Assembly (NCBI GenBank): GCA_015231175.1 | Contig: JADGBZ010000015.1 | Coordinates: 1-41,931, forward strand | Direction: 5' to 3' | DNA from: Magnetococcales bacterium | Lineage (GTDB): Bacteria; Pseudomonadota; Magnetococcia; Magnetococcales; DC0425bin3 | Length of the DNA stretch: 41,931 nt | Shown here: positions 1 to 41,931 of the stretch, in pieces | Layout: each line of letters opens with the position of its first letter | Position numbering within the stretch: position 1 is the stretch's first letter | Notes under the pieces: generated by a model | What the model saw: only the letters and a program-made list of their open reading frames with translations | What the model was told of the DNA's origin: nothing | The model's database searches: none | Made by a program: the position numbers and the translations under genes

Positions 1-54
1 CTGGACCCCGATTCATGGCTTGCCTGCACATCAAATCAACACGGTTGAGCCACT
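1..54 (+). repeat. Right end of a composite dispersed repeat
   Basis: The first 54 bases match 37549-37602 with few changes. They end in a 28-base terminal segment (27-54) nearly identical to 37575-37602, where the same segment forms one arm of an inverted repeat. The element therefore began to the left of this window and stops 31 bp before the cmr6 stop codon, so it marks one edge of the CRISPR effector operon. Confidence 0.85.
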
Positions 55-85
55 ACAGCACATAACAGGCCAACACCCCCACTTG

Positions 86-1078
86 TCACTCTTTGCCGCA
101 ACGTTCCAGTCTCGGTTTGATCTCCTCCACCGAAACAACGTCTTCTCCCCCCTCTTCGTCCATATAGGCGATCTCGACCAGGCCATCTTCCTCCGCGCTG
201 TCGATGCGGATCGGACGCCCGTCATGATATCTCTGCACCGGGGGGGGCGGCGTGGCATCCATCACCTTGAAGCGCCCCATCCCTGTTGCGGATTTGGCCC
301 CGGCGCCGATCCATTGCAGGGCCTCCTTGAGCCATTCGGCAACCAGGCCACCATCCGTGTCGTGACCAGGGCGCGGCATGATGGCGAAGGAGAAGGGGGT
401 TCCTGCTTCCACGGCCAGAAACGGAATGGGGGTTGGACTGTACCAGTCGGCAGGAGGTACCGGGACGGGTGATGCCTGCTGATACCATGGGCCATAGTGG
501 GGGGTCATCACCTCGGCCACAAGTTGGACGGGTTTTTGGGGAAGCGCATCGAGAAAGATCACCGAACCGACGGATGGGGAGGTGGTTTGCGGTCCAGCTT
601 CCGAGCCGAAGATGGCGGCAATCCGCGCCTCATCCGTATCGGTCCACTCCCGCACATAAGCCCGGACCATACCCTTGACGCCGGAGCCTGGCAGATAGGG
701 AACGCCCAGGGATGGATGCCAGGTCAACCCGTTCTCCACCGGATGGGATCGGCCCAGGCCGGTGACAAAGCGGGTCTCCGCCGTGAATATGAAAAAATGC
801 CCACGACAACCGGTAACCAGGGATTTTCTGCGTCGAAGATACTCGCCCAGAATGGCGTCATCTCCAACAGGTCGCGCATCTCCCAGATATCCTCTCTTGG
901 TCCAAGCGTTCGTCACAGAGCGGACCCAACCCAGTTTGGCGCCTTCATCGCCCAGCTCTGCAAAATCGTCGCTCCACTTGTCACAAAATTTGTCATACCA
1001 CAGGCCGGCGTTGCCACTGTTCAGTTTAAACGTCTTCCTTGCTGCTTCCATCGCACCTTTATAAAGAGGGCTCGTCAT
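86..1078 (-). CDS. cmr6: Type III-B CRISPR RAMP protein Cmr6
   Basis: Predicted 330-residue Cmr6, a RAMP (Cas7-like) subunit that caps the backbone of the Cmr interference complex binding crRNA and target RNA in the cytoplasm. The family mark is the Gly-rich segment near residues 105-140: a GLGRSHPVENG stretch followed by PYLPGSGVKG, the usual Cmr6 RAMP signature in which a Gly-rich loop contacts RNA. Length is in the normal range. The ATG overlaps the cmr5 stop codon as ATGA at 1075-1078, indicating translational coupling. It is the last gene of the cmr operon, and the next feature beyond its stop is a dispersed repeat end. Assignment rests on motif and gene order. Confidence 0.93.
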   Translation of the reverse strand: MTSPLYKGAMEAARKTFKLNSGNAGLWYDKFCDKWSDDFAELGDEGAKLGWVRSVTNAWTKRGYLGDARPVGDDAILGEYLRRRKSLVTGCRGHFFIFTAETRFVTGLGRSHPVENGLTWHPSLGVPYLPGSGVKGMVRAYVREWTDTDEARIAAIFGSEAGPQTTSPSVGSVIFLDALPQKPVQLVAEVMTPHYGPWYQQASPVPVPPADWYSPTPIPFLAVEAGTPFSFAIMPRPGHDTDGGLVAEWLKEALQWIGAGAKSATGMGRFKVMDATPPPPVQRYHDGRPIRIDSAEEDGLVEIAYMDEEGGEDVVSVEEIKPRLERCGKE

Positions 1079-1515
1079 GACCCCTCTCCTGCCGGGTCAG
1101 GGGCGAGTTGCGCTTCAACAAGGAACGCATGGGCAAATTTTTTCAGCCATTCGGCATAAGCCAACGCTTCCGCCTGGGCAGTCAGGTAGGTTTTTTGGTC
1201 GGCGGCACACAAAGACTGCATGAAATCTTCGCTCTTCGCAAAGGGGGTGTCCGGTTCCTGGCTGTTGCACAACCATCCACGAAACTGATTATATATGGCC
1301 TCATAAGCCTCTTTTCGCCCCTTGTTTTCCCCTTTTTTCGATTGGGAGAGCGCCATGGCCATGGCCTGTCCCAGACCATTCGTGCGCATCTCGATGGGTA
1401 CGGATTTGATGGCGGAGAGATAAAAGGTGTTGCGGTCAGGGGTGCTCGTTTGGGCAAATGCCTGGATGGCCTCCAGGGCATGTTTGGCCCGGCGTTGAGA
1501 AAGCAACTGTAGCAT
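1075..1515 (-). CDS. cmr5: Type III-B CRISPR small subunit Cmr5
   Basis: Predicted 146-residue helical small subunit (Cas11-like) of the Cmr complex, which lines the inner filament and helps hold target RNA. The central segment IEMRTNGLGQAMAMALSQSK (near residues 52-71) matches the conserved Cmr5 core of basic residues followed by NGLGQA. The start is set at the ATG at 1513-1515, because a strong GGGAGGAGGGG ribosome site lies just upstream. A 15-codon upstream extension in the same frame would read through that site. The start lies 15 bases downstream of the cmr4 stop, and the stop overlaps the cmr6 start. Confidence 0.9.
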   Translation of the reverse strand: MLQLLSQRRAKHALEAIQAFAQTSTPDRNTFYLSAIKSVPIEMRTNGLGQAMAMALSQSKKGENKGRKEAYEAIYNQFRGWLCNSQEPDTPFAKSEDFMQSLCAADQKTYLTAQAEALAYAEWLKKFAHAFLVEAQLAPDPAGEGS

Positions 1516-1529
1516 GGTTCCCCTCCTCC

Positions 1530-2387
1530 CTACTCGTGGAGACAGCAGCAACGGAACCACCCCTGCCCCGTGGTCTCGTTGCCGCCCAGACGCAGGTAGC
1601 CATGCATGGCAAAAAGATCCATCGCCTCCTGCAACGGATCCTTGGCGTTATGGTTTTCCTCGATCCCCGTGCGTTCCTCCACCACCACATACATGGCGGT
1701 ATCCGGCGGCAGCGTCTCCTCATACCAGAGGGCCTGGCTCTTCTTGGTATCCCTCGCAAGGCTGTTGTGTGCATCCACCGGCAGGGCATGGCGGGCGAAC
1801 CAGGCAAAATCATCGTCGGAAACCACGGCAAGCTGATGCTTCAAACGGCCTCTTACGCCAGAGTCGGCGATGACGGCTCCCAGAAACCCCGCGAGGGTCT
1901 CCAGATTTTCCTCCTGACCGCCACAGATCACAAAATTGCACTCCTCAAGGAACAACTTTCCACTTCCTGCCGCCATGACCACGCCACCGGCAAGGCAGGT
2001 AAAATTGATCTCTGGCGGGCTGGAGAAACCTTGCCGTTGTCGGTCACGCCGAAAACGTTCGATCAGGTGCGGACAGGTCAGCCATTTGTAGGCGCCGGTC
2101 AGGCTGCGTACCGGCAACAACAACAGCCGGGCATCGGAGATCAACAACGCCCCAGCCTTGTCCGGTTCGCCAAACAACCTGTCGGCGACATTCTCTGGGT
2201 GTTCTCCCTCTTTCCAGTATGTGTCAAACGCCTTCTGCCGCAGGGATCCTTTGACACTCGAACCGGGGACAAGGGGATAGTCGGTCGGTTTTTCCCGCGC
2301 CACCGGCAGATCGACAGCGGCATCCGACTGTCCCACGCCCGGATGTACGAAAGTTTCGGCCAAAAGACCGAGAATCATGCCACACAT
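1530..2387 (-). CDS. cmr4: Type III-B CRISPR RAMP protein Cmr4
   Basis: Predicted 285-residue Cmr4, the repeated backbone (Cas7) subunit that in characterised Cmr complexes cuts target RNA every six nucleotides. The N-terminus reads ILGLLAETFVHPGVGQ then AVDLPVARE, the classic Cmr4 opening. An early Asp in the VGQSDAAVD segment fits the catalytic-loop region, though I cannot prove which Asp is used. The PLVPGSSVKGSLR segment is the family's Gly-rich RAMP motif. Two starts are possible: ATG at 2387 with a GAGGAGG ribosome site, chosen here, or ATG at 2378, which overlaps the cmr3 stop as ATGA. The C-terminus has an odd CCC-Leu-His-Glu tail. Confidence 0.92.
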   Translation of the reverse strand: MCGMILGLLAETFVHPGVGQSDAAVDLPVAREKPTDYPLVPGSSVKGSLRQKAFDTYWKEGEHPENVADRLFGEPDKAGALLISDARLLLLPVRSLTGAYKWLTCPHLIERFRRDRQRQGFSSPPEINFTCLAGGVVMAAGSGKLFLEECNFVICGGQEENLETLAGFLGAVIADSGVRGRLKHQLAVVSDDDFAWFARHALPVDAHNSLARDTKKSQALWYEETLPPDTAMYVVVEERTGIEENHNAKDPLQEAMDLFAMHGYLRLGGNETTGQGWFRCCCLHE

Positions 2388-3535
2388 GGTGAAGCTGCCT
2401 CCTCTCTGCCTGCATAAGTACCGATGGCCATCCGGCCAAAGCCATGCCGGGTCTCTTCGCCAATCGCCGTAAGGTGCCGTTTGAGAACAGCCGCTTTTTG
2501 TTCGGAAGAGGCAGCCATTTCCATGAAAAAGACGCTGCCTGCCGGCAGAAAGGGGCGCAATGGACGTGGACCAGCCGGTTGACCGCCGTAACCGGCGCTG
2601 TTCCAACCCCCGATAAGGGTCATGCGTTCAAGACAGGCCGAGACGATCAGGCCCGGAAGCTGCGGCAGCGTCCCCCCGGGCTTTCGCCACGCCTCATCGG
2701 GGGGGCACAGGGGGCTGAGCAGGACCACCGTGTAGAACATCCGCTGACCTGCACAACGCAGGGAGTCCGGCGCCTCGGGCTGGGGCAAGACGGCGGAGAG
2801 CTCCTCCACCCAGCCGAAACGCCCCTCGCCGCCCAGCGGCATCACCCTGGGGCACGGCCAATCGCCGGGTAATCCATGGACCTCCAGGGCCAGCATGATG
2901 TCATCCCGCAAGCGGACGTGGGAGGTCGCATAGAGCATCCCCTTCCGGGCCGCGCGCGTCTGATAACAGCGGGCAAGCCCGATCCGGCTCTCCTGGGGCC
3001 ATAAATCATCAGCCAGCAGCATCTCCTCTTTTTGCGGCACGCTGCCCTTCAGAAATCGGGTGAGGCCTCCAGCCGTCACCCAGGTGTCGGAGAGGGGTTT
3101 CCACCCTGGTCCACTCCCCTCCGGCAATTGCGGCAGGGAGACCGCCTGGCCCAGATCACTCTGCAACGGCGCACCCGGGGCCAGCCGGCAATAGCCCTCC
3201 CTGGTGGCATGCCCAAGGAGCGCGAGCGGCACCGGGTGGAGCGTCTCTAACCTGCCGTTCGCTGCGCAGACCGGGGTGGGGGGACCAAAGGTCAATGGCC
3301 CCATGTCGTCCGGTCCATCGCCAAGGATTGCCTGAAGCTCAGGCGACCATGGACCGTGCCGCCACCCCCTGGCCTCGGCCAAGGCTCTGCGCACCGCTCC
3401 ACTCATGGTGCAGGGAAATGGTGGAAAATGGCTGTGCGCCCGGGCCAACCCCTCGTCACTCTGGTTGAAAGGCCGACCATCACGAAAGAAAAGGGTGTCC
3501 TGGGGGGTGATCTTGAAGGTACGGGGTTGCGTCAT
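2375..3535 (-). CDS. cmr3: Type III-B CRISPR RAMP protein Cmr3
   Basis: Predicted 386-residue Cmr3 (Cas5 group), which holds the 5-prime tag of the crRNA and joins Cas10 to the Cmr4 backbone. The N-terminal ITPQDTLFFRDGRPFN segment is the hallmark of Cmr3, and a GGWNSAGYGGQPAGPRP Gly-rich loop occurs near residues 315-330. The start is the ATG at 3533-3535, two bases beyond the cmr2 stop. A TTG further upstream would add eight codons inside cmr2 and is less likely. The stop overlaps the alternative cmr4 start. Lengths and order match canonical Cmr operons. Confidence 0.93.
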   Translation of the reverse strand: MTQPRTFKITPQDTLFFRDGRPFNQSDEGLARAHSHFPPFPCTMSGAVRRALAEARGWRHGPWSPELQAILGDGPDDMGPLTFGPPTPVCAANGRLETLHPVPLALLGHATREGYCRLAPGAPLQSDLGQAVSLPQLPEGSGPGWKPLSDTWVTAGGLTRFLKGSVPQKEEMLLADDLWPQESRIGLARCYQTRAARKGMLYATSHVRLRDDIMLALEVHGLPGDWPCPRVMPLGGEGRFGWVEELSAVLPQPEAPDSLRCAGQRMFYTVVLLSPLCPPDEAWRKPGGTLPQLPGLIVSACLERMTLIGGWNSAGYGGQPAGPRPLRPFLPAGSVFFMEMAASSEQKAAVLKRHLTAIGEETRHGFGRMAIGTYAGREEAASPCVA

Positions 3536-3537
3536 CG

Positions 3538-5472
3538 TCAGCTTCCATTCCACAGCCAAATACCGTTGTCGGCCAGAAAACGGGCCAGAAGGGCGCCATC
3601 CGAAGTGAACGCCCCCCTTTCGACACTCCCGCTCTCCTTGGTGAGCGGTCGGCAGACCCGCAACAATTCGTCTATTTCCTTCTCGACAATCTCACGCGCC
3701 ATCTCTGTACCTTTAAGCCGCTCGGCGAAGAGAATGGCGTGGGTTTGCCTTTCGTCAAGCCCCTCCCACAAGGAGGAGTCATAACGATCCCGCAGATGGT
3801 AGACAAAGCTGGTGGAGCGGTCGTCGTCGTCGGCGAAGGCCTTTGCCAGCGTTACCAGGTGATGGATGACCCCGCTGGCCGCGTCCTTCTCTTCCTTGCG
3901 CCAGCACGAACCCCATTCGAAGGCATCGCCGCCGGATTTCATCACCGCCACGGCGATGCCGTCACGTCCATTTTTCTCCTTGGCCACCGCGTCCAGAAGG
4001 TGATGGACCTTGCGCAGTACGGCTGACAAGGCCACCCCGTGGTGGGCAAAGGCGACGCCTGCCGATATCGTTCCGCCGCCACCCTCTTTCCAGGAGGCCT
4101 GGTAGGCATCGGCGAGGAGTGCGGCGGCAGGCAGGGCAGATGGAAGAGGAAACAGCCCCAGATAGTCATCACCGCCGGCATAGATGGTCACACCGTCATG
4201 CTTCTCGACAATCTTCGGAATCTTGCCGGCAAACTCTCCCAAGGCCTTGCTGACCTTCTTGCCTCCCCATTTTTGCAGAAGATCGCCGATCCGGTCACCA
4301 TCCATGAGCAGCAGGGCATAATAGGGCGATGCCTCCTTCATTTTGAGGCGGCGTTTGGTGGACTCTTCAAGCAGGTCACCCTGGAAGCGTTGGAGGGCCT
4401 TGAGAACCTCTTTTTGGGAACGGGGAGGAACCACTTTGTCGTTGCAGACGGCATCGGAGAAAAACAAATGGCCATCCAGGTCCGCGAACGCCCCCATAGG
4501 GTGAAAATTGGCAATGCGGGAAATATGCTCCGCCCGTTGCGTGAGGATCGCATCGTCACCGCACGCCTTGATGGCTTTGACGTAATCCTGACAGGCTTGT
4601 TCGTTCCGCTCACTTGCCCGCTTCATCCAGGGCGCCGCCGCCATATAGGCCGTGGAGGGCCATTTGCGCAGCACCTTCCGCGTCCCGTCCGGGATCCAGC
4701 CGACGGTCGACTTCAGCGTCTCGTCTGGCAGAAGGGGAAACAGGCGCTTGACCAGGGCGATGGCGCACAGGCGCTCGTTATCCCGCAACTCCAGGGTGTT
4801 GACTTCCTTGTTTCCCTTCAAGGCCGCATAGACCTCATCGAGAACACCTTGCCGGATGGAGTCCCAGAACACTTCCTGTCGCTCTCGCTCGCGGAACCTG
4901 ACCCATCCGGAGATCTCCTGCCAGTCGCTCATGATCGTGCAACGATCTCCCCCCTCTTCCCGGCGCGGATGGGTGCGCCAGTTTTTGCGGCGGTCCAGCC
5001 ACCCCCCATCGCTACCGTCCGAGGCTTGCCCCATCACCCAGGAGGTTTCCCAGAATCCGTCTATCTGCCGCTCCCAGATGGCCCTTGTCTCTCTTCCCCT
5101 GGGGGCCACGGGGGCGACAAACGTCTCCCAGACGGCATCGGCGAGGCCATGCCAGGCCTGGTTGATGGCCTCACGGCAGAGTTCCCCCGCCTGAACCTTC
5201 GCCTGGGTGATGGTCGCCTTGAACCGGTTGGGCAGGGAGCCGACCACGGGGGCAGGGTCGATCCCTTCGCCGCCCAGGGCGCGAAACATGGCATCCCCTT
5301 GCACATCGGGAAAGTCGATCTCACCCCACCCCTTGTCAACGAGCGCCCGCATCGCCTTGCCGGACAGCCACGACAGCAAAAACGACCCGGCCCACAAATC
5401 ACGGGTGCGCCGCGCCTGGGCCACAAAATTCTGTACAGGCCCCAGAGTGAAATGAAGTATCTGCTCCGTCAT
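3538..5472 (-). CDS. cmr2: Type III-B CRISPR large subunit Cmr2 (Cas10), HD-less, GGDD intact
   Basis: Predicted 644-residue Cas10 large subunit. The N-terminus FTLGPVQNFVAQARRTRDLW is typical of bacterial Cmr2 proteins that begin directly with the first polymerase-like region. The palm has a DGDRIGDLL motif (near 391-399) and an intact GGDD at about 433-436, the active site that makes cyclic oligoadenylate from ATP in type III systems. I see no N-terminal HD nuclease domain: the only His-Asp pair precedes the GGDD (KHDGV) and is not nuclease-like. The protein is also shorter than archaeal Cmr2 proteins of about 870 residues. It therefore probably signals without its own DNase activity (inference). 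ATGA overlap with cmr1 at 5469-5472. Confidence 0.95.
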   Translation of the reverse strand: MTEQILHFTLGPVQNFVAQARRTRDLWAGSFLLSWLSGKAMRALVDKGWGEIDFPDVQGDAMFRALGGEGIDPAPVVGSLPNRFKATITQAKVQAGELCREAINQAWHGLADAVWETFVAPVAPRGRETRAIWERQIDGFWETSWVMGQASDGSDGGWLDRRKNWRTHPRREEGGDRCTIMSDWQEISGWVRFRERERQEVFWDSIRQGVLDEVYAALKGNKEVNTLELRDNERLCAIALVKRLFPLLPDETLKSTVGWIPDGTRKVLRKWPSTAYMAAAPWMKRASERNEQACQDYVKAIKACGDDAILTQRAEHISRIANFHPMGAFADLDGHLFFSDAVCNDKVVPPRSQKEVLKALQRFQGDLLEESTKRRLKMKEASPYYALLLMDGDRIGDLLQKWGGKKVSKALGEFAGKIPKIVEKHDGVTIYAGGDDYLGLFPLPSALPAAALLADAYQASWKEGGGGTISAGVAFAHHGVALSAVLRKVHHLLDAVAKEKNGRDGIAVAVMKSGGDAFEWGSCWRKEEKDAASGVIHHLVTLAKAFADDDDRSTSFVYHLRDRYDSSLWEGLDERQTHAILFAERLKGTEMAREIVEKEIDELLRVCRPLTKESGSVERGAFTSDGALLARFLADNGIWLWNGS

Positions 5473-6704
5473 GGCAGCACCGCAGATTTGTCGGGGAAAT
5501 AGGATTTTTGCTTGGTCGAAGGTTCGGAATGCGGTCCTTTGCCATCGATGAACGTGTCCAGAACGCGCCAGTCAATTTTGGCGGGTTTGGGTCCGGGGTG
5601 CTTGTCCTTCAATGTCTCGACCTGATCGTCGTTGGGGAGAAATTCCGCCGGCAAACGGACGGATACAGCGATGTGAAGGTTGTCCTTCAACTTGTGGATG
5701 TGCAGCAACAATGGGCTGGCGCGGCGGTCAAGTTTGCCAGCTGGTTTGACACTGGCACCTTTACCATAATTATGAGGCAGACCGAATACGGTGCGACGTG
5801 GAACATAGTCGGAGGAGAGCGGTTTCCCCTTGGACCAATCGTGATCGTCCTTGAAATTCTTTTCGATGGGCTCACCATTGACCACCTTATGATGCCCCCA
5901 GGAGCGATAACGCTGCATTTCCTTGCCGACCTTATCCAGAAGCGCCAACGAATTTTCCCCCTCGCGCAAAACATCGATACGGCTCCCGGGACCGAAGGCG
6001 GTGAAGGGGGGGAGAGGTTCGGCCTGGGCATATGGGATATCGGCAAACAGACCGGCGATGCTTTGCTCGTACTCCTCCCGGCTGGAAGGAGGTACAAAGG
6101 AAACGGCAGGGTCTTCCGCCGCAAACCCCGCTGCGGTCAGTTCGACAAGACGCACACTGCCCCACCCCCGCCGCGAACGGCTGCCGATACCACCCAACAA
6201 CCCCAAAATCTTGAGCGCACGGACCAGACTGTCGACCTCCCATCTCTCTGCCTTCTCCTTGACCATCAGGGAGATGATCAAACTTTGATCCTTTTGGAGA
6301 CAGGATCGGGTGATAACACCTGCTTCTTTGCCAAACGTCCCCTGGCCGGCAAGATAACAAGCCCCGGGACCAACGATGCGCTTACCGTTCATGAGCTTTG
6401 TTTTAGGCTTGACCATCTCCAGATTCTCGACCTTTTCCAGCCGCATCAACACTGCCCCCTGGCCGTCCTCGCTGCTGCCGAAGAGTCGAACCTCCGCCTT
6501 ATGCAGTTCTTGCAACGCCGCCTCTCTGCGCCTGGTGGCGACCTGTGCTGCGGCATAGAAATTCGGATAATGCAGCGCCCGCCACCACCAGCGCAGCACA
6601 CCACGCAACGAGGCCAGGCGGAACAGCGCCTCGGCCTTTGCAGGGTCGGCGCCCCCCAGGAACATGGGTGTGACGATCTCGAAGGTCGCCTGCAACCGTC
6701 TCAT
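5469..6704 (-). CDS. cmr1: Type III-B CRISPR RAMP protein Cmr1
   Basis: Predicted 411-residue Cmr1, the RAMP subunit that binds the 3-prime end of the crRNA-target duplex. Evidence is the opening ATFEIVTPMFLGGADP, the segment LRGVLRWWWRALHY near residues 34-47, and the Gly/Arg-rich loop GGIGSRSRRGWGSV near residue 180. All three are characteristic of Cmr1. The ATG at 6702-6704 is chosen because AGAGGGAG lies seven bases upstream and because the family similarity begins there. An upstream in-frame extension to 6893 has no family similarity and crosses a hairpin. This is the first gene of the operon. Confidence 0.93.
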   Translation of the reverse strand: MRRLQATFEIVTPMFLGGADPAKAEALFRLASLRGVLRWWWRALHYPNFYAAAQVATRRREAALQELHKAEVRLFGSSEDGQGAVLMRLEKVENLEMVKPKTKLMNGKRIVGPGACYLAGQGTFGKEAGVITRSCLQKDQSLIISLMVKEKAERWEVDSLVRALKILGLLGGIGSRSRRGWGSVRLVELTAAGFAAEDPAVSFVPPSSREEYEQSIAGLFADIPYAQAEPLPPFTAFGPGSRIDVLREGENSLALLDKVGKEMQRYRSWGHHKVVNGEPIEKNFKDDHDWSKGKPLSSDYVPRRTVFGLPHNYGKGASVKPAGKLDRRASPLLLHIHKLKDNLHIAVSVRLPAEFLPNDDQVETLKDKHPGPKPAKIDWRVLDTFIDGKGPHSEPSTKQKSYFPDKSAVLP

Positions 6705-6772
6705 GGATAAACTCCCTCTGCGGATAGATCGCCGGCATGATAAACTCTTTTTTTGCACAAAATCTTTAGGTG

Positions 6773-6808
6773 TTGTACCCCGCCTCCCGACTCGGAGGCA
6801 AGAAAAAT
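6773..6808 (+). repeat. CRISPR-repeat-like hairpin, single copy
   Basis: The 36 bases starting GTTGTACCCC contain a perfect 6-bp stem, GCCTCC and GGAGGC around CGACTC, and finish CAAGAAAAA. Length, GTT start, central palindrome and A-rich GAAA end are the usual shape of a type III CRISPR repeat. No second copy follows within spacer distance. It could be the last trace of an array, a degenerate repeat near a lost leader, or an unrelated hairpin. It is not a terminator, since no T tract follows on either strand. Confidence 0.3.
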
Positions 6809-6816
6809 AATAAGGA

Positions 6817-6836
6817 ATCATGGCAAAAGTCATGAT
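6817..6836. promoter_or_regulatory. Inverted repeat, possible operator upstream of cmr1
   Basis: ATCATG and CATGAT form a perfect 6-bp inverted repeat separated by eight bases, just beyond a TATTAT hexamer on the cmr coding strand. The shape fits a dimeric regulator site, but no regulator is identified. Confidence 0.25.
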
Positions 6837-6907
6837 GTGAATGACAGGCAGTCTATAAAAAAATTTGATATGCAGATAATGGCACGCATCCAAATGGAGA
6901 TACAGAC

Positions 6908-6980
6908 GTAACGATTCACCACTCTTGCAAGAAAAGCCTGGACAAGAAAGCCTTTGTCAGGGCCTCGCCCCGAACCGAGT
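6908..6980 (+). repeat. Left fragment of the 147-bp dispersed element
   Basis: Begins with GTAACGATTCACCACTC, matching the terminal repeat of the full elements at 9848-9994 and 13892-14039, and continues with the conserved core until CCCCGAACC. It then loses similarity, so the right half is deleted or diverged. It lies about 200 bp upstream of cmr1, on the side of the operon opposite to the repeat at 1-54. Confidence 0.85.
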
Positions 6981-7155
6981 GAATCCCGTTCACGCAACCG
7001 CCTGGTACGCTCTGAACGTTCGGTGGCGCCAACCCTTGACCTGTTTGGAGACCTTGATAAGAATTGAACAGGGTTCAACGTTCAAACAAGGATCGCCTGA
7101 TGAGCGGTTTGGGAGTTCTCTGTTGCCAAAACCCGGAATGTCCTGATCCTGCCAA

Positions 7156-7210
7156 GACCGTTTTGGAATGGGTTGCACGCCCTATGAGACCAGGCAGGTC
7201 AGCATGGGGC
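7156..7210 (+). repeat. 55-bp stem-loop element, copy 1
   Basis: Matches 14140-14194 at 48 of 55 positions and lies 58 bases upstream of the FHA gene start. It includes an imperfect stem (7171-7178 with 7184-7191) around the conserved loop GCCCT. The differences between copies are not concentrated at third codon positions, so it does not behave as coding sequence. Possible roles are a promoter or leader element, or the end of an old mobile element. Confidence 0.75.
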
Positions 7211-7268
7211 GCCACCATTTTTTTCAGGGAACTCATCCGTGCAGAACGGGATGACGGGAGATAAAAAT

Positions 7269-7907
7269 ATGGCGGTGTTTTCTTTGGCAAAATTTTTTCA
7301 GCAGGCACAGGCCACGACCAATTTGAAAAGTGACCGGGATCGGCCAATCCCGGATATCCAGAAAGCCATGCTCGACTCGGGCCGAATCGAGTTTGCCCAA
7401 TTGGCCACATGGGTTGGCACTTACGAAAAAAAACAATTTGTCAGCATGTTTCCCATGCCGTTCCTGGCGGGATCCTCTGTCGTCCAAGGGGTATTGTCCA
7501 CATTGTCACATCAGGAAATCACCAAATTGTTTGAAGAGAAAAGAGATGCCGTTCGTGTAAATCAAAATGAGCGGGGCTTGCTTGAATGGGCAGTCTATCC
7601 CCTGGTCAAAAAAAAAGGAACTTTCGGCACCGGAATAGATAAATTCTTGATCGGACGCACCTCGGAAAGCGATATCGTAATCCCGGATTATGCCATTTCA
7701 AAAAAACATGCGGAGATACGCATGGTTCATAAAAAGTGCTACATTAAAGACAGCGGCGCAAGAAATAAAACATCCATAAATAATGCATTGCTTGAAAAAA
7801 ATATAGAGCGTCCACTGAAGGATGGAGACATGTTAAAATTTGGCCGATATAAATTTTATTTTAAAGATTCACAGGGCATCTATGAATTACTCAATCCGGA
7901 ATTTTGA
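7269..7907 (+). CDS. FHA-domain phosphothreonine-binding protein
   Basis: Predicted 212-residue soluble protein with a C-terminal forkhead-associated domain at about 125-198. It shows FLIGRTSESDIVI, then ISKKHAEI (the S-x-x-H motif), then DSGARNKTSINN and a DGDMLKFG turn. FHA domains bind phosphothreonine peptides. The first 120 residues are not recognised. Start ATG at 7269 has GGGAG eight bases upstream; a GTG at 7239 is possible but lacks a site. The gene converges on a Ser/Thr kinase with only 2 bp between stop codons, so the kinase or its substrates are natural candidates as partners (inference). It is visibly richer in A and T than its neighbours, which may mean transfer. Confidence 0.88.
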   Translation: MAVFSLAKFFQQAQATTNLKSDRDRPIPDIQKAMLDSGRIEFAQLATWVGTYEKKQFVSMFPMPFLAGSSVVQGVLSTLSHQEITKLFEEKRDAVRVNQNERGLLEWAVYPLVKKKGTFGTGIDKFLIGRTSESDIVIPDYAISKKHAEIRMVHKKCYIKDSGARNKTSINNALLEKNIERPLKDGDMLKFGRYKFYFKDSQGIYELLNPEF

Positions 7908-7909
7908 TT

Positions 7910-9577
7910 CTATTTTTTTGTCAACCCATCAAGATTGATGGTTATTTCCAAATCGGCATTCTGGAGCTGAACCGATACCGTCCTGGTCTGATATCCCTCT
8001 TTTGCAACAGAGACCTGATAGGAATCGGGCGGTAAAAAAATTCCAGGTTCATATTTTTGTTTAATATTCAGGATGCGGACCACTGCCCCTTGCGGCTGGG
8101 TTTTGATGGTAAGCCGATGTTGACGTTCCGGCTTTTCGGTCTTTCCCACCACTCCATTCAATGTTGAGCTTTCTCCCGGCATTGATGCGGAAGTCGGCGT
8201 TGTGCCGGATGGCAAAGAACCCGGTACGCTGTTGACAGCGGAAGTCGGCGTTGTGCTGGCTGGCAAAGAACCCGGTACGCTGTTGACAGTAGAAGTCGGC
8301 ATTGTGCCGGCTGGCAAAGAACCCGGTACGCTGTTGACAGCAGAAGTCGGCGTTGTGCCGGCTGTTGAAGAACCCGGCACGCTGTTGACAGCGGTTGAAA
8401 CCGAGCCATGATAAAATATGCGCTCTCCCGTTCCAAACATTGCGGCGCCAAGGAACATGGAAAGCAGGGAGAGCACCCAACAAAACCGTCCCTTGGTAAG
8501 TTCACACCTGATTTTCTCCGAAAATGATCGTATCTCAGGCTGGATTTTGTTGCCACCTGGTGTGGGCGCACCCACGTTCATGCGCAGTTTGGTCAACCAC
8601 GCTTCAAGATCTTGCGGACGTTGCGACCTGTCCAGTTTCAACGACCAGTCGATGGCTTCCAGCAGACGCAGAGAGAAATTTCCTTTGGCCAAAGAGACCG
8701 CACTCGGCAAAGGATCGGGCCGATTCTCGACAATGGCACGATTTCTTTCCTGGGGATTGATCGAACGTTTGCCGGTGACGATCAAATACAATACCGAGCC
8801 AAGAGAAAAAATATCCGACCAGGGGCCCTGTTCCCCGTCAGGAGCAAGTTGTTCTGGAGGAGCGTAAGCGGGCGTCCCCATGCTGGTCAACTTTTTTCCC
8901 TGTGTCATCATGGATTGCCGGGCCGCCCCAAAATCCAGTAATACAGGAACCCCGTTCGGTCGAATCAAAATATTGCCGGGCTTGATATCCCGATGAATGA
9001 CACCCTCTTTATGTACATGCATGAGTCCATCGCAGAGATGGCGAATAAAAATAAACACATCTTTTTCGCTCATCAATTCTTTTTTTGACAGGGCATGAAG
9101 TTGCTTTTTCAAAAAGACATCCAGCGTTTCTCCTTCTTCATAGTCCATGACCATGTAGGCTGTGCCATTGGCCTTGAAAAATCTTTTTACTTTTACAATA
9201 TTTGCATGATTGAATTTGGCCAGGGTTTTTGCTTCCAGCAAAAACCGGTTCATTCCCCACCTGAACATTTTCTCATCGGTGGGGTCCAAATTCACAGCCA
9301 CCTGGTCACGCACCTGACCGTTCAGGCTGGAACCTGAAAAAACATCTTTCAAGAAACGTTTCACTCCCCATGAGGATGACTTGTCTTGGGCATCCGTTTG
9401 CACCAGCACCCGGGCATTGTCCTGACGGGTCACGATAGACCTTGGAAAAAATTCCTTTATGGCCAATCTTTGGTCCAGATTCGTATCACGCACAAGATAA
9501 GTTATGCCAAATCCACCCTGACCGATAACACGCTCAATTTGATATTCATGAAGTTGGTATTTGATTGGAAGATGCAT
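7910..9577 (-). CDS. Membrane-anchored Ser/Thr protein kinase with PEGA domain
   Basis: Predicted 555-residue bacterial Hanks-type kinase. Visible features are the Gly-rich loop GQGGFGITY at 19-27, Lys41 in AIKEFF, Glu115 in the C helix, the catalytic HRDIKPGN with Asp197, DFGAAR with Asp215, and the APPEQ motif, so it should be active. About 60 residues are inserted between Lys41 and the C helix, more than in most relatives. One transmembrane segment lies at about 366-382. It is followed by four 17-residue repeats (SAVNSVPGSLPAGTTPT type, 396-466) as a periplasmic linker, then a PEGA domain (about 488-550), which in other proteins is thought to bind the envelope. It may therefore sense the wall or surface. 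The neighbouring FHA gene is the likely partner. Confidence 0.93.
   Translation of the reverse strand: MHLPIKYQLHEYQIERVIGQGGFGITYLVRDTNLDQRLAIKEFFPRSIVTRQDNARVLVQTDAQDKSSSWGVKRFLKDVFSGSSLNGQVRDQVAVNLDPTDEKMFRWGMNRFLLEAKTLAKFNHANIVKVKRFFKANGTAYMVMDYEEGETLDVFLKKQLHALSKKELMSEKDVFIFIRHLCDGLMHVHKEGVIHRDIKPGNILIRPNGVPVLLDFGAARQSMMTQGKKLTSMGTPAYAPPEQLAPDGEQGPWSDIFSLGSVLYLIVTGKRSINPQERNRAIVENRPDPLPSAVSLAKGNFSLRLLEAIDWSLKLDRSQRPQDLEAWLTKLRMNVGAPTPGGNKIQPEIRSFSEKIRCELTKGRFCWVLSLLSMFLGAAMFGTGERIFYHGSVSTAVNSVPGSSTAGTTPTSAVNSVPGSLPAGTMPTSTVNSVPGSLPASTTPTSAVNSVPGSLPSGTTPTSASMPGESSTLNGVVGKTEKPERQHRLTIKTQPQGAVVRILNIKQKYEPGIFLPPDSYQVSVAKEGYQTRTVSVQLQNADLEITINLDGLTKK
8187..8393 (-). repeat. Four tandem 51-bp units inside the kinase gene
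   Basis: Four nearly identical 51-base units in frame encode the 17-residue Pro/Ser/Thr-rich linker between membrane segment and PEGA domain. The units differ by a few substitutions only, so copy number probably changes by slippage or recombination between strains. Confidence 0.95.
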
Positions 9578-9589
9578 GAAGTGAGTCCG

Positions 9590-9832
9590 TTATGATTGAA
9601 ATTCATGTGGTGTCAGGCGTTGACCTGATCTATTTGAATACAGCGCGTTCGGGACAGCCAACGTCATTTTCAGATCATACCGCAGCGTCTTGCATGCCAA
9701 CTCGTAAGTGAACTCAAAACGCTGTATGACACCATCTTGCACGATGGAGCCGGCAGGGCGTTCACGCAAAACGGCCTCACCCTCGGCAAGTCGCTCAATG
9801 GCACGCACAAACGATGTGAGATCCAGACCCAT
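9590..9832 (-). pseudogene. Truncated nucleotidyltransferase substrate-binding (HI0074-like) gene
   Basis: The 80 codons from ATG 9830-9832 encode a helical segment with IVQDGVIQRFEFTYELACKT, the signature of HI0074-like partners of minimal nucleotidyltransferases (HEPN/MNT-type modules). Family members are about 130-140 residues. Here similarity stops after the KTLRYDLK region, and the last 25 residues look random, so the C-terminal half, including the RNxxxH-type region, is missing. No partner nucleotidyltransferase gene is nearby. A complete dispersed element ends 16 bases upstream of the ATG. Probably a dead remnant of a mobile toxin-antitoxin-type module. Confidence 0.7.
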
Positions 9833-9847
9833 AACCCAAACTCCATC

Positions 9848-9994
9848 GTAACTATTCAGCACCCGACCACGAATCGGGGTCCAGGGGGCTGGCTCCCTGG
9901 CAGGTCCAGGACAGAGTCCTGGTGGGGTTCGGGGCGAAGCCCTGACAAAGGCTTTCATATCCAGGCTTTTTTTGAAAGGGTGCCGAATAGTTAC
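9848..9994 (-). mobile_element. Complete 147-bp MITE-like element with 8-bp flanking direct repeat
   Basis: The ends GTAACTATTCAGCACCC (9848-9864) and its near-perfect reverse complement (9978-9994) differ at one of 17 positions. The element is flanked by the 8-bp direct repeat ACTCCATC at 9840-9847 and 9995-10002, as expected for a target-site duplication. The core matches 13892-14039 and, inverted, 21308-21453. An internal hairpin reads CCAGGAC-GTCCTGG here where another copy has CCAGGGC-GCCCTGG, so both arms changed together. No transposase is encoded. Confidence 0.9.
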
Positions 9995-10035
9995 ACTCCA
10001 TCATGCACTCGATCAACTTCCGGGCTGAAATTCAG

Positions 10036-10059
10036 GTCACTGTTCAGAACCCTTCCAAG
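10036..10059 (+). repeat. Decayed end of the 147-bp element
   Basis: GTCACTGTTCAGAACCCTTCCAAG matches the left end of the copy at 41794 (GTCACTATTCAGCACCC, then TTGCAAG) with three substitutions. Only the end is left, between the PBP1A stop and the complete element. Confidence 0.65.
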
Positions 10060-10079
10060 GGAGGCCAAGCCGGCGCTCG

Positions 10080-12584
10080 TCAATAATACGCCCGGTCAAA
10101 ATCGACCGGGGGAGGTTCTTCACCCGGGGAAGATCGATAGGGGGAGGTTTGCGGGCCTTCGTTATCCTTGAAGGCTTCGTAGACAATGCGTTGCGCATGC
10201 GGCCCGGGTGGATGACCAGTGTTGGGATCGACGGCTTCGAGGTGGATGCCGCTGGGGATCGGGAAGTCGGTGGCAGGACGGTTGGCCAGGGCGGCCCGCA
10301 TGAAGTCGATCCAGATGGGCAGGGCGGCATGGGCGCCGGTTTCGCGTTGCCCCAGGGTGGAGTTGTCATCGTTGCCGACCCAAACCCCGGTGACCAGGGA
10401 GGGGCTGAACCCCACAAACCAGGCATCCCGCATGTCGTTGGTGGTACCGGTTTTGCCGGCCAGGGGACGTTTCAACACCGTAGCCTGGTGGCCGGTGCCG
10501 TTGGTGATCACCCCTTTCAACATGCTGGTAATCTGATAGGAGGTCTCCTTGGAGAGCTTCCGTCCACCAAACATGGGATGTTCCCGGCCATCCGCACCCT
10601 CGGCCAGGGCATCACGGGTGGGCTCCTGGTGGCAGAGCAGGCAGTCGCCCCCGCTGTGGCGCTGGATGGTCCGGCCATAACGATCCTGGACGCGGGAGAT
10701 GTAGACCGGCGGAATCAGCTTGCCGCCATTGGCAAAAACCCCATAGGCGGAGGTGATCTTCAAGGGGGTGAAACCAACCGTGCCCAGGGCGATGGAGAGA
10801 TCCCAACGCGAGTCGGGAATGGTCAACCCAAACCGGGAGATGGTGGCGACCGCATCGTTCAGGCCAATATTCTTCAGCAAGCGAATGGTCACCAGGTTGC
10901 GGGAGTGCTCCAAGGCAACACGCAGGGTGGTCGGACCATAATATTTGCGTTCATAGTTCTCCGGGCGCCACACTTTTTGTTCACCGGTGTCCGGGTCGCG
11001 ATAGGTCAGGGGCATCGGGCTGTCATCGATCAGCGAGGCCGGGGTGTAACCCTTCTCCAAGGCTGAGGCATAGATGAACGGCTTGAAGGATGAGCCGGGT
11101 TGGCGTTGGCTTTGGGTAGCCCGGTTGAACTCGCTGCGCTGATAATCGTACCCCCCCACCATGGCCAAAATCTCTCCGGTATGCGGGTCGAGAGCGACCA
11201 GCGCCCCTTCGGCCTCCGGATCCTGTGCCAATTTGTAAATGTCACCTTTGTTGGCAGGTGGTTCAAGAAAAACGACATCCCCCGCCTTGATGGCATCCTG
11301 TATGCGTTTGACAGGGTTGCCGGGGAGCTTGAAATCGGACTTCAGGCGCATCCGCACCCATTTCATCCCCTCCATGGTCAGGGGAACTTCCTGGCCATCC
11401 ACCAACTGGACCCGGGCCTGGGCACCATTCGCCGCCAGCCTGGTCACCAACCCCTTGAGATAGATCCCCACCTGTTCCCGGTCCGGACGCGGTTGGACCT
11501 TGGCCCGCTCCTCCACCAGCCAGGCCTGGATGGAAGCCGCATCCACCTTTTCCAGGTGGACTGCGGGCGCACGGTAACCATGGCGGCGGTCATACTCGAT
11601 CAAACCGCGTCGCACCGCCGCCTGAGCGGCCCGCTGCAAGCGGGGATCCAGGGTGGTGTAGACATCGAGTCCACCCCTTTGCAAATGTTGCACCCCCCAC
11701 TCGGCGCGGATGGTCCGGCGTACATGTTCTAGGAAATAGGGGGCCACCTGCTCCAGGGGAATTTGCGGGCGGGCCAGGCCAAACGATTTTTCGCTGGCCT
11801 CCTTCGCCTGCTCGGCGGTCACCATGCCCAGCTCCACCATGCGGTTCAGAACCAGCTTTTGCCGGGCGCGGGAGGCCTCCGGATGGCGCCAGGGATCCAG
11901 GCTGCTCGGGGCCTTGGGCAACCCGGCCAACAAGGCCATCTGGCCAAGATCCAGTTCGGAGACATCGCGGTCGAAATAAATACGTGCGGCAGCTCCGACA
12001 CCATAGGCCCCGGCGCCCAGATAGATCTGGTTGACGTAGAGTTCGAGGATTTCATTCTTGCTGAACCGCTCCTCGATACGCAGAGCCAAAAGGATCTCCT
12101 TGACTTTCCGTTTGAGGGTCCGTTCCGAGCTCAGCAAAAAGGTTTTGGCCACCTGCTGGGTGATGGTGGAGGCCCCTTGCGTCACCCGCCCGGACTTGAG
12201 ATTGGCCACGATCGCCCGGGCAAACCCGACCGGATCGACGCCCGGGTGGAGATAAAACCGGGAATCCTCGATCGCCAGGAAGGCCTGGATCAACATTTGC
12301 GGCACTTCACCACTCGGCACGAATTGGCGGCGTTCGAGAAAAAACTCTCCCAAAAGCTGATAATCCCGGGCATAGACCCGGGTCACCAGGCTTGGGTGGT
12401 AATCGGCCAGGCTGTTCAGGGTCGGCAAATCCCGCGAATAGCGTTTGTACAGGGCGAAACCGTAACCCGCCACGCCAAGGGAGATGAGCAGGAGCAGCAA
12501 AAAAAACCGCATGATCCACCCTTTTTTCTTGGGCGGTTTGACTCTTGCGGGTTTAACTTTACTGGTCGATCTGGTAGCGGCCAT
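10080..12584 (-). CDS. mrcA: Penicillin-binding protein 1A (glycosyltransferase/transpeptidase)
   Basis: Predicted 834-residue class A PBP that polymerises lipid II and cross-links peptidoglycan in the periplasm. It has a basic cytoplasmic tail, one membrane anchor (about 24-46), and a GT51 domain with catalytic Glu106 in the EDSRFYLHPG motif and GASTITQQ following. A linker of about 170 residues precedes the transpeptidase domain with Ser498 (SSFK), SRN at 561-563 and KTGTT from Lys711. All catalytic residues are present. A CLLCH motif at 648-652 looks like a heme site but sits where other PBP1A proteins also carry a Cys pair. Divergent from aroB with 194 bp between starts. Confidence 0.96.
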   Translation of the reverse strand: MAATRSTSKVKPARVKPPKKKGWIMRFFLLLLLISLGVAGYGFALYKRYSRDLPTLNSLADYHPSLVTRVYARDYQLLGEFFLERRQFVPSGEVPQMLIQAFLAIEDSRFYLHPGVDPVGFARAIVANLKSGRVTQGASTITQQVAKTFLLSSERTLKRKVKEILLALRIEERFSKNEILELYVNQIYLGAGAYGVGAAARIYFDRDVSELDLGQMALLAGLPKAPSSLDPWRHPEASRARQKLVLNRMVELGMVTAEQAKEASEKSFGLARPQIPLEQVAPYFLEHVRRTIRAEWGVQHLQRGGLDVYTTLDPRLQRAAQAAVRRGLIEYDRRHGYRAPAVHLEKVDAASIQAWLVEERAKVQPRPDREQVGIYLKGLVTRLAANGAQARVQLVDGQEVPLTMEGMKWVRMRLKSDFKLPGNPVKRIQDAIKAGDVVFLEPPANKGDIYKLAQDPEAEGALVALDPHTGEILAMVGGYDYQRSEFNRATQSQRQPGSSFKPFIYASALEKGYTPASLIDDSPMPLTYRDPDTGEQKVWRPENYERKYYGPTTLRVALEHSRNLVTIRLLKNIGLNDAVATISRFGLTIPDSRWDLSIALGTVGFTPLKITSAYGVFANGGKLIPPVYISRVQDRYGRTIQRHSGGDCLLCHQEPTRDALAEGADGREHPMFGGRKLSKETSYQITSMLKGVITNGTGHQATVLKRPLAGKTGTTNDMRDAWFVGFSPSLVTGVWVGNDDNSTLGQRETGAHAALPIWIDFMRAALANRPATDFPIPSGIHLEAVDPNTGHPPGPHAQRIVYEAFKDNEGPQTSPYRSSPGEEPPPVDFDRAYY

Positions 12585-12778
12585 GAGGTATCAAGAGGTC
12601 GGTCTGCTCGGAGCCTGGAATCCTGCGACGCTGCGCAACCCGGCGGGCCACCGCCGATGGCGGGGAGAATCCGGGAAGATCAGGTTGACGGGATCATCCG
12701 CTGTGGTCCATGCTGGAGGGATTCCGTACCGCATCATCATCACACATATCACGCACCTTGACAAAGGAACCGGTTGCC

Positions 12779-13885
12779 ATGCGCCCTTCCACCACGCTCT
12801 CCCTTGATCTCGGTCCTCGCAGTTATGACATCGTCATCGGCCACAATCTGCTGGGACAAATCGGTTCCCTGGTCAAGCCCCTGGCTCCGGGCCGGCAGGT
12901 GGCGGTGGTGACATCGACCGTCGTGGCCCCCCTGTACCTGAAACCGGTCGCCACGGCTCTGGCGGAAGCAGGCTTCACTGTCCTGCCCATCATCCTCCCT
13001 GATGGCGAAGAATACAAGGAGTGGCCAACCCTGCACATGATCTTCGACGCCCTGATTGAAAACCGCTTTGAACGGTCCACCATGCTGGTGGCCCTCGGTG
13101 GGGGGGTGATCGGCGACATGACCGGGTTTGCGGCGGCCACGTTCATGCGGGGGGTGCCTTTTGTGCAGATCCCCACCACCCTCCTCTCCCAAGTCGATGC
13201 CTCGGTGGGCGGCAAGACCGGCATCAACCACCCGCTCGGGAAAAATTTGATCGGCGCCTTTTACCAACCGCGCCTGGTTCTGATCGATGCCGCCACCCTG
13301 AAGAGCCTGCCGAAACGGGAGATTCTGGCCGGGCTGGCCGAGGTGATCAAATATGGTCTGCTGCGCAACGCCACGCTGTTTGCGCGGATCGAGGACGGAC
13401 TTGACGCCCTGGTCAACATTGATCCCAAGGTGCTGGTTCCGATCATGCGCGCCTGTTGCGCCATCAAGGCCGACATCGTCGCCGCCGATGAGCGGGAGAG
13501 CGGCCAGCGCGCCCTGCTCAACCTGGGCCATACCTTTGGTCACGCCATTGAAACCTTGACCCGTTATCAAACCTTTCTGCATGGCGAAGCCGTGGCCATC
13601 GGCATGGTGTTGGCGGCGGATCTCTCCCAGCGCTGCGACCTTGCCACCGCCGACGACACCCAGCGGATCCTCGCCTTGTTGCAACGCGCCGGCCTGCCGA
13701 CCAAAGCCCCACACTTTCCCGCTGCAAGCTATCTGGACGCCATGGCCCGAGACAAAAAGGTCCAGGATGGTCGTATCCGCTTCATTCTGATCGAAAAAAT
13801 TGGTCAGGCCATCGTGCGCAACGATATCGATCCAGAGATGGTTGCGGCCACACTGGCGGCGCATATGGAGGGTGCGACAAGCTGA
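12779..13885 (+). CDS. aroB: 3-dehydroquinate synthase
   Basis: Predicted 368-residue AroB, which converts DAHP to 3-dehydroquinate in the shikimate pathway in the cytoplasm, using NAD and a metal ion. Visible are the NAD loop GGGVIGDMTGF, the GGKTGIN motif, and the metal ligands in AEVIKYG, GHTFGHAIE and LHGEAVAIGM. Start ATG 12779 has AAGGA nine bases upstream. It is not paired with aroK here; its neighbours are divergent PBP1A and a complete dispersed element seven bases after its stop codon, which could also serve as a transcription end (inference). Confidence 0.97.
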   Translation: MRPSTTLSLDLGPRSYDIVIGHNLLGQIGSLVKPLAPGRQVAVVTSTVVAPLYLKPVATALAEAGFTVLPIILPDGEEYKEWPTLHMIFDALIENRFERSTMLVALGGGVIGDMTGFAAATFMRGVPFVQIPTTLLSQVDASVGGKTGINHPLGKNLIGAFYQPRLVLIDAATLKSLPKREILAGLAEVIKYGLLRNATLFARIEDGLDALVNIDPKVLVPIMRACCAIKADIVAADERESGQRALLNLGHTFGHAIETLTRYQTFLHGEAVAIGMVLAADLSQRCDLATADDTQRILALLQRAGLPTKAPHFPAASYLDAMARDKKVQDGRIRFILIEKIGQAIVRNDIDPEMVAATLAAHMEGATS

Positions 13886-13891
13886 CACGAT

Positions 13892-14039
13892 GTAACCATT
13901 CAGTACCCGGCAACGAATCGGGGTCCAGGGGGCTGGCTCCCTGGCTTGGTCCAGGGCAGCGCCCTGGTGGGGTTCGGGACGAAGCCCTGACAAAGGCTTT
14001 CATGTCCAGGCTTTTCTGGAAGGGGCGATGAGTGGTTAC
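13892..14039 (-). mobile_element. Complete 148-bp MITE-like element
   Basis: Ends GTAACCATTCAGTACCC (13892-13908) and GGGCGATGAGTGGTTAC (14023-14039) are imperfect inverted repeats. The core is the same as at 9848-9994, with hairpins CCAGGGC-GCCCTGG and CCAGGGA-CCCTGG. No clear flanking duplication is visible, so this is an older insertion or the duplication has decayed. Confidence 0.88.
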
Positions 14040-14139
14040 GGTCCGGAGGTCTCTGAACGATTACGACACGAGAGAAGTGATGTGGGCCAATACTGAGGAG
14101 AGAACGCCAGCCACGTCGCCGGCTGGCAGATCATGTTTG

Positions 14140-14194
14140 GACCGTTTTGGAGCGGGTTTCACGCCCTGTGAGACCGGTCAGGTCAACATGGGGC
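14140..14194 (+). repeat. 55-bp stem-loop element, copy 2
   Basis: 87 percent identical to 7156-7210 and 25 bases upstream of the next start codon. Here the stem is complete: GGTTTCAC (14155-14162) pairs with GTGAGACC (14168-14175), including one G-T pair, around the loop GCCCT. See copy 1 for the coding test. Confidence 0.75.
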
Positions 14195-14219
14195 ACTACC
14201 GATCGCTTGGGAGTGAGGC

Positions 14220-15050
14220 ATGAAAAATAATCATTTTTTTTTGCCATGGTGTTGCATGGGGTTTCTGTTGCTTGTTGGATCAACCGCATGGGCTGATCCC
14301 ATTCGCATAAGTGGTACTGGCGCTCTTCTTTCCTCTGTCAAACAGGTCACAGACATCCATACGCAGCGACATCCTGACGTGCAGACCCAATTTATTTTTC
14401 CACCCATAGGTAGCAGCGGCGCCATCAAGGCTGTAGCCAATAAGCAATTGGATATCGCCCTGAGTGGTCGCCCATTAAAAAAAGAAGAAGAGTCAGCGGA
14501 CTTGAAACAAACATGGCTTGGCCGCTCTCCGTTTATCTTTGTCGTTCACAAAGCCTCTCCTACGACCAAAGCAACTTTTATTCAACTTATTGAGTGGTAT
14601 TCCGGTCGCCAAAAAACTTGGCCGGATGGCGCAAAAGTACGGGTTGTTTTACGTCCTCCCTCTGACACGGATACGGCCATTCTCAGAGGTATTTCTCCAT
14701 CCATGGATGAGGCGATCACATCTGCTTACGCAAACCGGCAACCTGGTTCCTCCATGGCCGATACCGATATTGATCTTGTGGATATGGTCGAAAAGGTTCC
14801 GGGTGGACTGGGATCGGTAGCGCTGCCTCTGATTCTGGCAGAACGCCGTCCCCTTAAAGGATTGATCCTGGACGGCGTTGAACCTACAGTTTCATCCATG
14901 GATAATAATAGTTATAAACATGTCAAGCAGGCATTCTTGATTGTCCGTGCCGATGCCCCCAGCCACGTGCGTGCCATCATCGAGTTCCTGCTCACTGCGG
15001 AAGCAAAGGACATGTTGCTGAAGCTGGGAATTTCATCAAAAGAACCATGA
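14220..15050 (+). CDS. Periplasmic phosphate-binding-like (PstS-type) substrate-binding protein
   Basis: Predicted 276-residue exported protein. A signal peptide (about 1-25, ending STAWA-DP) precedes a type II periplasmic-binding fold. It opens IRISGTGALLSSVKQV and has PPIGSSGAIKAVANKQLDIALSGRP, the pattern by which PstS-like domains grip an oxyanion. There is no ABC transporter nearby. The gene is followed within 4 bp by a membrane hybrid kinase, so a sensory role, presenting ligand to the kinase's periplasmic domain, is more likely than uptake (inference). The ligand is unknown. The start follows a purine-rich GGGAGTGAGG site. Confidence 0.8.
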   Translation: MKNNHFFLPWCCMGFLLLVGSTAWADPIRISGTGALLSSVKQVTDIHTQRHPDVQTQFIFPPIGSSGAIKAVANKQLDIALSGRPLKKEEESADLKQTWLGRSPFIFVVHKASPTTKATFIQLIEWYSGRQKTWPDGAKVRVVLRPPSDTDTAILRGISPSMDEAITSAYANRQPGSSMADTDIDLVDMVEKVPGGLGSVALPLILAERRPLKGLILDGVEPTVSSMDNNSYKHVKQAFLIVRADAPSHVRAIIEFLLTAEAKDMLLKLGISSKEP

Positions 15051-15054
15051 CCTC

Positions 15055-17880
15055 ATGAGCACACCCTCCCGGTTGCTGCACAAAATCACCATGACCTCCG
15101 GTGTCATGGCCGCCATGGTCATTTTTTTGCCGCCTCTCATCCATCTGTTCCTGAGTTTGAACCATGTCTACAAGAATTTGGATTCAGAACTGCGTATTCA
15201 TGGTATTTTTTTAAACAAATTTGTCAGCAACAATCCCCTCGTTTGGTCTTCTCAAGGGATTCGCCTGCAATCTGTTCTGGACGATATCCATACACCAAAC
15301 TTTTCAGTGCACGTATTCCATTCTGCCAATGGGCAGGCAAAGGAGGTTATCCATGTCATGGAAACACTTGCCTGGCCGCAATTAACCCGCGAAATAAATT
15401 TGTATGACTATGGTGATCTCACTGGAAATGTGGAAATTTCCCTGTCGTTGCGTCCCATGCTGCTATCCATTTCGTTGACTTTGCTCCTCAGCACACTTTT
15501 TGGTCTGACTATTTTTTTCCATCTGCGCAATCTGATGTTGCGCACCTTGAATCAGGCCACCGAAGCCTTGCAGGAAGCCAAAGAAATTGCCGATGAGTCC
15601 AATCGCACCAAAAGCGAATTTTTGGCCAACATGAGCCATGAGATTCGCACTCCCATGAATGCGATTATCGGTCTTACCGATTTAGCATTACAAATGACGA
15701 TGCCGCATCAATTACGTGGCTATATAACAAAAATCTCCAACGCATCCCACTCCTTGTTACGCATTATCAACGATATATTGGATTTTTCAAAAATTGAGGC
15801 GGGCAAATTAGAGATAGAGTCCGTTGATTTTTTGTTACGGGATGTGCTTGACCATCTGATGGACCTGTTTCGCAGCAAGGTCCGCGAAAAAAATATTGAA
15901 CTTGTCCTGCATATGTCAGAGGAGTGCCAGTATATCTTGACGGGTGATGCCCTGAGACTTGAACAAATCTTGATGAACTTGATCAGCAACGCCATCAAGT
16001 TTACCAGGGAGGGGCAGATTGAGGTAAGCATCCGAACATTGGTCCCCGTCGATCACCAGGGAGAGCAGCGCGTTCGACTGGAGTTTGCCGTCAAGGATTC
16101 CGGTATCGGCATGACACAGGAACAGAGCGCCAAACTGTTTCATTCTTTTACGCAAGCAGACAGCTCCACAACCCGGGAATATGGGGGAACGGGGCTGGGT
16201 CTCGCCATCAGTAAACGCCTGGTGGGCATGCTGGGTGGTGACATTTGGCTGGAGAGTGAACCGGGCAAAGGGAGCACCTTTTTCTTTACTGTCCTGTTGC
16301 CACGACGGATAGAGAAAGAAAGAAACGAGATGTCGCCTCCCGGCGCCATGCAGGGACTCCCCGTGTTGATCGTAGACGATCATGAAATGGCCAGACGCTC
16401 CCTGAAAGCGGTTCTGGATCATTTGACCTTCCGTGCCGTGGATGTTGCGTCCGGGGCAGATGCTCTGGTGGAGATGGCAAGGGGGATAACCGAGGGTACG
16501 CCTTACCCTTTGGTGTTGGTGGATTGGGCCATGCCTGAGATGGACGGTATGGCTGTTGCGCAAAACATGGTGAAAATCGCCTCCCGTATGGGAGCGGAGA
16601 GGGCAAAAATCATTTTGATGATTGGCGATGGCCAGGAAGAAGATGTTCGGATCAGCAGCCAACGGACCAGCGTGGACGCGGTTCTCGTCAAACCAGTCAA
16701 CTGCTCACAACTGTTCGATACCATTATGGAACTCTTTGGTCAGGATGTCGAGAAAGTCTATCGACACGGTTTGACCTCCATGGATGCAGAGGGCGTCAGT
16801 GCCCATGTGAAGGGAGCCAGGGTGTTGTTGGTTGAGGACAACTCCATCAACCGACAGGTCGCTGGTGAAATGCTTCAGGGGCTTGGTTTGGTGGTTGAAA
16901 TGGCCGTGGATGGCCTGGAAGGGGTACGCAAGGCGGAATCCTCCGAGTTTGATGTGGTATTCATGGATATCCAAATGCCCAGGATGGATGGCTATACAGC
17001 CACCCGCGAAATACGCAACATGCCGCATCGCAAGCGGCTTCCCATCATTGCCATGACGGCGCACGCCATGGCAGGGGATCGAGAAAAATGTTTGGCAGCC
17101 GGCATGAATGACCATGTCACCAAGCCAATCGATAGAGACAATCTGTATGCAGCACTGCTGCGCTGGATTCCGCCCGGTGAGCGGACTGGACGTGCAACAG
17201 GGATGGGCCAGGGAACTCTCAGCAACGACAAGGGACAAGTGCCGCCGACATTGGCAGGGATTGACGTGATGGCTGGACTGGACCGGTTGGGCAACAACCA
17301 CACCATGTATCACTCACTTTTGCAAGAATTTGGCCGGGATTATCGCCATGCTGTCGAAAGTCTGCGGGTGTTGTGTGCGGGCAAACGGCAGGACGATAGG
17401 AGTGCTGCGGTCAGCCTGACTCATGCCATCAAGGGTGTAGCGGGCAATCTCGGTGCGCGTGATCTGTACGAAGCGGCACGTGACCTGGAACTGTGTCTCA
17501 AACGGGACGCACGGGAAGGGTGTGCCGATTTGCTGGACCGTTTGGAGCGTGCAAGGGCCCTTGTGTTGGAGTCCATCGCCTCCATGACAGAACAAGAGAT
17601 GGCGCCAAAGGCTGAAGAGGGGAAAATGATTGCGGATGCGCCCGTCAATCGCGAGGAACTTCATGATCTTATTGATCATATGCTCTCACTTTTAAAACAA
17701 AATGATGTCGAGGCGGAAGTGCGCATGGCAACCCTGGAAAGAGTGCTTGCGGGCACCGGCCTGCACAATGAGGTGCAATTATTGGCGGAACAGATCAGAA
17801 TGTTTGATTTTGATGGCGCAACCGTTACCTTGTCGGCCATAGTCAAATTATTAAACGTTCCATTGAATAAACCAGCATGA
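15055..17880 (+). CDS. Membrane hybrid histidine kinase (HisKA-HATPase-REC-REC-HPt)
   Basis: Predicted 941-residue sensor. Two membrane helices (about 15-36 and 134-157) enclose a periplasmic loop of about 100 residues with no recognised fold. Then come HisKA with His195 in [10 protein letters not shown], an ATPase domain with NLISNAIKF and [12 protein letters not shown]1 with Asp490 (the usual T/S switch position reads Ile-Gly), REC2 with Asp638 and a full DD/D/T/K set, and an HPt domain with His790 in THAIKG. A C-terminal stretch after about 850 is unassigned. The layout matches BarA-type phosphorelays. It starts 4 bp after the binding-protein gene and overlaps the next gene by ATGA. Confidence 0.93.
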
Positions 17881-20150
17881 ACGATAACACGCAGCAGGCA
17901 CGCATACTGATCGTTGACGATGTGCGGGCAAACATCCGTGTCCTCGTGCAAATTCTTCGCAATGATTACAAAATCTCTGTCGCCACCCATGGGGAAAAAG
18001 CGCTGGAGGTGGCGCATGCGGAGCATCCGGTCCTTATTCTTCTGGATATCATGATGCCGGATATGGATGGCTACGAAGTTTGTAAGCGCTTGAAGGAAAA
18101 CAAAAAAACTCAGGACATCCTTGTCATTTTTGTCACCGCGAAAGACGATGATCAGGATGAAGCGAGAGGCTTTGCGTTGGGCGCCGTGGACTATATCACC
18201 AAACCTTTCAGCAAGGACGTTGTGCTGGCCAGAGCCAGGAACCATATTCAATTGAAACAAAACCATGACAGCATGCTTGCCATGATGGTTGAGTTGGAAA
18301 AATCCAGGGAGAGGGCAGAGGTCGCCAATCGGGCAAAGAGCGGATTTTTGGCCAATATGAGCCATGAGATCCGTACCCCCATGAACAGCATTATTGGCAT
18401 GACAGAATTGGTTCTGGATTCTGATTTGGATGAAAAAAACAGAAAATATTTAAATACGGCGATCTCTTCCGCCAAAAGTCTGCTGGGTCTCATCAACAAC
18501 ATTCTGGATCTTTCCAAAATTGAGAGTGGCAAACTGGAGTTGGAGTCTGTCGTTTTCAACTTGCGACATGTTTTGGAGGATGTTCTGGGCGCCATGCATG
18601 TCCTGGCTCAAGCCAAAGAGTTGGAGTTGTTCGGGGATGTGGATGCGCCATTGCCAAACTGTTTTATCGGTGATCCGACCCGTTTGCGCCAGGTTTTAAT
18701 GAATCTGGTGGGCAATGCCATCAAGTTTACTGAAAAGGGACACGTCTTTGTCACCGTAACACGGGAATCGGCAGAGATGTTGCGTTTTGCCGTGACGGAT
18801 ACCGGCATTGGCATTCCTCCAGAACAGCAAGAGTCCGTGTTTGAGATTTTTTCCCAGGCGGATGACTCGACCACCCGGAAATATGGGGGAACCGGATTGG
18901 GGACGACCATTGCCAAAGAGATCGTGGAAAAAATGGACGGACGGATTTGGCTGAAAAGCACAACGGGCAAGGGGAGTACATTTTTTTTCGTGGTCCGCTT
19001 GCCAGAGGCCAAGGGGGTCGCCTCCTGCCAGGACAGGCGAGAACATGACCGCAAGGCAGCGCCATCGGACGTTGCCATGTCTGCGCCACTGAATATCCTG
19101 ATTGCGGATGATGTGGAAGCCAATCGCGTCCTGGCTGTTACACGTCTGGAACAGCGCGGACACCATGTGGTGGTGGCGGAAGATGGTGTACAGGTTCTGG
19201 CCCACTATGAAAAGGGGGCATATGACGTGATCTTGATGGATCTACAGATGCCCCATATGGATGGAATAGAGGCAACCAAAAGGATTCGACAGAAGGAAGC
19301 CGGTATGAAACCCGCACAGCATATCCCCATCATTGCCTTGACGGCCCGCTCCATGGCCAGTGATCGGGAGTTGTGCCTTGCGGCAGGCATGGATGAATAT
19401 GTCTCCAAGCCTATTGATTTTAATAAACTCTACTCGATTCTTGCGCAGATGTTTCCGTTGGGTGGTGGCGTGCGGACAGGAGAACGACCTGTTGTTGCAG
19501 TAGCGCCAGAGGAGACGGAACCGGTTGCTTTTCCCGACATTCCGGGCGTTGATGTCAAGGCCGGTTTACACCAATGGAGAGACGCAAAGGTGTATCGCAA
19601 CGCTCTGCTGCGTTTTGCCCAGTCTCAAGCGGCCAAAGGTGGACTCATTCGCGCAGCTCTCCAGGCAGGAAAGCTTGCAGAGGCCGAAGCGTTGGTCCAT
19701 GCATTGAAGGGTGCATCAGGTTCCTTGTATGCCGTTGCCCTGGCGGGTGCGGCAACTGCTTTGGAATCGGGGTTACGTCGACAGGAATCCCATTTGGATC
19801 CTTTGCTCACGACGCTGGAAAACGCCTTGTCAGAGCTGGTGGCATCGTGTCGCGTTCTGGAAGAAAATGGTCCGACTGTCATGGCTCAAGAGACCATCCC
19901 GGTTTCGCCTCCCCAACCGCACCACATCCTTATGATGCAGCACATGGCCCGGGCTCTTGGCAGTGGCCGGGCCATGGAAGCCGAGAAACTCCTGCCCGAA
20001 ATGGCGCACTGGTTACAGGGAACTGTTTACGAGTCGGATGTTGCGCGTCTCATGACCCAGGTGGATGATACCGATTGTGCAGGGGCAAAAAAAGGGCTGG
20101 ACAAACTGGCTCAAGCATTGGGAGTGCATGTGTATGGAAACGATCTCTAA
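17877..20150 (+). CDS. Cytoplasmic hybrid histidine kinase (REC-HisKA-HATPase-REC-HPt)
   Basis: Predicted 757-residue soluble kinase with no membrane segment. REC1 has Asp57 and Lys109, HisKA has His163 in [10 protein letters not shown], the ATPase domain has NLVGNAIKF and GGTGLG, REC2 has Asp455 and Lys511, and HPt has His608 in VHALKGASG. An N-terminal receiver suggests it is driven by another kinase, plausibly the membrane kinase whose gene it overlaps by 4 bp. Its own HPt could pass phosphate onward. No DNA-binding output domain is present. Confidence 0.93.
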
Positions 20151-21276
20151 AAGGCCGACCATCCTGTTGGTGGATGACGAACCTGCCAATCTCAAGCTGC
20201 TTCGAGAAATTTTGCGCAAGGATCATGACCTGTTGTTTGCACACAACTGCGCAGAAATGTTTGAATATGCCGCCGACCAACCAGACCTGATCTTGTTGGA
20301 TGTCATGATGCCGGAGATGGACGGTTATACAGGATGCGCCCTGTTGAAGGCAAACGAGGCAACACGCGATATTCCAGTCATATTTGTCACCGCCAAAATT
20401 GAAATGGATGACGAAATTAAGGGGTTTGCTGCGGGAGCTGTGGATTATCTGACCAAACCTGTGCAAGGTCCAGTGGTACGGGCTCGTGTCAAGACCCATT
20501 TGGCATTGCGACAGGCAAGAGAGCTTGTTGTCCGGCAGAACAAGGAGATTATGGCACAATATGAATCGCTCAAGAAAACGGCTCAACTGCGGGATGATGT
20601 GGAACACATTGTTCGCCACGACCTGAAAGGTCCACTCAATGCCATCATTGGCATGCCGGAGGTGGTGATCAACGATGGGCCATTGACCGAAACCCAGGAA
20701 AAATTCCTGCACATCATTGAGGAAAGCGGCTACCTGTTATTGGATATGATCAATCGTTCACATGATCTATACAAGATGGAGCAAGGCATTTATCAGATAG
20801 ACGCCAAACCGGTCAATATACTTGTGATTCTGGGTCGTGTTTTAACTGAACTTCAGCAACAAATACACGAAAAAAAATTATTGATCGATATAACTCTGAA
20901 CAGCAGGCCCGTTGTTTCAACGGATCTGTTTCTCGTCTCCGGAGAGGAGCTTCTGTACCACTCCATGTTCTCCAACCTGCTCAAAAATGCGGTTGAGGCG
21001 TCTCCAGCGAAGCAATCATTGATGATCAGTTTAAAACAAAAGGAAAAACCGGTCATACGCATAAGCAACAAGGGGAGTGTGCCCGTTGTGATTCGAGACA
21101 ATTTTTTTGGAAAATACGTTACTTCCGGCAAACAACAGGGAACCGGTTTGGGGACTTATTCCGCCATGCTGATTGCCAAAACATCGGGAGGGGACTTGCT
21201 GTTGGACACAACCAGGGAAGGCATGACATCTATTATAATCAAACTGAAAGCCTGGACGGATTGTTCCGCTTCGTAG
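20134..21276 (+). CDS. Response-regulator/histidine-kinase protein (REC-HisKA-HATPase)
   Basis: Predicted 380-residue soluble protein. The receiver has Asp56 and Lys109, a coiled linker follows, then a HisKA-like domain with His162 in [12 protein letters not shown] and an ATPase domain with [10 protein letters not shown] and [10 protein letters not shown]. The His motif HDLKGPLN belongs to the HDxKxP class, different from the HEIRTP of the two upstream kinases. The start is ATG 20134, with GGGAG nine bases upstream, overlapping the previous gene by 17 bp. As last gene of the operon it may receive phosphate from an upstream HPt domain. No output domain is visible. Confidence 0.9.
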
Positions 21277-21280
21277 TGTG

Positions 21281-21306
21281 CAATCAAGTCAAGTGATTGT
21301 TATTTT
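21281..21306 (+). terminator. Possible Rho-independent terminator after the signalling operon
   Basis: CAATCA (21281-21286) can pair with TGATTG (21294-21299), followed by TTATTTT. The stem is short and AT-rich, so the call is weak, but the position right after the last stop codon fits. Confidence 0.4.
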
Positions 21307-21307
21307 G

Positions 21308-21453
21308 CATCTATTCACCGCCCTTGCAAGAAAAGCCTGGACGGGAAAGCCTTTGTCAGGGCTTCGCCCCGAACCCCGCCAGGACGCTGCCCTGGACAAA
21401 GCCAGGGAGCCACCCCCCTGGACCCCGATTCGTTGCCGGGTGGTGAATGGTTG
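21308..21453 (+). mobile_element. Complete 146-bp MITE-like element
   Basis: Same family as 9848-9994 but in the opposite orientation. Ends CATCTATTCACCGCCC (21308-21323) and GGGTGGTGAATGGTTG (21438-21453) pair with each other. Compared with the other copies both arms carry a matching ACC/GGT change, so the end-to-end pairing is kept although the bases differ. It fills much of the gap between the signalling operon and the giant surface-protein gene. Confidence 0.88.
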
Positions 21454-21582
21454 ACAGAGACGCGGAGAGCCTCCTGTCCATCAAATAATCTGATGTAGCC
21501 AAAAAGCAAGAAATCTGTCAGAATCGTTCGGAGCGGATTGGTTTGGCTGCAACCTGATGTTTTCTCTTCATGGAATCAAGCA

Positions 21583-24500
21583 ATGGCCATACATGCCTCT
21601 CCCAACTCCACAACATCCCTGGCTGGTTCGGGCGAAGCCCGTCCCCTCCCTGTCGCCAATCCCCACGACGGGACGATCCATGTCACCCCGGATGGGGGCC
21701 AGGTTTATCTGCCGGACGCCTCGTTTTTGCTGACCGGAGAGTATACCCGATCCGGCGCCGATCTGATCATCGAGAACGTGGCCGGGGAGAGGGTGGTGAT
21801 CGAGGGTTATTTCGCCGGGAAAAATCACCCCCTGCTCAAGCTTGCCAACGAGGCCACGGTCACGCCGGATACGGTCGAGGCGCTGCTCCTCAATCCGGTA
21901 GCCCCCTACATGGTGGCCGGGCCGACCTTCTGGCCGGGGGGAGAGGCGGAATCTCCTGTCATTGGCCATGTAGACCGGGTGGTCGGGCGGGTTTTCGCCC
22001 GGGATCGCAATGGTGAGTCCCGCCTGCTGCAAAAGGGGGATTCCATCCATCTGGGCGATGTCATCGATACGGGCAAGGAGAGTCTGCTGAAACTCCTGCT
22101 CAACGACGACACCATGTTTCAACTCGGTGAGAATGCCCGTGGCATCCTGACCCAATATATTTTCGATCCCGGCAGCGCGTCCGGAAAATTTGCCGCCACG
22201 GTGTTGCAGGGCATTTTTCGTTATGTCAGCGGCAAATTGGCCCATCTCAGCAAAACAGGCCAGCATACGGTTATCAAGACGCCGGTGGCCACGATCGGCA
22301 TTCGCGGCTCGGCGCTGGACGGCGAGGTCACTCCAGCCGGGGAGACCACGGTGGTGCATACTTCGGGCGTGCTCTCCATCGGGGATGCCCAAGGCCAGGG
22401 GAGTATCACCCTGACCACGCCGGGAACAGCCACAGCCGTGTCATTCACCGGCGGGCCTCCGAAGCCGGTCTTCAAGGCGCCCGACACCTTCATGGCCAAG
22501 TTGAACTCCCAACTGTCCACCCAGGTCTTCGAGCAGAAGGAGCATGCCGAGCAGAAACAGATCGAACAAAAAATCGAGCAGCATAAGGAGGAACAGAAGC
22601 AGGAGCAGGGCAAAGAGAAATCGGACAAGGCCGATGCCAAGACCGGGGAGGCCGCTGGCGACAAAGGGGAGCAAAAGGGGGACGAAAAAGGCAAAGGGGA
22701 CGACGCCAAAAAAGACGAGGCCAAAGCGGACGACGCCAAAAAGGATGATGCGCAAAAGGACAACGCCAAAAAGGATGATGCGCAAAAGGACGACGTTTCA
22801 GCCAAAACCGACGACGCCAAAAGCGGGCCGGACTTCGGCGAAGATCGCCCCCCGGAAAAATCCGGCGACGACACGAAAAAAGCCCCATCCGGCGGGCCGG
22901 ACTTCGGCGCCGGCGACGCACCCAGACCGGATGGCCCGGGCAAGGCCGCCGGGCCTGACTTTGGCGACGGCGCCCCCAAACCTCCAGCCGATACCGGTCA
23001 GGCCAAGCCGGGCGCCGGAACGAACAATCCTGCCGGTGGGCCGGATTTTGGCGTTGGTCCCATCCCGGGCAGCAACAGCGGAGAACCGGTGCGTTTGGGC
23101 AGTGCACTCCCCCCGGGAAATCTTCCGGGACAGCCTGAGACCACCGCCAAAACATTTGGCACAACCCTCGCCCCCCCTCCTTCCGATGCCGCGAAACACC
23201 TGCTCCCTTCCCCGACCAACAACCTGCCCGCTGCCGGTACGCAACCCAGCCTTGTCGAGACACAAAACGTCAAACTCCCACCACACCCGGGGAGTGACAC
23301 CCTCGATGCCCAGGAACAGGGCGCCCTGACCATCCCCCCAGCCAAGCTCCTGGCCAACGACCAGGATCCCCGTGGGTCATCCCACTTGAAGATCGATCCG
23401 CAGGGATTTGATTTTTCAAAACTGCTCGGAAAGATCGCTGTCGGATCCGATGGCACGCTGACCTATCAACCTGATGGTCGTTTTGACCATTTGAACCCCG
23501 GGGAGACCGCGACCGAAACCTTCAGCTATACGGTTGCCAACAGTCATGGCCTTGTCGCCACAGCCCCTGTCGTCGTGACCATCACCGGAGAGAATGATGC
23601 CCCGACGGTCAACAACACGCTTGTCACCAACCAAAATTTCATTCTGGGCAAAGCTTTCAGCTACGTCGTCGATGCCGAAACCTTCAGCGATGTGGACACA
23701 GGCGACAAACTCACCTATTCGGCCAACCTGGCAGGGGGAAGCGCCCTGCCCTCTTGGCTCAAATTCGATCCCGCCACCGCCACTTTCAGCGGCACCGCCG
23801 GCGCCGATGCGACCAACGATGTTCAGGTTCAGGTCACGGCCACGGACACATCCCAAGCATCGGTCTCGGCCAACTTGACCTTGCAACCCCTGGCACAGGG
23901 GGTCTTCCTCGATGGCGCCGTCAGCGGCCTCAATTATCAAACCGCCACCCAGTCAGGCTTGACCGACAGCCAAGGCAACTTTCTCTACCGCCCCAACGAG
24001 ACCATCAAATTTTACGTGGGAAATTTTTATCTGGGGCAATCGGCGGGCGGCTCCGTGGTCACGCCGGTGGATATCGCCGACGCGGGAAATTCGACGCGGG
24101 TAGCCAACACCTTGCAACTCCTGCAAATGGCCGATGCCGATCACGACTTGAGTAATGGCATCCAGATTTCCGCTGCGACCAGCGCCGTCATTTCGGGCTT
24201 GAATCTCAACCTGGACACCCCCCTGACCGAGACAAATTTTGCCCCCCTCCTTTCCCAGAATGGTGGAACCTTTATCACCCAATCACAAGCCTGGAGCCAT
24301 TTCGGTCAAACCCTGGGTAACCTGAGCAGTGAAAAAGGGGGTTTTACCGGACTGTCCATTTCCAGCAACACTCTCTCCGCCGGGGCCACAGCCGGCGCCG
24401 CCGTGGGTACGCTCACCGCCCAGGCGCCAGCCGGGGCGACCCCGGTGGTGCAGATCATCGGGGGAGCGGATGCCGGGTTGTTCGAGGTCAACAACGGCGT

Positions 24501-27500
24501 GCTGCAACTCAAGGCCGGGGCTGTATTGGATTTTGCCAACCACCCCACGCTGGAAGCGGAGTTTCTGACCACGGATGCCAAGGGGGGCATTCCGCCCCGG
24601 GTGGACGCCCTGACCATCACCCTGACCAACCCCAATCACGCCCCGACCCTTGCGGGCCACGCCAGCATCCCGGCCCATACCTCTGATCTCGCCAGCTCGG
24701 GCGCCACAGTCGGCGCATTGTTCGTTGGGCTCTTCAAGGATGCCGATACAAGTGACCGTCTGGCCGGGGTGGCCGTTGTCAACAATCCGGCGACCATTAG
24801 CCAGGGGGTATGGCAATATTCCGTGGATGGCGGGGCCAACTGGACCGCGCTCGGCGCAGCCAGTGACGGTGCCAAGGCCATTGCCCTCTCCGCCGCCAGC
24901 CAGGTGCGTTTTCTGCCTGCGGCTGGTTACACAGGTTTGGCGCCGGAGTTGTCCGTCAGGGCGTTGGACAGCTCCTACAAGGGCAATTGGTCATCTACGA
25001 ACGCCATCGTGCAGGTCGATACCACCACAACGGGTGGATCGACCCCGATCAGCACAACCACCATTCCCTTGGGGGTCGATCTCACATTTTACCAGGGTGC
25101 GCCTTATCCGTTTGGGGTCGTTTTCGATACCGTGGCCAACCTGACGGCCAATGCCGGTGGGTACATCAATGCGGCACAACGTGTCACGGTGGTCGATACG
25201 GCAACCGTGGCCCAGTTGGCAACCATCGATGCCTTGACGCCGGGAACGGTCGTTCCCACCAGTCTGGCCGATACAGCGGCCCATCTGGCTGGCAGCGCCG
25301 GGGTTTATGTGACAGGCGCCGTCAACGTGACGGTGAGTGATGCCGCATCCCTGGCCCAACTGACGGCTATCGATGCCGCCACCACCGGAACCATGACCTA
25401 CAGCACCGGAGGTATCGCCGACACGGCAACCTACCTGGCAGTCAATGCCGGTGGCTATGTCACTGGCGCCGTCGACGTGACGGTCACCGACACCGCCACC
25501 ATCGCCCAACTGGCCGCCATCGACGCCCTGACCACCGGAACCATGACCTACAGCGCCGGAGGTATCGCCGACACGGCAGCCAACCTGGCAGCCCATGCCG
25601 GTGGCTATGTCACTGGCGCCATCGACGTGACAGTCACCGACACCGCCACCATCGCCCAACTGACCGCCATCGACGCCCTGACCACGGGAACCCTGACCTA
25701 CAGTGCGGGAGAGATCGTCGATACGGCGGCAAATTTTGTCGCCAATGTCGGTGGCCTGGTGACGGGCACCATCAACGTCACCCTGTCCGATGCCGCCACC
25801 ATCGCCCAACTGACCGCCATCGACGCCCTGACTGCGGGAACCCTGGATTACACGACGGGTGGCATCATCGATACGGCAGCCAACCTGGCGACCAACGCGG
25901 GAGGCTATGTCGACAGCTCCACCAACGTCACGGTCAGCGATACACAGACCTTGGCCCAATTGGCTGCCATCGATACCGTCACGGGAACGGTCACGGCAAC
26001 CCATGTATCCGACACATGGGCCCATTTGACCGCCAATACAGGCGGATACGTGACCCGTTTCACCGATGTCGCCGTGACCGATACGGCCACCATGGGTCAG
26101 TTGGCCGCCCTGGATCTTGCGGCAGGGGTGGTCACCGCCACGCAGATCACCGACGCAGTCGGTCAACTGTTCGTCAATGCGGGTGGCTACATAACCGGCA
26201 ACGTCGCCGTCACCGTCACCGATGCCGCCACCATCGCCCAACTGACCGCCATCGATGCCCTGACCACAGGCGCCGTCACCCCGACCACCATCATCGACAC
26301 CGCCGCCAACCTGGCCGGCAACGTGGGCGGATATGTGGGTGGCGGGATCCATTGCATCATCACCGATACGGCGACCAGCGCCCAGTTGACCACCATCGAT
26401 GGCTTGACCACCGGAACTTTGACCGTCTTGAACAACGTGGATCTGGTGGGCAACTACAGCAACCCCTCCCCCAGCCTGAACCTGCTTGCAGCTGCCGTCA
26501 CCATCAACGGCGGCGGATATACCCTCGACAACCCCAATGGCTCCACCCTGAACCTGGACGATGACAGTTTTGCCTCCGTTCCGACCCTGAGCACCCTGAG
26601 CAACAGTGGCACCATTCATATCCAACGTTCACCTGGTACGGTGACGGTCCATGGCGCCTACCTCAACAATGCCGCCTCCGTCCTGGCCATAGGTGTGGGT
26701 GGTACGACCAGTCTGACTGGTGCAGCCATTGCCTTTGCCAGCGGCCTGACCAACGCCGGCGTCATCGCGCTGGACAATCATGACGCCAGCACAGCTGACG
26801 CAAGCCTGACCATCACGGCAGGCACCCTGACCAACAGCGGCACCCTCTGGTCATTGAACTCAGGGGGCGCCGTCGCCGGGGTGCGCACCATCACCGGCAA
26901 CGTCACCAACAGCGGCACCATCGATGTCGATTACGATCTGACCGTCGCCGGCGGCACGCTGGACACATCGTATGGCACGTTGGACCTGGCTGCCGGGACG
27001 ACGCTTGTCGCCAACGCCTGTACCATCGTGATCGGGGCCGGAACCTCACTCATCGGCACAGGCGTGCTCCGCCCGGACAGCTCCTTCGATATGACAGACA
27101 GCTTCGCCTACGGGAACACGGTGACGTTGGATCTGCTGCACAGTACGGTGACCATCCGGGGGGCCTTTTCATTTGGCCTGCTCAACGGCAGCCATCTCGC
27201 CATGGATGACGACATCGTGGATGAAAACACCACCATCAGCAATGATGGGACTGTCGAAATCCAACGCCACGCGGGAACGGTCACCATCAACGGAACCTGG
27301 TACAATCAACCCCCCAACGGGTCGCTCGTCATTGGCAAAGGCGGCAGTGGCGGCAGTGCCGATATCGTGTTCGCCAGCGGATTTACCAACTATAACCTTA
27401 TCGAACTGGACAACGAGAGCAGCAGTACCGATGAGGCCTCCCTGACCATCACCAGTGGCACTCTGACCAACCCCGGAACCATCTGGTCGCACGACTCCGG

Positions 27501-30500
27501 GGGTACGGCGGCGGGGTTGCGCACCATCACCGGCAACGTCACCAACACAGGCCGTATTCTGGTCCATCATAACCTGACCATCAACAACACCGGCGCCACC
27601 TTCGATACCAGCAGCGGCACCATCGATCTGTCCACCCTGAGCCCCAGCCCCACGTTGACCATCGACTCCGGCACCACCCGGTTTGGCGCCGGCACCACCC
27701 TTTTGGGGTTCGGCTATCTGGTATTGGCGAACGCCCACACCCTGGACCTGACGGGAAATTATAACCATCAAACCCCGGCGCATCTGGACCTGCTCCACGG
27801 CACGGTGACCATCCAGGGTTCCGGCTACACCTTCACGAACGCTGCCGCCTCCATCCTGAACCTGGACAACGATCACTTTTCCGCCGGGCTGACCCTGAGC
27901 AACAGCGGCACCATCAATGTATTACGTTCTTCCGGTACGCTGACCATCGACGGTTCCTCCAGTAACAACGTCGGCGCCGTGCTGGCCATCGGCATCGGCG
28001 GCACCGGCAACGCGGCTCTGGCTGTCACGACCAGCTTCACCAACGCCGGAACCATCATTCTGGATAACGAGAGCAGCACCGCCGGCAACAGCACGCTCTA
28101 CGCCAACAGCAACGGTGTCATTCTGACCAATTCCGGTCGCATCTGGTCGCGGGATTCCGGTGGCACGGCAGCCGGGATGCATACGATTTATGGCTGCATC
28201 GTCAACTCCGGCGTCATCGATGTGGATTATAATCTGCTTATTGGCAATACCGGCACCTTGGCCACTTTTGACACCTCGGCTGGTACCATCAATCTGGGTA
28301 CGGGCGCCGTTCTGACCATTTCCGGTGGCACCACGGTATTTGGCACCGGCACCGTCCTGAATGGCAATGGCTCGATTCACCTGGCTGGAACCCAGACCTT
28401 GATGTTGGCAAGCAACTACACCTACAGCATGCCCTCCTTCAATCTGGTTTTCTATGGTGCGGTGACGGTTACAGCCGTATCGCCCACCACCTTCATGATC
28501 GCGGCCAGTGGCGCACTGGACATGGATGGCGACACATTCGCCACCCAAGTCGGGTTGGTCAACCTTGGATTTTTGAGCTTTGGCGGTACCGGCAACCATA
28601 TCGACGGCACCCTGACAAACGATGGCGTTCTGTACGTCGATGGCTACAGCTATGCAGCGACCGAAGCCATCTTTGCCAGCGGTTTCACCAATGCCGGCAC
28701 CCTGGTTCTTGACGACACCGCCGCCAATGCCAGCGCGGTCCTGTTACAGATCAATTCGGGCACATTGATCAATACAGGCACCCTCCAGATGCAAAATTCC
28801 GGAGCCGGCACCGCAAGCACCTTCCATATCGATGGACATCTCAGCAATCAAGGTAGCATGTACCTGATCGGCAATCACAGCACCTTGATGTTGGATCATG
28901 CGGCAGTTTTTGGAACATTTGTCAACAACGGCACCCTGTCGATCCTCTCCGACAGTGCAACGCTCAAGATCTCCGGCCTGCCCAGCACGACATTCACCAA
29001 TGATGTCAATGGTCTTATTTCCGGAATCGGGACGATCGACGTTTCGGATCCCGATGTGACCTTCATCAACAACGGCAGGATCCTGCCGGGTCTGACCACG
29101 ACCGGCAACCTGACCATTCAAGGCCCCGTCACTTTTGGCAATACCGGTACGCTCGAACTCTTTTTGGAAAGCAGCCAGAGCTTTGACAAGTTGACGGCCA
29201 GCAGCGTCGATCTGAACAACGCCTCCGATACCGTGGTTCTTCATTTCTACAACTACTTTGTGCCTGCGCATGGTCAGACATTCGACATCATGTCAGCTTC
29301 TTCCGTTTCCGGAGTATTTGACTATTATGCCCATGCTCTGGGGACGGACTGGACCTTTACCCAGGCTTTTGCAGGCGGCCAGTACCAGGTGACGGCCCAC
29401 AAGGCCATCGATGCAGCCACGTCGTTGGGCAATATCACCGGAATTCGCGGATTTTCTCTGCAAGGCGCTGCCGCCGGCGACAATTCCGGCAACGTGGTCG
29501 GATCGGCTGGAGACTTTAACGGCGACGGTTTTTCCGACGTTCTGGTCACATCCGAAAACAACGACGTTTCGGCCAGCAACGCCGGCGCCACCTACGTGAT
29601 ATTCGGCACGTCAGCGGGCGTCACCTCGCCTCAATCTCTCACAGGCAGTGGTTTTACCGCTGTTGGCGTTGCGGTCAACGACTTTTCCGGAAGCTCGGCG
29701 GCCTCTGCCGGCGATGTCAACGGCGACGGCGTGGACGATTTGATCATCGGCGCCAAAGGGGCGGATGTGGTCAATGGCGGAACCATGACGGATGCCGGTG
29801 CAGCCTCCATTATTTTTGGTCAAACAACCTGGTCTGCCGACCCTTTCAATCTGTCGAGTCTGAATGGCGGCAACGGCTTTACGTTGACCGGCGGCGCTGC
29901 GGACGATTTTCTGGGACATGCGGTTCATGGCGCCGGCGACATCAATGGCGATGGCTACGATGACATCATTGTGGGCGCCTACAAAACCAATACCAACCAA
30001 GGCAGCGCTTATGTCGTATTTGGTCATGGCGGCACGTTTACCCCCACTCTCGCAGTCAGTGCCCTGGATGGCAGCAACGGTTTCACCATGAACGGTATCA
30101 CCACGAGCCAGACAGGATATTCAGTCAGCTCTGCCGGGGATGTGAACGGCGATGGGTATGACGACATCCTGGTTGGCACATCCGCCACCGTCAACTCGGC
30201 TGTTCCCGGCAAGGCCTTTCTGGTTTATGGGAAAGGTTCAGCTTTTGACGCCACCCTGAATCTCGCCACCATGACTTCCACCGATGGCGTCACCCTGGTC
30301 GGCGCCAACAATGGCGACTCCCTGGGTTTGGGGGTCGATGGCGCCGGAGATGTCAACGGCGATGGTTACCAGGATATCATCGTCAGCGCCAGTAACTTTG
30401 ACCTCTCCTCCGACGCCGGCGCCGGCGCAACCTATGTGATTTTCGGTTCGGCCTCCCTACCGGGTTCCATCGCCGTCTCCTCCCTGGATGGCAACGATGG

Positions 30501-31473
30501 ATTTGCCATGTATGGCATGGCTGGCTCCGACCATGCCGGATCCTCGGTCGCAGGGGTGGGAGATGTGAATGGCGACGGTTTCGATGACGTTCTGGTCGGC
30601 GCCCTTCAAGCCGATCCTGGAGCCATTGCCGATGCCGGTCAGGCCTATCTGATTTTCGGCGCTCCCAATGTTGGCAATGGGGGTTCCCTGAATCTTTCCG
30701 CCCTGGATGGCCATAATGGCTTGGCCCTGAACGGGGATCACTCTGGTGATTGGGCGGGAAGTTCCGTGGGCGCGGGCGGTGATTTCAACGGTGATGGCTT
30801 GAACGATTTCATGGTCGGCGCCACCAGGGATGCCGTTGGCGCCAACGCCCTTGCCGGGATCAGCACCCTGGTCTATGGAGATAATTTCCCGGGAAAAATC
30901 AATTTCAAGGGCAATACCGGCAACAATACCATCGTCGGCTCCGGAGCTGATGAAAACCTGGTCGGCGGCGCCGGCAACGACACCCTGGATGGGGGCAGCG
31001 GCAACGATGTCCTGATGGGAGGCCAAGGGGATGACATCCTCTTTCACGACTCCGCGGACACCCGCGCCGTGGTGGGTGGTTCTGGCGTGGACACCTTGTA
31101 CCTCCATGGCACGGTTCCCTCGCTGAACTTACATACGAACACGGCCATAAAGGGCATCGACATCATCAACATGAACACTGACGCCGGAGCGAACAACCTT
31201 GAGCTCAACATGAACGATGTGCTGAAAATCTCCGACCACAACGCGCTGATCGTCATGGGCGATGCCGCCGACACCGTGACGGCCAATTCCCTGGATGGCT
31301 GGACCAGGGCAGCGTCCACCACGGTCCACGTCAACGGCCAGAATTTAAGTGTCAGCTCTACCGGGCTGACCGAGTTGGGCGGCCATACGTTTGATGTCTA
31401 TACCGCTCCGGTCAACCACCTGGGGGTGTTGTTGATCGAGGATCCGATCCTGCCAAGCAGCGGCATCATCTGA
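21583..31473 (+). CDS. Giant type I secreted FecR/cadherin-like/FG-GAP/RTX surface protein
   Basis: Predicted 3,296 residues with no signal peptide, as expected for type I export. In order: N-terminal region with a FecR domain (about 135-245); a Lys/Asp/Glu-rich then GPDFG-repeat low-complexity region (306-500); VCBS- and Ig/cadherin-like domains (570-1147), including one opening SGLNYQTATQSG; nine 44-50-residue repeats (1182-1616); four repeats, the first three of about 215 residues, of beta-helix character (1617-2606); seven FG-GAP repeats with D-x-NGDG calcium loops (2620-3103), enough for one seven-bladed propeller; RTX nonapeptides GGAGNDTLD, GGSGNDVLM and GGQGDDILF (near 3113-3150); and a C-terminal tail that should hold the export signal. 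Probably a calcium-stabilised adhesin. ATG 21583 is chosen over an upstream TTG. A TolC-like gene follows. Confidence 0.9.
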   Translation: MAIHASPNSTTSLAGSGEARPLPVANPHDGTIHVTPDGGQVYLPDASFLLTGEYTRSGADLIIENVAGERVVIEGYFAGKNHPLLKLANEATVTPDTVEALLLNPVAPYMVAGPTFWPGGEAESPVIGHVDRVVGRVFARDRNGESRLLQKGDSIHLGDVIDTGKESLLKLLLNDDTMFQLGENARGILTQYIFDPGSASGKFAATVLQGIFRYVSGKLAHLSKTGQHTVIKTPVATIGIRGSALDGEVTPAGETTVVHTSGVLSIGDAQGQGSITLTTPGTATAVSFTGGPPKPVFKAPDTFMAKLNSQLSTQVFEQKEHAEQKQIEQKIEQHKEEQKQEQGKEKSDKADAKTGEAAGDKGEQKGDEKGKGDDAKKDEAKADDAKKDDAQKDNAKKDDAQKDDVSAKTDDAKSGPDFGEDRPPEKSGDDTKKAPSGGPDFGAGDAPRPDGPGKAAGPDFGDGAPKPPADTGQAKPGAGTNNPAGGPDFGVGPIPGSNSGEPVRLGSALPPGNLPGQPETTAKTFGTTLAPPPSDAAKHLLPSPTNNLPAAGTQPSLVETQNVKLPPHPGSDTLDAQEQGALTIPPAKLLANDQDPRGSSHLKIDPQGFDFSKLLGKIAVGSDGTLTYQPDGRFDHLNPGETATETFSYTVANSHGLVATAPVVVTITGENDAPTVNNTLVTNQNFILGKAFSYVVDAETFSDVDTGDKLTYSANLAGGSALPSWLKFDPATATFSGTAGADATNDVQVQVTATDTSQASVSANLTLQPLAQGVFLDGAVSGLNYQTATQSGLTDSQGNFLYRPNETIKFYVGNFYLGQSAGGSVVTPVDIADAGNSTRVANTLQLLQMADADHDLSNGIQISAATSAVISGLNLNLDTPLTETNFAPLLSQNGGTFITQSQAWSHFGQTLGNLSSEKGGFTGLSISSNTLSAGATAGAAVGTLTAQAPAGATPVVQIIGGADAGLFEVNNGVLQLKAGAVLDFANHPTLEAEFLTTDAKGGIPPRVDALTITLTNPNHAPTLAGHASIPAHTSDLASSGATVGALFVGLFKDADTSDRLAGVAVVNNPATISQGVWQYSVDGGANWTALGAASDGAKAIALSAASQVRFLPAAGYTGLAPELSVRALDSSYKGNWSSTNAIVQVDTTTTGGSTPISTTTIPLGVDLTFYQGAPYPFGVVFDTVANLTANAGGYINAAQRVTVVDTATVAQLATIDALTPGTVVPTSLADTAAHLAGSAGVYVTGAVNVTVSDAASLAQLTAIDAATTGTMTYSTGGIADTATYLAVNAGGYVTGAVDVTVTDTATIAQLAAIDALTTGTMTYSAGGIADTAANLAAHAGGYVTGAIDVTVTDTATIAQLTAIDALTTGTLTYSAGEIVDTAANFVANVGGLVTGTINVTLSDAATIAQLTAIDALTAGTLDYTTGGIIDTAANLATNAGGYVDSSTNVTVSDTQTLAQLAAIDTVTGTVTATHVSDTWAHLTANTGGYVTRFTDVAVTDTATMGQLAALDLAAGVVTATQITDAVGQLFVNAGGYITGNVAVTVTDAATIAQLTAIDALTTGAVTPTTIIDTAANLAGNVGGYVGGGIHCIITDTATSAQLTTIDGLTTGTLTVLNNVDLVGNYSNPSPSLNLLAAAVTINGGGYTLDNPNGSTLNLDDDSFASVPTLSTLSNSGTIHIQRSPGTVTVHGAYLNNAASVLAIGVGGTTSLTGAAIAFASGLTNAGVIALDNHDASTADASLTITAGTLTNSGTLWSLNSGGAVAGVRTITGNVTNSGTIDVDYDLTVAGGTLDTSYGTLDLAAGTTLVANACTIVIGAGTSLIGTGVLRPDSSFDMTDSFAYGNTVTLDLLHSTVTIRGAFSFGLLNGSHLAMDDDIVDENTTISNDGTVEIQRHAGTVTINGTWYNQPPNGSLVIGKGGSGGSADIVFASGFTNYNLIELDNESSSTDEASLTITSGTLTNPGTIWSHDSGGTAAGLRTITGNVTNTGRILVHHNLTINNTGATFDTSSGTIDLSTLSPSPTLTIDSGTTRFGAGTTLLGFGYLVLANAHTLDLTGNYNHQTPAHLDLLHGTVTIQGSGYTFTNAAASILNLDNDHFSAGLTLSNSGTINVLRSSGTLTIDGSSSNNVGAVLAIGIGGTGNAALAVTTSFTNAGTIILDNESSTAGNSTLYANSNGVILTNSGRIWSRDSGGTAAGMHTIYGCIVNSGVIDVDYNLLIGNTGTLATFDTSAGTINLGTGAVLTISGGTTVFGTGTVLNGNGSIHLAGTQTLMLASNYTYSMPSFNLVFYGAVTVTAVSPTTFMIAASGALDMDGDTFATQVGLVNLGFLSFGGTGNHIDGTLTNDGVLYVDGYSYAATEAIFASGFTNAGTLVLDDTAANASAVLLQINSGTLINTGTLQMQNSGAGTASTFHIDGHLSNQGSMYLIGNHSTLMLDHAAVFGTFVNNGTLSILSDSATLKISGLPSTTFTNDVNGLISGIGTIDVSDPDVTFINNGRILPGLTTTGNLTIQGPVTFGNTGTLELFLESSQSFDKLTASSVDLNNASDTVVLHFYNYFVPAHGQTFDIMSASSVSGVFDYYAHALGTDWTFTQAFAGGQYQVTAHKAIDAATSLGNITGIRGFSLQGAAAGDNSGNVVGSAGDFNGDGFSDVLVTSENNDVSASNAGATYVIFGTSAGVTSPQSLTGSGFTAVGVAVNDFSGSSAASAGDVNGDGVDDLIIGAKGADVVNGGTMTDAGAASIIFGQTTWSADPFNLSSLNGGNGFTLTGGAADDFLGHAVHGAGDINGDGYDDIIVGAYKTNTNQGSAYVVFGHGGTFTPTLAVSALDGSNGFTMNGITTSQTGYSVSSAGDVNGDGYDDILVGTSATVNSAVPGKAFLVYGKGSAFDATLNLATMTSTDGVTLVGANNGDSLGLGVDGAGDVNGDGYQDIIVSASNFDLSSDAGAGATYVIFGSASLPGSIAVSSLDGNDGFAMYGMAGSDHAGSSVAGVGDVNGDGFDDVLVGALQADPGAIADAGQAYLIFGAPNVGNGGSLNLSALDGHNGLALNGDHSGDWAGSSVGAGGDFNGDGLNDFMVGATRDAVGANALAGISTLVYGDNFPGKINFKGNTGNNTIVGSGADENLVGGAGNDTLDGGSGNDVLMGGQGDDILFHDSADTRAVVGGSGVDTLYLHGTVPSLNLHTNTAIKGIDIINMNTDAGANNLELNMNDVLKISDHNALIVMGDAADTVTANSLDGWTRAASTTVHVNGQNLSVSSTGLTELGGHTFDVYTAPVNHLGVLLIEDPILPSSGII
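22500..23080 (+). repeat. Low-complexity coding repeats (K/D/Q-rich, then GPDFG)
   Basis: Within the giant gene, 22540-22810 encodes runs of Lys, Asp, Glu, Gln and Ala with short duplicated units (for example KKDDAQKD twice). From 22822 to 23060, four GPDFG motifs are spaced by Pro/Gly/Asp-rich linkers. This looks like a flexible spacer between the FecR head and the folded domains. Confidence 0.85.
25126..26430 (+). repeat. Nine coding repeats of 44-50 residues
   Basis: Nine in-frame units each begin with DTAANLA-type sequence, pass AGGYVTGA, then VTVTDTATIAQL, and end AIDALTTGT. Units 3 to 5 are almost identical in DNA, suggesting recent duplication; the outer ones are more diverged. The regular hydrophobic spacing suggests a solenoid. 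I do not recognise a named family with confidence. Confidence 0.9.
26431..29400 (+). repeat. Four large coding repeats of beta-helix character
   Basis: Units start near 26431, 27067, 27727 and 28387. Each runs through a LDLLHGTVTI-like opening, LSNSGTI, FASGFTNAG, a LDNESS turn, a DSGGTAAG motif in units A-C, and a GTLxTS segment. The first three are close relatives; the fourth is diverged and extended. Frequent N-S-G-T and N-A-G-T turns resemble autotransporter passenger helices. Confidence 0.85.
29440..30890 (+). repeat. Seven FG-GAP repeats
   Basis: Seven units each contain AGDxNGDGxxDxxVG followed by a YVIFG or related strand, spaced about 65-75 residues. Seven is the number needed to close a single beta-propeller like that of integrin alpha chains. 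Confidence 0.92.
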
Positions 31474-31487
31474 GGCCCGCCATTCCG

Positions 31488-31507
31488 TGCCGGGTACTGA
31501 ACGGTTA
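31488..31507 (+). repeat. Solo end of the 147-bp element
   Basis: GCCGGGTACTGAACGGTTAT matches the inverted right end of the copy at 13892-13908 with one or two changes. Nothing else of the element remains. It begins 14 bases after the giant gene's stop codon. Confidence 0.6.
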
Positions 31508-31652
31508 TCACGACTCGTTTATTTTTGTCGGGATGGGGCAGCCTTGGTTTGAATCCAAGCTGGATTATCTCCATTTCGAGATGTATGATCCTGTGAAGAA
31601 ATTGGCAGAGGGTTATCGTTTCCCGACAGTTCGGTCATGGTGGACATCACAC

Positions 31653-33419
31653 ATGCTAGGGGTTGTTGATCTCTCCACTCTGGGCGGAGCGTCCCGGCGC
31701 GCGATTGCCAATCGTATCCGGGCACGTTGCCATTTGTGGAGATGGAGCGTGATGGCCCTCCTGATCCTGCCGGCACCAGCTTCGGCCACAACCCTCCTGG
31801 AGGCCACCGCTCACGCACTCAAGTCCAATCCTGAAGTGTTGGCTGCCTTGGAAAATCAGCGCGCCGTGCGCAATCAGATTGATGGGGCCAGGGCCGGATA
31901 CCTCCCCACCCTGGACACCGCCACGGCCTACGGTCGTGAATGGAGCAACAACACGACGACCCGGGGTCTGGGGTTGAACGGCCTGACGCTCACCAACGGG
32001 CAATCCAGCATCACCCTCTCCCAACTGCTCTACGACGCCGGCACCACGGCAGCCAACTCGGCCAAGGCGCAAGCCGCCTATGCCTCGGCCACCTTCGGAT
32101 TTCATCGTGTCGCGGAAGCCTTGCTGCAATCGGCCACGGATGCCTACCTGGAGTCCCTGAAACAGCAGGAACTTCTTGCCCTTTTGCAAGACAACGTCCG
32201 TCTGCATCAGGACATTCTGGAAAAGATCCAGGCCAAGTTCAAAAGCGGCGCCGGCAACGAGGCCGACGTTCAGCAAACCGAGACCCGTCTGGCCCTGGTT
32301 TCGGCCAATCGCGTGGCCACCCTGGGGGCATTGCGGATAGCCGAAGCCCGTTATCTGCGCATCACAGGCTTGCCGCCCAGGGATCTGCTTCGGCCTGAGG
32401 TCCATCTCGCCGCTATCCCCGTAAACTGGGATGTGGCGGAAGCTGCCGCTTTGCAATCTCACCCGGCCATTCTGGCGGTGCAACAGGATCTTGCCGCCGC
32501 GCAACACGACCTGGAGGCCATCAAGGGGAGCTTTCGTCCCAACATCAAGATGGATATCCTCTACGGAAACAATGCCAACCAGAGTGGGACGGTGGGTTAT
32601 GCACAAAATGTCTCCGCTCTGGTCAAAATGAACTACAACCTGTTTCGGGGTGGCGCCGACAATGCCCGGAAGCACGAATCCATGCAGCGCATCACCCAGA
32701 TGCAGCAGGTTTTGGAACAAACCCGCCGCACTGTCCGGGAAACCCTGCGCACCGCCTGGGAAGGTTTGGAAGCTGCGCGGGATCGCCTTGAATTTCTTGA
32801 GAAGCACGTTGCCATCAGCAGCAAGGTCTCCGCAGCCTATGGCGATCAGTTCAAAATAGGCAAACGCACCCTTCTGGATGTTCTTAACTCGGAAACCGAA
32901 CTGTTCACGGCCAAGTCCACCTTAACCACCGAACAGTTCAACCTTTTGGCCAACGCCTTCCGGGTCATGGGCGGCATGGGGAAACTTCAGGAGTTTCTCG
33001 GCGTGCAGAACCCACACACGGACCCGGCCACGACCGCGACCCCGGCTCTCCCTCTCCCTGTGACAGCTTTCCAGGAGACGATTGCCAGACTGGCTTCGGA
33101 CAGCTTCCCCACCCCCCCGAACCCACCCGCAAACCCGGCGCTCGATGGATCCCCCACCCACCCGAATCCGGGAGCCCATCCCGACCCGTCGGAAAGCACC
33201 GCACCCCTCGATTTGGACAACGTCCCACCCCCCGACCCGGAGGGGATCCATTTCTCGTCCCAAACTCCCTCCGTCCAGATTCCTCTCCCCGAGCGCACCC
33301 CACCATCCGTGGCAACACCCGCCCCCAAAAGGGTAGCTCCAGAAAAAGCAACCCTCGCACCCTCTTCGCCGACACCGGAGCCATCATCAAAATCAACCGA
33401 GACAGCCTACCCCTGGTAA
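31653..33419 (+). CDS. TolC-family outer membrane channel with proline-rich tail
   Basis: Predicted 588-residue outer membrane efflux protein, the exit duct of type I secretion. After a signal sequence ending LLILPAPASA, two outer-membrane-factor repeats follow with the usual long helices (for example VAEALLQSATDAYLESL, and later TVRETLRTAWEGLEAARDRL) and the YxxGKRTLLDVLNSE motif. The last 130 residues are Pro/Ser/Thr-rich and not part of TolC. ATG 31653 with GGTGGA upstream is chosen; ATG 31533 is possible but would give an overlong leader. Being directly after the giant RTX gene, it very likely exports that protein. No ABC transporter or adaptor gene is next to it. Confidence 0.88.
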   Translation: MLGVVDLSTLGGASRRAIANRIRARCHLWRWSVMALLILPAPASATTLLEATAHALKSNPEVLAALENQRAVRNQIDGARAGYLPTLDTATAYGREWSNNTTTRGLGLNGLTLTNGQSSITLSQLLYDAGTTAANSAKAQAAYASATFGFHRVAEALLQSATDAYLESLKQQELLALLQDNVRLHQDILEKIQAKFKSGAGNEADVQQTETRLALVSANRVATLGALRIAEARYLRITGLPPRDLLRPEVHLAAIPVNWDVAEAAALQSHPAILAVQQDLAAAQHDLEAIKGSFRPNIKMDILYGNNANQSGTVGYAQNVSALVKMNYNLFRGGADNARKHESMQRITQMQQVLEQTRRTVRETLRTAWEGLEAARDRLEFLEKHVAISSKVSAAYGDQFKIGKRTLLDVLNSETELFTAKSTLTTEQFNLLANAFRVMGGMGKLQEFLGVQNPHTDPATTATPALPLPVTAFQETIARLASDSFPTPPNPPANPALDGSPTHPNPGAHPDPSESTAPLDLDNVPPPDPEGIHFSSQTPSVQIPLPERTPPSVATPAPKRVAPEKATLAPSSPTPEPSSKSTETAYPW

Positions 33420-33423
33420 CAAC

Positions 33424-33461
33424 ACCGGGCACGAAAGACCGAACGTCCGGGCACGAAGGAC
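33424..33461 (+). repeat. Short direct repeat, 22-bp period
   Basis: CCGGGCACGAAAGACC (33424-33439) recurs as CCGGGCACGAAGGACC (33446-33461), just after the channel gene's stop. Meaning unknown. Confidence 0.6.
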
Positions 33462-33509
33462 CAAATACCGAAGGGAAAGAGAACTCTTCCGGTCGGATCG
33501 CGCCCGAAA

Positions 33510-33797
33510 TCAAGCCTGAATGTCGATCCCGGCAGCCGCCGGGGATCCGGATTGACCGCCCCCCAGAACGGTCTCCTGTGTGTGCATGGATGTTGCGCGG
33601 CTCACATCAGGGGTTTGGGCACGAACCTCCCGGTTAAGCAGGCTGGACCGCACATCGACCTGGACGGCATCCCGATGCAGACTGTTCTCAATGCTGGACC
33701 TGGTTCCCCGGGAGACACTCTGGTTAAGGCTGTTCAAATATTGCGTGCGGCCATGGGCCGAGGCGTCGTTGGAAGCGGTAATGGCGGCGACAGTCAT
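33510..33797 (-). CDS. Small hypothetical protein (95 residues)
   Basis: The ATG at 33795-33797 has a good ribosome site, GGGAG about eight bases upstream, and the frame has no competing start near it, which is the main support. The protein is hydrophilic and Ser/Gln/Asp-rich, without signal peptide or membrane segment. Its C-terminus GIDIQA and length faintly recall small YjfB-like putative motility proteins, but I would not assign it. It lies convergent to the TolC-like gene and divergent from the PilZ gene. Frames on the plus strand across the same DNA have no ribosome site. Confidence 0.5.
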   Translation of the reverse strand: MTVAAITASNDASAHGRTQYLNSLNQSVSRGTRSSIENSLHRDAVQVDVRSSLLNREVRAQTPDVSRATSMHTQETVLGGGQSGSPAAAGIDIQA

Positions 33798-34068
33798 TGT
33801 ATCATCTCCCTGCCTATTCGGATATCCAACCCTCCACCGGGTTGCACGGTCTATGCTACCCATCCCACCGGGGGAGGTCAACCCAATCCTGGCTTTATTT
33901 GATTGAATATATTTATTAACACAAAGAAATATTTATTTTTTCAGCCGCCGGCCATTCTCTGGTGAAAAATCTTCTTGCAAGCGAGGTCTGGACTGCTATG
34001 ATGAGACGCATCGTGGGCGTGTGCGTTGGGTGTTCTTCATTGCGGGGGATTGCAGGGGGTGTCGCACC

Positions 34069-34428
34069 ATGATTTTCAGCTTTGATTCTTTTTCATTTTG
34101 CGAAGAAAAACAAAACGAGAGAAGAGTCTCATCGCGCATCTGCCACAGCAGACAGGTCACACTGGAGCTGACCAAAAACCGCACCGTTTTGGGTGTTACG
34201 GAAAATGTTGGGTGCGGAGGGGCCTTCGTACGCATTGAGAGCCCCATGTGGTCCTTGACACCTGGGGCCACCTGCCAATTGCGCCTGCTTGGCAGGCCAA
34301 CAGCCACGGCTTGGCCATGCCGGCTGGTTCGCACGGAGCGAAGCGGTGTTGGGGTCGAAATATTGAACGACGCGACTCACTTCCTGGGAGAGTGTGACAT
34401 CTCCCGCAAGGTCATGACCTGCCAGTAA
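34069..34428 (+). CDS. PilZ-domain protein
   Basis: Predicted 119-residue single-domain PilZ protein; PilZ domains bind cyclic di-GMP and alter surface or motility machines. The RRVSSR segment gives the RxxxR motif, followed about 25 residues later by ENVGCGGAF. The second motif is normally D/N-x-S-x-x-G; here the Ser position is Gly, so binding may be weakened or altered. Start ATG 34069 has AGGGGG upstream; a GTG at 34021 is less likely. It sits next to FecR and OmpA-type genes, suggesting control of envelope functions. Confidence 0.8.
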   Translation: MIFSFDSFSFCEEKQNERRVSSRICHSRQVTLELTKNRTVLGVTENVGCGGAFVRIESPMWSLTPGATCQLRLLGRPTATAWPCRLVRTERSGVGVEILNDATHFLGECDISRKVMTCQ

Positions 34429-34470
34429 CCTCATTTCTCCTTTTTGGTGGCCACTGGCGTACTTCGGTAT

Positions 34471-34491
34471 GCTTATTGCTGAGCAATAAGC
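34471..34491. promoter_or_regulatory. Perfect 9-bp palindrome upstream of the FecR gene
   Basis: GCTTATTGC and GCAATAAGC flank TGA, a perfect 9-bp inverted repeat, in the 251-base gap between the PilZ and FecR genes. Neither side has a T tract, so a Rho-independent terminator is unlikely. The sequence fits a dimeric regulator's operator or a stable mRNA hairpin. Apart from this I see nothing in the gap. Confidence 0.5.
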
Positions 34492-34679
34492 CCAGCCATA
34501 CTCTTCTTTTGGCGTGGCGCCTGCCTTTGGAGGGTGGCCGTGGGTTTTGCGGTGGCGCCGTCACTTTGTACGTTTATTTTTCCGGTGAATGAATCTACCA
34601 TGCCGGAAGCGGGTATCGGGTGGTCCAAGGGTGCGTTATGGAACGGAAAGCGGCAAATCATCAGGAAAAGGGTGCGTCC

Positions 34680-35141
34680 ATGTCCAAGTCGGTTTATTAC
34701 GTCGTCGTCTTCTTGCTTCTAGGTCTTTTTGTCGGTATCGCGCCAGCCCGTGCGACAAGCTCCCCCGAGGCTATCGGCCACATCAAAAAGCTGGAGGGGT
34801 CCGTCAAAATTTTGCGCGCCTCGAAAACGGTTGATGCCAAACTGGGTGACGAAATTTTCATGAACGACACCCTGAAGTCTGGGACTGGCGCCGCCATGGG
34901 AGTGACCTTCAAGGACGACACGCGTGTCGCTCTCGGTCCTGATACTGAGTTTGTCGTAGATGATTTTGTCTATCAGCCCCAAAAGAACAAACTTTCTTTC
35001 GGTTCACGCATCACCAAGGGCACCTTGCAAGTCATCTCCGGAACGATTGCCAAACTTTCTCCGCAATCCGTCAAGCTTGAAACCCCGACCGGAACGATTG
35101 GCGTCCGTGGAACGCGCTTCCTGGTCAAGGTGGGAAAATAA
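34680..35141 (+). CDS. Periplasmic FecR-domain protein
   Basis: Predicted 153-residue exported protein. The signal peptide is about residues 1-25, ending APARA. The rest is one FecR domain: KLGDEIFMNDTLKSGTGAAM, VTFKDDTRVALGPDTE, then ETPTGTIGVRGTRFLV. FecR domains of this free type occur beside CHASE2 cyclases and OmpA proteins in many proteobacteria, and their ligand is not known to me. The same domain forms the head of the giant exoprotein at 21583-31473, with the shared ending T-P-x-x-T-I-G-x-R-G. ATG 34680 has AAGGG nine bases upstream; an in-frame ATG at 34638 is possible. Confidence 0.88.
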   Translation: MSKSVYYVVVFLLLGLFVGIAPARATSSPEAIGHIKKLEGSVKILRASKTVDAKLGDEIFMNDTLKSGTGAAMGVTFKDDTRVALGPDTEFVVDDFVYQPQKNKLSFGSRITKGTLQVISGTIAKLSPQSVKLETPTGTIGVRGTRFLVKVGK

Positions 35142-35336
35142 CATGGTCTATTTCCGGCATGGAAAGAACCTGTGCCAGAGGTCAAGCTGGAGCAGGTTGC
35201 GAGCCTGTCCGCCCGGGGGTCAGTGCCGGTCGGATTGGTTGGGTGTGCATCGCCCCTGCAATGCGCGAGGCTCCGGTGGGCGCATCCTGTTCTCGCTCTT
35301 TTCCATCTCACTGGTATCACACGGAACGATCCAAAC

Positions 35337-37343
35337 ATGAGCAATACACCCCGGCATGTCATCATCAACCTGGACGGCAACAGGTTTCTTCTGAAGGGCC
35401 GGTCCTGCGAGCCTTTGCCGTCATTGGACGCAGTCAAGGGGGACAAGTGGGTCATCACGGATTTCCGGGGTGCTCCATCCTTCCTCATGTCTGTCGAAGC
35501 ACCGCAGCGTTACGCCGAACTCCTCGCCCACCGACAACTCCAGGAGCAGGGGGAGGCCAATCAGCACGCCCGGCTGCTCACTCACTGGAAACAAGGACGC
35601 ACGGCAAACCTGAGCGAGTTGTTCTTTACCGTGGTGGAGAAGGATGCGGCAACCAGCTATTTTGACATGGCCCAGGCCGACTCCAACCATCACCTCGTGT
35701 TCCCCCTCAATGCCGTTCTGTACGATGTGCTGGTCAAAAACTCCTCCAAAAAACAAAATGTCGCTGTCCTGTTCGATCACGATCGGCATGTGGACATCCT
35801 GATCGGCAATCCGGGGCGTATCGCTGGCAACTTGCGGCTCTCTTCGCACTCGTCAGCACCAGAGGACAAGGCCAATATGGTCGAGTCCCTCCAGGATGAG
35901 TTGAGGTCCATGGCCTCCAAGGCCAATATGCGCCTTGAGAAAATCATCTATTTCAACTGGCATCTCCTGGATGAAACCGGCAGCGCCACATCCGCGACAA
36001 ACACCGACATCTCTTTCGGTACCGAAAGCGACGGGGCCACGATGGCCACCATCGGTGGACACCTCGACGGCGCCATCAAAACCTCGACAAAAAAAGCGAC
36101 GTCTGCGTCGCGTTCTGCGTTGGTCATGAGCGCCGGCTGGGTTCGTCAGTTGGCGGAAAAAATGCAACTAAAGTGTGTCGTCCTGCAACAAACCCGTTAT
36201 GAGCAGGAGAATGATCAGGTACTGGTAACATCCCTGCCAACCGCCATCAAGAGTCTCTCCTACCAGCGTGCGGGAAACACTACCCTTGAGATCGTCAAGT
36301 ACGGCGCGGAAAAGGCCGTTGTGCCCTTTTTGACCACCTTCTTGATTGTGGTGGGGGGCCTCTACCTGTCTCATCTCTTCCTCGCACAGAAAACCCGAAC
36401 CATCGAAAAGCAGATCGAGGCGGAAAAAGGGCAAGGCTTCCACTATGAACCTGTCTTGCCTATCTCCCCCGACTCCACAAAGGTCGTCGATTTTACCAAG
36501 CGCCTCTCCTCCCTGTTCGACATGCCGTCGCCGCGCTCCATCCTGGTCGAGGTCAGCGATTCGATCCCGGAGGGGATGGATATCCATGTCAGAAAACTTT
36601 CCTTCGACTACGATGCGCGTATGACCCCGATCATCACCATGGATGGGTTTGTCGGTGGTGGTTTCAAGGTTGCCAAACAGGCCTACACCACGTTCATGCA
36701 GTCCCTCGTCAAACGTGGCTACGTCCTCGAAGCAGAGTCCCTGAACACCGATGTCCAGAAGATCAATTTTGTCACCAAAATCAGGCGTGAGCATGCCCAG
36801 CCCAAAAATATGGTGATTCTGCTCCCGGGCGATGACGGCAAGGTCGGTGCGGTCTCCGTGACCAACAAGGGCGGACACCAAGAACTGAACACCGCACATG
36901 CAGCCGTGGGTGTGGATGACGCCGACGTGGCCCCTACCCAGCCATTTTCCATGGACCAGAGCCAGATTCAAGCCGCCTTCGGCAAAGCGCTTGATGCCAA
37001 CCCTGAGCCACCTCTCCACTTCATTCTCAATTTCAACTCGGGCGGAACAGACTTGACCGAGGAGTCCAAGCTCCGTATGACGGAGCTCCTGGGCGCTGTC
37101 TCCAAACGGTCCACCCCTCCCACGGTGGAGGTTGTCGGTCACACGGACACTGTGGGGCCTGCTGACCGGAACTGGCAGCTTGCCCTGGATCGGTCACAGT
37201 CTGTCCGAAACAAGCTGGTGGAGATCGGTCTGAAGCCGGAGATGGTCGACTTCAGTTCCCACGGCGAGGGCAATCCCCTGGTGCGTACCGCCGACGAAGT
37301 GTCCGAATCACGTAATCGCCGGGTCGAAGTGACCATCCAGTAA
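35337..37343 (+). CDS. Trans-envelope protein with PilM/GspL-like, PilN-like and OmpA-like parts
   Basis: Predicted 668 residues with one membrane segment at about 328-350. The cytoplasmic half (1-320) has the layout of actin-like PilM/GspL proteins: VAVLFDHDRHVDILIGNPGR, then a LQDELRSM helix and RLEKIIYF strand. The periplasmic part at about 380-482 resembles PilN (FDMPSPRSILVEVSDSIPEG, then a DGFVGG strand and a FMQSLVKRGY helix). Residues 558-668 are a clear OmpA peptidoglycan-binding domain with GHTDTVGPADRNWQLALDRS. The OmpA call is firm; the PilM/PilN calls rest on pattern and topology. The gene follows the FecR gene by 195 bases. It would tie a cytoplasmic ATPase-like fold to the cell wall. 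Confidence 0.75.
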   Translation: MSNTPRHVIINLDGNRFLLKGRSCEPLPSLDAVKGDKWVITDFRGAPSFLMSVEAPQRYAELLAHRQLQEQGEANQHARLLTHWKQGRTANLSELFFTVVEKDAATSYFDMAQADSNHHLVFPLNAVLYDVLVKNSSKKQNVAVLFDHDRHVDILIGNPGRIAGNLRLSSHSSAPEDKANMVESLQDELRSMASKANMRLEKIIYFNWHLLDETGSATSATNTDISFGTESDGATMATIGGHLDGAIKTSTKKATSASRSALVMSAGWVRQLAEKMQLKCVVLQQTRYEQENDQVLVTSLPTAIKSLSYQRAGNTTLEIVKYGAEKAVVPFLTTFLIVVGGLYLSHLFLAQKTRTIEKQIEAEKGQGFHYEPVLPISPDSTKVVDFTKRLSSLFDMPSPRSILVEVSDSIPEGMDIHVRKLSFDYDARMTPIITMDGFVGGGFKVAKQAYTTFMQSLVKRGYVLEAESLNTDVQKINFVTKIRREHAQPKNMVILLPGDDGKVGAVSVTNKGGHQELNTAHAAVGVDDADVAPTQPFSMDQSQIQAAFGKALDANPEPPLHFILNFNSGGTDLTEESKLRMTELLGAVSKRSTPPTVEVVGHTDTVGPADRNWQLALDRSQSVRNKLVEIGLKPEMVDFSSHGEGNPLVRTADEVSESRNRRVEVTIQ

Positions 37344-37400
37344 CCTGACCACTCCGTCTTGTTCGTGGCCCATCAGCAGTAAACGAAGATATGAAAGCCT

Positions 37401-37602
37401 AGTGGACCAACCGACTTGATTTGAAGTGCTCACTTTTCGTGCCTATTCCGCACTCTTTCAAGAAAAGCTTGGAAATGAAAGCCTTTGTCAGGGCTTCGCC
37501 CCGAACCCCACCAGGGCGCTGCCCTGGACCCGCCAGGGAGCCAGCCCCCTGGACCCCGATTCATGGTTTGCCTTCACATCAAATCAACACGGTTGAGCCA
37601 CT
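37401..37602 (+). mobile_element. Composite 202-bp element with 28-bp terminal inverted repeats
   Basis: The left arm 37401-37428 and the right arm 37575-37602 are inverted repeats matching at 23 of 28 positions. Inside lies the core of the 147-bp family (from about 37441), but without that family's usual right end. The right arm also occurs at 27-54. Either a second family captured the core or the core can carry alternative ends. No flanking duplication is clear. Confidence 0.8.
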
Positions 37603-37690
37603 GGTCGGGGCTTCGCCCCGAACCCCACCAGGAGGAAGGGCGCAGCCCCTCCTCCTGCACCTCCATCCCGGTCTTGCAATCGTTTTTTTT
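37603..37690 (+). repeat. Partial dispersed repeat, second tail type
   Basis: From GGGGCTTCGCCCC the sequence matches 41844-41925, including an AGGAGG-CCTCCT hairpin, then CACCTCCATCCC and a T run. This tail replaces the one seen in the 147-bp copies. It abuts the composite element without a gap. Confidence 0.8.
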
Positions 37691-37702
37691 GGTTCGCTCC
37701 CC

Positions 37703-39916
37703 CTACTTGGAAGAGAGCACCACGCGGCTTCCCTTCTGGCCACTCTCCAGGCGTTGCAGATGAAACCGGACCAAGCCGTCATCCGGGTAAGCGGCAGCCA
37801 GGTTTTGGAACGCTGCCAAGGCAGCCGGATCCTCCTCGGTCATGCTTTGGTATGCTGCCTTATAGGCCTGGATGTGTGGTGACGTCTCCTCTTCCATCGT
37901 CAGCAACTCAAAAGTCTCGATGCCCTTCTCTTTTCCCTTCAAGACCAACTCACCCGCCGGGCGACCGACAAAATCCGGACATTGCGCCACGGTCGAACCA
38001 CTGACACAGATGCGCGTTCCCAACTGCTTGTTGACGCTCTCAAGGCGGGCTGCCGTGTTGATGGCATCGCCAAGGGCACGATAGTCCAGGACATTGTTGC
38101 CGCCAAAATTTCCCACCAGGACAGTGCCGGTATTGACCCCAATCCGGGTCAAACCGAAGGGAATCTTTTTTTCCTGCTGCTGATACCGGGCAAATTTCCA
38201 GGAGAATGTGTTCATATCCCGGGCGCAACGAACGGCACGGATGGCATGGTCGGGTTGTGCAACCGGTGCCGAAAAAATAATGGCCACGGCATCCCCCACG
38301 ATGCGGTCCAAGGTGCCCTCGTGGGAAAAAGCGATCTTCACCATCTCGTCCAGATATTCGTTCAGCAAAGCCACCATGGCATTGGGATCAAATTTTTCCA
38401 TGAGGGACGTGAACCCGGCCAGGTCGGTCATGACGAAACTGCATTCACGTTTCTCTCCCCCCAGCTTCAACAACTCCGGGTGGTCGATGATGTACTGCAC
38501 CAGGTTTGGGGAGACATAACTGGCGAAAGCTTCGCGGATCCACTGGGATTTTTTCTCTGCCTGCAAGTACCTGGGTACGGAAAAGGTTGCAAACGTACCC
38601 ATCACCATGATGGATGGCAAAACGGGATCCAGCAGCAGATTCCACTGATTGAAGGCATACCAGGAGCCATAACAGGTCACCGCCACCGCCCCGCCGCCGA
38701 CCACCACGGACCATGTGGCGCCAAGGCGCGCCAACAGGGTGACGAGCAACAACCACATCAGCACCATGAAAATGATGGCCCCTGCCTGTTCGAGATCGGG
38801 ACGCTCCAGAAAACTCCCCTGCAACATCTGTTCAACCAACTGGGCATGGACCTCGACCCCGGGAATGATGCCGCCCAGGGGGGTAAACCGCACATCCAGC
38901 AAACCTTTTGCCGATGGTCCCACAAAAACGATATGCTCCTTGAACCGGGCAGGATCGGACTTGCCTTCAAACAATTTCCAGGCCGGTTCATACCGGTCGG
39001 GGAGAGAGGGGGTGTAGTGCAACCAGATATCCCCACGCGGTCCGACAGGCACGGTCAGGTTACCGATCCGCACCGATATCATGCCCGTGTGTCCTCCAGC
39101 GCGTTCCTCGCCATGCGCTCCCGAGGATTTAATGAAATAGTTTTTCGCTCCCTGGGCCACGCGCAAGGCCTCTGCGGCGAGACTGGGGTAGAGTATGTCT
39201 TCCGACCGCTGAATCAAGGGAACGCTGCGGATCACCCCATCGCTGTCGGCGGTGAAGGCGAAGGTGCCATTGCCCACCGCAGCGGCCTCCAGGATGGGTA
39301 AAGTCGCCACTCGTCCGGGCAAGGATCGAAGAAATTGTTTGGGATCATCGCCGGCGGTCACAAACGCCGCCTTCTGGGCCGGTTCGCGGTCGTTGGATTT
39401 TTTTTCGCCCAGGGTAAAACCGGTGACAACCTGACCTCGGCGAATCGCCTCGGCAAAAACCTCATCATGGTCCGGCATCTGGCGGAGCAGGTCCATTTTT
39501 GTCGCATCACCCTTCCACAGCTCCAGCAACCGTGCGGGCGATGTCCGATCCGGTTCCGCAAAAACCACGTCAAAAACAATGGCCGCCACATCCAAGTCCT
39601 GCAACCGCCGCACCATCTCCGCCTGCACGGTGCGTGGCCAGGGCCATTGGCCCAGCTTTTCCAGACTGACATCATCAATGTCCAGGATACGCACCGGAGC
39701 ATTCTGGTACTCCCGGGGGTGCCAGCGCTGAAAGGCATCGAACGCAACATTGCGCAGCGTACCCACCATGGGATCATCCCTCAACTCTGCCCCAATCCCC
39801 ACAAGCAGGACACAAAAGGAGAGCCAATAAGGCATGGTTTCAACAATCCACGCCATAATCCGGCTCAGGAAAGGGGGCCATGATCTGGCATTACGTGTTG
39901 CGGATTTTTTTTTCAT
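37703..39916 (-). CDS. CHASE2-domain class III adenylate/guanylate cyclase
   Basis: Predicted 737-residue membrane enzyme. An N-terminal helix (about 22-45), a periplasmic CHASE2 sensor (about 45-360, with ILDIDDVSLEKLGQWPWPR and the GIIPGVEVHAQLVEQML signature), further membrane helices (about 380-455), then a class III cyclase domain (about 500-680). The metal-binding Asp residues are in MTDLAGFTSL and VGDAV, and RALGDAINTAARLE is present, so it should be active. The position before the second metal motif reads DRIVGD, with Arg where adenylate cyclases usually have Lys; substrate preference is therefore uncertain. Start ATG 39916 is used; a GTG at 39985 would add 23 residues. CHASE2 cyclases often neighbour FecR genes, as here. 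Confidence 0.92.
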   Translation of the reverse strand: MKKKSATRNARSWPPFLSRIMAWIVETMPYWLSFCVLLVGIGAELRDDPMVGTLRNVAFDAFQRWHPREYQNAPVRILDIDDVSLEKLGQWPWPRTVQAEMVRRLQDLDVAAIVFDVVFAEPDRTSPARLLELWKGDATKMDLLRQMPDHDEVFAEAIRRGQVVTGFTLGEKKSNDREPAQKAAFVTAGDDPKQFLRSLPGRVATLPILEAAAVGNGTFAFTADSDGVIRSVPLIQRSEDILYPSLAAEALRVAQGAKNYFIKSSGAHGEERAGGHTGMISVRIGNLTVPVGPRGDIWLHYTPSLPDRYEPAWKLFEGKSDPARFKEHIVFVGPSAKGLLDVRFTPLGGIIPGVEVHAQLVEQMLQGSFLERPDLEQAGAIIFMVLMWLLLVTLLARLGATWSVVVGGGAVAVTCYGSWYAFNQWNLLLDPVLPSIMVMGTFATFSVPRYLQAEKKSQWIREAFASYVSPNLVQYIIDHPELLKLGGEKRECSFVMTDLAGFTSLMEKFDPNAMVALLNEYLDEMVKIAFSHEGTLDRIVGDAVAIIFSAPVAQPDHAIRAVRCARDMNTFSWKFARYQQQEKKIPFGLTRIGVNTGTVLVGNFGGNNVLDYRALGDAINTAARLESVNKQLGTRICVSGSTVAQCPDFVGRPAGELVLKGKEKGIETFELLTMEEETSPHIQAYKAAYQSMTEEDPAALAAFQNLAAAYPDDGLVRFHLQRLESGQKGSRVVLSSK

Positions 39917-40074
39917 GAGACCTGCCTGTTTGGCAATAGGGGTCGGGATATGGTCCGAAACGATAAAATGGATTCTGCTCAACACCCTCGAAAAGTGCTA
40001 TTCTGTCCCATCGTACTGCTTATCGCCAGGGAAAGCCGTAAACGAATCATCAACGCGCTGACAAACGGTGAGAC

Positions 40075-40704
40075 ATGTCATCCGAGTCCGACGTAATGCC
40101 TCTGTTCCCCCTGCACACCGTCCTTTTCCCGGGCGGCACGCTGAATCTGCGTATATTCGAGGAACGGTATCTGAATCTGATCCGTCACTGTAGCCACGAC
40201 GTTTGCGGGTTTATCGTCGTATTGATTCGGCAAGGTCGGGAGGTCAAGGACATACCCACCTTGTATGACATCGGCACATTGGCGACCATCGTCGATTTTG
40301 GCGATCTGCCAGGAGGTCTTCTCGGTATTACGGTGCAGGGTACCCGTCGTTTTCGCATCCATGGTGTGCGTTCCCGTCCCGACGGTCTCCTGCTTGGCCA
40401 TGGCGAACTTCTTCCCGTGGATGCGCCCCCTCCCCTCCCCCAACACCTGGCCGTCCTGGACGACCTTCTGGAACTTTTGGCCGGCACAAACCCGATCAAC
40501 ATACCTCGGAACGACCACTCCAACCATCAATCATCCGCTGAAAAGGGTGGAGTGGAGAAATCCCGGGATTCGGCTGCATTGGCCTGGAGACTGGGTGAGC
40601 GGTTGCAAGTGCCCAACCATGAAAAACAGGCGCTCCTGGAGATGCACGACCCGCTGCTGCGTCTTGAATTCATAGGGGAGTTGTTGAGTCTCTCGCCTAT
40701 GTAA
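40075..40704 (+). CDS. Lon N-terminal-domain (substrate-binding) protein
   Basis: Predicted 209-residue stand-alone Lon substrate-binding domain of the COG2802 type, with neither ATPase nor protease domain. The opening MPLFPLHTVLFPGGTLNLRIFEERY is highly characteristic, followed by GTLATI, LLGITVQGTRRFRI and, near the C-terminus, a helical region. The function of such proteins is unsettled. It is divergent from the cyclase gene, with 158 bases between starts, and has a GGTGAG site before the ATG. Eight A residues followed by five T residues come right after its stop codon. Confidence 0.9.
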   Translation: MSSESDVMPLFPLHTVLFPGGTLNLRIFEERYLNLIRHCSHDVCGFIVVLIRQGREVKDIPTLYDIGTLATIVDFGDLPGGLLGITVQGTRRFRIHGVRSRPDGLLLGHGELLPVDAPPPLPQHLAVLDDLLELLAGTNPINIPRNDHSNHQSSAEKGGVEKSRDSAALAWRLGERLQVPNHEKQALLEMHDPLLRLEFIGELLSLSPM

Positions 40705-40857
40705 AAAAAATTTTTCAGTCAAATGGATGCGACATCAACCCGGCCTGCCCGGGCTGGTCGATCATGCAGTCAAGCCTGTAGACGTCCTTTTGTGTAGCTG
40801 GAATGCACCTTGCAGTGTCTGTTGACGGGATCACCCATCTTTTCGGGACATCGACAC

Positions 40858-41784
40858 ATGAACACTCTGCGGCTGGCGCCGATACTCTCTGCCACCATAC
40901 CACGCGCAAGCCGTCCTGGTTCGGCGTGGATCCACACCGGGCTGCCTGACCTTGTCCCACAGCCTGCCGGCCATGCCGACAAGACCCGTCTTCAGATCGT
41001 GATGGTGGGGATGGTCTTTCTGGTTCTGCAATCCGGAGCTGCCAACTCCGGATCCAATCAGGGTGACGAACCTCGGACGACCGTTCATCCCCTCTCTCTG
41101 GGATACACCTTGCAAATGGCCTTGCGGGCCGCCATCGACACCGGCATCAACCCGGAAAGTCCTGCCCACTTTGCCCGCCTGACCGAGGTCAAAGGCACCC
41201 GCAGCCAAGCCTTGGACCTGGAGGAGCAGGCCGACAGGCGTGACCAGGCCAGGCTGCTTCTGGAGAAACCCTTCGCCGCCGCCAAGCGGGTCGTGCGCGA
41301 CGACGCCAAACAGTATCTGCTGGCAAAGGGTCGTTCGCTCCCCATCGTGGAGTCCCTGGGCAAGACCCTGGAATCCCTGGGTGTCGACATGATCCCCTTC
41401 GGCAACGACGATCGACAAACACACCTCAATCAACAAACACACCTCACAGGTGGCCATTCCCTGGTCAAATTGGGCTGGAATCCTCTGCAACCGGCCCATC
41501 TTCGGATCCATCTGCAACGGGCCGACGGAGACCATCCAGCCTCTGCCTCTTCATGGCCACATGGTCTGTATGTGGATGGTCACATTGCGCCCGGAGAGAA
41601 CCAATGGGAGGGGGGGTGGAGAAGCGGACATTTCAATCTGTCGGGTGTGGTCAGGAGTGGCCGGTCCGATGGTGAAACCATGCAGGTACGGGCTGGATAC
41701 CAACTTTCGGAGCATGCCACCGCCGAACTCCGGAGCGGCAACCAGGGCGCCGCCCTGACCATCCATTTTTCCAGAAGCTTTTGA
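40858..41784 (+). CDS. Hypothetical protein, possibly exported
   Basis: Predicted 308 residues, not recognised. A hydrophobic stretch VMVGMVFLVLQSGAANS (about 48-64) could be an internal signal or membrane segment, so the true start may be a later ATG near 41000. The middle is helical and charged (LDLEEQADRRDQARLLLEK). The C-terminal 75 residues have alternating patterns and end in Ser-Phe, as some outer-membrane or surface proteins do. An 18-bp in-frame duplication (CAAACACACCTCA at 41416 and 41434) gives a repeated QTHL. The reading frame runs 324 codons from a TTG, without stops and with GC-rich codons like its neighbours, which supports it as coding. Confidence 0.55.
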   Translation: MNTLRLAPILSATIPRASRPGSAWIHTGLPDLVPQPAGHADKTRLQIVMVGMVFLVLQSGAANSGSNQGDEPRTTVHPLSLGYTLQMALRAAIDTGINPESPAHFARLTEVKGTRSQALDLEEQADRRDQARLLLEKPFAAAKRVVRDDAKQYLLAKGRSLPIVESLGKTLESLGVDMIPFGNDDRQTHLNQQTHLTGGHSLVKLGWNPLQPAHLRIHLQRADGDHPASASSWPHGLYVDGHIAPGENQWEGGWRSGHFNLSGVVRSGRSDGETMQVRAGYQLSEHATAELRSGNQGAALTIHFSRSF

Positions 41785-41793
41785 TCTGCCTTC

Positions 41794-41931
41794 GTCACTA
41801 TTCAGCACCCTTGCAAGAAAAGCCTGGACAGGAAAGCCTTTGTCAGGGCTTCGCCCCGAACCCCACCAGGAGGAAAGGCGCAGCCCTTCCTCCTGGACCT
41901 CCATCCCAGTTTTTCAGTCGTTTTTTGGGTG
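41794..41931 (+). repeat. Dispersed element, second tail type, cut by the window end
   Basis: Starts with GTCACTATTCAGCACCC, the terminal repeat of the 147-bp family, runs through the common core, then carries the AGGAGG-CCTCCT hairpin tail also seen at 37603-37690. The right end is beyond the window. It begins ten bases after the last gene's stop. Confidence 0.88.

Follow-up and report, generated by a model that had tools for sequence, protein, structure and literature searches.

The DNA analysed here (the window, 41,931 nucleotides of contig JADGBZ010000015.1 from a bacterium of the order Magnetococcales) contains an open frame in which PilM-like and PilN-like parts of a pilus platform are followed, in the same chain, by a linker and a peptidoglycan-binding domain of the OmpA family. 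Its parts, with the evidence for each, are listed below; G000, G001, G002 and G003 designate genomes of the Magnetococcales family of the window (f1), and c0 the protein family that includes the free PilM-PilN proteins and the PilM-PilN part of the fusion.

35337-37343, forward strand: open frame of the PilM-PilN-linker-OmpA fusion protein, 668 aa
35337-36281, forward strand: PilM/GspL-type actin-like cytoplasmic domain, residues 1-315 (AlphaFold2 model, fold matches)
36315-36371, forward strand: single membrane helix, residues 327-345 (hydropathy, model)
36462-36794, forward strand: PilN-like periplasmic domain, residues 376-486 (model, profile-profile comparison)
36801-37022, forward strand: linker domain, corresponding to the second half of a FecR module, residues 489-562 (matches in giant proteins)
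37023-37340, forward strand: OmpA peptidoglycan-binding domain with D604 and R619, residues 563-668 (Pfam, fold, residues)

The first methionine of the frame aligns with the starts of 24 relatives. In Pfam searches OmpA was the sole family matched (residues 566-661, E-value 2.8e-16), a relaxed cut-off added nothing beyond it, and none of the curated PilM, PilN, MshI and GspL models of Pfam and NCBIfam matched the sequence. A preliminary description stated that it knew of no standard family combining PilM-like and PilN-like parts with OmpA, and this is right. Likewise, no PilM was found among the matches of the A1 profile to PDB sequences. In an AlphaFold2 model built from a 17-sequence alignment, confidence was high over residues 1-210 and about 260-345, good over approximately 400-480, and residues about 215-255 were disordered. 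Residues 1-348 modelled alone reached a pTM of 0.81. Foldseek comparison of this last model with the PDB gave PilM of P. aeruginosa as the best match (5eou, 3.3e-9), followed by FtsA and by GspL cytoplasmic domains. Because of these fold matches the actin-like PilM/GspL half proposed in the preliminary description holds, despite the lack of a PilM family match by sequence.

The rest of the architecture proposed there was also borne out. A single hydrophobic helix (residues 327-345) separates the actin-like half from a region whose comparison with the Magnetococcales PilN family gave a profile-profile probability of 93% (95% in global mode), with values of at most 1.6% for six controls, one of them a reversed PilN alignment, and of 33% for the PilO family, as expected of related folds. 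An alpha-beta-beta unit is predicted to be repeated at residues 399-484. The linker modelled in isolation gave only low confidence. At the C-terminus, fold matches of the OmpA part include MotB structures, and it retains the conserved Asp and Arg of its family (D604 and R619), the positions at which such domains contact peptidoglycan. Between the fusions of G000 and G003 the PilM part is the best-conserved segment (62% identity, versus 52% for the OmpA part), and it keeps the residues that are invariant in its free relatives.

The fusion gene lies in a cluster built around a giant adhesin, composed of the following genes.

21538-31473, forward strand: giant RTX/FG-GAP adhesin, 3311 aa, with a FecR/retention-module-like N-terminus
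31533-33419, forward strand: TolC-type outer-membrane protein (Pfam OEP; TIGR01844 above cut-off)
34021-34428, forward strand: PilZ-domain protein (Pfam 27.3 bits against a cut-off of 22.5; also present in the G002 and G003 clusters)
34620-35141, forward strand: FecR-domain protein, first half of the FecR-linker module (Pfam 3.4e-10)
37703-39985, reverse strand: adenylate/guanylate cyclase with a CHASE2 domain, a conserved neighbour (Pfam)

The order giant adhesin, TolC, PilZ, FecR and fusion, with the CHASE2 cyclase on the other strand, is the same in G000, G002 and G003, which are the three genomes that carry the fusion. The PilZ and FecR genes that the preliminary description had placed next to the fusion are confirmed by Pfam, and the co-occurrence of PilZ, FecR and CHASE2 genes that it proposed to look for among homologues is found wherever the fusion is. 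Its suggestion of a link between second-messenger state and envelope anchoring fared unevenly: anchoring is plausible given the OmpA domain, whereas for the second-messenger part there is only the PilZ and cyclase neighbourhood, conserved in the three genomes. The linker domain, the giant adhesin and TolC genes of the conserved cluster, and the relatives of the fusion in pilus operons elsewhere had not figured in that description. In the window the FecR and fusion genes share a frame, with one TAA followed by 195 nt without a stop (35139-35336); in G002 the two genes are in different frames. Upstream of the giant adhesin, 14220-21276 (forward strand) encodes a periplasmic binding-type protein, two large hybrid histidine kinases and a response-regulator kinase.

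Giant proteins contain a stretch that the linker matches and that continues a FecR domain there: FecR and linker lie in one chain, 7-10 aa apart, at all 14 giant-protein loci examined, with the first part of FecR in an upstream frame at one of them (L185). On the other hand, at the 11 linker-OmpA loci examined, that of the window included, FecR is without exception a separate neighbouring gene, on the opposite strand in two cases. As one chain in the giants thus corresponds to two genes here, the FecR protein and the fusion probably bind each other. Scores against the LapA retention module (NCBIfam NF033682) were 36.9 bits for the giant adhesin and 17 bits for the FecR protein, both below the cut-off of 50, so that the FecR-like N-terminus of the giant resembles a LapA-type module weakly; unlike in the giants, where the module is one chain, its halves here belong to two proteins, FecR and the fusion, and OmpA is attached. 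For FecR-domain proteins encoded beside giant adhesins, this split module points to definite candidate partners whose binding can be tested.

Linker-OmpA proteins also occur in other forms. Short lipoprotein-like versions are encoded in G000 (C2), G002 (C42), G003 (C220) and probably G004, a PilN-like form is found in G020, and G011 (C287) contains a 370-aa open frame (L109:8008-9117, forward strand) in which c1, a pilus-operon protein described below, precedes linker and OmpA; a FecR gene lies upstream of this frame. As the architectures of the fusion and of the c1-OmpA protein differ, domains of the pilus operon have joined the OmpA family at least twice. A single origin of the f1 fusions and the PilN-OmpA protein of G020 was considered and set aside, the PilN tree separating G020 from the f1 fusions with weak support, which hints at separate joining events. 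The N-terminal parts of OmpA proteins from G005 and G007 look PilN-like by eye only, and hmmsearch gave nothing significant for them.

These neighbourhood data bear on a first alternative, to which we give a limited though real chance: that the fusion no longer takes part in pilus function and is an inner-membrane, wall-anchored device of the giant-adhesin system which, together with FecR and PilZ, would inform the type I secretion adhesin of the state of the cytoplasm, or would keep adhesin and TolC at the wall. The conservation of the whole gene order in three genomes is in line with it, as are the nature of the linker, which is otherwise found within the FecR module at the N-terminus of giant proteins, and the presence of FecR and CHASE2 genes also beside linker-OmpA proteins that have no PilM-PilN part. 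Against it, the PilM part is the best-conserved segment and preserves the residues invariant in a family encoded in pilus operons.

A search of 398 genomes of the phylum showed that the c0 family is nearly confined to Magnetococcales, with three remote matches outside, and that the only frames of the family longer than about 630 aa are the three fusions of f1. The full fusion is present in G000, G002 (71% identity) and G003 (47%), which belong to two genera and are separate assemblies, all of metagenome type. This narrow distribution and the type of assembly would suit a recent or accidental joining without specific function, or an assembly artefact; with two genera sharing architecture and synteny at 47% identity, all domains intact and no free c0 remaining in these genomes, such an origin is very improbable. 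No paper describing this architecture was found in the open-access literature that we searched. G014 encodes c0-family proteins at three places (C111, C44 and C72), two of these contigs also holding T2SSF or secretin genes.

In families other than f1, the counterpart of the PilM-PilN part stands alone as a protein of some 420-500 aa. Its gene is flanked by those of c1, which has about 170 aa and a single membrane helix, and c2, which has about 250 aa and weak T2SSB/GspC-like matches; the three genes usually overlap or nearly do so. In several genomes c1-c0-c2 stands beside genes for a secretin, a TPR protein, an AAA+SPOR protein, an MshE-type ATPase, T2SSF and pilins. Profile comparison of c1 with PilO gave no match, and c1 is accordingly not called PilO. 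Of 48 genomes, 25 have c0 together with c1 and 21 have neither; the remaining two (G001 and G047) are incomplete, and as the genomes are related the 25 co-occurrences are not independent events.

Within f1, G000, G001, G002 and G003 all have c1 directly next to c2, with no c0 between them (read at the DNA level in G000, G002 and G003). The flanks in G000 are an N-methylated pilin gene upstream and a gene for a protein of roughly 1000 aa (c10) downstream, and the series pilin-c1-c2-c10 is syntenic with that of families f2, f6 and f11 except that exactly c0 is missing. The fusion is the sole c0-family match in G000, G002 and G003, whereas G001, which is 76% complete, gave no c0 match at all. Since c0 is absent from its old place and the fusion is the sole match to its family, the fusion is the only c0 candidate in these genomes. 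No c1 remnant carried along upstream of the fusion was seen by eye in three-frame translations.

The fusion itself is encoded outside any pilus or T2SS operon, whereas its free relatives are inside such operons, and, as the preliminary description had claimed, no other pilus or type II secretion gene was found in the window. Its proposal of a stand-alone machine, on the other hand, finds poor support once the genome is considered, as the fusion belongs to a pilus-operon family, c1 and c2 are kept around the gap left by c0, and an MSHA-type core is present. The retention in f1 of c1 and c2, which otherwise co-occur with c0, also argues against a device serving the giant adhesin instead of a pilus.

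We therefore favour, at somewhat better than an even chance, the reading that the fusion is a relocated, wall-anchored platform subunit of an MSHA-type pilus (an MshI/GspL-type PilM-PilN protein). In the ancestor of f1, c0 would have disappeared from the c1-c0-c2 operon and become fused with an OmpA protein linked to FecR. Its cytoplasmic half would still contact the assembly ATPase, and its PilN-like half would still contact c1 and c2 in the periplasm, while the OmpA domain would keep the platform fixed to the peptidoglycan under pulling force. The linker domain would be completed by the FecR protein, which may tune the anchoring. Against this reading, the fusion gene lies in an adhesin locus, apart from the pilus genes, and its proposed partner c1 has no profile match to PilO. 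Furthermore, deletion of mshI in V. cholerae left surface MSHA pili unreduced, even raised (PMC4624765), so that the subunit may be dispensable.

The parallels with known systems are partial. Like MshI and PilM-PilN of MSHA and type IVa pili and GspL of the T2SS, the fusion consists of an actin-like domain, one helix and a PilN-like domain, and its free relatives are also encoded in pilus operons; V. cholerae MshI has itself been described as GspL-like with a match to the PilN superfamily (PMC4624765). It differs from these proteins in the added linker and OmpA anchor, in its adhesin locus and in matching none of their models by sequence. In type VI secretion, the 'specialized TssL' and TagL are inner-membrane platform parts that bear a peptidoglycan-binding domain of the OmpA family (PMC8253398), a likeness limited to the combination of platform and anchor, as the machine is different and the platform domains are unrelated. 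The flagellar motor protein MotB is also an inner-membrane protein fixed to the wall by an OmpA domain, but it lacks actin-like and PilN-like domains. By analogy, the added anchor would act like the peptidoglycan-binding domain of the 'specialized TssL' or of MotB.

Pilus machines must withstand pulling force. Their attachment to the wall is usually through separate proteins or other domains, such as the AMIN domains of PilQ, or FimV (PMC5285504). Here, the PilM-PilN platform part itself appears to bear the wall anchor as a fused domain, as does the 'specialized TssL', an arrangement that makes the anchoring step simple to test.

The fusion combines a pilus-platform part with an adhesin-type module, and the genome retains both gene sets, so that the protein could also join pilus platform and adhesin/FecR complex in one wall-anchored assembly. 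We consider such a dual role unlikely, as the neighbourhood could merely mark the place of the OmpA gene that received the PilM-PilN part. With similarly little confidence we propose that grafting the split FecR-linker and OmpA onto a platform subunit would physically couple a c-di-GMP-controlled MSHA-type pilus to the type I secretion giant adhesin in one wall-anchored trans-envelope complex.

For the favoured reading of a relocated platform subunit, a candidate pilus is encoded in contig C77 of G000, where an MSHA core cluster comprises MshL (above cut-off), an MshE-type ATPase that carries its c-di-GMP motif, T2SSF and a SPOR ATPase. The MshL secretin was useless as a marker for the presence or absence of an MSHA-type pilus, with matches in 48 of 48 genomes. 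As G000 contains several other T2SS/T4P clusters, with another fused PilM-PilN-type open frame on C40, which pilus the fusion serves is uncertain.

Elsewhere in the window, the reverse strand encodes type III-B CRISPR (Cmr) proteins at 86-6893 (three RAMP proteins, Cmr3 and Cas10/Cmr2) and, at 7910-9577, a serine/threonine protein kinase with Pro/Ser/Thr-rich repeats after the kinase domain. An interspersed repeat of about 150 nt is present in two copies around 4 kb apart (9848-9999 and 13892-14044), which are 93% identical over a 54-nt block and 85% over a 97-nt block, and a translated stretch of C40 in G000 is similar to this repeat.
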